A stretch of 64,000 bases of DNA. Source: Candidatus Accumulibacter conexus. GTDB lineage: Bacteria > Pseudomonadota > Gammaproteobacteria > Burkholderiales > Rhodocyclaceae. Both the position numbers and the translations under genes were made by a program. Positions 1 to 64,000 of this stretch are shown piece by piece. The notes under the pieces are model-generated. The model saw only the letters and a list, made by a program, of their open reading frames with translations. It was not told where the DNA came from and did not search any database. The DNA lies in the NCBI GenBank assembly GCA_017592775.1, contig JAGFNJ010000011.1, positions 31,881 through 95,880 of the forward strand. The letters are read 5' to 3'. Every line of letters starts with the position of its first letter. Position 1 is the stretch's first letter.

Positions 1-371
1 ACGTCCGGATGGCGACGGCAGAAGTCACCCACCAGCCGCGGCAGGAAGTACTTCGCGGTCGTCACCAGTGCGACTCGCAGGCGGCCACGCTTGAGGCCCT
101 TGAGATCGGCAATGGTTGCCTCGAAGTTCGTCCAGAGGTCATCCAGCGCGCGCGCCAGCTGCAGCGTTTCCTCGCCGGCCTCGGTCAGTACGAGCGTGCG
201 ACCCACCTGCTCGAACACCGGCAGACCGAGGGTCTCGGCGATCTGTCTCACCTGCAGTGATACCGCCGGCTGTGTCAGATGGAGTTCTTCGGCGGCTTTC
301 GAGAAGCTCCGTTGGCGTGCGACGGCGACAAAGCTTTCGAGTTGGCGAAAAGTGATCCGACGTCGCGGCAT
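1..371 (-). CDS. LysR-family transcriptional regulator, N-terminal part (CbbR-like)
   Basis: The reverse strand encodes the first ~123 residues of a LysR-type regulator; the rest lies beyond the window. Residues ~5-65 form the winged helix-turn-helix, with the hallmark FSKAAEELHLTQPAVSLQVR stretch. The linker helix follows, and then the start of the effector domain (RLRVALVTTAKYFLPRL). The start ATG is at 371, giving MPRRRITF. The TTAKYFLPRL stretch and the N-terminus resemble CbbR/CysB-like LysR proteins, but the target genes cannot be told from here. It is divergent from the TerB-like gene, the usual arrangement for a LysR regulator and a gene it may control. Family assignment is firm; the CbbR resemblance is only suggestive. 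Confidence 0.85.
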   Translation of the reverse strand, partial: MPRRRITFRQLESFVAVARQRSFSKAAEELHLTQPAVSLQVRQIAETLGLPVFEQVGRTLVLTEAGEETLQLARALDDLWTNFEATIADLKGLKRGRLRVALVTTAKYFLPRLVGDFCRRHPD

Positions 372-499
372 GTATAAGTCAAGACAAATAATCTTGGCAA
401 TTATATCTTATTGGACTTTATGGACTACAGAACCCATAGTTGCTCTGTCCGCGGCCGTGCTGCGGATGGAAGTCGAACCAGCCAACCAAGGAGAAGCAA
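372..499. promoter_or_regulatory. Divergent promoter region between LysR gene and terB-like gene
   Basis: This 128-bp spacer is AT-rich from about 372 to 430, unlike the GC-rich surroundings. Toward the plus-strand gene, TTGGCA at 394-399 and TTTATG at 417-422 with a 17-base spacer could be a weak sigma70 promoter. AATAA and TTATT flank the same region as a short dyad, compatible with LysR binding. No site is proven. Confidence 0.3.
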
Positions 500-967
500 A
501 TGCGTCATTACACCACCGACAGCGCTGAAGCCATGTCACGAGTCGTTGCCCTCGCCCTGCTCGCCGATGGTGCGCTTGACAACCGGGAGATCGAGTCGCT
601 TTCCAGGGATGGAATCTGTGACCGGCTGCACATCTCCCCGGAAACCCTCGATCGCGTGATCCACGAGTTCTGCAACGACCTGCTGCAGTGCGCGCGCGCG
701 CCGAACGTCGGCCAGATCGAACTCGACCGAGATCTGGTCGATCAACTGCTCGACGACATCCGTTCGCCGGACCTGCGGCAGCAGGCTCTGGGCGCGATCG
801 TCGATATCACCAACGCCGACGGCTGCCTCACCGGCGGCGAGGCGATCGTCATCTCCGAAGCGATGAGTCTCTGGGGCCTGGAACTGCAGCGCGTTGCCCG
901 CACGCAGGTGCGCCCCGCGCAGCAGTCGTCACCCCGGCTGCAGATCGATCAGGCCTGGCTGTCGTGA
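500..967 (+). CDS. TerB-like (tellurite resistance TerB family) protein
   Basis: A 155-residue acidic, all-helical protein. The ATG at 500 is preceded by AAGGAG at 488-493, which decides the start over longer in-frame options. The N-terminal helix MSRVVALALLADGALDNREI and a second repeat (VDITNADGCLTGGEAIVI) match the two-repeat pattern of TerB/DjlA-like domains, where acidic Asp/Glu residues follow each turn. TerB-like domains are thought to bind metals or act as membrane-linked stress modules; no enzymatic role is implied. It stands alone, divergent from a LysR regulator and convergent with livF. The specific role is unknown. Confidence 0.6.
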   Translation: MRHYTTDSAEAMSRVVALALLADGALDNREIESLSRDGICDRLHISPETLDRVIHEFCNDLLQCARAPNVGQIELDRDLVDQLLDDIRSPDLRQQALGAIVDITNADGCLTGGEAIVISEAMSLWGLELQRVARTQVRPAQQSSPRLQIDQAWLS

Positions 968-1024
968 AGCAGTGGCGACCCGTCGGCCGCGTGTGCGACG
1001 GGTCTGCCGACCGGCAGCGAGCGG

Positions 1025-1783
1025 TCAGTGCCTGCCGCCCAGCCCGAGATAGCTCTCGATGACCCGCGGATCGCTGGCCAGCGATCCGCTGGGCCCTTCC
1101 AGGGAGATGTTGCCGGTTTCCAGAACGTACGCGTAATCAGCCACCTGCAACGCAGCGCGGGCGTTCTGCTCGACCAGGAGCATGGCAACGCCGATGCTCC
1201 TGAGATGGGCGATGGTGCGAAAGATCTCCCTGATGACGAGCGGTGCCAGGCCGAGGCTTGGTTCGTCGAGCAACAGCAGTCGTGGCTTGGCCATCAGCGC
1301 CCGGCCCATGGCGAGCATCTGCCGCTCGCCGCCCGAGAGGGTGCCTGCCATCTGTTCGCGCCGTTCCATCAGTCGCGGGAAGATGTCGAAGACGTGGTCG
1401 ATCGTTTCCAGTTGATCACGATGGCCGGCACGGTAGCGATCGAACGCCCCCAGCAGCAGGTTGTCAGAGACGCTCATCTCCGCAAACAGCTCGCGCTTTT
1501 CCGGCACCAGCGTCATCCCCTGCCGCACCAACTGTTCGACACTGCGCCCGGCGCTCTGCCGCTCGCCGAGATAGACCAGATCCCCACGCAGCGGCAGCAG
1601 GCCGATCAGTGCCGACAGCAGCGTCGTCTTGCCGGCGCCATTGGGACCGATGACGGTCACGATCTCGCCCCGATGCACGCGCAGCGACAGCCCGTGCAGT
1701 GCTTCGACCTTGCCATAGCTGACCGACAGGTCGCGCACCTCGAGGACGACGCTGCGTTCTTCGGTCGCCAGCGGCGCACTCAT
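1025..1783 (-). CDS. livF: Branched-chain amino acid/amide ABC transporter ATPase LivF
   Basis: A 252-residue ATP-binding subunit of a HAAT-family importer. The Walker A motif GPNGAGKTT is near residue 48, [16 protein letters not shown] is the ABC signature, and [13 protein letters not shown] is Walker B followed by the H-loop region LLVEQNA. The LivF-type SLGLAP and VEQNA motifs separate it from LivG. Its ATG overlaps the stop of the upstream livM-livG fusion (ATGA at 1780-1783), so the two are translationally coupled. It is the last gene of the livK-livH-livMG-livF operon. The substrate cannot be read from this subunit; leucine/isoleucine/valine, urea and short amides are all used by relatives. 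Confidence 0.92.
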
Positions 1784-3552
1784 TCGACACCCCCGAGGTA
1801 AGCTTCGACCACCGCCGGGTTGCGCTGGATCTCCTCCGGCAAGCCGGCTGCCAGTTTGCGGCCGAACTCCATGACCACCACCCGGTCGGCCAGGCCCATG
1901 ACGAATTCCATGTCGTGCTCGACCAGCAGGATGCCCATCCCTTCCGCGCGCAGTCGCCGCAGCAGTTCGGCAAGCGCCTGTTTTTCGACGTAGCGCAGAC
2001 CGGCAGCCGGTTCGTCGAGGAGCAGCAGACAGGGGTCGGCGGCCAGCGCCCGGGCAATCTCGACCAGTCGCTGCCGGCCGAGAGGCAGGTTCCCGGAAGG
2101 CTCGTACATCTGGTCGCGCAGACCACAGCGTTCGATCTGCATTGCCGCCTCCTGCAGCAGTTGCGCATCCTCGTCGCGGTCGGCGCGGCAGGCGGCGGCA
2201 ATGAAACTCTTGCGCCCACGCAGATGGGCGCCGATGGCGACATTTTCGATGACGCTCATCGCGGGCAGCAGACGGACATGCTGGAAGGTGCGGCTCATTC
2301 CCAGGCGGGCAATCCGGCGCGCCGGCAGCGACTCGACACGCTGGCCACGAAAGCTGACGCGACCCGAGCTCAGCGGGTCGACACCGGAGATGCCGTTGAA
2401 CATCGTGCTCTTGCCGGCGCCGTTGGGACCGATCAGGGCCATGATCTCACCGGCGCGAACCCGGAAACTGACGCGGTCATTGGCCACCAGGCCGCCAAAG
2501 CACTTGCTCGCATCGGTGACCTCCAGGAGTACTGAGCCGGGCTCGGGAAGCGGTCGTTTCGCCAGGCGCGGCACGCTTTCGGCGTGCGCGCGCCGCACCT
2601 CCTGTGGCCAGAAGCGTTGCAGCATCGGCCACACCCCGTCGCGCGCCCGGTGCAGGACGAGGATCATCAGCAGGCCGAAAACGATCATCTCGAAGTTGCC
2701 GCTCTCGCCCAGCAGGCGGGGCAGCCAGTCCTGCAGCCATTGCTTGAGGACGGTGATCAGACCGGCGCCGAGAATCGCTCCCCAGACGTGCGAGACGCCG
2801 CCAACGACGGCCATGAACAGGTACTCGATCCCCTGCGTGAGGGAAAAAGGGGTCGGGTTGACGAAGCGCTGCAGGTGGGCGTACAGCCATCCCGAGACGG
2901 CGGCATAGAGGGCTGCGACAGCGAAGACGACGATCTTTGAACGGGGTGTGTTGATGCCCATGGCCTCGGCCATCACCGAGCCACCCTTGAGGGCGCGTAT
3001 GGCCCTGCCTTCGCGTGAGTCGAGCAGGTTGCGCGTAGCCAGGATCAGCCCGAGCAGGATGGCCCAGATCAGGTAGAAGAAGTCGCGACCGGAGCGGAGT
3101 TCGACGTCGAGGATGTGCAGTGGCGGCACGCCGGAAATGCCGGTGTGACCGCCGAGCGCCGCCAGGTTGCCGAACAGGTAGTAGAGGCTGATGCCCCAGG
3201 CGATGGTGCCCAGGGGAAGGAAGTGGCCGGACAGTCGCAGGGTCACGAGCCCCAGCGACAGGGCGACGATCGCCGTCACCAACAGGCCGGCAGGCAGCGT
3301 CAGCCAGGGCGAAACCCCGTGCACCGTCGTCAGGTAGGCGGAGGTATAGGCGCCCAGGCCGGCAAAAGCCGCCTGCCCGAAGGAAGTGAGGCCGCCGACA
3401 CCGGTCAGCATCACCAGCCCGAGGGTGACGATGGCGTAAAGGCCGATGTAGTTCAGCAGCGTGACATGGAACTCGGACAACAGGGCAGGTGCCGCCAGCA
3501 GGGCGACGATGAAGATCAGGAGGAGGATCGTCGAGTGCAGGCTGCGCTTCAT
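1780..3552 (-). CDS. livM/livG: Fused LivM permease - LivG ATPase of branched-chain amino acid ABC transporter
   Basis: One uninterrupted 590-residue frame carries two subunits normally encoded separately. Residues ~1-310 are a LivM-type permease with about eight hydrophobic segments and the conserved [16 protein letters not shown] stretch. A short linker (~310-340) follows. Residues ~345-590 are a LivG-type ATPase with GPNGAGKST (Walker A), [17 protein letters not shown] (signature region, with LPLGRQ in place of the usual LSGGQ-like form), [11 protein letters not shown] (Walker B) and VEHDMEFVM (H-loop). The start at 3552 overlaps the livH stop (ATGA), and the stop overlaps the livF start. 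Fusions of this kind occur in some proteobacteria. A sequencing frameshift is unlikely because both halves are intact. Confidence 0.9.
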
Positions 3553-4583
3553 GCCTCCTCCACATGACGCGTCTTCAGTGACCGCCAGAGCAGGACCGGG
3601 ATGATCAGCGTGAAGACGATCACCTCCTTGAAGGCGCTCGCCCAGAACGATGAGTACGCTTCGAGGAAGCCGACGAGGACGGCGCCCGCGGCCGCCAGCG
3701 GGTAACTCGCGAGGCCGCCGATGATCGCACCGACGAAGCCCTTGAGGCCGATCAGGAAACCCGAATCGTAGTAGATGGTGGTGATCGGGGAGATCAGCAC
3801 GCCGGAGAAGGCGCCGATGGCTCCGGCCAGGGTGAACGAAAGCAGTCCCGCGAGGTCCCCCGAGATGCCCATCAGGCGGGCGCCTGTCCGGTTCATCGCC
3901 GTCGCCCGCAGGGCCTTGCCGTACAGCGTCCGCTCGAAAAAGAAATAGAGCGCAACGATCAGCAGGATGCTGGCGACGATGACGAGAACCGTCTGCCCTT
4001 GCAGCACGGCATCGCCGAGTGCGAAACTGGCATCGGTGAAGGCCGGGGTCCGCGAGCCCTCGGCGCCGAAGAACACCAGTCCCAGGCCGGTCAGGGTCAC
4101 ATGCACGGCAACCGAGACGATCAGCAACGCCAGCACCGATGCCTCGGCGATCGGCTGGTAAGCCAGGCGGTAGAGCATCGGTGCGAGTGGGACCACCAGC
4201 ATCAGGGTCAGCAGCACCTGCACCGGCAGCGGCAGCCCTGCGGGCGAGACCGCCAGCAGACTGGCGGCCAGGAGCAGCGGCGCGCCACAATTGAGCAGCA
4301 GGATCAGTGGCAAGCGGCGGAAGCGGCGCGCCCGCACTGCCGTCGCGCCCTCGATGAGGGCAATCGCGGTCCCCATCGCGAGCAGCAGCCACACCGTTCC
4401 CGGCAGTCTCCCCGCCTGCAGGCTGGCCAGCGTCAGGGCACCAAAGGCGACGAACTCGCCCTGGGGGATGAAGATCACCCGCGTCACCGCGAAAACGAGA
4501 ACCAGCGCCAGCGCCAGCAGGGCGTAGATGGCGCCGTTGGTGACGCCATCCTGGCCCAGCAGCAATGCAATCTGCAAATCCAT
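3549..4583 (-). CDS. livH: Branched-chain amino acid/amide ABC transporter permease LivH
   Basis: An integral membrane permease of ~344 residues with eight or more hydrophobic helices. It has the LivH-type N-terminus ([19 protein letters not shown], then [12 protein letters not shown]) and the C-terminal [22 protein letters not shown] stretch that contacts the ATPase. I place the start at the ATG at 4583 ([10 protein letters not shown]); the in-frame ATG at 4592 is an alternative, and neither has a strong ribosome site. The stop overlaps the livM-livG start. With the LivM part it forms the heterodimeric transmembrane channel. The middle of the protein (~75-140) is more divergent than in E. 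coli LivH. Confidence 0.9.
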
Positions 4584-4661
4584 CAACACCATCCAGTTAC
4601 GTCTGCCGTTGGCGACAGCCGCGCGGCACACCCGGGCGACAAGGGATCGCGACGGTCACGC

Positions 4662-4700
4662 GTTGGCTGACGCTCTCGCCCCCGGAGAAGCGTCAGCAAC
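4662..4700 (-). other. Hairpin between livK and livH
   Basis: GCTGACGCT at 4666-4674 pairs perfectly with AGCGTCAGC at 4689-4697, and three further pairs extend the stem past one bulged base. No U-run follows on the minus strand, so it is probably an intercistronic stability or attenuation hairpin, which would fit a need for more binding protein than permease. It is not a clear terminator. Confidence 0.4.
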
Positions 4701-4732
4701 TGCCGTCGAGCGGCTCGCAGTGATCGCCAGCC

Positions 4733-5887
4733 TTATTCGACCAGCTTCCAGGTACCGTTGTCGACCCGGACCATCACCCGTGCCCGCTGGTCGAATCCGA
4801 GATGGTCCTGCGGGCTCATGTTGAACACCCCGTGCGCGCCCGTGAGATTCGTCGTCCTCTCCAGCGCCTGCCGCAGCGCCTGGCGAAACCCGGGCGTTCC
4901 CGGCTGCGCCTTCTTCAGCGCTTGCGGCACGGCATTGGCCAGCAGCAGGCTGGCATCCCACGCATGCGCGCCGAAAGTCGAGGCCGTTCCCTTGCCGTGC
5001 ATGGCCTCGTACTTCGCCACATAGTCGAGCGCCACCTTCTTGATCGGGTTGCTGTCGGGCAGTTGGGCCGCCACCAGGACGGGTCCGGCAGGCAGGAAGG
5101 TGCCTTCACAATCCTTGCCGCAGACGCGCAGAAAGTCGGCGTTGGCGACTCCGTGCGTCTGGTACATCAGGCCCTTGTAGCCCTTTTCCTTGAGCGACTT
5201 CTGCGGCAGGGCTGCCGGTGTCCCGGCGCCACCCACGAGAACTGCGCCCGGCTTGGCGGCGAGGATCTTCAGTACCTGCCCGGTCACCGAAGTGTCGGCG
5301 CGATTGAATCGCTCGTTGCCGACGATCTGGATCCTGCGCGCCTCGGCAATCTTCGAGAACTCGTTCCACCAGCCCTCGCCGTAGGCGTCGGCGAAGCCGA
5401 TGTAGGCCACCGTCCTGACCTTGTTGTCGAGCATGTGCTGGACGATCGCCGTGGCCATCTGGGCGTCGTTCTGTGGTGTCTTGAAGACCCAGGCACGCTT
5501 GCCGTCCATCGGGTCGATGATCCGCGCCCCGGCCGCCATCGAGATCATCGGCGTTTCACCCTCGGCAACGACGTCGATCATCGCCAGCGAGTTGGGGGTG
5601 GTCGTCGAACCGATCACCACGTCAACCCTGTTTTCGGCGAGCAGCTTGCGCGTATTCTTGACTGCCGTCGTGGTGTCGGAAGCGTCATCGAGAACGATGT
5701 AGTTGAGCTTCTGGCCAGCGATGGTCGTCGGCAGCAGGGCTATGGTGTTCTTTTCCGGAATTCCCAGCGAAGCAGCCGGCCCGGTCGCCGACAGCGTCAC
5801 GCCGACGTTGATCTCGGCGCGTGCGCCGGCGGCGAGAACGATTCCCAGGACAGCCAGCAGACTGGCCTGCAGCAGCTTGACTCTCAT
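4733..5887 (-). CDS. livK: ABC transporter periplasmic binding protein LivK-like
   Basis: A 384-residue periplasmic binding protein of the leucine-binding (Peripla_BP_6) family. The ATG at 5887 is preceded by GGGAGGA, which fixes the start. A Sec signal peptide follows, with hydrophobic core LLAVLGIVLAAG and probable cleavage after ARA. The mature protein begins INVGVTLSATGPAASLG, the first strand and ligand loop typical of the family. Later motifs such as VDVVIGSTTTPNSLAM and VAYIGFADAYGEGWW match the hinge and second lobe. It is the first gene of the liv operon and sets its specificity, which relatives show can be amino acids, amides or aromatic compounds. Confidence 0.9.
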   Translation of the reverse strand: MRVKLLQASLLAVLGIVLAAGARAEINVGVTLSATGPAASLGIPEKNTIALLPTTIAGQKLNYIVLDDASDTTTAVKNTRKLLAENRVDVVIGSTTTPNSLAMIDVVAEGETPMISMAAGARIIDPMDGKRAWVFKTPQNDAQMATAIVQHMLDNKVRTVAYIGFADAYGEGWWNEFSKIAEARRIQIVGNERFNRADTSVTGQVLKILAAKPGAVLVGGAGTPAALPQKSLKEKGYKGLMYQTHGVANADFLRVCGKDCEGTFLPAGPVLVAAQLPDSNPIKKVALDYVAKYEAMHGKGTASTFGAHAWDASLLLANAVPQALKKAQPGTPGFRQALRQALERTTNLTGAHGVFNMSPQDHLGFDQRARVMVRVDNGTWKLVE

Positions 5888-5980
5888 GCTTCCTCCCGTG
5901 TGGTTGCCCGCATCCCATGCCGCCGGCGAGCGCACGGCAGCAAGTAACCATTGTGCGGCCGCGGGCAGCGCGAGACAAGT

Positions 5981-6754
5981 CTAAAAGAAGGTGTCGCGGG
6001 CAAACTTGACGATGAAGACGCTGACGACGGCGAGGAAGGCACGCCTGACAAAAGCGCTGCCATGCCGCAGCGCGAGCTGAGTACCGACGATCGAGCCGAG
6101 GACGTTGCAGGCCGCCATCATCACCGCCAGCCAAGGGAGCAGGTGGCCATGCGGGACGAAGAACCCGAGCGCCGCCAGGTTGGTGGCCACGTTGACCACT
6201 TTCGCTGCCGCCGACGCGTGCAGGAAGTCGAAACCGAAGAAACGGATGAACAGGAAGATCAGGAAGCTGCCGGTCCCCGGGCCAAAGAAGCCATCATAGA
6301 AGCCGATGGCGCCACCCAGCAGGAGGGCGTAGGCAAACTCGCGCCGCCCCGTGTGCTGCGGTCGGTGAATGCCACCGAAATCGCGGCGCGCGAAGGTGTA
6401 GCCGGCGGCACCGATCAACAGCAGCAGGATCAGCGGCCGCAGTACGGCCGGGGGCAGCCAGGCCACCGCCATGGCACCGAGGTACGAGCAGGCGAAAGCG
6501 GCAGCTGCTGCCGGCAGCGTCGTTCGCCAGGGCATCTCGACGCGGCGGGCATAGCGCCAGGCGGCACTGGTCGTGCCGAAGATGCTGGAAAACTTGTTCG
6601 TCCCGAACAGGGTCGCCGGCAGCTCGCGCGGCAGCGTCTGGAACAGCGCGGGGATCTGGATCAGGCCGCCGCCGCCGACAACCGCATCGATGAAACCGGC
6701 AAGCAGGGCTGCCACTGCGAGACCGCCCAGCAGCACGGGGTCGAGTCCGTACAT
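5981..6754 (-). CDS. TSUP family (TauE/SafE) membrane transporter
   Basis: A 257-residue protein with seven or eight hydrophobic segments in two halves. It has the TSUP hallmarks GFIDAVVGGGGLIQIPAL near residue 20 and the second-half repeat GGAIGFYDGFFGPGTGSFLIF near residue 140. TSUP proteins export or import anions such as sulfite, sulfolactate and other organic sulfonates. The ATG at 6754 gives MYGLDPVLLGG, and the frame ends at a TAG at 5981. It lies six bases downstream of the tam-like gene on the same strand and may be cotranscribed. The substrate is not predictable. Confidence 0.88.
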   Translation of the reverse strand: MYGLDPVLLGGLAVAALLAGFIDAVVGGGGLIQIPALFQTLPRELPATLFGTNKFSSIFGTTSAAWRYARRVEMPWRTTLPAAAAAFACSYLGAMAVAWLPPAVLRPLILLLLIGAAGYTFARRDFGGIHRPQHTGRREFAYALLLGGAIGFYDGFFGPGTGSFLIFLFIRFFGFDFLHASAAAKVVNVATNLAALGFFVPHGHLLPWLAVMMAACNVLGSIVGTQLALRHGSAFVRRAFLAVVSVFIVKFARDTFF

Positions 6755-6760
6755 CCCGCT

Positions 6761-7522
6761 TCAGCGCTGGGCGACGAAGAACAGTCGCTTGAAGGGAAAC
6801 AGCGTTGTTCCATCCGGGCTGCGGCGATAGACGGCAGCCAGTCGCTCGCGATAGGCGGCGAGGAAGTGTTCGGCGGCGGCGCCATCGAGCCGTTTCATGA
6901 AAGGCAGGAGGGTCGTTCCCTTCATCCATTCAATGACCGGGTCGTCGCCGCTCAACACGTGCCAGTAGGTGGTTTCCCACAGCTCCACCTGACGGCAGAG
7001 CGGCCGCAGCAGGTGCTCGTAGTCGGTGGGTGGCAGGATGCTGCCCATGCGCACGCTGCCAAGCGCATCGTTCCACTGCGCCTCGCCAGCAAGCTGGCGC
7101 AGGATCTGGTGCGCTGGTTCGCCAAAGTTGGCCGGTATCTGGACCGCCAGGACACCGCCCGGGCAGAGTTGCCCGACCAGTTCGGGCAGCAGTCTGCGGT
7201 GATCCGGCAGCCAGTGCAGGACGGCATTCGAGAACAGCAGGTCGGGACTGAAGCCGGCCCGCCAGGCGGCGATGTCGGCCCGCTGCCAGTCGATGGCGGG
7301 CAGCGTACGGGCGGCGCGGGCGAGCATCGCCGCGTCGCTGTCGATACCGACGATCTCTGCCGCTGGCCAGCGCTCGGCGAGCAGCCGGGTGACGTTGCCG
7401 GCACCGCAGCCGAGATCGACGATGCGCCGCGGCTCCGTCTCGCCCAACCTGGCGAGAAGATCGAGTGCCGGCCGCAGCCGGGCGTCGGCGAACCTCAGGT
7501 ACTGCGCGGGATTCCAGCTCAT
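6761..7522 (-). CDS. tam: Trans-aconitate 2-methyltransferase-like
   Basis: A 253-residue class I SAM methyltransferase. The start at 7522 gives MSWNPAQYLRFADARLRPA, closely matching the N-terminus of E. coli Tam (about 252 residues); an in-frame ATG at 7534 is an alternative. The SAM site is seen as IVDLGCGAGNVTRLLAERWP (motif I) and IVGIDSDAAML (motif II acidic residue), followed by DLLFSNAVLHWLPDH, the Tam-type post-motif loop. Tam methylates trans-aconitate that forms spontaneously from the TCA intermediate cis-aconitate. It is divergent from rmlA. Confidence 0.85.
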   Translation of the reverse strand: MSWNPAQYLRFADARLRPALDLLARLGETEPRRIVDLGCGAGNVTRLLAERWPAAEIVGIDSDAAMLARAARTLPAIDWQRADIAAWRAGFSPDLLFSNAVLHWLPDHRRLLPELVGQLCPGGVLAVQIPANFGEPAHQILRQLAGEAQWNDALGSVRMGSILPPTDYEHLLRPLCRQVELWETTYWHVLSGDDPVIEWMKGTTLLPFMKRLDGAAAEHFLAAYRERLAAVYRRSPDGTTLFPFKRLFFVAQR

Positions 7523-7711
7523 CTGCCAGCCCATCACCTTCGCCGGTCGCCGGCGCCGAATGCGAACAGGGAGGGATGTTACTCCACCTTGCATGGCGCT
7601 GGTCAGCGCCGATTGCGATCGGCGGCGCACGTTTCCTGATCGTTCCAACGAGCGGCGCGACGGGAAAAGGCCTTAAACTCGCCCTTTCTGTCAGCCGGAG
7701 GGTTGTTCACG

Positions 7712-8590
7712 ATGCGCAAAGGGATCATTCTGGCCGGTGGTTCCGGCACTCGCCTTCACCCCGCTACCCTGGCCATCAGCAAACAGCTGCTGCCGGTATT
7801 CGACAAGCCGATGATCTACTATCCGCTGAGCACCCTGATGCTGGCGGGGATCCGCGAGATTCTGATCATTTCGACGCCGCAGGATACGCCCCGCTTCGCG
7901 CAACTGCTCGGCGATGGCTCACGCTGGGGACTCGATCTCAGCTATGCGGTGCAACACAGCCCGGACGGCCTGCCGCAGGCATTCATCATTGGTGCCGACT
8001 TTCTCGGTCGTGATCCATCGGCGTTGGTCCTTGGCGACAACATCTTTTACGGCCACAGTTTTCAGCAATTGCTCGCCCGGGCAAGCGAGCGCCAGACTGG
8101 CAGCACGATATTCGCGTACCACGTGCATGACCCCCAGCGCTACGGCGTGGCGGAGTTCGACAGCAGCGGCAGGGTACTGAGCCTGGAGGAAAAGCCGCAG
8201 GCACCGAGGTCGAACTACGCGGTCACCGGTCTGTATTTCTACGACAATCAGGTGACCGAATTGGCGAAAGGCCTCAAGCCATCAGCTCGCGGCGAGCTGG
8301 AGATCATCGACCTGACCCGCCTCTACTTGGAGCAGGGGCAGCTTCAGGTCGAGCTGATGGGGCGTGGCTATGCCTGGCTGGATACGGGAACGCATGAAAG
8401 CCTGCTGGGGGCCGGGCAGTTCATCGCCACGATCGAGCACCGGCAGGGGCTGAAGGTAGCCTGCCCGGAGGAGATCGCTTTTCGCCATGACTGGATCACC
8501 GCCGAGCAGCTCGAGGCGCTTGCGCAGCCGCTGACCAAGAGTGGCTACGGTGAGTACCTGCTTGCCTTGCTGCGGGAAAGGCCGCTCTGA
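7712..8590 (+). CDS. rmlA: Glucose-1-phosphate thymidylyltransferase RmlA
   Basis: A 292-residue nucleotidyltransferase that makes dTDP-glucose from dTTP and glucose-1-phosphate, the entry to dTDP-rhamnose and other dTDP-sugars. The ATG at 7712 follows GGAGGG at 7697-7702. The signature [20 protein letters not shown] lies near residue 9. [27 protein letters not shown] and [12 protein letters not shown] complete the RmlA pattern. The length equals that of the usual enzyme. It is the first plus-strand gene of the polysaccharide locus, but rmlB, rmlC and rmlD are not in the window, so the rest of a rhamnose pathway must be elsewhere if present. Confidence 0.95.
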
Positions 8591-8900
8591 GGCTCCCCGC
8601 CGGTGTCCGACCAGGCGACCGCCGGCCGCGCGTTGCCCAGGCAACGGCGCGCTGCGGCCTGGGGTCGGGCATGTTCGACGACCTCATCGGGGGCTGCGGC
8701 TGGCAGACGATGGCCCATGGCCGGCGTCGCATACCGTTCGTGGCTGGTGGCAAGCGCCGCCGCGAGCCCTGAGCGTCCACGGCGTCCTTGAAGCGCCCAC
8801 CTGCTGCAGGTATCATGCGAGACTTTCCGCGATACGGACGGTTCGGCCTGCAGGCAGGGCTCCAGCACTTCGAATCGCCCGCCATGAAGGAAGCCAGCCG
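8591..8900 (+). other. Intergenic region after rmlA with a strong hairpin
   Basis: No gene is supported in these 310 bases. At about 8628-8651, GTTGCC and GGCAAC pair around a tight loop, with further CG pairs outside and one bulge. This could stop transcription after rmlA, but no T-run follows. A promoter for the following gene may sit in the last 100 bases; I see no convincing -35/-10 pair. Confidence 0.35.
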
Positions 8901-9953
8901 ATGTTCAAGACCATTCAGGGGCGCCGCATCCGCGCCGGTGTAGTCGGATGTGGTCGCATCTCGAGGAATCACTTTGGTTCCATCGAGACCCACGTCAATG
9001 ACCTCGAGCTGGCTGCCGTCTGCGACAACGACCGCGCTGTTCTCGAGGCCCATGTGGAGAAACACTCTGTCAGGGGCTATGCGCGGATGGAAGAGATGTT
9101 GCGCAATGAAGCCCTTGACGTCGTCGCGCTGTGCACGCCGAGCGGCCTGCATCCCGACCAGGCCGTCCTGGCTGCCACCCACGGCGTCAACGTGGTTACC
9201 GAGAAGCCCATGGCGACTCGCTGGCAGGACGGCGTGCGCATGGTCCGCGCCTGCGACCAAGCGAACGTGCGGCTGCTGGTGGTGAAGCAGAACCGTCGCA
9301 ACTCGACGCTGCAGATGCTCAAGCGTGCGTTTGACGAGAAGCGCTTCGGCAAGGTCTATATGGTCAGCATCAACGTCTTCTGGTCGCGGCCGCAGGAATA
9401 CTACGATTCCGCCAAGTGGCGTGGTACTTGGGAACTTGACGGCGGCGCGTTCATGAACCAGGCCAGCCACTATGTCGACCTCGTCGACTGGCTGGTCGGC
9501 CCAGTCGCCAGCGTCACCGCGATGACGGCGACCCTGGCACGGGACATCCAGGTCGAGGACACCGGCGTTCTCAATATCCGCTGGCGCAGCGGGGCTCTCG
9601 GCTCGATGAGTGTCACCATGCTCACCTACCCGAGGAACCTCGAAGGCTCGATCACCATTCTCGGGGAGAAGGGAACCGTCCGCATCGGCGGCGTTGCGGT
9701 CAACGACATCCAGGTCTGGGACTTCGCCGATCAGCGTGACTACGATGCCGACATCAAGACCGCCAACTATGAGACCACCTCGGTCTACGGCTTTGGCCAC
9801 CCGCTGTACTACCGCAACGTCGTCGATGTGCTGCGCGGCGATGCTGAACCCGAGGTCGATGGGCGTGAAGGCCTGAAGTCACTTGAAGTCCTGATTGCCG
9901 CATACCTGTCGGCTCGCGATGGGCGCGAGATCGCCTTGCCACTCGAATACTGA
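8901..9953 (+). CDS. wbpB: UDP-N-acetylglucosaminuronate 3-dehydrogenase, WbpB/WlbA-like
   Basis: A 350-residue Gfo/Idh/MocA-family oxidoreductase. The N-terminal Rossmann fold has AGVVGCGRISRNHF, and EKPMATRWQDG near residue 97 carries the family EKP lysine. Established relatives WbpB (Pseudomonas) and WlbA (Bordetella) oxidise C3 of UDP-GlcNAcA with NAD+. The length matches WlbA. The ATG at 8901 follows GAAGGA. It is followed by homologues of wbpD, wbpE and wbpI, so the next three steps of the same pathway are encoded alongside. The UDP-GlcNAc 6-dehydrogenase (WbpA) that must supply the substrate is not in the window. Confidence 0.8.
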   Translation: MFKTIQGRRIRAGVVGCGRISRNHFGSIETHVNDLELAAVCDNDRAVLEAHVEKHSVRGYARMEEMLRNEALDVVALCTPSGLHPDQAVLAATHGVNVVTEKPMATRWQDGVRMVRACDQANVRLLVVKQNRRNSTLQMLKRAFDEKRFGKVYMVSINVFWSRPQEYYDSAKWRGTWELDGGAFMNQASHYVDLVDWLVGPVASVTAMTATLARDIQVEDTGVLNIRWRSGALGSMSVTMLTYPRNLEGSITILGEKGTVRIGGVAVNDIQVWDFADQRDYDADIKTANYETTSVYGFGHPLYYRNVVDVLRGDAEPEVDGREGLKSLEVLIAAYLSARDGREIALPLEY

Positions 9954-9960
9954 CCGGTTG

Positions 9961-11028
9961 ATGGACATCGGCATCGTTGGTGGCGGCATCAACGGTTTGT
10001 GTTGTGCCTGGCAGTTGCAGCAGAGCGGTCACGCAGTACGCCTGTACGAACGCAACAGACTGATGGCGGCGACCAGTTCACGCTCATCCAAGCTGCTGCA
10101 CGGCGGGCTGCGCTATCTTGAGAACCTCGAGTTCCGGCTGGTGCGCGAGGCATTGCGCGAGCGCGACAGCTGGCTCGCTCGGGTGCCCAGCCTGACCCGG
10201 CCGCTGCGGCTGCTGATGCCGATCTACCGTGGCGGGCGTCGTTCACGCTGGCTGATTCGCGCCGGGCTGTTCCTCTACGACTCGCTGGCAGGCAGGAGCG
10301 CACTGCCAGCCGCCAACTGGCGCACGGCCGGACAGATCCTGCAGGCCGATCCGCAACTGCGTCGCGAGGGACTGCTCGGCGGCTACAGCTTCTCCGATGG
10401 CCAGATGGACGATCAGGCACTGGGGTTGTGGGTCGCCGAGCAAGCCCGGGCAGCGGGCGCCGTCCTGCGCGAGCACTGCGAGGTACGACGAGTGGATCGC
10501 AGCGGCCGGATTGAGTTCGCCGATGGCACTTCGGCTCGGCATGAGCGCCTCATCAACGTCTGTGGGCCGTGGGCCGAACGCCTGCTCGAGCAGAGTGGAA
10601 TCGGTTCCCCGTATCGCTTGGATCTGGTGCGGGGTAGTCACCTGATCCTCGATCGTCCCTGTCCGCAGGCCTACGTGCTGGAGGTCCCCTGCGAGCCGCG
10701 AATCGTTTTCGTCCTTCCCTGGCAGGGACGAACGCTGGTCGGCACGACTGAAGTCCGGCAGGCGCTCGACGCCCCCGTGGTCTGCGACCCGGGCGAGCAG
10801 GACTACCTGCTGACGGTCATCGGCCACTATTTCCCATGCTCTGGCGGGTCCGACCGGGTGCTCGAGGCTTTTGCCGGTGTCCGTCCGCTGCTCCAGTCGG
10901 CCAGAAAGCCGGCGCAGGCCACACGTGAGTACGCCGTGCACCGTGACGGCGTGCTGATCAGCGTCTTTGGCGGCAAGTGGACAACCGCTCATGCGCTGGC
11001 GAGAAGGGTTTCCGACCACATTCACTGA
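9961..11028 (+). CDS. FAD-dependent oxidoreductase, GlpD/DAO-like
   Basis: A 355-residue FAD oxidoreductase. The dinucleotide-binding motif [15 protein letters not shown] is at residues 3-17, and [15 protein letters not shown] near residue 40 is the GlpD-type FAD-contacting stretch. A late [12 protein letters not shown] also matches glycerol-3-phosphate dehydrogenase. The protein lacks the ~150-residue C-terminal domain of GlpD (about 500 residues), so it is a short form. It sits seven bases after the wbpB-like gene and 13 before the wbpD-like gene, inside a biosynthetic operon where GlpD has no textbook role. It may oxidise a sugar or glycerol substituent or assist WbpB; the substrate is unknown. 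Confidence 0.7.
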
Positions 11029-11041
11029 ATCCGGGAGGGTC

Positions 11042-11674
11042 ATGAACGGTTTTACGGCAGATTCGACGGCAATCATCGACAGCGGCGCTGTAGTTGGCGA
11101 CAATACCCGCATCTGGCAATGGGTACATGTCAGCGCTCAGGCACGCATCGGCAACGATTGTTCGCTTGGTCAGAACGTCTTCGTCGGCAACAGGGTGATC
11201 ATCGGCAACAACGTCAAGATCCAGAACAATGTTTCGGTCTATGACAACGTGACACTCGAGGACGATGTCTTCTGCGGCCCGAGCATGGTCTTCACCAACG
11301 TCTACAACCCACGCAGCCATGTATCGCGCAAGCATGAGTACCGCGACACGCTGGTCAGACGGGGCGCCACTTTGGGCGCCAACTGCACCATTGTCTGCGG
11401 CGTCACGGTCGGCGAGTATGCTTTTGTCGCCGCCGGCGCGGTGGTCAACCGGGACGTACCCGCCTACGCGCTGATGGCGGGCGTCCCCGCGAGACAGATT
11501 GGCTGGATCAGCCAGCACGGCGAACGCCTCGATCTGCCGCTCAGCGGCGACGGGGAGGCGCGTTGCCCGGCGACGGCGGTCCGCTACCTGCTCAGGGATG
11601 GGCAGGTCTGTTGCGTGCAGGACGCCCATGGCGACCGGGAAGTGGCGCCAGGCGCCCCGCAGCCCGGCCATTGA
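11042..11674 (+). CDS. wbpD: UDP-3-amino-uronate N-acetyltransferase, WbpD-like
   Basis: A 210-residue left-handed beta-helix acetyltransferase with many hexapeptide repeats from residue ~10 to 160. The stretches [36 protein letters not shown] and [20 protein letters not shown] are very close to WbpD/WlbB, which acetylate the 3-amino group of UDP-GlcNAc(3NH2)A using acetyl-CoA. GGGAGGG lies just before the ATG at 11042. The C-terminal segment beyond the helix is also WbpD-like. Its position between wbpB-like and wbpE-like genes supports the same pathway. Confidence 0.88.
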
Positions 11675-11744
11675 TGTCGCAACCGACAGCGTTCCGGCGG
11701 TCCGCGGAAGGGGCCCGCTTCAACCGTAAGTCAGCAGGATACTC

Positions 11745-12851
11745 ATGAGCATTCAATTCATCGACCTCAAGGCACAATACGCCTCTCTCCGCGGCCCGAT
11801 CCATGAGCGCATGCAACGGGTACTCGATCACGGCCAGTACATCATGGGCCCGGAAGTCAGGGAACTGGAAGAGAGGCTCGAAAGCTACACGGGCAGTTCG
11901 CACTGCATCACCTGCGCGTCGGGAACCGAGGCACTGCTCATCTCGTTGATGGCACTTGGTGTCGGGCCGGGAGATGAGGTGATCACGACGCCGTTCACCT
12001 TCGTCGCGACGGCGGAAGTGATTGCCCTGGCAGGCGCGACACCGGTCTTCGTCGACGTCGAGCCGGACACCTGCAACATCGACGCAAGCCTGGTTGCCGC
12101 GGCGATCACGGCAAGAACCCGCGCCATCATGCCCGTGTCGCTTTATGGTCAGGTCGCCGACATGGAGGAGATCCAGTCCGTTGCCCGTCGCCACGGAGAC
12201 ATTCCCGTCATCGAGGATGCGGCGCAGAGCTTTGGCGCCACCTACCGCGGAGCGCGGAGCTGCGACCTGTCGACCGTCGGCTGCACGAGCTTCTTTCCCA
12301 GCAAGCCGCTCGGTTGTTACGGCGATGGCGGCGCGATATTCACCAGTGACGATGGTCTCGCCAAGGCGATGCGCGAGATCCGCGTGCACGGTCAGGAACG
12401 CCGCTATTTCCATACGCGGGTTGGCGTTGGCGGCCGCATGGACACGCTGCAGTGCGCCATCGTCCTCGCCAAGCTGGAGCAGTTCGACCAGGAGATCGAA
12501 CAACGCGCGGCGGTCGGCGCGCGCTATCTGGAAATGCTGCGGGATCTGCCGAACGTGCAGCGGCTGAGCGTTCGTCCGGATCGGACCTGCGTCTGGGGCC
12601 AGTTCACGGTGCAGGTGGACAGGCGGGAGCACGTTCTGCAGCAGCTTGCCGCGGCAGGCATTCCGACAGCCGTCCATTACCCGGTGCCCTTGCACCGGCA
12701 GCCCGCTTACGCCGCGTCCTGCCGCATCGCCGGGAGCCTGGAACATGCCGAGGCGGTGGCTGCGCGCGTTGTCAGTCTGCCGATGCATCCCTACCTCGAG
12801 CGACAGACCCAGGCAGAGATCGTCGCCGCGCTGGCGCAGGCAACGGCATGA
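11745..12851 (+). CDS. wbpE: PLP aminotransferase WbpE-like (DegT/DnrJ/EryC1 family)
   Basis: A 368-residue sugar aminotransferase that transfers an amino group from glutamate to C3 of the 3-keto uronic acid nucleotide made by WbpB. It begins MSIQFIDLKAQYASLRG and has VLDHGQYIMGPEVRELEERL, FTFVATAEVIALAGATPVFV, VIEDAAQSFGATYRG and FFPSKPLGCYGDGGAIFT; the Lys in SKPLG is the PLP Schiff-base residue. These stretches match Pseudomonas WbpE closely. The stop overlaps the start of the next gene (ATGA at 12848-12851), indicating coupling to the 2-epimerase. Confidence 0.9.
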   Translation: MSIQFIDLKAQYASLRGPIHERMQRVLDHGQYIMGPEVRELEERLESYTGSSHCITCASGTEALLISLMALGVGPGDEVITTPFTFVATAEVIALAGATPVFVDVEPDTCNIDASLVAAAITARTRAIMPVSLYGQVADMEEIQSVARRHGDIPVIEDAAQSFGATYRGARSCDLSTVGCTSFFPSKPLGCYGDGGAIFTSDDGLAKAMREIRVHGQERRYFHTRVGVGGRMDTLQCAIVLAKLEQFDQEIEQRAAVGARYLEMLRDLPNVQRLSVRPDRTCVWGQFTVQVDRREHVLQQLAAAGIPTAVHYPVPLHRQPAYAASCRIAGSLEHAEAVAARVVSLPMHPYLERQTQAEIVAALAQATA

Positions 12852-13927
12852 AGCTGCTGACCGTCGTCGGCGCCCGGCCCCAGTTCATCAAGGCTGCTGC
12901 GGTCTCGCGAGTGATACGCGATGACTTTTCTGCGGACATCGACGAGATCCTCGTTCACACGGGCCAGCACTTCGACGAGAACATGTCCCGCGTCTTCTTC
13001 GACGAACTGGACATCCCGCAGCCGCGTTACAACCTCGAGATTTCCGGTGGCCAGCACGGTGCCATGACGGGCCGCATGCTCGAGGCGATCGAAGCGGTGC
13101 TGTTGCAGGAGAGGCCCGACTGGGTGCTGATCTACGGCGACACCAACTCGACGCTCGCGGGCGCGCTGGCGGCCGCCAAACTGCACGTGCCGGTGGCCCA
13201 CGTCGAGGCTGGCCTGCGCTCGTTCAACATGCGCATGCCGGAAGAGATCAACCGCATTCTCGCCGACCGCGTCTCCAGCCTGCTCTTCTGCCCGACGGAA
13301 ACGGCAGTGAGAAACCTGCAGGCGGAAGGCCTCGCGAAGGGCGTCGTCAACGTCGGCGATGTGATGTACGACGTTGCCCTCTTCTATCGTGACCGAGCCC
13401 GGCAACACAGCGAGGTGCTGCAGCGATTGCGGTTGCGACCAGGGAATTTCGCCCTTGCCACCTGCCACCGGGCCGAGAACACCGACGATCCGGAACGACT
13501 CGGGGGGATCCTGTCGGCGCTGGCGCGGACCGCCGAGGGCTTGCCGGTGGTCCTGCCGCTCCATCCGCGGACGCGGAAGCTTGCCGAGGAACATGATCTG
13601 CTGCATCATCTGGATTCGCTCACCCTCACCGAACCTTTGCCCTTTCTCGACATGGTGGCGCTCGAACAGGCGGCACGGCTGATCCTGACGGATTCGGGCG
13701 GAGTGCAGAAGGAGGCGTTCTTCTACCGTGTTCCCTGCATCACGATGCGCGACGAGACCGAGTGGGTCGAGACTGTCGAGACCGGCTGGAATCGGCTGGT
13801 CGGCGCGTCGTGTCCGGCGATCGTCGCCGCAGTCGGCGAGGTGCTTGCCGGTCGGACCGGGGTTGAGCAGGGCAACCCGTACGGCGACGGCATGGCGGCG
13901 AGATCGATTGTCTCCCGCCTTCTCTGA
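12848..13927 (+). CDS. wbpI: UDP-2,3-diacetamido-glucuronate 2-epimerase, WbpI-like
   Basis: A 359-residue non-hydrolysing UDP-sugar 2-epimerase of the WecB/WbpI family. The N-terminus MKLLTVVGARPQFIKAAAVS, the catalytic HTGQHFDENMS region, NLEISGGQHGAMTGRMLEAI, HVEAGLRSFNMRMPEEINR and LTDSGGVQKEAFF are all present. The GGQHGAMTGRML stretch and the context favour WbpI (epimerises UDP-GlcNAc(3NAc)A to the manno form) over housekeeping WecB. The start is set by ATGA overlap with wbpE. Together with wbpB, wbpD and wbpE this yields UDP-ManNAc(3NAc)A. Confidence 0.8.
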   Translation: MKLLTVVGARPQFIKAAAVSRVIRDDFSADIDEILVHTGQHFDENMSRVFFDELDIPQPRYNLEISGGQHGAMTGRMLEAIEAVLLQERPDWVLIYGDTNSTLAGALAAAKLHVPVAHVEAGLRSFNMRMPEEINRILADRVSSLLFCPTETAVRNLQAEGLAKGVVNVGDVMYDVALFYRDRARQHSEVLQRLRLRPGNFALATCHRAENTDDPERLGGILSALARTAEGLPVVLPLHPRTRKLAEEHDLLHHLDSLTLTEPLPFLDMVALEQAARLILTDSGGVQKEAFFYRVPCITMRDETEWVETVETGWNRLVGASCPAIVAAVGEVLAGRTGVEQGNPYGDGMAARSIVSRLL

Positions 13928-13980
13928 ACGGTGGTCAGTCCGCCCATCGGTGTCCACATTTCACACTTAACAAGGAAAGC

Positions 13981-14922
13981 ATGATGAAGGTCTTTGTCAG
14001 CGGAGGGCTCGGACAGATCGGCTCGCATATCGTCGAGATGCTGCTCGCCCGGGGCGACCAGGTGGTCACCGTCGACAACCTCGCGACCGGGCGCAGGGAA
14101 CACCTCGCCGACCATCCCGAATTGAGGATCGTCATCGACTCGGTGGCCAACAAGCCGCTGATCGAGCAACTGATCGGTGACTTCAGGCCGGACGCCATCG
14201 TTCACACCGCGGCCTCGTACAAGGATCCGGATGATTGGTACAACGACACGCTGACCAACTGCGTCGGTGGCTCGAACATGGTCGACGCCGCCAAGAAGTT
14301 CGGCGTCAGTCGCTTCATCTATTTCCAGACGGCACTGTGCTATGGTCTCCGTCCCCTGCAGCAACCGATTCGTCTCGACCACCCGCGCAACCCGGTAGGC
14401 AGCAGCTACGCCATCTCGAAGACCACCAATGAGTACTACCTCGAACTCTCGGGTGTCGATTACGTGACCTTCCGTCTGGCAAACGTCGTCGGTCCGCGCA
14501 ACGTTGCCGGTCCACTGCCGATCTTCTACCAGCGCCTGAAGGATGGCAAGCAGTGCTTCGTCACGCGTGCGCGGCGCGATTTCGTCTTCGTCAAGGATCT
14601 CGCGCGCGTCGTCCTCAAGGCCGTCGACGGCACTGGCCACGGCGCCTACCATTTCTCGTCTGGCAAGGACGTCGCCATCCAGGAACTCTACGATGCGGTC
14701 GTCACCGCCCTCGATGTCCCGGGCCGACCGCAGGCAGAGATCAAGGAACTTGGGCCGGACGACGTCTTCTCGATCCTCCTCGACCCCAGTCGCACCTTCC
14801 AGGATTTTGGCGAGATCGCCTTCACGCCGCTGCAGGATACGGTCGGCGCGGCCATGGACTACTACCGCAAGCACGGCACGCTGGGTGAGTACACGCACCT
14901 GCGCCTGCAAGAGCAGCACTAG
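13981..14922 (+). CDS. NAD-dependent sugar epimerase/dehydratase (extended SDR), first of a pair
   Basis: A 313-residue extended SDR. GGLGQIGSH near residue 9 is the NAD(P) glycine motif, and YAISKTTNEYY holds the catalytic Tyr-x3-Lys. The usual SSxxVYG strand is replaced by FQTALCYG, shared with the next gene. It resembles the WbmF/WbmG group of epimerases in the Bordetella O-antigen locus, which act on diacetamido-uronic acids. The ATG at 13981 follows AAGGAAAGC. It could be a C4 or C5 epimerase producing galacto- or gulo-configured sugars; the exact reaction is not visible. Confidence 0.8.
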   Translation: MMKVFVSGGLGQIGSHIVEMLLARGDQVVTVDNLATGRREHLADHPELRIVIDSVANKPLIEQLIGDFRPDAIVHTAASYKDPDDWYNDTLTNCVGGSNMVDAAKKFGVSRFIYFQTALCYGLRPLQQPIRLDHPRNPVGSSYAISKTTNEYYLELSGVDYVTFRLANVVGPRNVAGPLPIFYQRLKDGKQCFVTRARRDFVFVKDLARVVLKAVDGTGHGAYHFSSGKDVAIQELYDAVVTALDVPGRPQAEIKELGPDDVFSILLDPSRTFQDFGEIAFTPLQDTVGAAMDYYRKHGTLGEYTHLRLQEQH

Positions 14923-14934
14923 AAGAGGCTGGGC

Positions 14935-15870
14935 ATGCGTATCCTGATAACTGGCGGCGCTGGCTGCCTCGGATCCAATCTCATCGAACATTGGTTGCCG
15001 AAGGGCCACGAGATTCTCGTCATCGACAACTTTGCCACCGGCAGGCGTGAGGTTGTCCCCGCGGTTCCCGGACTGACCGTCAGGGAGGGCAGCGTTGCCG
15101 ATGCGCAGCTCGTCGATGAATGCTTCTCCCTCTTCAGGCCCGACGTCGTCATCCACGCCGCGGCTGCCTACAAGGATCCCGACGACTGGCTCGAGGACTC
15201 GACCACGAACATCATCGGCAGCATCGTCGTCGCCAGGGCCGCGCAGGCGTTCAAGCTCAGGCGCCTGATCAATTTCCAGACCGCCCTGTGCTACGGCCGA
15301 CCGCAAGAACTGCCCATTCCGGCGAGTCACCCGACGGCGCCGTTCACCAGTTACGGCATCACCAAGACAGCAGGCGAACAGTTCCTCCTGCTTTCCGGAG
15401 TGCCCACCCTGTCGCTGCGCATCGCCAATGTCACGGGGCCGCGGCTCGCCATCGGGCCGATACCGACTTTCTACAAGCGCCTGCAAGCTGGCCAGAGCTG
15501 CTTCTGCTCGGAGACCTCGCGCGACTTTCTCGACATGGCCGACTTTCTCGACTTCATGGACTTGGCGATCGCAGAGGATGCGCCAACCGGAATCTTCAAC
15601 CTGTCCACCGGCGAAGCGCACTCGATCAAGGAGATCTTCGATCTGGTCGCCGAGCACCTTGGCCTCGGCGCAATCGAGGTTCCCGTGGTGCCGCCGGCAG
15701 CAGACGATGTGCCGGTCGTTTCACTCGATCCCGGTGCGGCAATCGAGGCTTTCGGGTGGCGGGCAAGAGTCGGCTTTGCCGACACGATCCGGCGCCAATT
15801 GGTGTGGTACGACCGGTACGGCATCAGCGACGTCTTTTCGCATCTCAAGGCCAGCGGACAGGATCAGTGA
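14935..15870 (+). CDS. NAD-dependent sugar epimerase/dehydratase (extended SDR), second of a pair
   Basis: A 311-residue extended SDR, clearly paralogous to the preceding protein: both share YKDPDDW, INFQTALCYG/IYFQTALCYG and RDFVF/RDFLD. GGAGCLGSN is the nucleotide motif and YGITKTAGEQF the catalytic Tyr-x3-Lys. It starts 12 bases after the previous stop. The pair probably arose by duplication and may act in sequence or as a hetero-oligomer on a UDP-diacetamido-uronate. Similarity to Bordetella WbmF/WbmG is a recollection of family patterns, not a search result. Confidence 0.8.
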   Translation: MRILITGGAGCLGSNLIEHWLPKGHEILVIDNFATGRREVVPAVPGLTVREGSVADAQLVDECFSLFRPDVVIHAAAAYKDPDDWLEDSTTNIIGSIVVARAAQAFKLRRLINFQTALCYGRPQELPIPASHPTAPFTSYGITKTAGEQFLLLSGVPTLSLRIANVTGPRLAIGPIPTFYKRLQAGQSCFCSETSRDFLDMADFLDFMDLAIAEDAPTGIFNLSTGEAHSIKEIFDLVAEHLGLGAIEVPVVPPAADDVPVVSLDPGAAIEAFGWRARVGFADTIRRQLVWYDRYGISDVFSHLKASGQDQ

Positions 15871-15882
15871 AAGAGGTTCAGC

Positions 15883-16944
15883 ATGACGAGTAGTGCAAGC
15901 TTCAGTGGTTCGCGGGTGTTGGTGGTCGGCGGCGCCGGCTTTGTCGGCAGCAACCTCGTGCATCGGATCCTGGACCAGGATCCCGCGGAGATCATCGTCG
16001 TCGACAACCTCCTGTCGGCGGACGTAGCCAACATCCCGGCCGATGCGCGCGTGCGCTTCGTCTTCGGTTCGATCACCGACGACCACATCCTGGCCGGGCT
16101 GGATGAGGAACTGGACTACGTCTTCCATCTCGCCTGTTATCACGGCAACCAGTCGTCGATTGCCGACCCGTTTGCTGACCACGACAACAATACCTATACC
16201 TCGCTCAAGCTCTTCGACCGCCTGAAGGACATCAAGGGACTGCAGAAGGTCGTCTACGCGGCGGCGGCATGCGCAGTCGCGGAGAAGACCTACGACGCCC
16301 CGACGGCAACGACCGAGGAGCAGCCGGTCACCCTTTACCACGACAGCCCCTACTCGATCTCGAAGATCATCGGCGAACTGTACGGCAACTACTACTTCCA
16401 GCGGTGCGGGCTGCCCTTCGTCAAGGCCCGCTTCTCCAATGTCTACGGGCCGCGCGAGATTCTCGGAGCCGGGCAGTGGCGTGGTACGGTGCACACCGTC
16501 TGGCGCAATGTCACGCCGACCTTCATCTGGCGCGCACTGCACGGGGAAGCGCTGCCACTCGACAACGGCGGCAACGCCAGTCGCGATTTCATTTTCGTCG
16601 AGGACATGGCGCGGGGCCTGATGGCCTGCGCGCTGCATGGATGCGCAGGCGGTGTCTATAACCTTGCCACCGGGTGTGAGACGAGCATTCTGGAGCTGGC
16701 AACCATCATCAACGAGTACACCGGCAACACGACGCCACTCGACCTGCGCCCTGCCCGCGACTGGGATCGCTCCGGGAAGCGCTTTGCCTCCACCGAGAAG
16801 GCGGCCCGCGAGTTGGGCTTCAGCGCGCAGGTCAACATCCGCGATGGCCTGCGCCGTACGGTCGAATGGACCCGGGCGAACCGGGAACTGATCCAGCGCA
16901 GCATCGCCAGGCACGACAAGTTGATGACGCAGGCTGGGGCGTGA
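15883..16944 (+). CDS. NAD-dependent epimerase/dehydratase (SDR), WbmH-like
   Basis: A 353-residue extended SDR. VVGGAGFVGSNLVHR near residue 13 binds NAD(P), and YSISKIIGELY holds the catalytic Tyr and Lys. An insertion around residues 190-220 (REILGAGQWRGTVHTVWRNV) is unlike GalE and is typical of a separate branch found in O-antigen clusters. RDFIFVEDMARGL is the usual late strand. It lies 12 bases after the preceding SDR. Product and substrate are unknown. Confidence 0.78.
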   Translation: MTSSASFSGSRVLVVGGAGFVGSNLVHRILDQDPAEIIVVDNLLSADVANIPADARVRFVFGSITDDHILAGLDEELDYVFHLACYHGNQSSIADPFADHDNNTYTSLKLFDRLKDIKGLQKVVYAAAACAVAEKTYDAPTATTEEQPVTLYHDSPYSISKIIGELYGNYYFQRCGLPFVKARFSNVYGPREILGAGQWRGTVHTVWRNVTPTFIWRALHGEALPLDNGGNASRDFIFVEDMARGLMACALHGCAGGVYNLATGCETSILELATIINEYTGNTTPLDLRPARDWDRSGKRFASTEKAARELGFSAQVNIRDGLRRTVEWTRANRELIQRSIARHDKLMTQAGA

Positions 16945-17194
16945 CATCCGGCGCGACCCGCCATGCCGCCGGACCGAACAGCCTTGCCGCTGTCGGGGGC
17001 GGACACGCGCGTCCGGGGGTTGCAAGCCTGTGAACGAATCGTCGCGAGCTGCCCAGGATGCGAGGCGGGAACGAGCAGCGGCGCAGACCCGGCGCGCAGT
17101 AGATTTGTTCACGGCTTCCGGATACGGCGACCTGGCGAGAGAATGTCCATGAACGGTTGCGCGCTGTTGGGATAGAAGAACTGGAAAGCGAAAA

Positions 17195-18175
17195 ATGAAT
17201 GCGTTGAACAATGCGAGAGTGTTGCTGATTGGCGGCGCCGGCTTCATCGGCAGCCATGTGGTCGGAGAACTGCTCAAGACGGACGTCGGCGAAGTACTGA
17301 TCTACGACAACTTTGCTCGCGGCAAGCGAAACTATCTCGCACCTCATCTTCCGGATCCGAGGTGTCGTCTCTACCAGAACGGGGCGGACATCCGCGAGGT
17401 CGATCTCCTTGACGACGCCATGCGCGGTTGTGACTACGTCATTCACCTGGCGGCGATGTGGCTGCTGCACTGCAAGGACTTTCCCCGCACCGCCTTCCAC
17501 GTCAACATCGAGGGCACCTTCAACGTCCTCGAGGCATGCGTCAGAAACGGGGTCAAGCGCCTGGTCTACTCGTCGTCGGCATCCGTGTACGGAGATGCGG
17601 TGGAGGTGCCAATGACGGAGGCTCATCCTTTCATGAACCGGAATTTCTACGGCGCCTCCAAGATTGCCGGCGAAGCCATGTGCAGGGCCTTTCACGATCG
17701 CTACGGGCTTTCCTACGTCGGGCTGCGCTACATGAACGTTTATGGACCGCACCAGGATCAGACGGCTGCCTACACCGGCGTCATCCCGATAATGCTGAAC
17801 AAGATCGACGCCAATGAAGCGCCGGTGATCAACGGTGATGGCTCGCAGGCCTACGATTTCGTCGACGTCGAGGATGTTGCCCGGTGCAACGTGCTGGCCC
17901 TGCAAGCCGAGGCCAACGACCAGTTCTACAATGTGGGCTCCGGCGTGCAAACCAGCATCAAGGAACTGTGCGACCTCATCCTGGAACTGAAGCGCTCAAG
18001 TCTGCAGGTCACCTACAAGCCCTACTCTGCCGATGACGCTCGCCGGTTGGTGCAGAATCGCATCGGCTGCCCGGCGAAAGCCGAGGCCGATCTCGGCTTC
18101 AGGTACCGCTACGGGTTGCGCGAAGGACTGGAGAAACTCATCGCTTGGCGGGAAGCCAACAAGGGCGCTTACTGA
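17195..18175 (+). CDS. NAD-dependent UDP-glucose 4-epimerase-like SDR
   Basis: A 326-residue extended SDR with canonical motifs: IGGAGFIGSHVV, HLAAMW, SSSASVYGDAV, YGASKIAGEAM and RYMNVYGPHQDQ. It is closer to classical GalE/WbpP-type enzymes than the three preceding SDRs. A 250-base spacer separates it from them, so a separate promoter is possible. The stop overlaps the next start (TGATG at 18173-18177), coupling it to the aminotransferase. An epimerase or 4,6-dehydratase feeding that aminotransferase is plausible. Confidence 0.82.
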   Translation: MNALNNARVLLIGGAGFIGSHVVGELLKTDVGEVLIYDNFARGKRNYLAPHLPDPRCRLYQNGADIREVDLLDDAMRGCDYVIHLAAMWLLHCKDFPRTAFHVNIEGTFNVLEACVRNGVKRLVYSSSASVYGDAVEVPMTEAHPFMNRNFYGASKIAGEAMCRAFHDRYGLSYVGLRYMNVYGPHQDQTAAYTGVIPIMLNKIDANEAPVINGDGSQAYDFVDVEDVARCNVLALQAEANDQFYNVGSGVQTSIKELCDLILELKRSSLQVTYKPYSADDARRLVQNRIGCPAKAEADLGFRYRYGLREGLEKLIAWREANKGAY

Positions 18176-19320
18176 TGGTCATGCGATCGATCGCAATTTC
18201 CCTTCCTTGTACCGGCGACGAGGAGTGGGAAGCGACACGCGAGCCGCTGCTGACCGGCTGGCTGACACAAGGGCCGAAGGTTGCCGCTTTTGAACAGGCG
18301 TTTGCCGCGCGGCATGCGGCCGCACACGCTTTGGCGACCACCAGCTGCACAACCGGGCTTCACCTGATCCTGGCGGCGATGGGCATCGGTCCGGGCGATG
18401 AAGTGATCGTTCCGGCGTTTACCTGGGTGGCGACAGCCAACGTGGTCGTTTACTGCGGCGCAACGCCGGTATTCGCCGATGTGGATCGCCGGACCAACAA
18501 CCTCGATGTCGGCGATGTCGTGCAACGGCTCACCCCGCGAACGAAGGCAGTGATCGCGGTTCACCTGTTCGGGCTGTGTGCGGACATCGATTGCCTGCGC
18601 ACCGCTCTGCCCGCGCATATCCCGATCATCGAAGACGCGGCCTGCGCGGCCGGCGCCAGCTACAAGGGACAACCCGCTGGGTCACTCGGGCTGGCGGCGG
18701 CGTTCTCCTTTCATCCGCGGAAGTCGATCACCACCGGCGAGGGCGGAATGGTGACCACCAACGATGCGTCACTGGCGGCGACCGCGAACATGCTGCGAAA
18801 CCACGGTGCGAGCATCTCCGAAGAACAGCGTCACAGCGGTCCGCGCCCCTATCTTCTGCCCGAGTTCAACCTGCTCGGATACAACTACCGGATGACCGAC
18901 CTGCAGGGGGCGGTAGGCCTGGTGCAGTTGGCAAAACTCGATCGTTTCATCGCCGAGCGGGCCGTTTGGGCCGACTACTACACCCGTTCGCTCGTCGACG
19001 TCGAGTGGTTGCAGCCACCGATGGCCCCCGCCGATGGCCAGCACGCTTGGCAGGCGTACGTTCTCTACGTCGATCCGGACCGAGCACCGGCGCCGCGCAA
19101 CGAGATCATGGAGCGCCTCCAGTCGCTCGGGGTCTCCACGCGACCGGGTACGCACGCCGTGCATCTGCTCGGCTATTACGCGAGCCACTATGGCTTGCGG
19201 CCAGAAGACTTCCCGGCAGCTCGCGACTGCAACGACCAGACGATGGCCATTCCCCTTCACAATCGCATGACGGAAGCAGACTACGCGCATGTCGTCGATT
19301 CGCTGCATCGGATCGCCTGA
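18175..19320 (+). CDS. DegT/DnrJ/EryC1-family sugar aminotransferase
   Basis: A 381-residue PLP enzyme. Motifs TSCTTGLHLILAAMGIGPGD, FTWVATANVVVYCGATPVFA, IIEDAACAAGASYKG and FHPRKSITTGEGGMVTT are those of sugar-nucleotide aminotransferases, with the Schiff-base Lys in HPRKSIT. The start at 18175 overlaps the previous stop; an ATG at 18181 is an alternative. It is less like WbpE than the first aminotransferase and more like the perosamine/ArnB branch, so it probably makes a second, 4-amino sugar. The SDR just upstream is the likely partner. Confidence 0.82.
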   Translation: MVMRSIAISLPCTGDEEWEATREPLLTGWLTQGPKVAAFEQAFAARHAAAHALATTSCTTGLHLILAAMGIGPGDEVIVPAFTWVATANVVVYCGATPVFADVDRRTNNLDVGDVVQRLTPRTKAVIAVHLFGLCADIDCLRTALPAHIPIIEDAACAAGASYKGQPAGSLGLAAAFSFHPRKSITTGEGGMVTTNDASLAATANMLRNHGASISEEQRHSGPRPYLLPEFNLLGYNYRMTDLQGAVGLVQLAKLDRFIAERAVWADYYTRSLVDVEWLQPPMAPADGQHAWQAYVLYVDPDRAPAPRNEIMERLQSLGVSTRPGTHAVHLLGYYASHYGLRPEDFPAARDCNDQTMAIPLHNRMTEADYAHVVDSLHRIA

Positions 19321-19323
19321 GTC

Positions 19324-21201
19324 ATGTGCGGCATTGCCGGCCTCGTCAACCTTGACGGCCGCCCGGTCTCACCAGCCATCCTGAAGCGCATGACCGATGC
19401 CATCGCGCATCGAGGGCCCGACGGTGAAGGGCAATGGACCGAAGGGTGCGTTGGATTGGGACACCGCCGGCTGGCAATCATCGATCTCTCGGCCGCGGCG
19501 CATCAGCCAATGCTCTCCGCGGACCATCGTTACGTCATTGCCTACAACGGCGAGATATACAACTACCGGGAACTGCGCGCCGAGCTCGAAGCCGAGGGTT
19601 TTAGCTTTCGTTCGCAGTCGGATACCGAGGTCCTCCTGAATGCGCTGGCCGCTTGGGGACCCAGGGCCTTCGCCAGTCTCAACGGCATGTTCGCTTTCGC
19701 TTTGTGGGACAGGCATGAACGAAGGCTCATGCTGGCACGCGACCGCTATGGGGTGAAGCCTCTGTACTATGCGCTGGTCGGAAACACCTTGGCGTTCGCA
19801 TCTGAGCAGAAGGCCATCATTGCCCAGCCCGGGTTTCCGCGGCAACTCGACAAGGAGGCCCTGCTCGAGTACTTCACGTTCCAGAATATCTTTACCGACA
19901 AGACCTTGCTGCAGGGGCTCAGGTTGTGCCCGGCTGGCCACTACGCACTGCTGGACTTCGCGAGCGCGGCTCCTCGACTGCAATTCTCTCAGTACTGGGA
20001 CTTCGATTTCCGCGAACCATCGGGCAAGGTGGACAAAACGGCCTACGAGGGTGAACTGGATCGCCTCTTCCAGCAGGCGGTCAATCGCCAACTGGTCACG
20101 GATGTGGAACTCGGCAGCTACCTGAGCGGCGGCATGGACTCGGGATCAATCACTGCAGTTGCAGCGCAGTCGTACCCGTACATGAAGACTTTCACCTGCG
20201 GCTTCGATCTCAACTCGGCTTCCGGTCTCGAGTTGGGTTTCGACGAGCGCAGCAAGGCAGAGTACATGTCGTATTGCTTCAAGACCGAGCACTACGAAAT
20301 GGTACTGAAGGCCGGCGACATGGAGCGTGTGCTGCCCAAGCTCGCCTGGCATCTTGAAGAGCCGCGTGTCGGGCAGAGCTACCCGAACTATTATGCTGCA
20401 CAGTTGGCGTCCAAGTTCGTCAAGGTCGTCCTCTCGGGGGCGGGTGGCGACGAGCTTTTCGGTGGTTATCCCTGGCGCTACTACCGGGCCGTGGTGAATG
20501 ATGATTTCGACCGATACATCGACAAGTACTACCAGTTCTGGCAGCGGCTGATGCCGAATCAGAGGCTTCGCGATGTCTTCTCGCCGATCTGGGGCGAAGT
20601 GAGACACGTCTGGACACGTGACATCTTTCGCGACGTCTTCAAACATCATTCCGACAGCCTCTATTCTCCGGTGGATTACATCAACCACTCGCTGTATTTC
20701 GAAGCCAAGACCTTCCTCCACGGGCTGCTGGTCGTGGAAGACAAGCTCAGCATGGCGCACGGCCTTGAGAGTCGCGTACCGTTTCTCGACAACGAGCTGG
20801 TGGACTTTGCCACGCGCTGTCCCGTTTCACTGAAGCTCAACAACCTCTCTGAAGTCGTGCGCATGAACGAAAACGAGCCTGGAGCCAAGTCTTCGAAGTA
20901 TTTTGAACGCACGCGCGATGGCAAACAGATTCTCAGGGACGTGATGGCCAGGCACATTCCTCACTCCATCACCGGCGGCCTGAAACAGGGTTTCTCCGGA
21001 CCGGACGCCAGTTGGTTCAAGGGCGAAAGCATCGAGTTCGTGAAACGCAGCCTGCTGGACAGGAATGCCCGCATCTACGAGGTCCTCAATCGCAAGGCAT
21101 TGCTGGCGCTAGTCGAACAGCACATGCGGGGTGAGGAAAATCAGCGTTTGTTGATCTGGTCGCTGCTCAACGTCGAAGCGTGGATGAAGGCCTACCTGTG
21201 A
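19324..21201 (+). CDS. Asparagine synthetase-like glutamine amidotransferase (AsnB family), first copy
   Basis: A 625-residue class II amidotransferase. MCGIAGLVN exposes the catalytic Cys2, HRGPDGEGQW and YNGEIYNYREL form the glutaminase pocket, and SGGMDSGS near residue 270 is the PPi loop of the synthetase domain. EDKLSMAHGLESRVPFLDNE is also conserved. In Pseudomonas WbpS and Bordetella loci such homologues are linked to amidation of uronic acids rather than asparagine synthesis. Three paralogues in this locus argue for that role. The stop overlaps the next start (GTGA). Confidence 0.85.
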   Translation: MCGIAGLVNLDGRPVSPAILKRMTDAIAHRGPDGEGQWTEGCVGLGHRRLAIIDLSAAAHQPMLSADHRYVIAYNGEIYNYRELRAELEAEGFSFRSQSDTEVLLNALAAWGPRAFASLNGMFAFALWDRHERRLMLARDRYGVKPLYYALVGNTLAFASEQKAIIAQPGFPRQLDKEALLEYFTFQNIFTDKTLLQGLRLCPAGHYALLDFASAAPRLQFSQYWDFDFREPSGKVDKTAYEGELDRLFQQAVNRQLVTDVELGSYLSGGMDSGSITAVAAQSYPYMKTFTCGFDLNSASGLELGFDERSKAEYMSYCFKTEHYEMVLKAGDMERVLPKLAWHLEEPRVGQSYPNYYAAQLASKFVKVVLSGAGGDELFGGYPWRYYRAVVNDDFDRYIDKYYQFWQRLMPNQRLRDVFSPIWGEVRHVWTRDIFRDVFKHHSDSLYSPVDYINHSLYFEAKTFLHGLLVVEDKLSMAHGLESRVPFLDNELVDFATRCPVSLKLNNLSEVVRMNENEPGAKSSKYFERTRDGKQILRDVMARHIPHSITGGLKQGFSGPDASWFKGESIEFVKRSLLDRNARIYEVLNRKALLALVEQHMRGEENQRLLIWSLLNVEAWMKAYL

Positions 21202-21920
21202 TCGGGATCCTTTCGGACGCGCACGGCAACACCGTTGCCTTTCGTGCAGCCGTCGGCCATCTCAGAGACCTTGGCGCGCGAGTCTTCTACTTCCTTGGCG
21301 ACGCCGTTGGATATCTTCCGACCGCCGGGGTGATCAGCGAACTGCAGGAAATGGGGAAGACGGTTACATGCCTTCTCGGCAACCACGAGAGCATGCTGCT
21401 GAGCGGTGGCACGGATCCGCAGCGTGAACAGGCGTACCAGCATCAGCGCATCCGGGGTCTCCTGACCAGAGAACAGACAGCATTCATTCGGTCCTGGCCG
21501 ACACACTGTCGGCTCTGCCATGGCGGAACGAATCTGCTGTTTGTACACGGAAGCCCGGCGGATTTCACGAATGGGTATCTATACCCTGACAGTGATCTCA
21601 GCCGATTCGTCGTCAGAGAAAGCTTTGTCTTCATGGGCCACAGTCATTACCCGTTCGTCCGCAACGTGGGTGGCACGACTTTCGTCAACGTCGGCAGCTG
21701 TGGTCTGCCGCGGGATGATGGGCGATATGGTTCGTTCGCGACCTTCGATCCGGTAATCCGAAAAGCCTGCCTGTATCGCTTCGACATCAGCCGTTCGCTC
21801 GCGTCCCTGCCCGATGAGACGCGGAATCTGGTACACTCCTCCGTCGTCCGTCTGTTCGCTCGGCGGGCGCCTTCTCTGGTGGGCACGGTCATGGCAACCC
21901 GGACAGAAAGCAATCAATGA
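21198..21920 (+). CDS. Metallophosphoesterase (calcineurin-like, YfcE/MJ0936 type)
   Basis: A 240-residue dinuclear metallophosphoesterase. ILSDAHGN near residue 4, FLGDAVGY, LLGNHES, FVHGSP and MGHSHYPF supply the five metal-binding motifs in the right order. I choose the GTG at 21198 because it overlaps the previous TGA as GTGA; an in-frame GTG lies at 21180. Its place between an asparagine synthetase homologue and an ATP-grasp ligase suggests it removes a phosphate from a sugar intermediate or a nucleotide. The substrate is unknown. Confidence 0.8.
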   Translation: MIGILSDAHGNTVAFRAAVGHLRDLGARVFYFLGDAVGYLPTAGVISELQEMGKTVTCLLGNHESMLLSGGTDPQREQAYQHQRIRGLLTREQTAFIRSWPTHCRLCHGGTNLLFVHGSPADFTNGYLYPDSDLSRFVVRESFVFMGHSHYPFVRNVGGTTFVNVGSCGLPRDDGRYGSFATFDPVIRKACLYRFDISRSLASLPDETRNLVHSSVVRLFARRAPSLVGTVMATRTESNQ

Positions 21921-22969
21921 TCAGGGTCCTGGTTACAGCAATGGGCGGCGGCGGTCACGGTGAACAGATCCTGAAAGCCCTGCGGGCTGCCGAAAAGGGG
22001 CGTTACTGGATTGCCGGGGCCGACGCCAATCCCGCCTGCCCACAGTTCGACATGGTCGACCAGCGAGCTGTGCTGCCGCTTGCCAATTCCCCGGCCTACA
22101 TGGACGAGCTTTTCGCCCTCATTTCACGGTACCGGATCCAGGCCCTGTTCCATGGCTGTGAACCCGAATTGAAGCTCTTCGCCAAGCATCGGCAGGAGAT
22201 TGAAGCGCTGGGCGTATTTCTCCCGGTCAATCCGACGCCGGTCATCGACCTCTGCATGGACAAGGAGAAGACGAACAGGCGCCTGCTGGAACTCGGGTTT
22301 GAGGCTCCCCGCTTCGCCGTCGTCGAGGGAAATGCGGACTTGGCATCGATAGACTGGTTTCCCGTGGTCGTCAAGCCATCGCTGGGAGGTGGCGGTTCGG
22401 CCAACGTCTATATCGCGCAGAACCCGTGCGAACTCGCCGGTCTCGCCAAGTACCTCAACCTCGGTGCCAATGACATCAAGTTCTTCATACAGGAGTACGT
22501 CGGCACTCCCGATGCCGAATACACGGTCGGCGTACTCCATGACATGGATGGAGCGTACATCAATTCAATCGCGGTGAAGCGAAGGTTGACCGGGCAGCTC
22601 AGTATTCGCACCAGCGTTGCCAACACGACAGGGAGGACAGAGCTTGGGCCGTGGTTGGTCATCAGCTCCGGAATCAGCCAGGGCGAGATCGACAGATTCC
22701 CGGAGGTCTCCGAAACGTGCCAAGCCATCGCCAGGGCGATTGGTGCTAAAGGCCCGCTCAACATTCAGTGTCGCGTGGTCAACAGGGTGGTTCAGGTCTT
22801 CGAGATCAACCCCAGGTTTTCCGGAACAACGTCGCTGCGCGCGATGGTGGGCTACAATGAGCCGGACGTCCTGGTACGCAAGCATCTGCTCCATGAGGAG
22901 GTACCTGTTGGCTTCTCCTATGGCAAGGGCCTCATCCTCAGAAACCTGACGGAGCATTATTATGGCTAG
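21917..22969 (+). CDS. ATP-grasp ligase (carbamoyl-phosphate synthase large-chain-like)
   Basis: A 350-residue ATP-grasp enzyme. The N-terminal Rossmann part begins IRVLVTAMGGGGHGEQILKA. The ATP-grasp core has FPVVVKPSLGGGGSANVY and EYVGTPDAEYTVGVL, and NIQCRVVNRVVQVFEINPRF gives the Mg-binding Glu and Asn. Such proteins in polysaccharide loci are thought to join an amino acid or carboxylate to an amine. Overlaps at both ends (ATGA with the phosphoesterase, eight bases with the methyltransferase) show a coupled block. It may add an aminoacyl group to a sugar; this is inference. Confidence 0.75.
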   Translation: MIRVLVTAMGGGGHGEQILKALRAAEKGRYWIAGADANPACPQFDMVDQRAVLPLANSPAYMDELFALISRYRIQALFHGCEPELKLFAKHRQEIEALGVFLPVNPTPVIDLCMDKEKTNRRLLELGFEAPRFAVVEGNADLASIDWFPVVVKPSLGGGGSANVYIAQNPCELAGLAKYLNLGANDIKFFIQEYVGTPDAEYTVGVLHDMDGAYINSIAVKRRLTGQLSIRTSVANTTGRTELGPWLVISSGISQGEIDRFPEVSETCQAIARAIGAKGPLNIQCRVVNRVVQVFEINPRFSGTTSLRAMVGYNEPDVLVRKHLLHEEVPVGFSYGKGLILRNLTEHYYG

Positions 22970-24134
22970 GTCGACGCCGAACCCGATCAGCAGGCACGCT
23001 TGTCCTGCCTGCGGCTCGTCCGAAGTCGTCCAGATTTCAGGCGGCAGTGTGCTGCCCGCTATCCTTTTCCCGGTGGAAAGCGATCGTGCAGCCGATGTCC
23101 CAGCGCGCGCGGTCCGGGCCGCAGCCTGCTGCGAGTGCCAGCACGTGTTCCTGACGGATCTCGACCCCGAGTTTTCCGAGAACCTGTACGCCAATTACTA
23201 CAATCTGTACCCTTTCAAGGCTCTCGAGACCTTGAATGCCTTTTATCGTGAGCCGTTCAACAGGCTGTTGCCGGTCTTCTGCCCGCCTGGAAACCTCAGT
23301 CTGCTGGAGATAGGCTGTGATGAGGTGGAGCAGATGCGCTGCTTCCTCGACCAGGGATACCGCTGCACGGCCATCAATCCGGGCGCCCGGGAATGCGGCG
23401 ATGTTCGCTTCATCGATGGTTATTATGGTTCAACTCCGGTCACAGGAGATTTCGATCGCATCATCTCGCGCTTCAATCTGGAGCATATCGTCGACATCGA
23501 TGGTTTTTTTGAGCAACTACACCAGAACCTCAAGGCCGATGGCATCGCGATCATGCAGGTGCCGAACGCCGAGCACTTTCTGCACCTGGGTGTGTTGAAC
23601 ATGTTTGCGCACGAGCACCCGCACTATTTCTGCCGCAAGTCGCTCGCGGCGCTGATCTTCCGCTGCGGCTTCGAGGTACGGTTTCTGAACGGCGTCACCG
23701 AGCCAAGTCTGATATGTGCGTTTGGCCGCAGAACTGGCGGTTCCTACGACCCCAGTGCGAGAATTGGCGGCCTGAGGCAGGTGGTCTCTGAGGTTTGTGC
23801 TTTCATTGGTCGCAGCGACGACGGAGTCGTTCTCTATGGCGCCGGGTTGTCTGCGTCGGCCCTGCTCTACTCTTCAGACTTCCAGGCCCGCTGGTACGAC
23901 CGGATTTCGATTGTTGATGATAACGCGGTGATCCAGGGGCGCCTGATGCCGAATACCCCGCTGACAATCGATCGCCCGGACGATCAGGCTTTCGAAAACG
24001 GAAAGTCAATAATACTCACCTTGAGTCAGCAGTACCACCCGGCAGTGATTCGCAGGCTGCGGGCCCGAGGTGTGGCAGCCGACATCTATGCGATTTCCAG
24101 CGGTGGTTTCAAGGCGGTTGTGAGTGACTGTTGA
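22962..24134 (+). CDS. SAM-dependent methyltransferase, sugar C-methyltransferase-like
   Basis: A 390-residue three-part protein. The N-terminus has a zinc-type CPACGS motif (residues 14-19) with a later CCEC pair. A SAM-binding core follows, with LSLLEIGCDEVEQMRCFLDQ, FDRIISRFNLEHIVD and GIAIMQVPNAEHFLHL. A C-terminal Rossmann-like domain (~270-390) contains VVLYGAGLSASALLY and ISIVDDNA. This N-zinc/SAM/C-domain layout is that of the sugar C-methyltransferases (Methyltransf_13/11/14) such as TylCIII and NovU. Motif I is somewhat atypical (IGCDEVEQ rather than IGxGxG). Confidence 0.72.
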   Translation: MARSTPNPISRHACPACGSSEVVQISGGSVLPAILFPVESDRAADVPARAVRAAACCECQHVFLTDLDPEFSENLYANYYNLYPFKALETLNAFYREPFNRLLPVFCPPGNLSLLEIGCDEVEQMRCFLDQGYRCTAINPGARECGDVRFIDGYYGSTPVTGDFDRIISRFNLEHIVDIDGFFEQLHQNLKADGIAIMQVPNAEHFLHLGVLNMFAHEHPHYFCRKSLAALIFRCGFEVRFLNGVTEPSLICAFGRRTGGSYDPSARIGGLRQVVSEVCAFIGRSDDGVVLYGAGLSASALLYSSDFQARWYDRISIVDDNAVIQGRLMPNTPLTIDRPDDQAFENGKSIILTLSQQYHPAVIRRLRARGVAADIYAISSGGFKAVVSDC

Positions 24135-24312
24135 AGGCCAGTCCCAGTCTGAGCAGACGGATGACTTTGCCAGCAGGTTGTGGTCGGATGTCGTGCGAGA
24201 CGCGCGAGGCACGGACATGCGGCGGCTGGTTTGCCAATCTGATGGAGAGTGAACGCGAGGGCCAACGTGGCTTTTCGTGACTGCCATTTCAGGTCAGGGA
24301 GGAGATGGCGCC

Positions 24313-25701
24313 ATGATATCGGTGGATAACAAGCCTGCGAACGCTGCACCGCGGAACGAGGACTTCACCATCGGGGCATATCGTCGTCTGCTTCGGCTTT
24401 GCCTCTCGTCGTACACGCCTGCCAGCTACGGCCGCATCCCATGGGGGGAGCGCTTCGTCCTCTGGCGACACGACTGCGACTATTCCTTGAACCGGGCACT
24501 CGCCTTGGGCCGTGCCGAACAGGAAGAAGGACTGAACTCGACCTTCTTCGTGAATCCGCACAGCGAGTTCTACAATCTGCTCGAACGCGGCCAGCTTGCG
24601 ATCGTGAACGAGTTGCTCCGCTTGGGTCACGAGGTCGCCCTGCATTTTGATGGGGCTTTCCACGCGACTCGTTCGCAGGAGGAATTGCATGGCCAGATTC
24701 ACCGTGAAGCCGGGCTGCTCGAGCAGTTTCTGGGCAAGCGCCCTGCTGCTTTCAGTTTCCACAACCCCAGTGCCTTTCATCTGAGCTGCGACGACGACAG
24801 CTATGGTGGCCTCGTCAACTGCTACTCCAGGCGCTTCAAAACCCAGGTGCCGTACTGTTCCGACTCCAATGGGTACTGGCGCTTTCGTCGCTTGTCCGAC
24901 GTGCTGAGCGATGCCAGCGACCCGTGTCTGCAGGTATTGACCCACCCGGGCTGGTGGCAGTCACGCATCATGCCGCCGCGTCAACGCGTGTTCCGCTGCG
25001 CTGTCGGTCGGGCCCGGGCGACGATGCGACTCTATGATCAGGCGCTCGAGGACTGGAACCGCGAGAACTTCGCCGGTGCTGCGGCGTCCATCAGGTTCCT
25101 GCGATCGATCGACGCAAAGACCTTTGATGCGCTTGATTATCTGTGGAACACGAGGCGGTTCGCGACCCTTTTCCTGGAGCTTTCGTGCCTCCACGAAACA
25201 CAGATCAGGCGAGTGTGCAAGGCGATTCTGATCCGCGAATGGCAGATCCCAGCGGCGGAAGTGAACGGCTTTCTGGACCAAGTGGGGCTTGATGGCTTGA
25301 GCCTGTTCAAGGGTGTTCGCGGCAGAAGCTGGCTGATGACGGGAGAGGCGCACGACGAGACCCACCGGAAGTGGCTGGAGGTCCGCGACCGGGTGGCGCA
25401 AGGCCTTCCGGCGGTCGTAGACGACGTGCTTGAGGCAGGTTGTGTGGATCTTTGCGCCCGAATCGAGTCCCTCGCGGCGTGGGGCAGGCGGGAGGCGATC
25501 CACTTTGACGGGCTGGGGCATCACGAAGCTGTCGACGTTCCTGCTGACCATAGGCGAGGACAGCACCACGCGGAGGAACTGGTGGTACACGGCAGCCGGG
25601 AGATCGCCGAGACATCGCGAGACAGGTGGGAGGCCTTCAAGAAGCAAGTCGAGGGCATGACCGGTGGCGCGAGAACGCAGGTCACAATGGCTGTGGGCTG
25701 A
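24313..25701 (+). CDS. Polysaccharide deacetylase-like protein with C-terminal extension
   Basis: A 462-residue protein from the ATG at 24313 (GGAGGAGA upstream). Residues ~40-270 resemble NodB-like deacetylases: VLWRHDCDYSLNRALALG holds the paired Asp residues of motif 1, LRLGHEVALHFDGAF the histidine motif, and VLTHPGWW a late His. These enzymes are metal-dependent hydrolases that deacetylate sugars. The C-terminal ~100 residues (rich in His, Arg and Glu) fit no known fold and look less like native coding sequence, so a frameshifted tail is possible. A 178-base spacer separates it from the methyltransferase. Confidence 0.6.
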   Translation: MISVDNKPANAAPRNEDFTIGAYRRLLRLCLSSYTPASYGRIPWGERFVLWRHDCDYSLNRALALGRAEQEEGLNSTFFVNPHSEFYNLLERGQLAIVNELLRLGHEVALHFDGAFHATRSQEELHGQIHREAGLLEQFLGKRPAAFSFHNPSAFHLSCDDDSYGGLVNCYSRRFKTQVPYCSDSNGYWRFRRLSDVLSDASDPCLQVLTHPGWWQSRIMPPRQRVFRCAVGRARATMRLYDQALEDWNRENFAGAAASIRFLRSIDAKTFDALDYLWNTRRFATLFLELSCLHETQIRRVCKAILIREWQIPAAEVNGFLDQVGLDGLSLFKGVRGRSWLMTGEAHDETHRKWLEVRDRVAQGLPAVVDDVLEAGCVDLCARIESLAAWGRREAIHFDGLGHHEAVDVPADHRRGQHHAEELVVHGSREIAETSRDRWEAFKKQVEGMTGGARTQVTMAVG

Positions 25702-26263
25702 GGGTGGCGATGGATACGGTAAAGGACGACGGTCGGTCGAAGCAGTTCGTGTTGGCAGGCAGATCCCGCTGACGATGGTGCGCAACTGATGAGTGTGTCG
25801 CGAGCCCTGCTTGTCAGCGATGTTCCGGGCATTTTCCGGTTGCTTAGCCATGTGCCCCGGTCCGCCACTTGGCTGCGGTCATTGTGGCCGCAGCCAGACC
25901 GCAATCTCTCGACGCATTGCGCGAGCGTTCCGCGCCAAGCCGTGTGCCCTTTCTTTCCCGACCGCAATGGGGTGCCGCTGACTAGGAAGTTCTCAGGGCT
26001 GATCTCGCAGCGACTCTGTCGAAGATACTCTCGGGCAATTGGCTTGCCCAGCTAGGACGAACGAGTGGCCAACTGTTGCCGCCGGCCGACGCCCGTCGAC
26101 GGCTTTTCCCGCCGGGCGTGGCCTGTGGTTTCGATCTACAGCCATGTCCGCGGCCTGTTGCCGTCGGCCTTGGGTGGCGATGGCCAACAGGTAATTGTGG
26201 ATGGCAACCTGATCCCGGCTGGACTTTCGGTGCTGAGGCATCCATCCGTGGCAGGGGGGCATC
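25702..26263. other. 562-bp intergenic region, no recognisable gene
   Basis: Open frames exist on both strands, but none has a recognisable domain, a ribosome site or biased codon use. It may be a decayed gene or a long 5' region with a promoter for the GNAT/WbqC pair. GCAGGGGGGC just before 26264 serves that next gene as a ribosome site. Confidence 0.5.
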
Positions 26264-26782
26264 ATGCAGGCTGACCGCGTACGCTTGCGCCCGTTGCGGC
26301 GTGCCGATGCGCCCTTGCTATACGAATGGATCACGCACCGCGAACTGGTGATCCTGAACGCGCCGTACCACCCGGTTTCAGACGTCGACCATGCGGCGTG
26401 GGTCGAGTCGATGCTCACCAAGCGTACCGACATGGTGATCTTCGTGATCGAAGAACTGGCAAGCAACAAGGCGATAGGCACTTGCCAGTTGCTGAACATC
26501 AACTGGCGGCACCGCAGCGCTGAACTGCAGATCCGGATCGGCGATGAAGCGTTCCGGAGCAAGGGTCACGGCACCGAGGCGGTCAAGCTCCTGTGCCATT
26601 TCGGCTTTGCTGACCTGAATCTGCACCGTATCTACCTGCATGTCTTCGAGACCAACAAACGGGCCATCCGCGCCTACGAAAAGGCAGGTTTTCTCCGGGA
26701 GGGTTCGCTGAAGGAGGCCGCCTTCATCGACGGCAGGTGGCTGGACGTTGCGGTGATGGGTTTGATCGAGCAAGATGACTAA
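26264..26782 (+). CDS. GNAT-family N-acetyltransferase
   Basis: A 172-residue GNAT protein. The N-terminal strand VRLRPLRRADAPLLYEW, the acetyl-CoA motif A region IGDEAFRSKGHGTEAVKLL, and the motif B region VFETNKRAIRAYEKAGF are all clear. It resembles RimJ/PseH-type enzymes, which acetylate amino sugars or protein N-termini. Here, downstream of a sugar aminotransferase and overlapping a WbqC-like gene by eight bases, N-acetylation of a 4-amino sugar is the likeliest role. The ATG at 26264 is preceded by a G-rich ribosome site. Confidence 0.85.
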   Translation: MQADRVRLRPLRRADAPLLYEWITHRELVILNAPYHPVSDVDHAAWVESMLTKRTDMVIFVIEELASNKAIGTCQLLNINWRHRSAELQIRIGDEAFRSKGHGTEAVKLLCHFGFADLNLHRIYLHVFETNKRAIRAYEKAGFLREGSLKEAAFIDGRWLDVAVMGLIEQDD

Positions 26783-27479
26783 GACCGTTGCCATCCACCA
26801 GCCGAACTTCTTCCCGTGGCTGGGCTATTTCGACAAGATCGCGCGAAGCGACGTCTTCATCTTCCTCGATCACGTGCAGTTCCCGAAGACGGGAGGCGTA
26901 TGGTGCAATCGCGTCAGGCTGCGCTGTGGCGGCGAGGCACGCTGGGTCACCGGGCCGATCAGGCGAGCCTTCCACGGCGTGCTGGCGATCAACGAAGTCG
27001 AGTGGGCGGACGAGCAGCCGTGGCGCAGCAAGCTGCTGAAGACCCTGGCGGCAAACTACTCGCGAGCGCCGTTCTTCAAGGAAACGATGGCTTGGCTTGA
27101 GCCGCAGATTCTCTCGCCTCAGAGCAACCTGGCGCGCTACAACGTGGCGGTAATCAAGGCCATCGCCGGCCAGGTTGGCTTGCGCCACGAACACTGCGTG
27201 CCCTCCTCTTCTCTTGGCGGAGAAGGGCAGGCGAGCGACCTGCTGATCGACCTGATACGCAAGGTTGATGGCAGTTGCTACATGTGCGGCGGCGGCGCCT
27301 CCGGCTACCAGGACGACCGAGCATTCGCACAGGCTGGCGTGCCGCTCGTCTATCAGGGCTTCCAACATCCGGTGTATCCACAGGCCGGCGCGGCCGATTT
27401 CGTGCCCGGTCTTTCCATCTTGGATGCGCTGATGAACATCGGTAGAGCTGGAGTCGGGGCGCTGCTCGCGGTAAGATGA
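26775..27479 (+). CDS. WbqC-like family protein
   Basis: A 234-residue protein with the WbqC family N-terminus VAIHQPNFFPWLGYFDKIA and later FLDHVQFPK, WVTGPIRRAF and YQGFQHPVYPQ. WbqC proteins occur in O-antigen clusters and in bacterial glycan or amino-acid modification operons; their reaction is poorly defined, though a transferase activity has been suggested for the fold. It overlaps the GNAT gene, implying joint action on one sugar. Confidence 0.82.
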   Translation: MTKTVAIHQPNFFPWLGYFDKIARSDVFIFLDHVQFPKTGGVWCNRVRLRCGGEARWVTGPIRRAFHGVLAINEVEWADEQPWRSKLLKTLAANYSRAPFFKETMAWLEPQILSPQSNLARYNVAVIKAIAGQVGLRHEHCVPSSSLGGEGQASDLLIDLIRKVDGSCYMCGGGASGYQDDRAFAQAGVPLVYQGFQHPVYPQAGAADFVPGLSILDALMNIGRAGVGALLAVR

Positions 27480-27503
27480 CCAATTCGTCGCAGGGAAGAT
27501 TCC

Positions 27504-29153
27504 GTGAGTTCGTACTATCGCTTTGTCAAACGTGCCGCGCGTGCGGGCGTCGACGCCATTCCAAATGAATTGAAGGAAGTGCTGAAGAACAAGCTGAGTG
27601 CGTCCTTGAAGGCGGAGCTCAAGGCGGAGCTCAAGGCGGAACTCAAGGCGGAACTCAAGGCGGAACTCAAGGCGGAACTCAAGGCGGAACTCAAGGCGGA
27701 ACTCAGGGCAGAGTTGCTAGAACTCGTCAGGTTGCTCAATGAGCTGCCGAGGAGGGTCGATGCGTTTTGTGCCGGCGTCGAAGCACAACGATTGACGGGA
27801 TTCCCGAGTATCGATGGACATGACCGGGAACTGCGCCGCTTGGTCCGCTCGAGCGCCGGCCTTGCGGCGGATCCCTCCGACCCGCCGTCCGCGGACGACT
27901 TGCTGGCAGAGATTGCCTTTCTCCATGCCACTGCGCACATCCTCAAGCCGGCCTTCGATGCCCTGACATCTCCGAGAGTGCTCTTCTGCGGCCAGTCTTA
28001 CTACAACGTCTGGTATCTGTCGCGCGCCTTGCGTCCGCTCGGGTGGAAGGCCGATGTCTACAATTGGGACACCAATCCCACAACATGGATTTACTACCAC
28101 GGTGAAGATTTCCACCTCGGCCATGATATTGCAATGAGTCTCGAGGGCGAGTTGGGTTTCTACCTCTCCTCCCTTTACGGCTACGACGTTTTTCATTTCT
28201 CCAACGCTCATGGCATCGCCTTCGGCTGGGGTATCCAGTCGACTGTGGCGCAGCGCTTGGGGATTCACGGAGAAATCCATCTCCTCAAAGCTCTCGGAAA
28301 GAAGGTGGTTTATTCGCACAACGGTTGCCTGGACGGTGTTTCGCAGACAGCTTTTTCGAAATGGGGTCCAGAGTCGGTTTGCTCGATCTGCCGCTGGCAG
28401 CATGAACCCGCTGTTTGCAGTGATGATCGCAACCTCGCATGGGGGCAGTTCAGAAACTCCGTGGCTGATTACCAGTGTACTCTGGGTGGAAACCGTGTTG
28501 ATTTCAACGACGATCCGCGGGTCCACGAAGCCCCCGAGTTCTACTGCCTCGATCCCGAGCTCTGGCAGCCGGAAATCGCAATTCCCGAGCAGCAGCTTCT
28601 GCCGCGGCTACCTGAAGGCGGGGTGCGCCTCTATCACGCGGTGGGACACCGTGACGAGCGAACCCGCAGCGATGGAGTGAATATCAAGTCTTCCCACTTG
28701 TATCTTCCCCTGATCGAGCGCCTCCGTGGCGAAGGCATGGTTCTGGAATTGATCGAGCCGACCGGCATTCCGAACAAGGAAGTTCGTTTCCTGCAGGTGC
28801 AGGCTGACATCTTCCTCGATATGCTGACCTACGGCTGGTTCGGCGCGAATATCCGCGAAGCGATGATGCTCGGCAAGCCGGTCATCTGCTTCATCCGTCC
28901 TGAATGGCTGGAGAGCGTCCGTGAGGAACTCCCCGATTATGCCGAGGAGCTACCAGTCGTCAGCGCGACGCCGCAAACGGTGGAGTCCGTCTTGCGCGAC
29001 CTGATTGCCCATCCTGAGAAGCGTCGGGAGATCGGTCGGCGGAGCAGGGAGTTTGCGCTGAAATGGCACTCCGCTTCGGCTGGTGGACAGCGGTTCGACG
29101 CGATCTATCGTGCCTTGCTCGCGGGCGATCCCCTTCTGCGCCATCGGAACTGA
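27504..29153 (+). CDS. Glycosyltransferase (GT-B type) with N-terminal KAEL tandem-repeat helix
   Basis: A 549-residue protein starting at GTG 27504. Residues ~1-35 are basic. Residues 36-67 are eight perfect KAEL tetrapeptides followed by RAEL, predicted to form a long charged helix. From ~160 the protein is a GT-B-like glycosyltransferase: LFCGQSYYNVWYLSRALRPL opens the first Rossmann half, and YGWFGANIREAMMLGKPVIC near residue 445 is the donor-binding half with the E-x7-E-like region. It contains a CSICRW cysteine pair near 295. It sits directly before the wzt genes. The repeat may tether the enzyme or set a length, as coiled coils do in some chain-length systems. Confidence 0.7.
   Translation: MSSYYRFVKRAARAGVDAIPNELKEVLKNKLSASLKAELKAELKAELKAELKAELKAELKAELKAELRAELLELVRLLNELPRRVDAFCAGVEAQRLTGFPSIDGHDRELRRLVRSSAGLAADPSDPPSADDLLAEIAFLHATAHILKPAFDALTSPRVLFCGQSYYNVWYLSRALRPLGWKADVYNWDTNPTTWIYYHGEDFHLGHDIAMSLEGELGFYLSSLYGYDVFHFSNAHGIAFGWGIQSTVAQRLGIHGEIHLLKALGKKVVYSHNGCLDGVSQTAFSKWGPESVCSICRWQHEPAVCSDDRNLAWGQFRNSVADYQCTLGGNRVDFNDDPRVHEAPEFYCLDPELWQPEIAIPEQQLLPRLPEGGVRLYHAVGHRDERTRSDGVNIKSSHLYLPLIERLRGEGMVLELIEPTGIPNKEVRFLQVQADIFLDMLTYGWFGANIREAMMLGKPVICFIRPEWLESVREELPDYAEELPVVSATPQTVESVLRDLIAHPEKRREIGRRSREFALKWHSASAGGQRFDAIYRALLAGDPLLRHRN
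27609..27716 (+). repeat. 12-bp tandem repeat (minisatellite) encoding KAEL
   Basis: Eight back-to-back 12-bp units run from 27609 to 27704, followed by one diverged unit (27705-27716, RAEL). The first two units read AAGGCGGAGCTC and the next six AAGGCGGAACTC, so the array grew by recent copying of the second type. The unit is a multiple of three and stays in frame. Confidence 0.97.
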
Positions 29154-29160
29154 ATTCAAC

Positions 29161-30336
29161 GTGGAGCAGCGTTCCCGCCGTTTTGCTTTGCGCTGTGCGA
29201 ACGTCAGCAAGACGTTTGCCGTCCACCGTGAGCAGCGTGTTTGGCGAATACTTCTCGGGATGGATAGTGGCGGAAGGGGCCCCGTGGTCCAGGCTTTGCG
29301 GGATATTTCCCTGACTGTCCCACGTGGGAAGATCGTCGGTATCCTCGGTCGGAACGGAGCGGGAAAGAGTACCCTGCTACGCCTCCTGGGCCAGGTTTAC
29401 ACGCCAACTACCGGTCGCATCGAGGTCAATGGGCAGATTGCCGGGCTGTTCGAGTTGGGCGGCATGGGGAATCCCAATCTCACCGGTCGCGAGTATGCCA
29501 CCCGGTATTTGCGGTTCATGGGTGTCGCCGCCGATTCCGTCCTGGCGGTTCTGGAAGAGATCGCCGACTTTTCCGAACTGGGTGATGCCTTCGATCAACG
29601 CATTCGAACCTATTCTTCGGGGATGGCGGCGCGTCTCTACTTCGCTGTGGCCACCGCGTACCAGCACGAAATCTACCTGATTGATGAATTGCTGTCCGTG
29701 GGAGACGAACACTTTCAGGCCAAGTGCTGGCGCCGGATGCGCGAGCGTCTGCTGCGTGGCGCGTCTGGCGTGCTCGTCACGCACGACTGGACGGCGATCG
29801 TCAAGCTGTGCGAGCAGGCATGCGTCATCGACGAGGGCCGCTTCTCTTTCGTCGGCTCGAGTGATTCGGCGGTTGTCAGTTATCTCAAGTTGCCAGTTCC
29901 CAAGCCCGGTGTTGCACGATTTCCGGCTTCGACTCCGCCCGAGTTCCTCCTGGAATCTGGGAAAGACTCGCGCATCCGGCTCCCGGTTGAAATCCTGGAA
30001 GACACGGCGGTTGATTGCGCCATTTCGATAGAGATGTTGCGCATCGGCCTTGGCTGGGAAATCGTAATTCTTTCCGACTACCACCCGATAGGTGACACGG
30101 CTGGAACCTACAGCGCCGACTTCCACATTGCGGCATTGCCGCTTGCGCCTGGCAAGTATTCCCTGAATCTCTTCTTGACCCGGCGACCAGTGGAGGGAGA
30201 ACGCCAGCGGGTGGGTCTGGACTGCAGATCGTGGACCTATGGCAATGGCTTGACATTGCGTGTCGAAGGCAAGGCGTTGCCGTCGGCAGTCACTCTACCT
30301 TTTGCTTCGCGGTCGATCCCGCCGGAGGTTGCGTGA
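29161..30336 (+). CDS. Polysaccharide ABC exporter ATPase, Wzt-like (first of two)
   Basis: A 391-residue ATPase. LGRNGAGKSTLLRLL is Walker A, YSSGMAARLYFAVAT the polysaccharide-type signature, IYLIDELLSVGDEHF Walker B with catalytic Glu, and LVTHDWT the H-loop. About 150 residues beyond the ATPase (~245-391) form a beta-rich C-terminal domain (PGKYSLNLFL), like the glycan-binding domain of Wzt in O8/O9a systems. The start is taken as GTG 29161, seven bases after the previous stop. The stop overlaps the next start (GTGA). Confidence 0.85.
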   Translation: MEQRSRRFALRCANVSKTFAVHREQRVWRILLGMDSGGRGPVVQALRDISLTVPRGKIVGILGRNGAGKSTLLRLLGQVYTPTTGRIEVNGQIAGLFELGGMGNPNLTGREYATRYLRFMGVAADSVLAVLEEIADFSELGDAFDQRIRTYSSGMAARLYFAVATAYQHEIYLIDELLSVGDEHFQAKCWRRMRERLLRGASGVLVTHDWTAIVKLCEQACVIDEGRFSFVGSSDSAVVSYLKLPVPKPGVARFPASTPPEFLLESGKDSRIRLPVEILEDTAVDCAISIEMLRIGLGWEIVILSDYHPIGDTAGTYSADFHIAALPLAPGKYSLNLFLTRRPVEGERQRVGLDCRSWTYGNGLTLRVEGKALPSAVTLPFASRSIPPEVA

Positions 30337-31547
30337 GCCTCTACGTGGAGCTGCATGAGGTATCCAAGGTTTTCCCTGTAGGCAGCTCGGCAACAGGCGA
30401 GCTGGTCGCCGCGATGGCCGGCGATAGTGGCCAAGGACCCGGCGCCGGCGGGAAGGTGGCTGTTGACAGGCTCACCCTTTCCATAACTGAGGGCGAGCGT
30501 CTCGGTATAGTTGGACGCAATGGTGCCGGCAAGTCCACTCTCCTCCACATGATCGCTGGTATTTCGGAGCCAACAGCCGGCAGCATTCGCATCACGGGGA
30601 CGGTCACCTCGATCATGACGCTCGGCGTCGGCTTGCGCGACGACTTGAGCGGCCGGGAGAATATATACGTCGATGGCGAGATCCAGGGGAAGTCGCGCAC
30701 TGACGTGGACCGGGTAATCGATCAGGTCATCGAGTTTGCCGAACTGGGCCAGTTCATCGACTATCCGGTGCGCACATATTCGACCGGGATGAAGGCCCGC
30801 TTGGCATTCGCCATGATCACACACGTAGACCCAGAAATATTGATCATTGACGAGGCGCTCTCCGTGGGTGACGCGTCATTCTCGCTCAAGGCAACGGCAC
30901 GCATCCTTGAAATCTGCGCTCGCGGCAAGATCGTCATTCTCGTCTCTCACGGGATGCAATCGGTGCGGGAGATCTGCAATCGCTGCATCTACATGAAGGA
31001 TGGGCAGATCGTCATGGACGGTTCGCCGCAGGATGTGACGACGGCCTATATCGAGGAGGTTCGTTCTGAGGACGAGGCCGCATTGCTGCAACGATTCCGC
31101 GCCCACGTCGGCAACCGCTCGCGGCGACCGGGAAGCCAGATTCGACGAGTGTGCCTGCTCTCGGGAAGCGACGAAGTTGGATCGCTGCGCGTCGAGGCAC
31201 GGGCGAGACTTCGGATCCGGGTCTTTGGCAGCCACGACAGTGCCTCAGGATCCGCTGTCTGCCGTGTACGAATCGTACGGCTCGATGATTTGCTGGTCTT
31301 TCAACAGGATTTTCGGTTGGCGGACTTTTCCCTTCGCAATGGCGAGATCCGCATCGAGATCGACTTCGATCCCCTTGTGCTCGGCGCAGCGATTTATCGA
31401 TTGGATGCCATCTTCCTTGAGTGTGCAGCTGACGACTCCGAACCATGCTGCGAGCACTCGACGGTCTTCGAAGTCTTCACGCTGACCCCGCCCGTGGGCG
31501 GAAAGCCGATGCTCTATTACCCTGTCACGGCCGTAGTGCAAACCTGA
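30333..31547 (+). CDS. wzt: Polysaccharide ABC exporter ATPase, Wzt-like (second of two)
   Basis: A 404-residue ATPase with IVGRNGAGKSTLLHMI (Walker A), YSTGMKARLAFAM (signature), ILIIDEALSVGDASF (Walker B) and LVSHGMQ (H-loop). A C-terminal extension (~270-404) again looks beta-rich and carbohydrate-binding. An insertion of about 20 Gly/Ala-rich residues lies between the first strands (residues ~20-40). The GTG at 30333 overlaps the preceding stop, so both ATPases are made together just before the permease. Both look catalytically intact, suggesting a heterodimer. Confidence 0.87.
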   Translation: MSLYVELHEVSKVFPVGSSATGELVAAMAGDSGQGPGAGGKVAVDRLTLSITEGERLGIVGRNGAGKSTLLHMIAGISEPTAGSIRITGTVTSIMTLGVGLRDDLSGRENIYVDGEIQGKSRTDVDRVIDQVIEFAELGQFIDYPVRTYSTGMKARLAFAMITHVDPEILIIDEALSVGDASFSLKATARILEICARGKIVILVSHGMQSVREICNRCIYMKDGQIVMDGSPQDVTTAYIEEVRSEDEAALLQRFRAHVGNRSRRPGSQIRRVCLLSGSDEVGSLRVEARARLRIRVFGSHDSASGSAVCRVRIVRLDDLLVFQQDFRLADFSLRNGEIRIEIDFDPLVLGAAIYRLDAIFLECAADDSEPCCEHSTVFEVFTLTPPVGGKPMLYYPVTAVVQT

Positions 31548-31565
31548 CTCCAGGAGACGTTCCCC

Positions 31566-32351
31566 TTGTTTGGATTCAATCGATACGACCTCCGGCTGCT
31601 CATCAACCTTTTCAAGATGAATGTGCGCGACCGCTACCTCGGATCTTCGTTGGGCAGCTTTTGGGCTATATCCAATCCGCTCTTCATGCTTGCCCTCTAC
31701 ACGTACATCTTCGGATTCGTATTCAAGGTGAAGCTCCCCGGCGCTGAAACCACTTTGGCTTACGTCATTTGGCTTATCAGCGGTTACGGCCCCTGGATTG
31801 CAACCACCGAGGCGATCATGGGGGCTGCCAATTCCGTGGTTGGCGCATCCGGTCTCGTCAAGAACATGGCGTTCAAGACAGAGCTCCTGCCGATTGCTGG
31901 CGCTCTGGTGGGGGCCATCAACCTGGCAGTCAGTTTCGTGTTCTTGCTGGTACTGTTGGCTTGGGCCGGGACGCCAATTACTGTCCACGTGATCTTTCTG
32001 CCCGTAGTGATGGTCCTGCAGTTTTTCTGGATCATCGCTGTCGGGATGTGGCTGTCGGCCATTGCTGTATTCGTGCGCGACATCCTGCAGATTCTTCCCA
32101 CCTTGCTCACTGCGATCATGTTCATGACGCCGATCTTCTACCCCTTCGAAAGCATGCCGGCGATCATCCAGAAAGGCTCATTGGCGAATCCTTTCTATCA
32201 GATTGCCGAGGCATACCGGTCCATTTTGATTGGCAACGAGTTTCCAAGTTGGCCTGGCCTCCTCTACGTTGCGACCATTTCAGGGGTGATATTGCATTTT
32301 GGCCTCGCGGCATTTCGGCGTGCGAAGGGCTCTTTTGATTCTGCGATATAA
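31566..32351 (+). CDS. wzm: Polysaccharide ABC exporter permease, Wzm-like
   Basis: A 261-residue ABC-2 type permease with six hydrophobic helices. The amphipathic start FNRYDLRLLINLFKMNVRDR, then YLGSSLGSFWAISNPL, and the late MFMTPIFYPFESMP and NPFYQIAEAYRSI are characteristic of Wzm/KpsM. The start is TTG 31566 with CAGGAG about eight bases upstream. It exports a lipid-linked polysaccharide across the inner membrane with the Wzt ATPases. Only one permease gene is present for two ATPases. Confidence 0.92.
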   Translation: MFGFNRYDLRLLINLFKMNVRDRYLGSSLGSFWAISNPLFMLALYTYIFGFVFKVKLPGAETTLAYVIWLISGYGPWIATTEAIMGAANSVVGASGLVKNMAFKTELLPIAGALVGAINLAVSFVFLLVLLAWAGTPITVHVIFLPVVMVLQFFWIIAVGMWLSAIAVFVRDILQILPTLLTAIMFMTPIFYPFESMPAIIQKGSLANPFYQIAEAYRSILIGNEFPSWPGLLYVATISGVILHFGLAAFRRAKGSFDSAI

Positions 32352-32353
32352 AA

Positions 32354-35023
32354 ATGAAGACACTAGATTCCAACGCCACTAGTCCGGTCCTCGACTTCGA
32401 TGCCGTACTGTTCCTGACGTGGTCGGATTGGCAGACCGAGCCGAGAAGCAATCGCTATCACTACGCCTCGCGGTTTTCGCGGCATGTTCCCGTATTGTTC
32501 ATTCAGAATCAACGCGAGCTTTGGAATAATATCATTGTCACTGCCTCTGAGCTCGATCATGTCGATCTGATCAGCGTCAGCGCGCCAGTTCAGCCAAACC
32601 AGACACAAGCGATTCTGGAGCTCCTGCGACATCGGGGAATCAAGTGCCCACTGCTATGGATCTACGATTCAATAAACTACGACAACTTGATTGCCGCTAT
32701 GCCGAGGTCTCTTCGTGTCTATCATGCCACTGAAGACTACTTTACCCCGTCTGCGGCAATGCGCACCACTCCTGTTGTGCCCGAGTCCATCCGACGCCTG
32801 ACCGGGAAGCTTGACCTGATCGTTGCGGTAACTGAGCTTGTCTTGAGTGAGATCCGCAAGAACTGCGGATATACGGGGCCGGCCCTGGTGGCGCCGAACG
32901 GATGTGACTTTGAGTTCTTTGCGAGACTGGGCGACCCAGCCAACACTCTTCCTCCTGCGAGGGGGCGCGTGGTGATCTACCAAGGAGCGCTGAATGCGCG
33001 CCTGGACTATGATCTCCTTCATTCAATTGCCTCGCTGTTGCCCGACTACGAGTTTCGTTTCGCTGGCAGGTGCGTGGAGTCCCCGGGGACGGGCAGGCTG
33101 CGCCAGCTGAAGAATGTACGAATCCTCGGCCCGATGGCCCCCGAGCATTTTGGCAGCGAGATGTACCGGGCGTCTGTTGGCATCATCCCGTTTATTCAAG
33201 ATGCGTGGATCCGCAATTCGCTTCCTCTCAAGACCTTCGAGTACGTGGCCTGTGGCTTGCCGGTCGTCTCTGTCCCTATTGAAGCTCTTGCCCAGCATGC
33301 GGCCGACGAATGTATCATCAAGTTTGCGTGCACTGCGGAAGAGTTTGCCGACGCGATACGAAGCGTGAGTGTGAGCCGGCATGATCCTGCCTTGGTTCGC
33401 AAGCGTAGCGAGGTGGCCCGGGAGAATTCCTATGATAGACGCTTTGAGTGTGTCATTGATGAACTGAATTCGGTTTCCCGGCAGGCTCGCGACTCGGTGG
33501 CGCCATTGAATGTTGCCCTGCTGTTTGATCCCGCATCTTGTCACGTTGGGACAGTTGGAGAGCATCTCCGGGCATTTCAGCGTTATTCAGTGCATGATGT
33601 AACATTCCTGCCGGCGACGAATCTTTGGGGCGTCACTTCGGCAATCGGAACCGTTGGCGCCATCGACTTCTCAGTGTTCGACGTCGTCATCGTCCATTAT
33701 TCCATTCGCGTTTCCAGACCGCATCATCTGGTCGAGAATTTTGCCGCCGCATTGGAGTCGTTCCGTGGCCTCAAGGTGCTTTTCATCCAGGACGAGTATG
33801 AGTCGGTTGAGTGCGCCAGGTCGTGGATGGATCGGTTGAACTTCGATCTCGTCTACACGTGTGTTCCCTTGAGCCAGCGGGAAGATGTCTATCCCGCCTA
33901 CAGATTTCCTGGAACCGAGTTTCGTCCGACGCTGACCGGCTATGTTCCCGAAGCGAGGGGCATTGAGCGCTTCGTAACTCCGCTCGCTGCCCGGCGCACA
34001 GCGGTCGCTTATCGCGGCCGGAAGCTGCCGGAGATTTATGGTCAGCTGGGTCACGAGAAGTATCTGATCGGTACTGAGATCAAGCGTCTCGCGGATTCTA
34101 TCGGGCTGCCGGTCGACATCTCGTGCGAGTCCGAGGCGCGCATCTACGGCGACGACTGGTACCGATTTCTTGGTTCGGCCAGGGCAACCTTGGGTACGGA
34201 AAGCGGTTCGAACGTGTTCGATTTTGACGGCTCGCTCAGTGCAGAGATTGACCGTCTCAAGGCTCGGGATCCGGCGATGCCGTTCGCTGAGATCTGGGAA
34301 GCCGTGCTGGTGGAGCATGACGGCAAGATTCGCATGAACCAGGTTTCGCCGAAGATCTTCGAGGCCATCCGCCTGCGTACGGCGCTGATTCTGTTCGAGG
34401 GCGAGTACTCGGGGGTTGTGAAGCCCGACCTGCACTATATTCCCCTCAGGAAGGACTTCGCCAACTTTGATGAGGTCGTCACCAAGGTGATGAACGACAG
34501 TCTCGTCCGGGAGATGACAGACAGGGCCTATGCCGATGTGATTCTTTCCGGGAGATATTCCTATCAGCAGTTCATGGAAGGGGTCGATGAAGATCTGCGG
34601 CTGCGTTGTCTTCGTAGAGTGCCAAGGAGGTTCATGTACGGGGCTGTTCATGCGATGAATGATGCCGGCGAACTGCGGCCATGTCTGCCCGCACTCCCCT
34701 TGGGGCTGGCATGCGCTGCTGACGTGCTGGGGGGGGAGGAGTCTTTTCAGCGGATTCAGGAGAGAGTGGCGTTGGCGGCGGCAACCACGGGTGGTCTTGA
34801 CGCGGAAGACGAAGGGGGGAGAGCCACGCCGAGACAGGGGGGCAAGGACTACGTTGTCAGGATGGGGAAGAGGCTGGTATTGCGATACGGAGCCCCGCCG
34901 CTCCAAAGGCTGCACGCCGCACTGGCCCAGCAGCCTACAGCGAACCACGTGGCACGACTCATCTATTCGAGGATGCCCTCGAGCATCAAGTCGAAGATCA
35001 AGAAGGTCGTCAAGGGTGGCTAG
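32354..35023 (+). CDS. Bifunctional glycosyltransferase: GT4-like domain + module X
   Basis: An 889-residue protein starting two bases after wzm. Residues ~1-380 are a GT4-like transferase, with VYHATEDYFT, NGCDFEFF, YQGALNARLDYDLL and PLKTFEYVACGLPVVS. Residues ~385-750 are module X, also found in two other proteins of this locus: FIQDEYESVE (near 479), LTGYVPE, YRGRKLPEIYGQLGHEKYLI, TLGTESGSNVFDFDG (near 614) and LFEGEYSGVV (near 679). Module X resembles the C-terminal half of CgeB-like GT-B enzymes (xxPxxFEAxxxGxxxI). The last ~140 residues are a low-complexity, basic tail (IKSKIKKVVKGG), possibly for membrane contact. Confidence 0.7.
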   Translation: MKTLDSNATSPVLDFDAVLFLTWSDWQTEPRSNRYHYASRFSRHVPVLFIQNQRELWNNIIVTASELDHVDLISVSAPVQPNQTQAILELLRHRGIKCPLLWIYDSINYDNLIAAMPRSLRVYHATEDYFTPSAAMRTTPVVPESIRRLTGKLDLIVAVTELVLSEIRKNCGYTGPALVAPNGCDFEFFARLGDPANTLPPARGRVVIYQGALNARLDYDLLHSIASLLPDYEFRFAGRCVESPGTGRLRQLKNVRILGPMAPEHFGSEMYRASVGIIPFIQDAWIRNSLPLKTFEYVACGLPVVSVPIEALAQHAADECIIKFACTAEEFADAIRSVSVSRHDPALVRKRSEVARENSYDRRFECVIDELNSVSRQARDSVAPLNVALLFDPASCHVGTVGEHLRAFQRYSVHDVTFLPATNLWGVTSAIGTVGAIDFSVFDVVIVHYSIRVSRPHHLVENFAAALESFRGLKVLFIQDEYESVECARSWMDRLNFDLVYTCVPLSQREDVYPAYRFPGTEFRPTLTGYVPEARGIERFVTPLAARRTAVAYRGRKLPEIYGQLGHEKYLIGTEIKRLADSIGLPVDISCESEARIYGDDWYRFLGSARATLGTESGSNVFDFDGSLSAEIDRLKARDPAMPFAEIWEAVLVEHDGKIRMNQVSPKIFEAIRLRTALILFEGEYSGVVKPDLHYIPLRKDFANFDEVVTKVMNDSLVREMTDRAYADVILSGRYSYQQFMEGVDEDLRLRCLRRVPRRFMYGAVHAMNDAGELRPCLPALPLGLACAADVLGGEESFQRIQERVALAAATTGGLDAEDEGGRATPRQGGKDYVVRMGKRLVLRYGAPPLQRLHAALAQQPTANHVARLIYSRMPSSIKSKIKKVVKGG

Positions 35024-35024
35024 C

Positions 35025-37841
35025 ATGCGGAGCGAGATGGCGAAGCACGGTTGCGCGTTTCAGCGATTCATTGCCCATAGGCCGGAAAGAGTATTGTTGG
35101 TGGGCTACTTCGATCCGCGGGGGATCTCGACGGTGCCGGAGACGCTTGCCGCGATTCAGTGGCTCTCCTCGTTGACGGTAACCTGCCTGAACCTGTTTCA
35201 CCACCGCTTTGATACCGGCAACCTCAGGTTGAATCCCGAGGTTGATCTCGATGCCTACGATGCCGTCATTGTGCACAACTCGGTTTCCTATAACCCCGCC
35301 AACGTCGCTTCACTGGATTCGCTGCTCGCCAGGAAGTTCGCTGATTTCGGTGGAGCTCGAGTTCTCTTCAAGCAGGACGAAAACTATCGGTTCCGAGATA
35401 CCGCCGAGGTGATTGGCCGGATGCACTTCGATGTTGTGCTGACTTGTCTGCCTGAGGGCGAACTGTCGAAGATCTATCCAAGAGACGTGGTGGGCAATGG
35501 GGTGCGGTTCGTGCGGATGCTCACAGGTTATGTGACGCCATCATTGCGGACGCGTTTCCCAGCCCTGGGTGGGACGGTTGGGCGGCCAATCGATATCGGC
35601 TATCGTGGCTCCATACAGCCCTTGGACTTTGGACGGTTGTGCTACGAGAAAAGGCAGATTGGAGACGAGGTAAAGAGGAGGCTCGAGGGCAGGGGCTTTT
35701 CGATGGATATCTCCAGTCGCTGGGAGGACCGATTCGGCGGCGAGGCGTGGTTCGACTTTCTCACCCGCTGCACCTGCATTCTCGGGGTCGAGTCCGGCGC
35801 CAGCATCTTCGATCTGGACGGCGATCTCGACCGAAGAGTTCAAGGCATTGTCCAGCGTCTTGGGCCAATCCGAGAGGACTCGGCCTACTGCGAGTCTTTT
35901 TTGGATGCACTTCGTGATCTCGAAGGCAACGTGGCCTACAACCAGGTGTCGCCACGCCATTTCGAGGCGGCGGCCTGCGGTGCGCTGCAAATCATGTACC
36001 CGGGCGAGTACTCCGGGATTTTCCTCGCCGATCGTCATTATCTGAGCTTGGCGCGAGATTTTTCGGATCTCGACGACGTGTCGGAACGGGCTCGGGATCC
36101 TGTCTTCCGGAGAAGGATTGTTGAGTGCGCTTTTGACGAGATCGTGATGAACCGGGACTACTGGATCGAATCCTTTGTTGCCCGGCTTGATGAGGCGATA
36201 CTTCAGTGCCTTGAAGAGAAGGGCGGGAAGCGAAAGGAACGCGTTCTGGTGAAAGAGGATGCGCACCATGGCTTGTTGCTCGCGCCGCACCGTGCCCACT
36301 TGGACCCGCGGTTGCGATGGATCCTCGAAGGGGCAGCCGGCGCAATGACGATCTCCCTCATGGGTCTGGAACTCGGGGGCGCGCAGGAGGTGTCCCCTCT
36401 GGCCGGTTTGGACGGATTCCTCGGTGACCAACCAGTGGTTGCGGCGGAAGCCTCCTGGTTGACCCTCATCTCATCGATGGTGGGATCCGATCCCGCGGGG
36501 AACGCCGCACTGAGGGAACTTCTCGAACTGGAGCGCTCGCGTGCGTTGCCCACTGTCTCGCTTTGCGAGCGTTATGGGGCGCCGACTTCCAGCCCGCGTC
36601 TGGACGATTTCAGGTGGTATCTGACATACCTTCTGGACGTCACGAGAAGCCTGGTGATGCCGGCGCTGGCACTGCGCGGGCTCCAGTTCGTCGTGGCGGC
36701 GGACCTGCCAGCGCTACCGGCGGCCCTGATCCTCAAGGCAGTCCTTGGTGCCAAGGTACTCTATGATGCTCATGAGTACTGGGCGGAGAACGATGGTCGC
36801 GCCGAGCCTTTTGAGATCGCATTTTGGCAGGCGATCGAGCGGCGACTGGCGCCGCATGCCGACCTGTGCCAAGTTGTGTCCCCAGGTTTGGCAGAGCTGC
36901 TGAGCAACGAGACCGGGTGTCGCTTTGACTCGGTTCCGAATTGTACCCCCAAGGGGGCGCTCGGGCGCCGCTCGGATTCGCCGGGGGCTGCGGCAGCGAA
37001 GCCCGCCGGCATATCCAAGGTCCGGTTCCTCTTTCAGGGGCTGTTGACCCCGGGGCGTGGACTCGAAGAGCTTCTGCATGTGTGGACGAGGGTGCCGGAT
37101 AATGCACAGCTTTGCTTGCGGGGACCAGAAGGAGATTTCAAGAACTCGTTGGTCAGGATGGCTTCCGACCTGGGGCTCTCGAGCGAGGCTGTTGTGTTCT
37201 TGCCGGCCGTCAGCGAGGACGAGTTGGTCAGCGAAGCGACGGGGTTTGATGTGGGACTGATTCCTTATCCTCCTTCCAATACCAACAACGCCAATTGCTG
37301 CCCGAACAAGATGTCTCAGTACATGGCGGCGGGGCTGGCGATACTGGCCAACGATACCAGCTACGTTCGCCAGATCGTGACGGCTGCGGAATGCGGTCTT
37401 GTCGTTGACTTCGGCAGGGCAGATCTGCTGGTCGAAAGGATAGAGTTCCTTGCTTCACAAGATGCCGAGCGTTCGGCCATGGCTGCTTCTGCTCAGAGCT
37501 ACTTCCTCGCTGTCTTCAATTGGGAGTCCGTGAGCAGCGCCATGTATCGGAGGTTGCTCCAACTCGTCGCGGACAAGCCGACGACGGCTCTGTCGAGCTG
37601 GCCGGTGGGTCCGTTCGCAGTTTATCGGCAACCAGTGGCCACAACTGATGCCGCTGGGCGTCGTGCGCAGACCAGCGAGCGGTCGCCGTTTTCGGAGAGT
37701 CCAACTGATCGGCGGGCGAACGGCGACTTCCAACATCTCATCCATCGGATTTCCCGGGCCGCCTGGCGGCGGCTGCCGGAGATTCTTCGCAAGAGGCTTC
37801 GGCCGCTGAAGTCCTGGGCCACAGGCGGTGGGGAGGGCTGA
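35025..37841 (+). CDS. Bifunctional glycosyltransferase: module X + GT4 domain
   Basis: A 938-residue protein with the reverse order of its upstream neighbour. Module X spans ~15-400, with FKQDENYRFR (near 116), LTGYVTPSL, IDIGYRGSIQPLDFGRLCYE, ILGVESGASIFDLDG (near 253), NQVSPRHFEAAACGALQIM and PGEYSGIF (near 325). Residues ~560-900 are a GT4 transferase with LYDAHEYWAEND, CQVVSPGLAELL, FLFQGLLTPGRGLEELL and LIPYPPSNTNNANCCPNKMS. I take ATG 35025, one base after the previous stop; ATG 35037 is an alternative. It ends in a basic helix. Two active domains would let one chain add two sugars. Confidence 0.72.
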   Translation: MRSEMAKHGCAFQRFIAHRPERVLLVGYFDPRGISTVPETLAAIQWLSSLTVTCLNLFHHRFDTGNLRLNPEVDLDAYDAVIVHNSVSYNPANVASLDSLLARKFADFGGARVLFKQDENYRFRDTAEVIGRMHFDVVLTCLPEGELSKIYPRDVVGNGVRFVRMLTGYVTPSLRTRFPALGGTVGRPIDIGYRGSIQPLDFGRLCYEKRQIGDEVKRRLEGRGFSMDISSRWEDRFGGEAWFDFLTRCTCILGVESGASIFDLDGDLDRRVQGIVQRLGPIREDSAYCESFLDALRDLEGNVAYNQVSPRHFEAAACGALQIMYPGEYSGIFLADRHYLSLARDFSDLDDVSERARDPVFRRRIVECAFDEIVMNRDYWIESFVARLDEAILQCLEEKGGKRKERVLVKEDAHHGLLLAPHRAHLDPRLRWILEGAAGAMTISLMGLELGGAQEVSPLAGLDGFLGDQPVVAAEASWLTLISSMVGSDPAGNAALRELLELERSRALPTVSLCERYGAPTSSPRLDDFRWYLTYLLDVTRSLVMPALALRGLQFVVAADLPALPAALILKAVLGAKVLYDAHEYWAENDGRAEPFEIAFWQAIERRLAPHADLCQVVSPGLAELLSNETGCRFDSVPNCTPKGALGRRSDSPGAAAAKPAGISKVRFLFQGLLTPGRGLEELLHVWTRVPDNAQLCLRGPEGDFKNSLVRMASDLGLSSEAVVFLPAVSEDELVSEATGFDVGLIPYPPSNTNNANCCPNKMSQYMAAGLAILANDTSYVRQIVTAAECGLVVDFGRADLLVERIEFLASQDAERSAMAASAQSYFLAVFNWESVSSAMYRRLLQLVADKPTTALSSWPVGPFAVYRQPVATTDAAGRRAQTSERSPFSESPTDRRANGDFQHLIHRISRAAWRRLPEILRKRLRPLKSWATGGGEG

Positions 37842-37842
37842 G

Positions 37843-39747
37843 ATGTGCGGCTTTGTGGGCGTGATTTCTCCGGCGGTGCCCATCCGCGATGACCTCTTGT
37901 CTGCCATGCGAGACCGACTGGTTCACCGCGGCCCAGACAACGGATCGAACTGGATTCGGAACGGGGGGCGGGTTAGCCTCGCGCATCGGCGTTTGTCGAT
38001 CATTGATGTTTCGCACTCGGCAGATCAACCCATGGCGACGCCCGACGGTGCGTTGCGAATTGCCTTCAACGGGGAAATATACAACTACCTTGAATTGAGA
38101 AGTGAGCTCATAGGGCTTGGCCATGTCTTTCAGACACGCAGCGACACGGAGGTCCTGCTTGCCGCCATCAGACAATGGGGCGAAGCAGCTCTTCTGCGGC
38201 TGAACGGAATGTTCGCTTTTGCCGTGTGGGATGAACGGTCTCGCCGTATGTTCGTGGCGCGCGATCGGTTTGGCGAAAAGCCCCTGTTTGTCGGCCAAGG
38301 GCGATTCAATACCGTCCTCTTTGCTTCAGAGATGAAGGCGATCCTTGTCCATCCGCTGATCCGCTGCGTCGTTAGCGAGCGGGCTCTGGATCGCTTCGGA
38401 TCTGGAACGTGGTACGAGGACGACGAGCTGACGTTCTTCGACGGTGTCGAGCGCTTTCCCCCTGCCACTGCTGCATGGTTCCTTGAGGATGGAACCGAAG
38501 AGCGCCGCTGGCGCTATTGGACGCCGGATTACACTTCCGTCAACGAGGATCTGACACCACGCGACGCTGTGGAGAGATTTTCGGAACTGATGCAGCGAAG
38601 CGTCAGCCTCCGGCTGCGGGCCGATGTTCCCATCGGGTCGAGTCTTTCCGGTGGTCTGGATTCCTCGGTGATCGTTGGTTATCTGTCTCGCGCACGCGGT
38701 ACAGCAGGTTTTTCGCAGAATACGTTTTCCGCCGTTTTCCCTGATGATCCGACAATGTCGGAAGGCAAGGAGGTCGACGCCGTCGTCGCGCACACCGGTG
38801 TCAACTCGTTTCAGGTGGCGCCGGACCCTTCGCGTCTCGCGCAAGAGTCCGCGCTGCTTCACTGGCACCAGGAGGAGCCATTCCTGTCTGCCTCCATCTA
38901 CCTGCAGTGGTGCGTGGCGCGCCTCGCGCGTCAGCACGATACGACGGTTCTTCTCGACGGGCAGGGTGCAGACGAGTTGCTCGCCGGCTACCAGTTCTAT
39001 TTCAGGCAACGGCAACTTGATTTGCTTGATCAAGGGCGTCTCGCTCTGGCGATGAGGGAGTCGTCGAAGTTCAACCGCCGTCTGCGCATCGCGAGTGAGC
39101 AGTATGAGGGATCGCAGCGACGGTTCAATGCATCGGTCGCATATTCTGCCGAGGAGCTGCGCAAGATGGGGCGGCCTTCGTCATCGGTTTTTCACCAACC
39201 TTACTCGGTGGGCACTGCGCCGGCGAGACCTGGTTGCCGATTGCGCCGGACGATTTCGGAAGCTTTGTTGTACAACAGTCTGCCCATGCTTCTCCGGTAC
39301 GCTGACAGGAACTCGATGGCCTTTTCTCGTGAGGGCAGGTTGCCGTTTCTCGACTATGACATGGTGGACTTCTGCATTTCCCTCCCGGACGATTTTTATG
39401 TGAGGAACGGTTGGCAGAAGTGGGTATTGCGGGTGGCTGCCGGAAATACCATTCCTCGATCGATCCGCTGGCGTGCCGACAAGGTCGGTTACGCGGCACC
39501 ACTGGACCATTGGTTGCGCGGCAAGTTGCGTGACTGGGCACACGAGAGAGTCATGGATGGCGCACTGAAGGTCGTGCCAGGATACGACAGCCAAAGGGTA
39601 ACGACACTTTGGGAAGAACATCAGGCAGGAAGCTGCAACCATTCCTGGGAGCTCTGGCGCTGGATCAGTCTTTCCGAATGGTTCAGCATATACCGCGCCG
39701 GTTGGTGGCGTGCTGGCACGGCTTCCAGACCGAGCACGCAGGAATGA
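37843..39747 (+). CDS. Asparagine synthetase-like amidotransferase (AsnB family), second copy
   Basis: A 634-residue class II amidotransferase. The ATG at 37843 places MCGFVGVIS at the N-terminus, with catalytic Cys2. HRGPDNGSNW, FNGEIYNYLEL and SGSxxG-type glutaminase residues follow; SLSGGLDSSVI near 266 is the PPi loop. RYADRNSMAFSREGRLPFLD replaces the usual EDKLSMAxxxExRxPFLD, so the acceptor site differs from the first and third copies. It starts one base after the module X-GT4 gene and fits sugar amidation better than asparagine synthesis. Confidence 0.85.
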   Translation: MCGFVGVISPAVPIRDDLLSAMRDRLVHRGPDNGSNWIRNGGRVSLAHRRLSIIDVSHSADQPMATPDGALRIAFNGEIYNYLELRSELIGLGHVFQTRSDTEVLLAAIRQWGEAALLRLNGMFAFAVWDERSRRMFVARDRFGEKPLFVGQGRFNTVLFASEMKAILVHPLIRCVVSERALDRFGSGTWYEDDELTFFDGVERFPPATAAWFLEDGTEERRWRYWTPDYTSVNEDLTPRDAVERFSELMQRSVSLRLRADVPIGSSLSGGLDSSVIVGYLSRARGTAGFSQNTFSAVFPDDPTMSEGKEVDAVVAHTGVNSFQVAPDPSRLAQESALLHWHQEEPFLSASIYLQWCVARLARQHDTTVLLDGQGADELLAGYQFYFRQRQLDLLDQGRLALAMRESSKFNRRLRIASEQYEGSQRRFNASVAYSAEELRKMGRPSSSVFHQPYSVGTAPARPGCRLRRTISEALLYNSLPMLLRYADRNSMAFSREGRLPFLDYDMVDFCISLPDDFYVRNGWQKWVLRVAAGNTIPRSIRWRADKVGYAAPLDHWLRGKLRDWAHERVMDGALKVVPGYDSQRVTTLWEEHQAGSCNHSWELWRWISLSEWFSIYRAGWWRAGTASRPSTQE

Positions 39748-39769
39748 AATTGAAGAAAAGGTAATCACC

Positions 39770-41662
39770 GTGTGTGGAATTTTCGGATTCTTGGCGACGC
39801 AGCCGCGCCCCCTGCATCAATCGGACGTCGAACTTGATATTGGCTTGGAGAGACTTCGCCACCGCGGCCCAGATGGTATGGGCAAGTGGGTATCGGCGAA
39901 TGGTCAAGTTGGGCTTGGCCATGTAAGGCTTTCCATTATCGACCTGGAAACAGGCGCGCAGCCGATGCACAGCGATGATGGGCGCTACAGCATAATTTAT
40001 AATGGAGAAATCTACAACTATATCGAGTTGCGGGCAGAGTTCGGTGAGGCTTCTTTCCGTACCCATTCCGATACCGAGGTGGTGTTGCGAGCTTTCCAGG
40101 AATGGGGGCCGGACTGCATATCGCGGCTGCGGGGGATGTTTGCCATCGCGATCTGGGACTCCGCGAAACAACAGTTGTTCGTCAGCAGGGACCGGTTCGG
40201 CATCAAGCCTTTTTATTGGGCTCAGACCGTCAAGGGGTTCTATTTCGCATCCGAGATCAAGGCGCTACTGCCTTTCTTGAAGGATCGTGCCGTCAACCGC
40301 GCCGCACTGACGGATTATTTCACCTTCCAGTTTTGCCTCGGCGAAAAGACGCTCGTCGACTCGGTCTGGCAGTTGCCAGCCGCCCATTTTGCAGTCGTCT
40401 CAGCTGGCCAGAATCCAAAGCCCCAGCGCTACTGGGAGGTTCACTACGACGTTGATTACGATCATACCGAGCGTTGGTTTACCCAGCGCTTGCGCGATCT
40501 CCTCGAAGACTCGGTGCGCGTCCACCTGCGAGCCGACGTAGAGGTCGGCAGTTATGTCAGTGGTGGCGTCGACTCCAGCCTGCTGGCTGCGCTGGCTCGC
40601 GAGGTGCGGCCCGATGGGCCATTCAAGGCGTTCAACGGCCGCTTCATGGATGGGGACGAGTTCGATGAGTCGCGCTATGCGAAGGCGTTGGCGGACGAGC
40701 GGCGGATGGAGCTGCATGTGACCGATATTGGCGAGCAGGATTTTGTCGATCACATTGCCAAGGTGATCTGGCACCTCGATCAGCCAACAGCCGGCCCCGG
40801 ATCTTTCCCGCAGTACATGGTTTCGAAGCGAGTCGGTGAGCACATCAAGGTAGTTCTCGGTGGGCAAGGTGGGGACGAAATCTTCGGCGGCTATGCACGT
40901 TACCTCGTGGCTTACTTCGAACAGTGCATCAAGGGGGCGATCGAAGGGACGCTCCACAACGGAAACTACGTGGTGACCTACGAGTCGATCATTCCGAATC
41001 TGCAGACACTGCGCCAGTACAAGCCGATGCTGCGCGAGTTCTGGGCAAGCGGCGTGTTTGGCGAGCGCGATGAGCGTTATTGGCGCCTGGTCAACCGGGC
41101 GAACACCTACGGGAACATCCTTGCGCCGGGGGTCCTTGAGCAGCGGGCGGCCTTCGACGAGTTCAAGAGCATTTTCTGGGGCAGCAACGTCGGCAAGGAA
41201 TCCTACTTCGATTCCATGACGCACTTCGATTTCAAGACCTTGCTGCCGGCACTGCTGCAGGTCGAGGATCGGATGAGCATGGCGCATGGGGTCGAGGCAC
41301 GGGTGCCGTTTCTTGATCACCCGCTGGTCGAATTTGCTGCAACGATTCCTGCCGACATCAAGTTCCGCAACGGCGAGCTGAAGCGTTTGCTGAAAGCCGT
41401 CTTTTCGGATCAATTGCCGGTCGCGATCCGCGAGCGGAAGGACAAGATGGGCTTCCCGGTTCCGCTCAATCTCTGGCTAAAGCGACCTGGCCCGACACGC
41501 GACCTGATCGGCGATCTGTTCGGATCGGAAGCCGCCCGTTCACGTCCGTATCTGAACAGTCCGGTTTCGATCGATGCCGTTCTGGATTCACAAAGCACCC
41601 ATGGCCGGAATCTGTGGGCGCTGTTGAGCCTGGAGTTGTGGCACCAGCAGTTCATCGATTGA
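39770..41662 (+). CDS. Asparagine synthetase-like amidotransferase (AsnB family), third copy
   Basis: A 630-residue class II amidotransferase. I choose the GTG at 39770, because processing of the initiator must expose the catalytic Cys in (M)CGIFGFLA; AAAGG lies upstream. HRGPDGMGKW, YNGEIYNYIEL, SGGVDSSLLAAL (near 263) and EDRMSMAHGVEARVPFLDH are intact. It resembles the first copy more than the second. It lies between the second copy and the free-standing module X gene. Confidence 0.86.
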   Translation: MCGIFGFLATQPRPLHQSDVELDIGLERLRHRGPDGMGKWVSANGQVGLGHVRLSIIDLETGAQPMHSDDGRYSIIYNGEIYNYIELRAEFGEASFRTHSDTEVVLRAFQEWGPDCISRLRGMFAIAIWDSAKQQLFVSRDRFGIKPFYWAQTVKGFYFASEIKALLPFLKDRAVNRAALTDYFTFQFCLGEKTLVDSVWQLPAAHFAVVSAGQNPKPQRYWEVHYDVDYDHTERWFTQRLRDLLEDSVRVHLRADVEVGSYVSGGVDSSLLAALAREVRPDGPFKAFNGRFMDGDEFDESRYAKALADERRMELHVTDIGEQDFVDHIAKVIWHLDQPTAGPGSFPQYMVSKRVGEHIKVVLGGQGGDEIFGGYARYLVAYFEQCIKGAIEGTLHNGNYVVTYESIIPNLQTLRQYKPMLREFWASGVFGERDERYWRLVNRANTYGNILAPGVLEQRAAFDEFKSIFWGSNVGKESYFDSMTHFDFKTLLPALLQVEDRMSMAHGVEARVPFLDHPLVEFAATIPADIKFRNGELKRLLKAVFSDQLPVAIRERKDKMGFPVPLNLWLKRPGPTRDLIGDLFGSEAARSRPYLNSPVSIDAVLDSQSTHGRNLWALLSLELWHQQFID

Positions 41663-41668
41663 AGCTTG

Positions 41669-42964
41669 ATGAACCGCCTGAACATCTTGGTGCTGCATCG
41701 GCTGGGAAACCCTCGCTTGGCCCCGAGCTTCCTCCGCCACCATGTATTCGCATTGCGCGACGCGTTCCCCGAGCACAACTACCTGTATCACGACACCGAA
41801 CTACCGCTGCCCGACTACATTCTGGATGTTGCCTTCGATGCCATCGTTCTCGATGTCAGCTTCCTGTGGATTCGCTGGCTACCTCTGCCGATTTTCCAGA
41901 GCATCAAGGAGATCTACGGCTTCGTCCGCAACAGTGGCGCGCTGAAGCTCGCTTTTCCGCAGGACGAGTACGACTGCAACGAACTGCTCGACGACTGGAT
42001 GTGCGACTGGCAGGTGGACCACGTGTTTTCGGTGATCCCCTCGCATTGGGATGTCCTCTATCCGCGCTACCATCGCCAAGGCTCGATACGCTTGGCCTAC
42101 ACGGGGTACGTCGACCAGACACTCCTCGCTCGGGAGCCAAGGCCCTTCGCGGCCAGGCGGATCGACATCGGCTACAGGGCGCGCCGACTGCCACCGTACT
42201 TTGGCAGGATCGGGGAGACGAAGTGGGCGATTGGCGAACTGGTAAAGGTACCCGCGAGCCGTGCCGGCTTGACGACTGACATCGTTCTCGGCGACCAAGG
42301 CGCACTGCTTGGCGCGCAGTGGCTCGACTTCCTGGGCGATTGCCGTTTCACCCTTGGTGCCAACAGCGGCAGCAGCCTTCTCGATCCGCGGGGGGATATT
42401 CAGCGAAGGGTCCGGGCCTATCTCAAGGCCCATCCGGCAGCGTCTTTCGAGGAAGTGGAGGCGAACTGCTTCCCTGGCCTCGACGGGCGCCACTCATTCA
42501 CCGCGATTTCGCCTCGCGTCCTCGAAGCGGGGTTGCTCGGCAGTTGTCAGGTGCTGGTAGCGGGCGACTATAGCGGCATCGTCAGGCCATGGGAGCACTA
42601 CATTCCCATCCGCGCCGATGCCACCGATTTTCCGCAGGTTCTTGAGGCGATGCGCGACCGCCAACTCGTGGAGCGACTGATCAGGAACTGCCGGGAAGCG
42701 ATCCTGGACAGCAAGCAGTTGCATTATGGGTACAAGGCCGCGACCGTGATCGGCCTGATCGAGTCGCATCGGGCGAAGGGCGCGGCGGCCACCGATGGCG
42801 AAGCCATGCAACGGACCATTCGACGTTACGAAGAAGCCATGCAGCAGCAGTACGCCAAGCATTGGCGCCGGCAGTCGTTCAGGCGCAACCTGAGCCGCTT
42901 CGTCGATCGTTCGCCGACGGTGTCACGCCTGGCCAGAAGTGTCTGGTCAAGGCTGCGAGGGTGA
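41669..42964 (+). CDS. Glycosyltransferase-like protein, module X alone
   Basis: A 431-residue protein consisting of module X without a GT4 partner. FPQDEYDCNELL (near 97), YTGYVDQTLL, IDIGYRARRLPPYFGRIGET, FTLGANSGSSLLDPRGD (near 229), ISPRVLEAGLLGSCQVLVAG and GDYSGIVRPWEHYIPI match the two fused copies segment by segment. The shared late stretch (PRxxEAxxxGxxQ, then GxYSGxxxxxxHY) looks like the donor-sugar half of a GT-B enzyme of the CgeB/Glyco_trans_1_2 kind. I use the ATG at 41669. It is followed by two ordinary GT4 genes. The function is inferred, not shown. Confidence 0.65.
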   Translation: MNRLNILVLHRLGNPRLAPSFLRHHVFALRDAFPEHNYLYHDTELPLPDYILDVAFDAIVLDVSFLWIRWLPLPIFQSIKEIYGFVRNSGALKLAFPQDEYDCNELLDDWMCDWQVDHVFSVIPSHWDVLYPRYHRQGSIRLAYTGYVDQTLLAREPRPFAARRIDIGYRARRLPPYFGRIGETKWAIGELVKVPASRAGLTTDIVLGDQGALLGAQWLDFLGDCRFTLGANSGSSLLDPRGDIQRRVRAYLKAHPAASFEEVEANCFPGLDGRHSFTAISPRVLEAGLLGSCQVLVAGDYSGIVRPWEHYIPIRADATDFPQVLEAMRDRQLVERLIRNCREAILDSKQLHYGYKAATVIGLIESHRAKGAAATDGEAMQRTIRRYEEAMQQQYAKHWRRQSFRRNLSRFVDRSPTVSRLARSVWSRLRG

Positions 42965-42968
42965 AGTG

Positions 42969-44216
42969 ATGGACGCTGCGGCAGCACGCCAGGACCACGA
43001 TTCGAAATCGATACTGATGCTGACGGCAGACCGGCAGATCGACAGGAGAATCCTCCTGCAGGCCGACAGCCTCGAGAAGGCGGGCTGGCAGGTGACGATT
43101 CTGGCGATGAAGGAAGAAGACGCTGACAGGCGAAGCGACTCGAGAGTGGTCCGCGTTGGTGGCGGCACCGAAGTCGGCGGGCTCGAAGAGCGCGTGGCGG
43201 ATGGGTATCGCCAGCTCGCCAGACGACTGCCGATGAATGGCCCCGTCATGCGGCTGCTGAAAGGACTCGCGTGGCGGTTCCTTGTCGATCAGGAGACGTT
43301 TCACGCCAGACTGTACAGCGGTGTGGCCTCGCGCTTTGCGCCGCAGGTCGTCGTTGCTCACGATCTGCCGATGTTGCCCGTCTCCTGCCAAGTCGCGCGC
43401 GCCTGCGGCGCACGCCTCGTCTATGATAGCCACGAGCTCTACAGCGAACAGGAGTTTCCCGCCCGCGAGAGGAAGCGCTGGGCAGAGATCGAGGCGCGGT
43501 ACATCGGAAACTGCGACGCCGTGATGACCATCAACGAGTCGATCGCCGGCGAACTCGCTCGTCGCCATGCGCTCCGCCAGGTGCATGTCATCAGCAATGC
43601 TGAGCGCACGTCTGATCCTCCGCCAAGGTCCCACCGTTTTCATGAGCTCTTCGGACTGCCCGCGACGCGCAAGGTGGTGCTCTTCCAGGGCGGACTCTCG
43701 GCAAACAGAAACTTGCAGGCGCTGGTTGAGGCCATGCGCCATGTGACGAACCCGGACGTGGTTCTGGTGATCCTTGGTGACGGTGCCTTGCGGCAGAACC
43801 TGATGCGAGAGGCCCGATCGCAGCCGGGCGCGCAACGAGTCTTCTTTCATCCTGCAGTTCCTCAGCACGAGTTGCTGCGCCATACCGCCGCGGCAGACGC
43901 TGGCGTGATCCCGTACCAGGCCACCTGTCTCAACAACTACTTCTGCACGCCAAACAAGCTGTTCGAGTTCATCGCCGCCGGCGTCCCCATACTCGGCAGC
44001 GACCTGCCGGAGATCAGCAAAATGGTTGCCGGGCGAGGGATCGGAATCGTCGGCGACATGAGCAGTGCACGGGCAGTAGCTGGTCTGATCGACCAACTGT
44101 TCGCCGACGAGGCCCGCCTCGCCGTCTGGCGGAAGAATCTGCAGGAGACACGCCAGGCCGTCTGCTGGGAGGCAGAGGAAGGCAAGCTCCTGGCCATCTA
44201 CGAGGCACTGCCATGA
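42969..44216 (+). CDS. Glycosyltransferase family 4
   Basis: A 415-residue GT4-type glycosyltransferase. LVYDSHELYSEQEFP near residue 155 is the family's first-domain acidic motif; VVLFQGGLSANRNLQALVEA and FCTPNKLFEFIAAGVPILGS (E-x7-E region, near 335) form the nucleotide-sugar half. The ATG at 42969 lies four bases after the previous stop with a GA-rich ribosome site. Its stop overlaps the next gene's start (ATGA). The donor is unknown. Confidence 0.85.
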   Translation: MDAAAARQDHDSKSILMLTADRQIDRRILLQADSLEKAGWQVTILAMKEEDADRRSDSRVVRVGGGTEVGGLEERVADGYRQLARRLPMNGPVMRLLKGLAWRFLVDQETFHARLYSGVASRFAPQVVVAHDLPMLPVSCQVARACGARLVYDSHELYSEQEFPARERKRWAEIEARYIGNCDAVMTINESIAGELARRHALRQVHVISNAERTSDPPPRSHRFHELFGLPATRKVVLFQGGLSANRNLQALVEAMRHVTNPDVVLVILGDGALRQNLMREARSQPGAQRVFFHPAVPQHELLRHTAAADAGVIPYQATCLNNYFCTPNKLFEFIAAGVPILGSDLPEISKMVAGRGIGIVGDMSSARAVAGLIDQLFADEARLAVWRKNLQETRQAVCWEAEEGKLLAIYEALP

Positions 44217-45478
44217 GGATCGCGATCGTCTATCAGTACTACCAGGGGACGGTCGCACCGGGCCATTCGCTGATTTACGAGCTGGCGCAGTTCCTCGCCG
44301 GGCGGGGTCACGAAGTGACCGTAGTCAGTGGTGAAACCGGGTACATGCAGCGCGACACCCCGACCTTGCCGTGGTACCGCCGCCTCCGGCGGGAAGAACG
44401 GGATGGCCAAGTGCGGGTGCTGCGCACCTTCACCTATTCCGAGCTACATCGCAGCTACCTCGGGCGCCTCCTGAGCTTCGCGTCGTTCTCGATTTCCGGT
44501 GCCCTCGGGTTGCTGACGGTCGACAGAGTGGACCTGGTGCTTGCTTCCTCACCGCCCATCTTTCCGATTTTTGCTGCCGCCCTTGTCTGCCGGATTCGTC
44601 GAATGCCGCTGGTGATCGAGGTGCGCGACTTGTGGCCCGAATCTGCGGTGCAGATGGGAATCCTGAAGAACCGGATCCTGATCCGCATCATGGCGTGGAT
44701 GGAACGACGGCTCTATGACCAGTCGGCACGCATCGTCACTCTGACTGAAGGCATTCGTGACGACATCTGCGCCCGTGGCTGGCCCGCGGACAAGCTCGAG
44801 GTGGTCACCTGTGGCGTCGATTTCGAACGGCTCTACCCGGATCCGCAAGGAGCCGCGCTGACGCGCACCGCTCTCGGCTGGAAAGACAAAAAGGTCGTCA
44901 TGTACTTCGGAGCCCTCGGTGAAGCGAACAACATCCCGGTAATCCTGAGAGCGGCGCGCTCCTTGCGCGAGCGTAGCGAGATCCTCTTCGTGCTCGTTGG
45001 CGATGGCCTTCGGCGCCAGGCAATCGAACACGAGGTCGTGGCGGACGAACTCGCCAACGTCGTCGTTCTTCCACCTGTAGCCAAGGATCAGGCCCGTGTC
45101 TATCTCAGTGCCGCAGACGTCTGCCTGGTCACGCTGAAGGACATCCCGTTGTTCGACGGCGCGATTCCGACCAAGCTGATCGATTACATGGCGTGTGCGC
45201 GGCCGGTTCTTTGCGGCATCCGGGGTGAGGCACGGCGGATTCTCGACACGGCGCAGGCGGGGTTGGAGTTTGAACCCGATGACGACAGGCAGTTGGCCCG
45301 TTTGATCAGCGAGCTGCTTGATGACCAAGGGTGCCGTGAGCGCCTCGGTGCCAATGGCCTTGCCTTCGTTCGATCCCACTTCTCGGCGGAACGGATGCGC
45401 GAAAAGATGGAAAGTATCCTGCGCATGGTTGCCGAGACCGGCAGCGCCTCCAACCCCGCTGCCGATGGGCTCCGTTAA
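44213..45478 (+). CDS. Glycosyltransferase family 4, WbuB-like
   Basis: A 421-residue GT4 enzyme resembling WbuB/WcaI-type aminosugar transferases. It starts MRIAIVYQYYQGTVAPGHSL, with LVIEVRDLWPESAVQMG near 140 (the WbuB-type DLWP motif), VMYFGALGEANNIPVILRA and PTKLIDYMACARPVLCGI. Two hydrophobic stretches near 80-125 suggest membrane association. Start overlap with the previous gene indicates coupling. WbuB relatives often add the first or second N-acetylated amino sugar. Confidence 0.85.
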   Translation: MRIAIVYQYYQGTVAPGHSLIYELAQFLAGRGHEVTVVSGETGYMQRDTPTLPWYRRLRREERDGQVRVLRTFTYSELHRSYLGRLLSFASFSISGALGLLTVDRVDLVLASSPPIFPIFAAALVCRIRRMPLVIEVRDLWPESAVQMGILKNRILIRIMAWMERRLYDQSARIVTLTEGIRDDICARGWPADKLEVVTCGVDFERLYPDPQGAALTRTALGWKDKKVVMYFGALGEANNIPVILRAARSLRERSEILFVLVGDGLRRQAIEHEVVADELANVVVLPPVAKDQARVYLSAADVCLVTLKDIPLFDGAIPTKLIDYMACARPVLCGIRGEARRILDTAQAGLEFEPDDDRQLARLISELLDDQGCRERLGANGLAFVRSHFSAERMREKMESILRMVAETGSASNPAADGLR

Positions 45479-45583
45479 GCAGTCCGGGAGCGGGTTGCGC
45501 AGGGGGCATCGGCGCACCAGCATCATCGCGGCGGCAGGAGGGTGGTCACCGGCCGCCGGTGGGTGGGCGTCGAAGGGAAGGGC

Positions 45584-46594
45584 ATGAAGTACCGACGGCT
45601 TGGAAAGACCGATCTCGACGTCTCCGAGATTGCCCTTGGCTGCTCCGGTTTTTGGGGCGACAGGAAGTTCCCGGAGAAGCAAGCGGCTGCCGTGGTCATG
45701 GAAGCGATCGAGCGCGGGATCAACTTCTTCGATACGGGGTACAACTACTCGCGCTTCAATGCCGAGCCCCGTCTCGGCCGACTGCTGGGCAGCGTCCTCT
45801 CGCACGACAGAGGGCGCCTAGTTCTCTCGTCGAAAGCGGGAACCGTCGTACCCGCCGGCGCCCTCTTCCGGCGCCCGGGCATGAAGGTCAAGGACTTTTC
45901 GCCCGACTACATCGAATGGTCCTGCGCCAGATCGATCGCCAACCTCCGCTGCGGTCATCTGGACATCCTGCAGCTGCACGGAATCACTCCGGGCGAAATC
46001 GGCGAACCGCTGCTCGAACGCCTCCACGACATGAAGCGGAAGGGGATGTATCGCTACCTCGGCATCAACACGCATAGCGAGCCCGACATGCGCTTCGTCG
46101 CCTGCCACCCCGAGATCTTCGACATGGCACTGATCGACTACAGTGTTCTCCAGCTCGACCGTGAACCGGTGATCGACCAGCTGGCGGAAGCAGGAACGGG
46201 CGTCGTTGCCGGAACGGTGCTCGGACAGGGGCACCTCGTCAAAGGCAAGATCGGCACCGTCAAGAGTCCAGCCGACCTGTGGTATCTGGCGCGAGCATGG
46301 CTGAGGCCGAGTGGCCGTCAGTTGCGGCGAATCTCCGCTGAGATGCGCGAGACCTTGGCGGCGATCGCCGAAATGTCGCCGGCACAGGCTGCAGTCGCCT
46401 ACGTCCTCGGCAATCGAGGGATAGCGAGCTGCGTGTTCGGGACGACGCGCGTTGCCAATCTGCACGAAGTTGTCGACGCTGTGGAGAAGACCCTGGGCAG
46501 CGACAGCATACGGGCCATCCGGCGCAGTTTCGAGCTTCTTTGGCGCCGGGAGGGCACAGGAACCTCGAACAGCTCACGCGGGTCATCGTTGTAG
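45584..46594 (+). CDS. Aldo/keto reductase
   Basis: A 336-residue AKR-family NADPH-dependent reductase, the last gene of the polysaccharide locus. YRRLGKTDLDVSEIALGCSG, FFDTGYNYSRFN (catalytic Asp and Tyr), LVLSSKAGT (Lys) and DILQLHG (His) give the tetrad. The ATG at 45584 follows GAAGGG. The last ~12 residues (TGTSNSSRGSSL) are encoded by sequence that on the other strand belongs to a truncated gene, so the natural C-terminus has been replaced by a fusion point. It could reduce a keto-sugar or act on unrelated carbonyls. Confidence 0.82.
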   Translation: MKYRRLGKTDLDVSEIALGCSGFWGDRKFPEKQAAAVVMEAIERGINFFDTGYNYSRFNAEPRLGRLLGSVLSHDRGRLVLSSKAGTVVPAGALFRRPGMKVKDFSPDYIEWSCARSIANLRCGHLDILQLHGITPGEIGEPLLERLHDMKRKGMYRYLGINTHSEPDMRFVACHPEIFDMALIDYSVLQLDREPVIDQLAEAGTGVVAGTVLGQGHLVKGKIGTVKSPADLWYLARAWLRPSGRQLRRISAEMRETLAAIAEMSPAQAAVAYVLGNRGIASCVFGTTRVANLHEVVDAVEKTLGSDSIRAIRRSFELLWRREGTGTSNSSRGSSL

Positions 46595-46815
46595 CCATCG
46601 ACCACCAAGCTGATCCGGCCGCAGAAATCGATCGCGGTTTGGCGATCCGCTGTCAGGCGGCGCAGGAGCTGTAGCGGCTCGGTGATGTCCCCGGTTTCGA
46701 CCTGCTGGCGCGAGAACATCAGGATGACCGGCTCGGAGACGGCGGGGCGGAGGCGTTGGTTCAAGGGTTCGGGTTCCGCTTTGAGCGTCTGGTGGGCGAT
46801 GGCCGCAACGGGCAC
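46559..46815 (-). pseudogene. Remnant of a conserved hypothetical gene (DDPREL motif family)
   Basis: The minus strand reads VILMFSRQQVETGDITEPLQ and then GRISLVVDGYNDDPRELFEV. This resembles a small conserved protein family whose hallmark is GYDDDPREL followed by an EIPEVR-type helix. The match stops abruptly at ELFEVP, where the frame runs into antisense of the aldo/keto reductase, so the 3' part is missing. The family recollection is from memory, hence moderate confidence. Confidence 0.45.
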
Positions 46816-46868
46816 TCAGCCGACATCGGCCCCGATCAGACTCAGTGCAAGTGGCACGAACCACTCAC

Positions 46869-47786
46869 TTACGATGCTTTCCAACGACGCCAAGGCATCA
46901 GCAGGCAGCCCAGCAGAAGCAGGGATGTCGTACTCGGGATGGGTATGTTGAACACCTCGCCAAATGTATGCAGCACCAGCACGGCCAAGTAATCAGTGCG
47001 CGGCTTGACTGTGACGGGTGCACCCCAGATCGACAGGGGGCCGAAATCAACTTGGCTCAACGATGAATTCGGACCAATAGCCAAGGTGCCGCTGGTCCGA
47101 ATGGCCAAGTCAAGCATCTTTTGCGTATCGACTTCCCACAGTTCGAGGAGTCCATCGAAGAGAAAAGCCGCACGTTCCCCGTATTTATCTGTCATCATGG
47201 TGACACTCCATCCTACGCTGGGTGCCGTGATGAAGACAGCCGCCGACGTTATCGGAGATGATGATGGAGTCATGACACGAAACTCTTGGCTCACGATCCC
47301 TATCGACTCGGCGCCAGCGCTTGCAAATATTCTTCCGGGTATTTGCAGGGAAACTTCGGATTCATTCATTCTGGTAGGAGGCGCACCAGGAAGGAAAAAG
47401 CTCGTCTGAGTGCTTGCCCAAGTTACCTTGGCTTCTGCGTGCCGAATATCGGTCTGGCCTTGGTGCTCACCGCGACTATTCTCCGCATCCGCCGTCGTGT
47501 AGAACCTTTCTGGCTGAGTGACAACCCACCCGTCGTTGGGTGGCAGATCGGACGTTATCTCGAACGGCCCATAGTACGAACTGTAGCCATCCACGATCGC
47601 GGTAGCGCTGCCATCAAGCGAGATCATCGTGATCAGGCAGCAACAAGACAAACGGGCCATCAAGGAACGAAGACGCGAAAGGCACGAGGTGGATTCTCCA
47701 TTGCCGATCATCCCTGATGGGGCACGAGCCGACGAACACGAAACGGCAATAGTCTTCATGGTCTGAAGCCTCCTATTCGATCTCAA
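46869..47786 (-). CDS. Putative secreted protein with PEP-CTERM-like sorting signal
   Basis: A 305-residue exported protein. A hydrophobic segment LSCCCLITMISL near residue 50 ends a signal peptide, so the true start may be the ATG ~10 codons in or a later one. The body is Ser/Thr-rich and unrecognised. The C-terminus IPIPSTTSLLLLGCLLMPWRRWKAS follows the PEP-CTERM plan: a Pro-x-Pro-Ser/Thr motif, a hydrophobic helix and a terminal Arg cluster, with PIPST replacing PEPST. Exosortase would cleave there; no exosortase gene is in the window. Such proteins are often linked to exopolysaccharide loci. Confidence 0.6.
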   Translation of the reverse strand: MRSNRRLQTMKTIAVSCSSARAPSGMIGNGESTSCLSRLRSLMARLSCCCLITMISLDGSATAIVDGYSSYYGPFEITSDLPPNDGWVVTQPERFYTTADAENSRGEHQGQTDIRHAEAKVTWASTQTSFFLPGAPPTRMNESEVSLQIPGRIFASAGAESIGIVSQEFRVMTPSSSPITSAAVFITAPSVGWSVTMMTDKYGERAAFLFDGLLELWEVDTQKMLDLAIRTSGTLAIGPNSSLSQVDFGPLSIWGAPVTVKPRTDYLAVLVLHTFGEVFNIPIPSTTSLLLLGCLLMPWRRWKAS

Positions 47787-47942
47787 GATATTTATGGACC
47801 CATCTCACACTTGCTGGGTTGACGGTAGTCAAGAGAGTCTTGGAGCTGCTACACGCTTCCTGGCCAGCGCTGCACCCTGCTCAGCGATCACACGTTCTGC
47901 ATCCCGCTACCGTCCGCTTCTGGCGTTACCAGCCCCCACTCA

Positions 47943-48179
47943 TCAATGCACCTTCGCCACCATTTCCTGCACCCGCCGCCACACCGCCTCAACGATCACC
48001 ATCGACGCATCGTCGGCATGTGTCTTCCCCGTCGATTGCAGCAGCGCCCAGTTGCCCTTCCACAGCTCCAAGTTGTTCCGAATCCAGGCTCCCAACCCGA
48101 AGTGTAGCCCGATCAGCTCCGACTCCGCCATCGCCGCGATCGCCGCTCTGTCCTCGTCCGATAGCGTCGCGATCACCAC
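47943..48179 (-). CDS. Small DUF6794-like protein
   Basis: A 78-residue protein with LSDEDRAAIAAMAESELIGL, then HFGLGAWIRNNLELWKGN and DDASMVIVEAVWRR, the pattern of a small domain of unknown function (DUF6794 type). The GTG at 48179 is the first usable start. Upstream in-frame codons (PATIDEAVG) also fit the family, so the gene may begin within the end of the SnoaL-like gene. Function unknown; relatives are scattered among accessory genes. Confidence 0.6.
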   Translation of the reverse strand: MVIATLSDEDRAAIAAMAESELIGLHFGLGAWIRNNLELWKGNWALLQSTGKTHADDASMVIVEAVWRRVQEMVAKVH

Positions 48180-48192
48180 GCCGACCGCCTCG

Positions 48193-48585
48193 TCAATTGT
48201 CGCCGGCTTGAAGCATCGCGGCCATGCGCTGATGAATGAGATGGATCGCCTTCAGCGGACGAAGCATTACCTTGAACTCAACGATGCGTCCCCCTTCGTT
48301 CCACTTGATGATGTCGACACCGTTGACCAAGACACCGTCGATCTCGGTCTCGAATTCAAGCATGGCGTCGGTGGTTCCGATGATCTCGCGCACGTAGCGA
48401 AAACTTGGGTTGAAGAACACATGGAAGGCCGCAGCCAAGTACATTGCGGAGGTCTTCTTGCCCCGCTGCGGCGTGTGCGTTACTGGTGAAACAAACACTG
48501 CGTCTGCATCGAGCAGCGCCTCAAGCCCGCGTGGGTTCCGTTCTTGAACCAGCCGATGCCAGACTTCTATGGGGTGTTCTGTCAC
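48193..48585 (-). CDS. SnoaL-like/NTF2-fold protein
   Basis: A 130-residue protein starting at GTG 48585 with a strong AAGGAGG at 48590-48596. EVWHRLVQERNPRGLEALLD, then FVSPVTHTPQRGK, and EFETEIDGVLVNGVDIIKW match the alpha-beta cone fold of SnoaL-like proteins, which serve as small-molecule isomerases or hydrolases, or bind ligands. It lies just upstream of the DUF6794-like gene, nearly touching it. The substrate is unknown. Confidence 0.72.
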   Translation of the reverse strand: MTEHPIEVWHRLVQERNPRGLEALLDADAVFVSPVTHTPQRGKKTSAMYLAAAFHVFFNPSFRYVREIIGTTDAMLEFETEIDGVLVNGVDIIKWNEGGRIVEFKVMLRPLKAIHLIHQRMAAMLQAGDN

Positions 48586-48967
48586 GCCAGCCTCCTTCGA
48601 GTTGGTTTGCCGGCCTGGGGGCGCACGGCCTCCTCAGCGTCAAGGCCCTGTGGTGCAAGGCCCAGGGTTGCACACTCAGGTCACTTCGTCGAGCGCGCCA
48701 ACTCGTCAAGTCGGCTTCCTTCCCGAAGACCATCGCCGAGAGGGACTCCTTCGAGCGCTGTCCGAACGGTTGCGCCTTCTCGGGAGCGTCAATGCCACCG
48801 AGTCGGATCTTGTGCTGCTCGCGGTTGGCATCGAGCACCGTGATCGTATCGCCGTCCGCCACGCCCACCACCGTGCCGGTCAGGGTTTCCGCAGACGCAC
48901 CGATGCTGACCATGAGCGCGATCAAGAATCCGAGCTTTCTGATGCGAATCCCCGCTCTCTTACTCAC
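48521..48967 (-). pseudogene. Truncated thermonuclease (SNase-like) gene
   Basis: The N-terminal ~85 residues are good SNase sequence: a signal peptide (LGFLIALMVSIGASA), GTVVGVADGDTITVLD, and IRLGGIDAPEKAQPFGQRSK, which supplies the first Arg, Asp and Glu of the active site. After GKEADL the sequence departs from the family and becomes Arg/Pro-rich to the stop, so the second catalytic Arg and the rest of the barrel are lost. A break near 48715 (deletion or insertion) explains it. The tail overlaps the start of the SnoaL-like gene. Confidence 0.7.
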
Positions 48968-49049
48968 GACTACTCCAAAACACTCAGCGCCGAAAAATCT
49001 GTGGTCATATCATTCTTGACGGTCTGGACCACCCGAATGGAGGACGAAG

Positions 49050-49238
49050 ATGACCGCTCAACTCACTCTACCCGAATCGATGTCGCCACGCGAGCGTGCC
49101 GCCGAGATCACGACAATCCTTGCTGCCGCCATCGTCCGCACCCACCTTGCGCAGGCTGCCAAACCGCGAGAATCTGACCTTGGCTTCCTGGACGACCAGC
49201 GCGTTCATACAACCCCCTATCAAGAGGAGAGGCTGTGA
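49050..49238 (+). CDS. Small protein at head of serine-recombinase cassette
   Basis: A 62-residue protein with GGAGGACGAAG before its ATG. RERAAEITTILAAAIVRTHL, then SDLGFLDDQRVHTTPYQEE, fit the short ORF (a helix followed by a DxRVHTxP-like tail) often seen upstream of DUF2924 and recombinase genes in proteobacterial mobile cassettes. Its TGA overlaps the next start. Function unknown. Confidence 0.65.
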   Translation: MTAQLTLPESMSPRERAAEITTILAAAIVRTHLAQAAKPRESDLGFLDDQRVHTTPYQEERL

Positions 49239-49687
49239 TGAACGAAAAACAAGCATCTGTCGCTGCGCGGGTTGCCGAGCTGGCCTGCCTGCCCATGTCC
49301 GAACTCTGGACGGTGTGGGATCGATATTTCCCCCGTCGTCCGGACTACCCAAACCGGACGCACGTCGAGTCGCGCATCGCCTACAAACTGCAGGAGGAAG
49401 CCTTCGGTGGTCTCGCGCCCGAGACGAAGCAGAGACTGGAGGCCATCGGCGCGAAGCACTCCAAGATCAAGCTGCGCGCCAAGCCGCGTGAGATCCATTT
49501 CGCGCCGGGCACGATCTTACTGCGCGAATGGGGCGAGCGCGCGCACAGGGCGACGGTCACCGCCGAGGGGCTATTCGAGTACGAAGGGCGCACGTTCAAG
49601 AGTCTGACTGCTGTGGCTCGGCACATCACCGGCACGCATTGGAGTGGTCCCCTGTTCTTCGGTCTGCGCAAGGGAGGGACGCAATGA
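49238..49687 (+). CDS. DUF2924 domain protein
   Basis: A 149-residue basic protein. LPMSELWTVWDRYFPRRP, RIAYKLQEEAFGG, PGTILLREWGERAHRATVTA and GRTFKSLTAVARHITGTHWS fit DUF2924, found next to serine recombinases of prophages and integrative elements. The late segment resembles a small DNA-binding barrel. Start ATG 49238 (GTG 49235 possible); its stop overlaps the recombinase start (ATGA). It probably helps the recombinase, but this is not established. Confidence 0.85.
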   Translation: MNEKQASVAARVAELACLPMSELWTVWDRYFPRRPDYPNRTHVESRIAYKLQEEAFGGLAPETKQRLEAIGAKHSKIKLRAKPREIHFAPGTILLREWGERAHRATVTAEGLFEYEGRTFKSLTAVARHITGTHWSGPLFFGLRKGGTQ

Positions 49688-51063
49688 GCGAGATCGCAGC
49701 CAGCAAGGCCCGCAAGCGCTGCGCTGTCTACTGCCGCGTCTCCACGGACGAACGCCTCGACCAGGAGTTCAACTCCATCGACGCGCAGAAGGAAGCCGGT
49801 CTGGCGGCGATCGCCAGTCAACGGGCGGAAGGGTGGATTGCCGTCCCTGACGACTACATCGATCCCGGCTTCTCCGGCGGCAACCTGGAGCGGCCCGGAT
49901 TGAAGCGCCTGGTCGCGGACATCGAGGCCGACAAGATCGACATCGTCGTGGTCTACAAGATCGACCGCCTGACTCGGAGCCTGACCGACTTCTCCCGGCT
50001 GATCGAAGTCTTCGAGCGCAACAAGGTGTCGTTCGTCGCCGTCACCCAGCAGTTCAACACCACGACCTCGATGGGCCGGCTGATGCTCAACGTCCTGCTG
50101 TCCTTCGCGCAATTCGAACGCGAGGTCACCGGCGAGCGCATCCGCGACAAGATCGCGGCTGCCAAGCGCAAGGGGATATGGATGGGTGGCGTGCCGCCGC
50201 TGGGGTATGACGTCGAAGACCGCCTGCTGGTCATCAACGAAGCCGAGGCGGCAGTGGTGCGGCGCATTTTCGCGGAGATGCTGAGCATTGGCTCGCCGAC
50301 GCAGATTGCCGCCATCCTCAACGTGGAGGGCGTCACGACCAAGGCGTGGACGACGCAGGAGGGCCAGACCCGTAGCGGTGCGCGCATGGACAAGAAATAC
50401 CTGCACAAACTGCTACGCAACCGCATCTACCTGGGCGAGTTGTCGCACAACGGGAACTGGTACCCCGGCGCCCATCCGCCGATCATCGCCCGCGAGCTTT
50501 GGGACAAGGTTCACGCGGTTCTGGCCCAGGACGGCCGCACCAGGTCGGTCGAGACCAAGATTCGGTCGCGCACTGACGCCTTGTTGCGCGGTCTGCTGTA
50601 CTCGCCCGCGGGCGAGCGGATGTACCCGACCTACACCTGCAAGAACGGGCGCAAGTACCTCTACTACGTGTCGCGGTCGGAAAGCCGCTTCGGCGCGCCG
50701 GGCAAGAGCTACGAGCGCCTGCCCGCGCCGGAGATCGAAGCGGCGGTGGTCGGCCAGATCCGGACCGTGCTGACCAGCCCCGAGTCCATCACCTCGGTGG
50801 TGCGTCACCTCCGCCACAACGGCGCGCAGATCGACGAAGCCGGTACGGTTCTGGCGATGGGGCGGCTCAACGACGTGTGGGATCAGTTGTTCCCGGTCGA
50901 GCGACACCGCATCGCCAACCTGATGATCGAACGGATCGACCTCGTCCACGTCGCTGAGTCGCAGGGCATCAAGGTGAAGTGGCGGGAGTTGGGTTGGGAC
51001 CAGCTGATCGGTGAGTTCGCGCCGCGGGAGATCGGCGCGGAACTGCTGGAGGTCGAGGCCTGA
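49684..51063 (+). CDS. Large serine recombinase
   Basis: A 459-residue site-specific serine recombinase. VYCRVSTDERLDQEFNSID holds the catalytic Ser, YKIDRLTRSLTDFSRL and FAQFEREVTGERIRDKIAAA finish the resolvase domain, and residues ~160-260 are the recombinase domain (GGVPPLGYDVEDRLLVI). The usual zinc-ribbon Cys cluster is not obvious; one CKNG stretch remains. It is coupled on both sides (ATGA, TGATG). Its attachment sites are not identified. Confidence 0.92.
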   Translation: MSEIAASKARKRCAVYCRVSTDERLDQEFNSIDAQKEAGLAAIASQRAEGWIAVPDDYIDPGFSGGNLERPGLKRLVADIEADKIDIVVVYKIDRLTRSLTDFSRLIEVFERNKVSFVAVTQQFNTTTSMGRLMLNVLLSFAQFEREVTGERIRDKIAAAKRKGIWMGGVPPLGYDVEDRLLVINEAEAAVVRRIFAEMLSIGSPTQIAAILNVEGVTTKAWTTQEGQTRSGARMDKKYLHKLLRNRIYLGELSHNGNWYPGAHPPIIARELWDKVHAVLAQDGRTRSVETKIRSRTDALLRGLLYSPAGERMYPTYTCKNGRKYLYYVSRSESRFGAPGKSYERLPAPEIEAAVVGQIRTVLTSPESITSVVRHLRHNGAQIDEAGTVLAMGRLNDVWDQLFPVERHRIANLMIERIDLVHVAESQGIKVKWRELGWDQLIGEFAPREIGAELLEVEA

Positions 51064-51425
51064 TGGACCACTCTCTGGAAACGTTTGTGCCCCTGCAGTT
51101 CAAGCGCAGCAGAGGGCAATGGCTGGCCGACTCGGGGACCTCTGCCCCCAACGCTTGCATCATCGACGCCGTTGCTCGGGCACAGTACTGGCACTCCCTG
51201 CTCGACTCCGGTGCCTTGAAGGGGGTGTGCGAAATCGCTCGGGCCGAGGGACTGATGCCGACGACGGTGGGCCGGCTACTGCGATTGGCGCGGCTGGCCC
51301 CCGACATCGTGGAGCAGTTCATCAGGGGCTACCAGCCGCGAAGGCTGACGCTTCGTTGGTTGATGAGACATGACATCCCGGCACTCTGGCCCGAGCAGCG
51401 CCGGATGCTGGAACAGTTCAAGTAA
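51063..51425 (+). CDS. HTH protein of recombinase cassette (first of two paralogues)
   Basis: A 120-residue protein with an HTH-like segment (CEIARAEGLMPTTVGRLLRL, near 60-80) and a C-terminal RHDIPALWPEQ. It starts at the ATG that overlaps the recombinase TGA. The following disrupted gene encodes a paralogue with the equivalent DIASAEDMDVTQVRRVMRLT and RRPWPSCWGDQ. It probably regulates or directs the recombinase. Confidence 0.65.
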   Translation: MDHSLETFVPLQFKRSRGQWLADSGTSAPNACIIDAVARAQYWHSLLDSGALKGVCEIARAEGLMPTTVGRLLRLARLAPDIVEQFIRGYQPRRLTLRWLMRHDIPALWPEQRRMLEQFK

Positions 51426-51634
51426 GGAGGCGAGATGTCCAAGAGGCACTACGGCAAACAGACAGGCCGCCCTGTCACCCACGAGATCCCGACACCCGTG
51501 TGTATTCCACGGCAAACTGGACAGTGATTCCACGGCAAACTGGACACCGATTCCAGGGCAAACTGGACAGTCATTTGTCCTAGCGTAGCGCGCGGGATAA
51601 CTGTGGCATCCTCGGTCAATTTGCCGAGGCCCAC

Positions 51635-53176
51635 ATGGCGAATACCAGGTTATCCATGCGCAAGATTCTTGACGTTTTGCGGTTGTCCCATGAGGGTGGC
51701 CTCAGCCATCGCGAGGTCGCTCGGGTGGTGAAGAGTTCGCCGACGACGGTCGGCGAGATCCTCCGCCGGGCCAAGCTCGTCGGCGTGACTTGGCCGCTGC
51801 CGGCGGGTGTGAGCGAGCTGTGGCTGGAGGCGCAGCTCTACCCGCCGGTGGCGGCCTCGAGCCAGAGGCGTCGGGAACCCGATTGGCCGTCCGTCCACCG
51901 CGAACTGCGGCGCAAGGGGGTCACGCTCGACCTGCTGTGGCAGGAATACAAAGCCGAGCATCCGTCGGGCTACCACTACAGTGGCTTCTGCGCCCATTAT
52001 CGGCGGTGGGTCGTCCGGCTCTCGCTCAGCATGCGCCAGACGCACACCCCGGGCGAGAAACTGTTCATCGACTACGCCGGCCCGACCGTGCCGATCACCG
52101 ACGCGATGACCGGCGAAATTCGCCAGGCGGCGATCTTTTTGGCCGTCCTGGGCGCCTCGAGCTACACCTACGGCGAAGCCACCTGGAGTCAGAGCCTGCC
52201 CGACTGGATTGGCAGCCATGTGCGCACCTTCGAGCACCTCAATGGTTGCACGGCTCTGTTAGTCCCAGACAACCTCAAGAGCGGGGTCACCACCCCCTGC
52301 TTCTACGACCCTGAACTCAACCCGACGTACCGCGACTTGGCCACCCACTACGGCACGGCGGTCCTCCCCGCCCGACCGCATCGCCCGAAAGACAAGGCCA
52401 AGGTCGAGGCAGCCGTGCTCCTGGTCGAGCGCTGGGTTCTGGCCCGCCTGCGGCATCAAACATTCTTCAGCCTGGATGAACTGAACGGCCGTCTGGTCGA
52501 ACTGATGGCGGCGCTCAATAGCCGTCGGTTCAAGAAGTTACCGGGCTGCCGTCAGTCGGCCTTCGCCGAAATGGACCGGCCCGCCTTGCGGCCTTTGCCG
52601 CTCACGCGTTACGAGTTTGCCGAATGGAAAGTGGTCCGGGTCGGCATCGACTATCACGTCGAGGTGGTTGGCCACTACTACTCGGTGCCCTATCGCTTTG
52701 CCCGGGAGAAGGTCGACAGTCGGCTGACGGCGACGACCATCGAACTGTTTCACCGCGGCGTGCGCATCGCCAGCCATGCCCGGAACGACGCCCGCGGTCG
52801 GCACACCACCCTCGATGTGCACATGACCCCGGGCCATCAAGCGGTCCTCGGCTGGGATGCACCACACCTGCTCGACTGGGCCTCGTGCATCGGGCCGCAT
52901 GCCGCCGCGGTCGTGCAGAGCCTTCTGCACCAGCGCCGACATCCGCAGCAGGGTTACCGGGCGTGCCTGGGCATCCTGCGCTTCGGCAAGACCTACGGCG
53001 ACGATCGCCTGGAAGCCGCTTGCGAACGGGCCATCGCCATCGGCGCGACGTCCTACAGCAGCCTGAAATCGATCCTGAAGAACGGTCTGGACCAGAAGCG
53101 CGTCGTCAGTGCCCCGGCCCAGACCTGTCTGCCCGTCGAACACGCCAATCTGCGTGGCCCCGATTACTACCACTGA
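51635..53176 (+). CDS. istA: IS21-family transposase IstA
   Basis: A 513-residue DDE transposase. The N-terminal HTH LRLSHEGGLSHREVARVVKS, the catalytic-core start EKLFIDYAGPTVPITD (first Asp), then CTALLVPDNLKSGVT (second Asp region) and RPKDKAKVEAAVLLVERW (Glu) are all present. The length is normal for IS21. The frame is intact, so the element may be active. istB follows after 12 bases. Confidence 0.95.
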   Translation: MANTRLSMRKILDVLRLSHEGGLSHREVARVVKSSPTTVGEILRRAKLVGVTWPLPAGVSELWLEAQLYPPVAASSQRRREPDWPSVHRELRRKGVTLDLLWQEYKAEHPSGYHYSGFCAHYRRWVVRLSLSMRQTHTPGEKLFIDYAGPTVPITDAMTGEIRQAAIFLAVLGASSYTYGEATWSQSLPDWIGSHVRTFEHLNGCTALLVPDNLKSGVTTPCFYDPELNPTYRDLATHYGTAVLPARPHRPKDKAKVEAAVLLVERWVLARLRHQTFFSLDELNGRLVELMAALNSRRFKKLPGCRQSAFAEMDRPALRPLPLTRYEFAEWKVVRVGIDYHVEVVGHYYSVPYRFAREKVDSRLTATTIELFHRGVRIASHARNDARGRHTTLDVHMTPGHQAVLGWDAPHLLDWASCIGPHAAAVVQSLLHQRRHPQQGYRACLGILRFGKTYGDDRLEAACERAIAIGATSYSSLKSILKNGLDQKRVVSAPAQTCLPVEHANLRGPDYYH

Positions 53177-53188
53177 ACGAGACTTGCC

Positions 53189-53923
53189 ATGCTCAACCAT
53201 CCGACCGTCGATAAACTCCACCAACTGCGTCTCTCCGGCATGGCCCGTGCCTTGGCCAGCCAGGCGCAACTCCCGGACATCGGCCAACTGTCGTTCGATG
53301 AGCGCCTCGGCTTGCTCGTCGACAGCGAGGCCGCCGACCGTGAGTCGCGGCAGAACGCCGCCCGTCTGAAGCGGGCCCGACTCAAACAGGCCGCCACGCC
53401 AGAGGATGTCGACTATCGGCATCCGCGCGGTCTCGACCGCGCGCTGTTCGCTCGTTTGATGACCGGCCGCTGGGTGTGCGCGCACCAGAACGTCCTGCTC
53501 TGCGGTCCGACGGGCATCGGCAAGACCTTTCTCGCCTGCGCGCTGGCCAATCAGGCGTGCCGACAGGGTCATTCGGTGCTTTATGTGCGTTTGACCCGGC
53601 TCCTGCCGACCCTGGCCATCGGCCGCGGCGATGGCAGTTACTTCAAGTCCCTGGCGCAGATCGCCAAGACCGAGGTCCTCGTCATCGACGAGTGGGCGTT
53701 GGCGCCACTGACCGACGAGAGCCGGCGCGACCTCCTGGAGATCTTCGACGATCGCCACGGTACGCGCTCGACGATCATCACCAGTCAGTTGCCGGTCAAG
53801 CACTGGCATGCCTCGATCGGCGATCCGACGCTCGCCGACGCGATCCTCGACCGCCTGGTGCATCAGGCGCACGTCCTCGATCTCGATGGCGAATCGCTGC
53901 GCAAGAACGGCAAACCCGAATGA
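53189..53923 (+). CDS. istB: IS21-family helper ATPase IstB
   Basis: A 244-residue AAA+ ATPase of the DnaC/IstB type. LCGPTGIGKTFLACALANQ is Walker A and VLVIDEWALAPL Walker B; TIITSQLPVKHWH is the sensor 1/arginine region. It helps IstA choose and activate targets. The frame is intact and of usual length. Confidence 0.95.
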   Translation: MLNHPTVDKLHQLRLSGMARALASQAQLPDIGQLSFDERLGLLVDSEAADRESRQNAARLKRARLKQAATPEDVDYRHPRGLDRALFARLMTGRWVCAHQNVLLCGPTGIGKTFLACALANQACRQGHSVLYVRLTRLLPTLAIGRGDGSYFKSLAQIAKTEVLVIDEWALAPLTDESRRDLLEIFDDRHGTRSTIITSQLPVKHWHASIGDPTLADAILDRLVHQAHVLDLDGESLRKNGKPE

Positions 53924-53942
53924 ACCCCCGAGCCAGCCTGAC

Positions 53943-54016
53943 GAGTTATCCACCGCCGCCCGCCAGCCGTCCAGCTATAGAAGGAGCGCCGTCTGGCGGG
54001 CGCCCGTGGATAACTC
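53943..54016. terminator. Long inverted repeat after istB
   Basis: GAGTTATCCAC at 53943-53953 is exactly inverted at 54006-54016. Inside it, CGCCCGCCAG and CTGGCGGGCG pair again (about 53959-53968 and 53993-54002). The result is a strong stem of over 20 pairs with a ~25-base loop. No T-run follows directly, so it could end istAB transcription or shield the element from outside readthrough. Confidence 0.5.
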
Positions 54017-54897
54017 TGCGCGTTGCTCCTCCAGGCGCCAGGCACTCCATCGCCTGCGCCTCGATTTCAATCACCGATACCAGAAAAAGCGTCGATTGGG
54101 TCCCGAAATCGTTGCGCAGAAACGAATCCGGCCTCGACCGACATGTGCCAAAAAAGTCCAAAGACATTTATTCGGACGAGCTAAAAGCTTGACCCGAGCA
54201 AGCCTCTTGGAGTACAACCGATCCACCCCGCGTCGCTACGCTCCGACTGTCCAGTTTGCCGTGGAATGAGTGTCCAGTTTGCCGTGGAATGGGTGTCCAG
54301 TTTGCGTGGAATACACAACCCGCCGGCGGCGTGCGACTGGAAACCTTTATACCCTGGAGGCTGGTGCAGCGGGGGTCCAGGAAACAGATCATCACGCCAT
54401 TGGACTCGCCGCAGGAATTCGTGTCTGAGGCCGCTCGGGAGTGGGAAGCGCGGGCGGCTGGGCAGGATAGCGCGCTACTGCGGGCGCTCGGATTGGCGCA
54501 CCACTGGCAGCGGATCCTGGACGAGGAGCGGGCGGCTTCCGTGGCCGACATCGCCAGCGCTGAGGACATGGATGTGACGCAGGTGCGCCGGGTCATGCGG
54601 CTGACCCTGTTGGCCCCGACGGTCATTGAACGGCTGGTGGGTACGCCAGACATCGCGCTGGAGCAGGTGATTCGACGCCCTTGGCCCAGCTGTTGGGGCG
54701 ATCAGATAGATTCGGTTGCAGCACCCGGAAACTATCGTGTTTTCGGAAATGCAGCTTGTTGAAGCAGAATCCCTCATGTGGGGAGGCTACCAAGAACGAG
54801 GAGGTGCACACCACAACGAGGGCACGAAGCCGATTTCGTCTGCGGTGACCGGCGGCTTGGCCCTTTCGGCGCCTCACCGCCGCCGAAAAGATCCGCC

Positions 54898-55074
54898 TTA
54901 ATCTCCTTCGCCAAGGGTTGTGTCGTCGACCGTTGCCAACCATGCTGGGTCGTGCCAGATTGGCTCCGGATCATCGTTGGCTATTGCCTCGTGCATAAGG
55001 CATTCGGCAGAAACAGCCGCAACTGCGACCAACGTGGTCAAGGGCGTGTGGGTCAGGGGTTCGTGGGTGGCCAT
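54898..55074 (-). CDS. Small hypothetical protein
   Basis: A 58-residue acidic protein starting at ATG 55074 with a near-perfect AAGGAGGA eight bases upstream, the main support. It reads MATHEPLTHTPLTTLVAVAA and later HEAIANDDPEPIWHDPAWLA. No family recognised. It lies between the recombinase cassette and the GGAATTCC cluster. Confidence 0.5.
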   Translation of the reverse strand: MATHEPLTHTPLTTLVAVAAVSAECLMHEAIANDDPEPIWHDPAWLATVDDTTLGEGD

Positions 55075-55146
55075 GGTATTCCTCCTTGTCGGTTGCGCCA
55101 CGGACATTGGACACCAGCCAAGCCGATTCCAGAATCCCCCGCTGCT

Positions 55147-55220
55147 GGAATTCCCGTTAGTCACGATCCGTCATGACATCCGGCATCGCTGCGCGTTCGA
55201 GGAATTCCTACCGGAATTCC
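55147..55220. repeat. Cluster of three GGAATTCC palindromes, left side of operon
   Basis: Copies lie at 55147-55154, 55201-55208 and 55213-55220. The last two are separated by four bases (TACC); 46 bases separate the first from the pair. The arrangement is the mirror image of the cluster at 60378-60450. Confidence 0.85.
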
Positions 55221-55267
55221 GCATTCCATGCAGTCTCCTCCTCCGCTATCGGTTGCCACGCCAAGCC

Positions 55268-56077
55268 TTAAGAGCCGCATTTCTGTGCGACGAAAATGAC
55301 TTCTTCCGCCTCAGCGTTATACGGCTTACCGTTCCAGTCCCCCAGTGCAGAGCACGACGCGAAGCCGACATCCAAGCACATCTGAACGAACTCCGGAACC
55401 TCGTACACCCGGACGGAATAACTCCTGGATGATTTTGTCGAGCCGTGTTCGATTATCCACTGTCCTTCGATTCGGCGTGTTGCCTCCTCGAACCGCTCGT
55501 CGATCCAGAGTCGGCCGCCACCTACCAGATTGCGGACCTCTTGAGTCTTGTGGCCACCGCTCCGGACACGCGGGACATTGACATCCGTGTGCATCAGGAA
55601 CTTTCCGCCTGGCAACAATGCCTGGTAGAAGCTTCGCAGCACATCGAGATTCTCATCATCCGTGCCAAAGAATCCAAAAGAGTAGAACATGTTGATGACG
55701 GCGTCAAATTCCTCCTGGTAGGCTATAGCCAGCATGTTCTGTCGTTCGAATTTGACCGAAACGCCCTGGCTTTCCGCGTCCTCGCTAGCGCGATCGAGGT
55801 GGACTGCATTTAGATCGGCGCCCGTGACAATGTGGCCCCGCCGAGCCAGTTCAATCGAATGCCGCCCGTAGCCGCAGGGAATATCGAGCACACGGCGGCG
55901 TCCCGTCAGGTCAAGGAGGCGTACCACGCCGTCCACTTCGACAAGCGTTCGCTCTGGGAGTGAGAGCCTACGGACGGTCAAGTGCCCCTCTTGGGAATTG
56001 TCGCCCAGGATATAGAAATCGCCAAAAAATCCAGCAGCCTCGTCCCACCAAGGCACTTCAGGTAACAAGCGAGTCAT
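55268..56077 (-). CDS. Class I SAM-dependent methyltransferase
   Basis: A 269-residue methyltransferase. VLDIPCGYGRHSIELARRGH is motif I, VTGADLNAVHLDRA the ribose-binding acidic motif, FDAVINMFYSFGFFG motif II, and LLPGGKFLMHTDVN the next strand. The N-terminal WWDEAAGFFGDFY is typical of a cluster of small-molecule methyltransferases. It is the last gene of the minus-strand operon; its ATG overlaps the ATPase stop (ATGA). The substrate is unknown, perhaps the same molecule handled by the transporter. Confidence 0.85.
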   Translation of the reverse strand: MTRLLPEVPWWDEAAGFFGDFYILGDNSQEGHLTVRRLSLPERTLVEVDGVVRLLDLTGRRRVLDIPCGYGRHSIELARRGHIVTGADLNAVHLDRASEDAESQGVSVKFERQNMLAIAYQEEFDAVINMFYSFGFFGTDDENLDVLRSFYQALLPGGKFLMHTDVNVPRVRSGGHKTQEVRNLVGGGRLWIDERFEEATRRIEGQWIIEHGSTKSSRSYSVRVYEVPEFVQMCLDVGFASCSALGDWNGKPYNAEAEEVIFVAQKCGS

Positions 56078-56883
56078 CTATTCACGCGCGAGGATGCCTT
56101 GTCGCCACCGCCTTCCGCTTGGCGCACGTCTGCACCCAAGTCGGAGGTCGTCCTGCTTCGCTCTTCGCCCGAATGGTCGTAAAGGATTCGCCCGGCCTCA
56201 AAAGCGATCGTCCGGTGACCCGTGGTCTGCGCAGTACTCATATCGTGCGTGATCTGCAAAATGGTGCTGCCAGCCGCATTCATCGAGGCTATCAACTGTT
56301 CACACATCGGCAGTCGTGATGGATCAAGTGCCGCCAGAGGTTCGTCAAGCAACAGAATCTGCGGGTTGCGCAGTTTGGCGATGATCAACGCCACTTGCTG
56401 TCGTTCCCCTCCCGAAAAGTAACGGAGCAACTGATTGGCTCGCTGGGCCAAGTCGAACTGCGACAGCAACTCCATATAGCGGTCCCTACGCCCCCTTGGA
56501 GACGGCCCCCGTCCCTGTGGGGAAGGATCGGCGACGACCAGATTTTCCATCAGGGTTAGACCATCGGCCGTTCCCAACAGAGGATCCTGGCAAACCTGAA
56601 ACAGATCGCTGTCAAATCCCCCAGCACCCCCACATTTGGGCGAGCCATTGATTTCGACCCAACCGCTTGTTGCTTCCTGTTGCCCTGCGATTAACTTCAG
56701 CAGCGTCGACTTTCCGGAGCCGTTATGGCCGACAATCATCACCCACTGGCCGGCCTTGACCTCCAGGTCGACCTCGGCCAGCGCCGTCAGCGACTGCCCC
56801 CAGCGCCGATACGTCACATGGATACCCTGAAGCCGAATCAATGTCTCACCAAACACTTCACACGCTCGCAAACGGATCGTCAT
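56074..56883 (-). CDS. ABC transporter ATPase (TrpZ-like)
   Basis: A ~269-residue ATPase with IVGHNGSGKSTLLKLIAGQ (Walker A), YFSGGERQQVALIIAKLRNP (signature), LLLDEPLAALDPS (Walker B) and ITHDMSTAQ (H-loop). These match the ATPase partners of ABC_sub_bind (TrpX-type) importers. I take the ATG at 56883; one at 56895 is possible, and either overlaps the permease gene. The Walker motifs are intact. Confidence 0.85.
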   Translation of the reverse strand: MTIRLRACEVFGETLIRLQGIHVTYRRWGQSLTALAEVDLEVKAGQWVMIVGHNGSGKSTLLKLIAGQQEATSGWVEINGSPKCGGAGGFDSDLFQVCQDPLLGTADGLTLMENLVVADPSPQGRGPSPRGRRDRYMELLSQFDLAQRANQLLRYFSGGERQQVALIIAKLRNPQILLLDEPLAALDPSRLPMCEQLIASMNAAGSTILQITHDMSTAQTTGHRTIAFEAGRILYDHSGEERSRTTSDLGADVRQAEGGGDKASSRVNR

Positions 56884-57754
56884 GTCGCTTGGCACGAACT
56901 ATGACCAACATCAGCACGAGCACTGCGGTTATCAGTTTCAGATCCACCGGGTTGAGTCCCGCACTCACGGAGAGCGCAATCAGATACTGATACACCACGC
57001 TGCCCACCATTGACGACACCACGACAAAGATTGGGACCGACAGACGTTGCTCAGACAGCAGTCGATCACCCAGGCTCATGGACGCCAAGGCAAAGATGAG
57101 AACCCCTTGACCGAGTCCCACGTCAGCGAATCCCTGGTGAACAGCCAGCAAGGCCCCGGACAGCGCAGCCAGCGCGTTCGTCACGCCGAGTCCTATCATT
57201 GTGCTGGCCACCACACCGATGCCCAGAGTCCGCGCGTAGGTGGGGTTAGAACCTGCCACCCGCCATCTCAGGCCGGTGCGTGACGAGAGCGCCAGCACAG
57301 TAACGCCACCTATCGCGCTTGCAGCCAGCAGAAGAAACAGGATCTTGCCTGCCTGCACGCCAAAAGCGTCGCCCCACGAATCGAGTTGGTCGAATATCGA
57401 GGCGCTCGACAGCAAACCGATGTTGGATGTCCCCATCAAACGCAGTGCCGCTGTATAGCAGATCGATACGACGATGACGGCAGCCAGAAACTTGTTGATG
57501 TTGAACCGCGCATGAAGGCTGCCCGTGACCACCCCAGCGAAAGCCCCCAACACCTGGGCCGCCAGGATGGCCGACCACATATCAAACCCACTCCTGCGCA
57601 TCACTGCGAATCCCACTGCACCGAGCAGAAACGAACCCTCGATCGTCAAATCGGGAAAGTTGAGCAGGCGGAAAGCAATTGCCAACCCGAGCACCGCGAA
57701 GAACATGACGAGGCCCATTTCGAGCCCGGTTTGCAGTGGGAAAACCCAGTTCAT
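56858..57754 (-). CDS. ABC transporter permease (TrpY-like)
   Basis: A 298-residue membrane protein with eight or more helices. FRLLNFPDLTIEGSFLLGAV near residue 30 is the hallmark of the BPD_transp_2 permeases that pair with TrpX-type binding proteins. ALAALSGALLAVHQGFADVG and GLNPVDLKLITAVLVL are also family-typical. It starts by ATGA overlap with the binding protein gene. Known relatives import tryptophan or tyrosine. Confidence 0.88.
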   Translation of the reverse strand: MNWVFPLQTGLEMGLVMFFAVLGLAIAFRLLNFPDLTIEGSFLLGAVGFAVMRRSGFDMWSAILAAQVLGAFAGVVTGSLHARFNINKFLAAVIVVSICYTAALRLMGTSNIGLLSSASIFDQLDSWGDAFGVQAGKILFLLLAASAIGGVTVLALSSRTGLRWRVAGSNPTYARTLGIGVVASTMIGLGVTNALAALSGALLAVHQGFADVGLGQGVLIFALASMSLGDRLLSEQRLSVPIFVVVSSMVGSVVYQYLIALSVSAGLNPVDLKLITAVLVLMLVIVRAKRHDDPFASV

Positions 57755-58755
57755 TCCTGGATCTCGCGGATGACTTTTGCTCTGGCAAGGACCGCCGGAG
57801 GGATGGTCACCCCCATCATCTCGGCGGCCTTGGTGTTCACGACGACCTCGGAGCCTTGCGGGCTAATAATGGGGATCAACCGCTGCCCGCGAAGAGCCTG
57901 CGCGACCAGTTTTCCGGTTTCCCTCCCCAGCCTGTCATAGCCGATGGAAACAGCGGCAAGTCCCCCTTTCGCTACAGTTCCACTGTCACCGACGTAAAGT
58001 GGAACCTTCCGCTTCGTCGCCACTCGCAGCGCACCTGTGACACCGCCGATTGCAGTGCTGTCGCTGGACAGGAAGATCGCATCCGCCTTGCCCGCCAGAT
58101 TGTCTGCGACCGAATACACCTCGCTTGTGCTACCGACCGCGCCTTCAACCAACTCGAATCCATGTTGAGGGGCAAACTGCCGAATAAGCTTCATGCCGTA
58201 CTGCGACGCCGCCTCACCAGGATTGAATATCACCGCAAGCCGCTTTACTCCAGGCGTCACCTCACGGATGAGTTTCAACTGATCGTTGTAGGGCCACGCG
58301 TCAGTGGCACCCGTCAAGTCCGTCACTGGCACTTCCAACGACTTCACAAGGCCGGCACCTACAGGGTCGGAAACCGCAGAGAACACTATCGGTCCCCGAA
58401 CCGCTTTCGTGACCGCCTGTGCCACAGGTGTGGTGATGGCGACTGTCACGTCGGGCTTGATGGAGGCCAACTCGTTGGCGATTGTGGCTAGCAGCTGCAT
58501 CTGGCCACTGGCGTTCCGCAGTTCATATCTGATCGTCGTGCCCTCGCGGAAGCCTTCCGCCGCCAGTTCTTGCCTCAAGTTGTCTTGTAGAGAGTCCAGC
58601 GCTGGGTGCGAGACGAGCGTGGCAATAGCGACTACTTTGATCTGTTTTTCCGGTGCCGCCTCCTTCGGCCAATACGCAATAAGCAGAACGCTGACAACTA
58701 CGACTGCGGCAATTACGATTACATTGAGCGTGCTCTTCTTGAATCCGATCCGCAT
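57751..58755 (-). CDS. ABC transporter substrate-binding protein (TrpX-like, ABC_sub_bind)
   Basis: A 334-residue periplasmic binding protein of the ABC_sub_bind family. AGGAGG precedes the ATG at 58755. The N-terminal hydrophobic stretch NVIVIAAVVVVSVLLIAYW is a signal anchor. VAIATLVSHPALDSLQDNLR, VTVAITTPVAQAV, IVFSAVSDPVGAGLVKSL and KVPLYVGDSGTVAKGG follow the family. It determines what the transporter carries; the aromatic-amino-acid group is closest by pattern, but N-methylated or peptide-like ligands are possible here. Confidence 0.87.
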   Translation of the reverse strand: MRIGFKKSTLNVIVIAAVVVVSVLLIAYWPKEAAPEKQIKVVAIATLVSHPALDSLQDNLRQELAAEGFREGTTIRYELRNASGQMQLLATIANELASIKPDVTVAITTPVAQAVTKAVRGPIVFSAVSDPVGAGLVKSLEVPVTDLTGATDAWPYNDQLKLIREVTPGVKRLAVIFNPGEAASQYGMKLIRQFAPQHGFELVEGAVGSTSEVYSVADNLAGKADAIFLSSDSTAIGGVTGALRVATKRKVPLYVGDSGTVAKGGLAAVSIGYDRLGRETGKLVAQALRGQRLIPIISPQGSEVVVNTKAAEMMGVTIPPAVLARAKVIREIQE

Positions 58756-58798
58756 TCCTGCTTCCTCCTGTTCGCGCAGATTTAGTCCGAGTTCAAAC

Positions 58799-60208
58799 CT
58801 ACGACGTACCGCCGAGCATCGGTTGCGCCTCTCCCACATACTCAACCAATAACGTCTGCACCCCGTCGTGCTCGCGCGATCTATCGATGACCTTGAACCC
58901 GTAATCTGCAAGAAACTGCAGATAGTCGGCCTCGTAGTGCCTGTTTGATTGGGCCGTTATAACTTTTGTGACAGTAGCATCACCTTTGTGCACCAAATCA
59001 ACTGCGAATTTGACCCCTCGCGAACGAGCGCTCTTGTGAAATGCAAACAGGTCAATCTTCGCGTTATGGAATCTGCCAATTTCATACCGTTGCAGGAATG
59101 CAAGGCCAGCTCTAGACAAAGCGGTTCCTTCATCAAATTCGTAACTCTGCAGCAAATTGTTTTCGAATGTTGTTAGGGTTTCCTCGTTACCTTCTGGAAT
59201 AAACTGCATAGGAAATATGAATAGATCACCAATCGAACACTGCGCAGAGTACTCGGCAAAGAATCTCGTTTCGTTGAGATTGGAAAGAGTGAATCCAAGA
59301 ATAAAGAATGCCTTCTTTTCTTCAAATCTTGGCAACCCTTGAAAGTGCTCCTTGTAAAGTCGACGTAGCTTTTGCGGGTGCTCGAAGTCTGCCTTCATGG
59401 CTGCGAAACTCACATCCTGAAATTCACTGCGTCTACTTTCCTTGATTGTTCTACGAAGCATTTCGAAGCTTGCATCAATCCATATAAATACGATGTCGGT
59501 ATTGCTTGGTGGCTTCAATTGCTGCAGGATCATCTTATCTTTGGTCCACGATCCGGCGCCCAGGCTTAATATTAAGCGAAGATCCTCTCTGCGTTCCCTC
59601 CAAGGTTCCTGTTGAAGGATATTCCGCAACCCCATTGCGCAGCTGTTGTGCAGCGGGTAGAAGGGGGATGTCTTGACCTTGTCCCAAAGGGCGGCGGCTA
59701 TTGGTGATTGATAAAGCAGATGCGCCTTCAACTCACCTGACGTCCTATTCCTCACTTGCCCATCAATGTCCAGTGGATCGATGTCAACATCCACTGCGAA
59801 AGGCACACCCTCCAATTTGGGCACTTTCTGTCTAGCCTCGAATGTTTCCCTGACGGCTTCAACGATATTAGATGGAAAGTTGAGTTCATCCAGCGGCGTA
59901 TCGAACTTGCTGGGCTGCTTGAGGCCTTTCTTAGCACATGCGAATTGGATGCCTTTCAGAACAACTTCGCCGCTGACTTCATTCTTGGGTGGCAATTTCC
60001 CAGGTAAGAAGTATTTCCTGAAGGCATCTCGACGCGTGCTATCGTCCTTGAACTGGATATAGCCTTCTGACGCACATACTCTGGCAATTACTTTGAAAAT
60101 ATCTCCAGGCTTAACTTCATACGTCACTCCAAGGTACAGATACCCCACTGCATACGACATCCGCTGAAAATTTTCACTTTCCGTCAATGTTCTTTCAATC
60201 ATCACCAT
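58799..60208 (-). CDS. EgtD-like (Methyltransf_33) SAM methyltransferase with N-terminal extension
   Basis: A 469-residue protein, first gene of the operon. Residues ~1-190 are an unrecognised domain. From ~215 it follows the histidine-specific methyltransferase plan of EgtD: LILSLGAGSWTKDKMILQQL (motif I), FIWIDASFEMLRR (ribose contact), SFAAMKADFEH, FFILGFTLSNLNETRFFAEY (the EgtD-type LGxTxxNL) and GDLFIFPMQFIPEG. EgtD trimethylates histidine for ergothioneine; this protein lacks the sulfoxide synthase partner nearby. The gene is clearly less GC-rich than its neighbours and uses more A/T-ending codons, a sign of transfer. Start ATG 60208; 60202 is an alternative. Confidence 0.55.
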   Translation of the reverse strand: MVMIERTLTESENFQRMSYAVGYLYLGVTYEVKPGDIFKVIARVCASEGYIQFKDDSTRRDAFRKYFLPGKLPPKNEVSGEVVLKGIQFACAKKGLKQPSKFDTPLDELNFPSNIVEAVRETFEARQKVPKLEGVPFAVDVDIDPLDIDGQVRNRTSGELKAHLLYQSPIAAALWDKVKTSPFYPLHNSCAMGLRNILQQEPWRERREDLRLILSLGAGSWTKDKMILQQLKPPSNTDIVFIWIDASFEMLRRTIKESRRSEFQDVSFAAMKADFEHPQKLRRLYKEHFQGLPRFEEKKAFFILGFTLSNLNETRFFAEYSAQCSIGDLFIFPMQFIPEGNEETLTTFENNLLQSYEFDEGTALSRAGLAFLQRYEIGRFHNAKIDLFAFHKSARSRGVKFAVDLVHKGDATVTKVITAQSNRHYEADYLQFLADYGFKVIDRSREHDGVQTLLVEYVGEAQPMLGGTS

Positions 60209-60572
60209 TCCCCATCAGACTTATGCAGCAGCGAGCATCGCGATGCTGCGCTTGATCCAGATGCGGCACCACCCGGAAAGCCGCCCAAGCTGGTTCGAGT
60301 ACATAAACAAGACGGCATACCTCTCGACGCGTAGTAAGAATATCCCGAAGGCCCGCTTCGAGCGATAGCTGCCCCTGGGAATTCCGCTCGGAATTCCGAG
60401 ATCGCGCCGCTACGAAGAAACCTCTTGAATCCGTATCGGCCAGGAATTCCGGCGCTTGGGACTTGAGGAACGATGTCATTTGCACTTCAATGGCACTGAA
60501 GCCATCGCACAAAGCCCGTGGGCAGCGGTGAATCGCCCCAGTCCCCTGTGCCTACCTTGAGGAGAAACAAAA
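60209..60572. other. 364-bp intergenic region with GGAATTCC cluster
   Basis: No supported gene. A minus-strand frame exists here but has no ribosome site or family match. The region holds the right-hand GGAATTCC cluster (60378-60450) and must carry promoters for the divergent operons on both sides. Confidence 0.5.
60378..60450. repeat. Cluster of three GGAATTCC palindromes, right side of operon
   Basis: Copies lie at 60378-60385, 60390-60397 (four-base spacer GCTC) and 60443-60450 (45 bases further). This mirrors the left cluster at 55147-55220. Reading left cluster plus strand and right cluster minus strand, both encode the peptide AARSRNSxRNS. Confidence 0.85.
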
Positions 60573-60956
60573 ATGATCGGCAGCCCTACTTCCCACATGC
60601 GCTCCGCCTGTTACGACGACTCGCCTCCCAAAGGCGACTGCTTCAAGGCACGCAGCCGTGCCCCCCATCATCTCGGCGTTGCTTGCATTCTGCAGCGGCT
60701 GTCTATTGTAGCAGCCATTTTGCTTGTCACTGCGTGCATCGGCCACGACCCTTACATCACCAAGTTTCCACAGATCGCGCTGGGCGACAACCGCGTGCGC
60801 GTGATCGACCTGATGGGCCAGCCGGACTCCGTCAACTCCGTCGAGGTGCCGTTGCTGCGAGCCGAGCAGTTGGCCTGGCGTGCCCACGGCAAAGGTCGGA
60901 TCTACCTCGTCCTGATAGTAATGGATCGCACCGCAGCGAAGTTCTCCGTGGACTGA
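60573..60956 (+). CDS. Putative small lipoprotein, BamE/SmpA-like fold
   Basis: A 127-residue protein. GAGGAG lies ~7 bases before the ATG at 60573. A hydrophobic stretch SIVAAILLVTAC ends in a lipobox Cys near residue 54, unusually late, so an internal start is possible. The following IALGDNRVRVIDLMGQPDSV and GRIYLVLIVMDRTAAKFSV resemble the small alpha/beta domain of BamE/OsmE-like outer-membrane lipoproteins. Role unknown. Confidence 0.55.
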   Translation: MIGSPTSHMRSACYDDSPPKGDCFKARSRAPHHLGVACILQRLSIVAAILLVTACIGHDPYITKFPQIALGDNRVRVIDLMGQPDSVNSVEVPLLRAEQLAWRAHGKGRIYLVLIVMDRTAAKFSVD

Positions 60957-61025
60957 AGGATTTGGGTCCTCCGGACGCTGGCCACGTACGCGAGGACATT
61001 CCAACCGGCCGCAGGAGTGTGAAAA

Positions 61026-61598
61026 ATGAATACGAAAACCCACGATGCCCAGAAACAGCAACAGCTCGATCTGGATAACGCGGCCGATACCGCGAAGCTG
61101 AAGGAGAACACCGGCTTCCTCAGAAAGCTCGAAGCCCGGGGCGCCATCAGTCGAGCCAACGCCGATGGGTGGCTACGGGTTGAAACGGCAAAGGCCAACG
61201 CCAGGGCCAACATCGCGATCACCAGCCTGAACACCGCGGAGACGCTGATCCGCACCACATTGGTCGGCGGTGCGATGGCTCAAATTGGTGCTTCGACGAC
61301 CCGGCTCAACGCGGCTACTGCGGCCGTGGACCAGGCCCTGACGAACGGCGCCGCCGGAGAGGTCTATACGCACCTCTCCAACCGTGCATCCAACGTCGGC
61401 TTCGCCAATGATCTCCAGAGCGCGGGCAAAATCAACGCGGAAGAGCGCGATGTGATCGTGAGCTTCTCGCAGACGGACGCCAGCGACGACATCCTGCGCT
61501 CGCGCGAGCGCATGAAGAAGGCCAAGGACGCCGTCGATGCCTTGCACGGATGCGCGCTGGAAGGCATCGAGCGGGCAAAAGAAATGCTGCGGAGCTGA
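61026..61598 (+). CDS. Helical protein with SHOCT-like motifs, DUF4407 operon gene 1
   Basis: A 190-residue, Ala-rich helical protein. Two stretches, FLRKLEARGAISRANADGWL (near residue 31) and FANDLQSAGKINAEERDVIV (near 125), follow the SHOCT pattern (helix, short Gly turn, Ile-x-x-x-Glu, helix). The middle (residues ~60-110) is an amphipathic helix. No signal peptide. It starts the three-gene operon, four bases before the next gene. Function unknown. Confidence 0.65.
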   Translation: MNTKTHDAQKQQQLDLDNAADTAKLKENTGFLRKLEARGAISRANADGWLRVETAKANARANIAITSLNTAETLIRTTLVGGAMAQIGASTTRLNAATAAVDQALTNGAAGEVYTHLSNRASNVGFANDLQSAGKINAEERDVIVSFSQTDASDDILRSRERMKKAKDAVDALHGCALEGIERAKEMLRS

Positions 61599-61601
61599 TT
61601 C

Positions 61602-62132
61602 ATGTCCGCGATCGTTTCCTTCCAACTGGCCGACGTCGCAGGGTTGCGCGAGAAAGCCGATCTGGTCGAGAGGCTGCTGGCATCCGGTGCTATTACCGAG
61701 ACCGAGGGGACACAACTGCTTAACCAGTTCTGGGCTGAGCACCAGACGGACGGCGAAGCCCGCGCCCGCCGCGCTCGATTCGCCCCCACCGCTGACTATC
61801 ACATTGGAGAAGACACCATGAACGCCAACGATATCGTGACCCAAATCGAACAGACACACACCGTGATGAGTGCTCAGGTCCGCGAACTGAACAAACTCTC
61901 GCCCAAGCCGTTTCCCATGCCCGCGGTGCAAGCGGACGGAACGAGTGGCTTTGCAGACATCCTTCACGCCACCGTCGCAGGGCATATCACCAGTGCCGCT
62001 GATTCGCTCCGCGCCATCGCCGAAGTCGAGGCGGCCATGCGCGCTACTGTCGGCAAGACTTCCGTGGCGGAGCCCTGCCCTGCGCCGGGCATCGCGCAAA
62101 TCATCGACGCTGAGTTCAGGGAGATGAAATGA
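61602..62132 (+). CDS. Helical protein with SHOCT-like motif, DUF4407 operon gene 2
   Basis: A 176-residue protein. Its first 45 residues contain a clear SHOCT-like unit (LVERLLASGAITETEGTQLL), as in the preceding protein. The rest is helical and unrecognised. An internal ATG at 61818 (MNANDIVTQIEQ) could start a shorter product. Its stop overlaps the DUF4407 gene (ATGA at 62129), so both are translated together. Confidence 0.62.
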   Translation: MSAIVSFQLADVAGLREKADLVERLLASGAITETEGTQLLNQFWAEHQTDGEARARRARFAPTADYHIGEDTMNANDIVTQIEQTHTVMSAQVRELNKLSPKPFPMPAVQADGTSGFADILHATVAGHITSAADSLRAIAEVEAAMRATVGKTSVAEPCPAPGIAQIIDAEFREMK

Positions 62133-63517
62133 CACCGGTCGAAGGCGTGCTGATCCGCATGGGGGGCTACGCCCCCCGCACAGTGGAGGCCGATCCGCAC
62201 GACGAACGCGAGCCGCTCATGAAACTCGGCTGGGCGGTCGTGCTCGCCGTACTGGTTGCGGCCGCCAACTGGGCAACTGCTGGCTGGGTGTATTCGGAAG
62301 GGGTATCCACACCCGGCCGAATCGCTATCTCAGCAGCCGGGGCAGCCTTGGGGGGCGCGATCGTGCTTGTGTTCGATCGCGGCTTTCTGTACTTCAGCGA
62401 CACGGCCATGGCGAAGGGTCGTGCCAGCCTGATCGCCTATGGGGCTTTCCGCGTCTTCATCATCCTGCTGGTGGGCAGCATCACCGCGCAGGCGGTGATG
62501 CCGATCATCATGGGCAAGGAACTCGCCGCGCACGCACTGGCCGTGCTCGAGCAGTCGGAAGCGGAACGTATGTTGAAGCTAGGCAGTCAGTATGACCTTG
62601 GCTCCAAGAGGACGGCAGTCGAGGCTGCAACCGGTGAAGTCAAGCGGCTCGAAAAGGCAGTCTCGACGATCCCGCCCGACATCCAGCAGAAGCTGGTGGC
62701 TGCACGCTCCTGCTGGTACGACTACACGAGCAGCAAGTTCGGACTGGTGAGCGGTGGCATCTCGGACGCTGAAGCCAGGGAGCAGCTGGCATGGAAAGCC
62801 GCCAAGTGCGACAGGGAGTCCAAGACGGCGAACGCCGAGCGGGACGCGTACATCAAGCGCACCCGCGCGCAGCTCGATACCGCCGTCACCCTCAAGATGC
62901 AGGCTGCAACCGACTTCTCGGATGCCAATGCCAGCGTCAAGGGGAAAATCGATCGCGCCCGCAGGATCGAGGCAGACGCGATTACGCCGCGCTCCTCATC
63001 GGTGCTATGGTCATTGCTGCGGAGTGATCCCGGTGCGTTGATAAAATGGGCGGTCGTCAGCATGACGCTCCTCTTCCTGGAATTATTCCCGCTGATCCAG
63101 AAATTCCAGGCTGGGCAATCGAGCATCGGCCACAGGATCGCCACCGACAGGGCTATCAGGAGGCTGCAGTTCGAGGAGCAGTTGGCCAGGGCCGAGCACG
63201 ATGCGGTCGTCGCCGGTGCCATCACCGAAGCGTCAAAGAGTGCCGTCGCGGATGCCATGGCGAATCCGGAGGTCAGGGCGACGTTCGCCCATGTGTTCGC
63301 CGCGAACATCGCGGCTTACGCGCCGACCCAGGCTGTGCAGGCGATGATGCATGAGTTCTCTGCCCGCCAGTATGACGTTGACCAATTCATGCAGCGCTTC
63401 CCGCGATACGCGTCTGTTATTGCCCAAGCGTGGTCAAAGGCCATCCGCGAAACCACTGAGATCCTGGCGCGGGGTGTGCGCAGCGGGCCGATCCAAGGAG
63501 CCGGCCGACCGACATGA
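62129..63517 (+). CDS. DUF4407-like integral membrane protein
   Basis: A 462-residue protein. Three helices lie near residues 33-50, 65-85 and 105-125 (KLGWAVVLAVLVAAANWAT; IAISAAGAALGGAIVLVFDR; AFRVFIILLVGSITAQAV). A long charged coiled segment (~140-290) follows, then a fourth helix (ALIKWAVVSMTLLFLELFPL) and a cytoplasmic tail. A short membrane hairpin, a coiled region, and a final ELFPL helix fit DUF4407. Its role is unknown. Coupled to two SHOCT-like proteins, it may be a membrane effector or sensor. Confidence 0.68.
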   Translation: MTPVEGVLIRMGGYAPRTVEADPHDEREPLMKLGWAVVLAVLVAAANWATAGWVYSEGVSTPGRIAISAAGAALGGAIVLVFDRGFLYFSDTAMAKGRASLIAYGAFRVFIILLVGSITAQAVMPIIMGKELAAHALAVLEQSEAERMLKLGSQYDLGSKRTAVEAATGEVKRLEKAVSTIPPDIQQKLVAARSCWYDYTSSKFGLVSGGISDAEAREQLAWKAAKCDRESKTANAERDAYIKRTRAQLDTAVTLKMQAATDFSDANASVKGKIDRARRIEADAITPRSSSVLWSLLRSDPGALIKWAVVSMTLLFLELFPLIQKFQAGQSSIGHRIATDRAIRRLQFEEQLARAEHDAVVAGAITEASKSAVADAMANPEVRATFAHVFAANIAAYAPTQAVQAMMHEFSARQYDVDQFMQRFPRYASVIAQAWSKAIRETTEILARGVRSGPIQGAGRPT

Positions 63518-63834
63518 GTTCCTGTTCGACTCCCTCTTGCCCCCGGTCGTAGCCTTGCTCCCGGGGGATTCTTCTGCGCTGTCACATTGCAGCGAGTGGT
63601 TCCAATCGGTACTTTGACATATCTGCCATGGCCGAGAGCCTCAGACAACCTGATCTCGGCGCCATGACGCTTGCACAAGTGACGTCATGAATCCGCGGTA
63701 AGTCATGGGGTTAGCGCCGGGATCAAGCACTGGAGAGGATTTCTGCTGAGGAGCGGGGCAGATATTGCGAAGATACCGCTGAAGGCGGATAGTCGAGTTT
63801 TTCTGGCGCGACGCCGACCTTGCGGGAGAATCCG
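63518..63834 (+). other. Intergenic region with possible terminator
   Basis: No gene in these 317 bases. CCCCCGG at 63540-63546 pairs with CCGGGGG at 63561-63567, followed by ATTCTT, a weak terminator candidate for the DUF4407 operon. The rest should contain the left end of the element that encodes the next, truncated gene; its boundary is not visible. Confidence 0.35.
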
Positions 63835-64000
63835 ATGCCCCAATTGCTCTTGCCGATCTTTCCTGATGCGGTGACGCCGATCAAGGGCCTGCTGTCTGTC
63901 GGGAAGGAGGACGGGCGAGTCGTGTATTTCCACGGCGTCCTGCCGGTGTTCAGTCATGCGCAGGAGGATTTGGCGACCTTCCGGATGATCACGGCGCAAT
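63835..64000 (+). CDS. Probable transposase, N-terminal fragment at window edge
   Basis: Fifty-five residues, MPQLLLPIFPDAVTPIKGLL and then RVVYFHGVLPVFSHAQEDLA, are seen before the window ends. GGGAGA lies upstream. The VYFHGxLPVFSHxxxDxxxFRM pattern recalls the start of a family of HTH-containing transposase-like proteins; this is from memory and the catalytic part is missing. Confidence 0.5.
   Translation, partial: MPQLLLPIFPDAVTPIKGLLSVGKEDGRVVYFHGVLPVFSHAQEDLATFRMITAQ

Follow-up and report, generated by a model that had tools for sequence, protein, structure and literature searches.

A 2026 paper on the nucleotide-sugar genes of Accumulibacter states that sequence is a poor guide to what a glycosyltransferase transfers, and that the variability of the full machinery is still to be observed (PMC12925313). 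How Accumulibacter, a key phosphorus remover in wastewater plants (PMC9238405, PMC6446978), builds its extracellular glycans is the context for the protein module that we call X. WbbM, WbdA, WbbY and ORF6-O7 of Klebsiella are described as multi-module polymerases of ABC-transporter-dependent O-antigens (PMC11231755). Compared with that description, the X locus also encodes two glycosyltransferase modules per chain beside single-module glycosyltransferases, has an ABC exporter and a nearby coiled-coil-like protein (here GT_D), and belongs to loci exchanged between lineages. Unlike the Klebsiella systems in the same text, it uses other glycosyltransferase families, polymerisation is putative, and no chain terminator was identified in the X locus.

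The window, the whole stretch of 64,000 nucleotides that was analysed, encodes three X proteins, A, B and C:

32354-35023, plus strand, A, open reading frame of 889 aa
32354..33478, plus strand, N-terminal GT4 module of A, residues 1-375 (Pfam PF13692 at residues 206-337)
33479..34663, plus strand, module X of A, residues 376-770 (BLASTP and alignment; in the A model residues 386-751 make up the second GT-B unit)
35025-37841, plus strand, B, open reading frame of 938 aa
35025..36242, plus strand, module X of B, residues about 17-406 (sequence comparison with A and C)
36432..37574, plus strand, C-terminal GT4 module of B, residues about 470-850 (Pfam PF00534, 41.3 bits, 667-824; PF13579, 34 bits)
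41669..42964, plus strand, C, free-standing module X, open reading frame of 431 aa, with X at residues 1-391, nearly all of C

The X segments of A, B and C matched one another with E values of 1e-48, 4e-42 and 3e-26 (BLASTP, database size 1,000,000), well above noise. The three open reading frames lie at the coordinates that a preliminary description had given, and the ordered motifs that it had reported for these proteins proved real in an alignment (A2) of 36 members, made up of 33 of 37 candidate locus segments (4 duplicates of retained ones were dropped) and the 3 from the window. The GT4 partner was also found where it had been placed: N-terminal in A (PF13692), C-terminal in B (PF00534) and absent in C by Pfam search. 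Neither the two GT4 halves nor GT_D matched the X segments at E 10 in a BLASTP control, which is weak because these three also failed to match one another. A search of the genome of the window with C matched only the places of A, B and C. At the level of sequence, these results show one homologous family in three architectures, GT4-X, X-GT4 and X alone.

In the libraries searched, Pfam and NCBIfam, X has no name of its own, and neither library gave the strong match to a characterised family that had been named in advance as a refutation. As regards the name, the claim of an undescribed family was supported apart from a partial PF13524 match in some members, the X of B among them. With X named, hypotheses about three large proteins that had lacked an explanation can be put to the test. 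PF13524, the CgeB-like profile (Glyco_trans_1_2), was matched by 17 of the 36 members at E <=0.1 (best 2.3e-7; C not among them), and the best such stretch of B, residues 304-370, is partial and lies inside X. The GT90 profile PF05686 was matched by two of the 36 (best E 0.0033), not over its 24-bit cut-off as judged from the E value, comparable Pfam rows standing at ~17-18 bits. In profile comparison GT90 scored 95.9% against X over 77 columns (0.1% when the columns of X were shuffled), a likeness to POGLUT1 and bacterial GT90 proteins that includes the C-terminal HYxPxxxDxS stretch of GT90 and its surroundings. A PDB profile search with X found POGLUT1 at 2.4e-4, comparison of the X profile with a PF13524-type protein (L035) gave 92.5% across 56 columns, and the top structural match of X among viral proteins was a CgeB-like protein; a sequence search with C found no solved structure. 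The late motifs are CgeB-like, as had been proposed, and GT90-like as well by Pfam, profile comparison and structural match.

These matches speak for a view in which X would be no more than a distant branch of the CgeB-like or GT90 enzymes, with nothing new at the family level. However, the likeness spans only about 40-80 columns in the last third of X, and in bacterial GT90 proteins the match to the X profile is limited to positions 301-358. DUF3880, with which CgeB-like proteins begin at the N-terminus, matched none of the 36 members (Pfam, E 0.1), and a DUF3880 protein (L065) reached just 26.8% in profile comparison. X shares the GT-B fold and the late motifs with CgeB-like proteins but has an N-half motif of its own, QDE, and it differs from GT90 in having neither a match beyond the last third nor a strong PF05686 match. 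We consider the subfamily view somewhat unlikely. Seven weak matches among the 397 phylum genomes were confined to profile positions 301-358, and X was rejected as a GT90 member; in Pfam six of the seven were GT90 and one was PF13524 just below the cut-off, and none was counted as X. X also differs from its fused partner GT4: no member matched PF00534 or PF13692 at E 0.1, and profile comparison gave 0.3%. EX7E is a motif of GT4, and its first Glu, read as residue 8 before the invariant Glu, was found in 0 of the 36 members (24 carry N there, 3 T, 3 R, 2 Q and 4 another residue).

Residues invariant in 36 of 36 members (C numbering) are Q98, D99, E100, G146, R163, Y169, R170, G179, K185, W218, G230, G234, D239, P282, E286, G299, Y301, H310 and D317, a set that looks like that of an active site. 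The predicted model of C has a GT-B fold whose two Rossmann-like halves match solved GT-B enzymes along the whole catalytic length, and in the predicted model of A both units are whole GT-B. Strands and helices of X follow one another in the same order in these two proteins, the ones modelled, in line with the common fold proposed earlier; the second refutation named in advance, segments that differ in fold, was not seen in them. The models show X as a complete predicted two-Rossmann GT-B fold, and the first half, previously called unfamiliar, is in the C model the N-terminal one of the two Rossmann halves that make up a GT-B enzyme. As its counterpart does in GT90 and CgeB-like enzymes, the C-terminal half would hold the donor nucleotide, with YRxR...G...K, LGxESGxxxxD, SPRxFEA and GxYSGxxxPxxHYxxL as putative donor-side motifs. 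The invariant Q-D-E directly follows the fourth strand of the N-half and is predicted to face the cleft, where it may provide an acceptor-side or catalytic acidic residue; such roles of QDE and of E286 are what we infer.

A (GT4-X) and B (X-GT4) may be two-site enzymes that each form two linkages on a cytoplasmic lipid-linked chain, with C adding a further linkage. Alternatively, one half of each fusion could have lost its activity and only bind the acceptor or a partner; the GT47 half of EXTL3 is reported to behave in this way. In favor of this view, the N-terminal parts of two relatives (L010, 224 residues; L006, 313 residues) were missed by the GT4 profile and look by eye like GT4 pieces. 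Against it, the X invariants are retained in A, B and C alike and the predicted model of A has two complete units; we regard an inactive half as improbable. The fusions offer a natural set for studying how two transferases cooperate in one chain.

Relatives of X were found in six phyla; their hosts are distantly related bacteria, and the surface-sugar gene clusters in which they lie differ in build. X is therefore not specialised for this glycan, contrary to the preliminary description. In the X tree (47 of 51 rows; 2 partial duplicates, 1 fragment and 1 broken gene were dropped), GT4-X and X-GT4 each formed one supported group spanning distant hosts, and the X modules of A, B and C fell in three different deep groups. 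The tree rejected A, B and C as recent tandem copies; by this phylogeny the three modules are old paralogues, and presumably they differ in specificity.

X was found in 2 genomes of a 397-genome sample, in 5 of 28 genomes of its own genus and in 1 of 43 from the genus to which another host, an Achromobacter sp. (L007), belongs; a genus-wide trait was rejected from the latter two counts. The whole-genome searches scored only the best few candidates per genome (<=4 for X and <=3 for AsnB2 in the 397-genome samples), so misses are possible. X could be used to mark a kind of glycan locus that is spread patchily over six phyla. Patterns of X (A1) picked out 107 candidate stretches in viral_contigs, none of them confirmed; plasmids and phages gave no tblastn match to the X of A, and neither PADLOC (C and the X of A) nor PHROGs (all three X) gave a match at E 0.01. 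Proteins of 500-570 aa in family-f66 genomes (L051-L060) were considered as missed X and found unsupported (profile comparison 1.4%).

The neighbors of the X genes include an exporter and further glycosyltransferases:

27504..29153, plus strand, GT_D, glycosyltransferase-like, with an (AELK)n helix near the N-terminus (below the cut-offs of PF13524 and PF00534, with E about 1e-3 for each)
29083..30336, plus strand, WztA, ABC ATPase (Pfam PF00005; motifs)
30231..31547, plus strand, WztB, second ABC ATPase (Pfam PF00005; motifs)
31566..32351, plus strand, Wzm, ABC-2 permease (Pfam PF01061, 56.6 bits)
42939..44216, plus strand, GT4 glycosyltransferase (Pfam PF00534, 62.6 bits)
44213..45478, plus strand, GT4 glycosyltransferase (Pfam PF00534, 67.3 bits)

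GT_D is kept near X in five other loci (L004, L005, L008, L014 and L015). An ABC-exporter ATPase pair adjoins X in 5 of 17 loci (L004, L005, L013, L014 and L015), with a permease listed in four of these and an overlapping open reading frame in its place in L004. The sequences show X linked to GT4 and AsnB genes and, in some of the loci, also to those for Wzm/Wzt. The product would be a glycan resembling an O-antigen or a capsule, with Wzm/Wzt as its exporter. A different role, in which the X proteins decorate a finished glycan or transfer to protein or another acceptor instead of building the chain, would fit the variable number and order of X genes between loci and the protein O-glucosyltransferases among the GT90 relatives (PDB names), but X is fused to GT4 and the ATPase pair lies beside it in those five loci; we hold this role to be unlikely.

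Three AsnB-type amidotransferases are encoded in the locus:

19324..21201, plus strand, AsnB0, third amidotransferase of the locus (Pfam PF00733; TIGR01536, 443.4 bits)
37828..39747, plus strand, AsnB1, glutamine amidotransferase/asparagine synthase-like, between B and C (NCBIfam TIGR01536, 420.6 bits)
39710..41662, plus strand, AsnB2, amidotransferase of the X-linked group (TIGR01536, 523.9 bits)

All three exceed the TIGR01536 cut-off of 267.1 bits (NCBIfam). WbpS/WbqG, uronamide-forming amidotransferases (PMC7468200), are likewise AsnB-type enzymes of surface-glycan loci; unlike them, AsnB0, AsnB1 and AsnB2 (433, 374 and 419 bits) fall below the 816.9 cut-off of TIGR03108, the family containing WbpS. 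In the AsnB tree (60 of 62 matches; both left-out genes were from one genome, G437), AsnB1 clustered with X-linked relatives, and 14 of 14 members of the AsnB2 group lay <=25 kb from an X, a limit chosen after the distances had been seen, with two members at 21 and 24 kb. The 17 X genomes include five that contributed no member to this group, one of them being that with the two left-out genes. Proximity of X and AsnB was 28 of 40 vs 28 of 148 in a comparison that included the best 150 of 278 GT4 matches; by genome the contrast was small (14 vs 11 of 17). This count kept 62 of 87 AsnB matches (those <100 bits were dropped) and, leaving aside two small fragments from a single broken gene, 40 of 42 X matches. 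Two of the dropped AsnB pieces, from G451, lay within about 3 kb of an X, so that their removal gives the claim no advantage. At >=50% identity AsnB2 occurred in 2 genomes of a 397-genome sample drawn like that for X, both of them the X-holding ones. AsnB at 44-47% identity was rejected as a marker of hidden X loci (5 loci checked, best X score E 0.043).

The neighboring AsnB enzymes probably turn carboxylic acids of the sugars of this glycan into amides, a chemical feature that the AsnB link predicts and that glycan analysis could search for. A scan for the nucleotide-sugar 6-dehydrogenase motif found none in the window and one in only two (L016 and L157) of the 19 other pieces, so that the acid for amidation must have another source unless the idea of an amide is mistaken. 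As a joint explanation we consider it likely that X is an unnamed nucleotide-sugar-dependent GT-B family, that A and B are two-site enzymes, that the glycan is exported by Wzm/Wzt and that the AsnB enzymes form amides on it. A bolder version seems rather unlikely to us: that X is a new GT-B family forming a set with its own AsnB2 group (plus AsnB0 and AsnB1), adds amidated, uronamide-type sugars and belongs to a cassette exchanged between phyla.

A and B also carry a motif at their C-terminal ends:

34964..34999, plus strand, A, Y-x-x-M-P-x-x-I-K-x-x-I (strict pattern search)
37764..37799, plus strand, B, W-x-x-L-P-x-x-L-R-x-x-L, after the GT4 module (pattern search)

The strict pattern was composed after inspection of the tails, and tails of homologues are not independent. 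The first comparison set held the open reading frames of the 17 X loci, two G364 pieces, five X-free loci and the whole window; the second, partly overlapping it, held those of GT90, f66, DUF3880 and AsnB neighborhoods and the same five X-free loci. With at least one X tail (L026) cut by the end of its stretch, the pattern occurred in 14 of 47 X proteins vs 0 of 276 and 0 of 166 other open reading frames.

The window region is a surface-polysaccharide locus. Its nucleotide-sugar genes encode RmlA, a WecB-type epimerase, two DegT aminotransferases and four epimerase-family proteins, and it also encodes a WbqC-like protein, three AsnB-like amidotransferases, two ABC ATPases and one ABC-2 permease. 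Both ATPases, which lie within 29083-31547 and adjoin the single permease, carry Walker A, signature and Walker B motifs. The ATPase pair is conserved in the Accumulibacter loci L004 and L005, the Bradyrhizobium locus L013 and two further fetched loci (L014 and L015), which suggests an exporter with two different ATPase subunits. Six glycosyltransferase-like proteins of the window were examined, and three of them contain the shared module X:

A, 32354-35023, GT4 followed by X (GT4-X)
B, 35025-37841, X followed by GT4 (X-GT4)
C, 41669-42964, free-standing X

The three X segments matched one another pairwise with E values of 1e-48, 4e-42 and 3e-26. The GT4 halves gave no match to the X segments at E 10, a weak control because the halves also failed to match one another. 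With C as the query, no fourth X copy was found in the window's own genome. A three-member X profile retrieved 17 loci from one-genome-per-species data, a lower bound since the scan relies on short peptide patterns. The resulting 36-row alignment revealed invariant residues (C numbering) at Q98-D99-E100, G146, R163, Y169-R170, G179, K185, W218, G230, G234, D239, P282, E286, G299, Y301, H310 and D317, so the motifs listed in the preliminary description are a genuine family signature.

To place X among known glycosyltransferases, we compared it with family libraries. C matched nothing in Pfam or NCBIfam at E 0.1. Among the 36 members, 17 touched PF13524 (best 2.3e-7; the best stretch in B, 304-370, lies within X) and two touched GT90, and NCBIfam returned three unrelated single matches (best 0.012). 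A PDB profile search with X found the GT90 enzyme POGLUT1 (2.4e-4 over 39 positions). In profile-profile comparison, X scored 95.9% against 14 bacterial GT90 proteins, a likeness confined to 77 columns of its last third, 92.5% over 56 columns against one PF13524-type protein (L035) and 26.8% over 73 columns against a DUF3880 protein (L065). Controls gave 0.3% (four window GT4 modules), 1.4% (proteins of f66, another family of the phylum), 0.1% (the glycosyltransferase-like protein GT_D) and 0.1% (column-shuffled X). EX7E is a motif of GT4, and its first Glu is absent from all 36 members. Judged from these library matches, profile scores and the missing Glu, X is a separate group whose donor half appears akin to CgeB-like and GT90 enzymes. 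In several f66 proteins of 500-570 aa (L051-L060), a long N-terminal part of unfamiliar type precedes a C-terminus that weakly resembles GT90.

GT4-X and X-GT4 both recur beyond Accumulibacter among the 51 X-bearing ORFs, the former in two Achromobacter ORFs, a Hyphomicrobiales genome, Microvirga and genome G364, and the latter in Bradyrhizobium and Microvirga. In a 47-row X tree, drawn with a midpoint root so that a group is one side of a branch, the four X-GT4 rows formed a single group (support 100/100), as did nine GT4-X rows plus one other row (100/100), whose 313-residue N-terminal part gave no GT4-profile match. C fell in a third deep group with one protein each from Chloroflexota, Thermodesulfobacteriota (long branch) and G364. 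This placement in three separate groups indicates that A, B and C are old paralogues.

The tree also joined close relatives from distant hosts, which their record titles assign to six phyla, several of the records being metagenome bins. X was present in 5 of 28 genomes of its own genus, 1 of 43 of the Achromobacter record's genus and 2 of 397 in a phylum sample (seven GT90/PF13524-type matches set aside), and this patchy presence among distant hosts fits horizontal movement of the locus. The proposal of an undescribed family specialised for this glycan thus held in part: X is a real family of predicted GT-B fold, unnamed in the libraries searched and with recurrent fusions, but it is widespread and not private to the window's glycan. 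No description of it appeared among the matches listed in open-licence PubMed Central text, where an unnamed family offers no direct search term.

An AsnB gene lay within 10 kb of 28 of 40 X genes versus 28 of 148 GT4 genes away from X (17 genomes; best 150 of 278 GT4 matches; Fisher p 2e-9 on gene counts, which overstates certainty because genes sharing a locus are not independent), and within 5 kb of 19 of 40 versus 19 of 150 (best 150 of 278). Per genome the contrast was small (14/17 vs 11/17). An AsnB tree made by a quick method gives stronger support for linkage than these counts. In it, 14 proteins of the type of the window's AsnB2 formed one group (SH-aLRT 99), all 14 within 25 kb of an X, a limit fixed after the distances were known; the sister group consisted of five AsnB proteins whose genomes gave no match to X. 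The linked label required 7 changes against a shuffled mean of 24. Of the 17 X genomes, 5 were not represented in the AsnB2 group of the tree. In phylum samples of 397 genomes, taken identically for X and for AsnB2, AsnB2 at 50% identity or more occurred in two, the same two that carry X; other relatives occurred in five genomes at 45-47% and one at 38%. AsnB-type enzymes encoded in surface-glycan loci are known to form uronamides (Porphyromonas gingivalis wbpS deletion, E. coli O121 WbqG; PMC7468200). Such a role for the window AsnB proteins is weakened because no sugar 6-dehydrogenase motif was found in the window and all three score below the TIGR03108 cut-off. In a Gammaproteobacteria bin (L020; G451 contigs C121 and C368), an X gene and an AsnB gene each match as several separate fragments.

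A further shared feature was the pattern [WYF]xx[LMIV]Pxx[ILVM][RK]xx[IL], composed once the tails had been seen, which occurred within the last 55 residues of 14 of 47 X proteins, including proteins of different architecture, and in 0 of 276 comparison ORFs (>200 aa); another set, which shared some ORFs with the first, gave 0 of 166. The window copies are:

34964-34999, end motif of A
37764-37799, end motif of B

C lacks the motif. In B it comes after GT4, indicating that it marks the protein end and not the X domain. A looser form was found in 19 of 47 X tails against 0.26 expected from shuffled tails, and in 1 of 276 C-termini and 3 of 276 N-termini of other ORFs, two of the three being GT_D and its L004 relative. 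The motif is possibly a docking motif.

With the family, its predicted fold, its fusions and its linkage established, a working of these proteins can be proposed. Each X would transfer one sugar, and A and B would form two linkages apiece. The pathway would run in the cytoplasm on a lipid-linked chain that an ABC transporter exports, resembling that of Klebsiella O-antigens. In Klebsiella, the polymerases are distributed over proteins with one or several modules and are accompanied by coiled-coil rulers (PMC11231755). Within GT_D (27504-29153), an array of 8.1 copies of a 12-bp unit (27609-27705, 98% identity) encodes an (AELK)n helix; its L004 and L005 relatives have diverged helices of similar size, and those in L014 and L015 begin past the helix. 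By analogy, GT_D could be a length-variable molecular ruler.

Two arrays of about three copies each of a 23-bp repeat (51504-51571 and 54248-54312), mutually reverse complementary, lie downstream of an ORF (49528-51063) that by eye is serine recombinase-like, and are possibly the ends of a mobile element.
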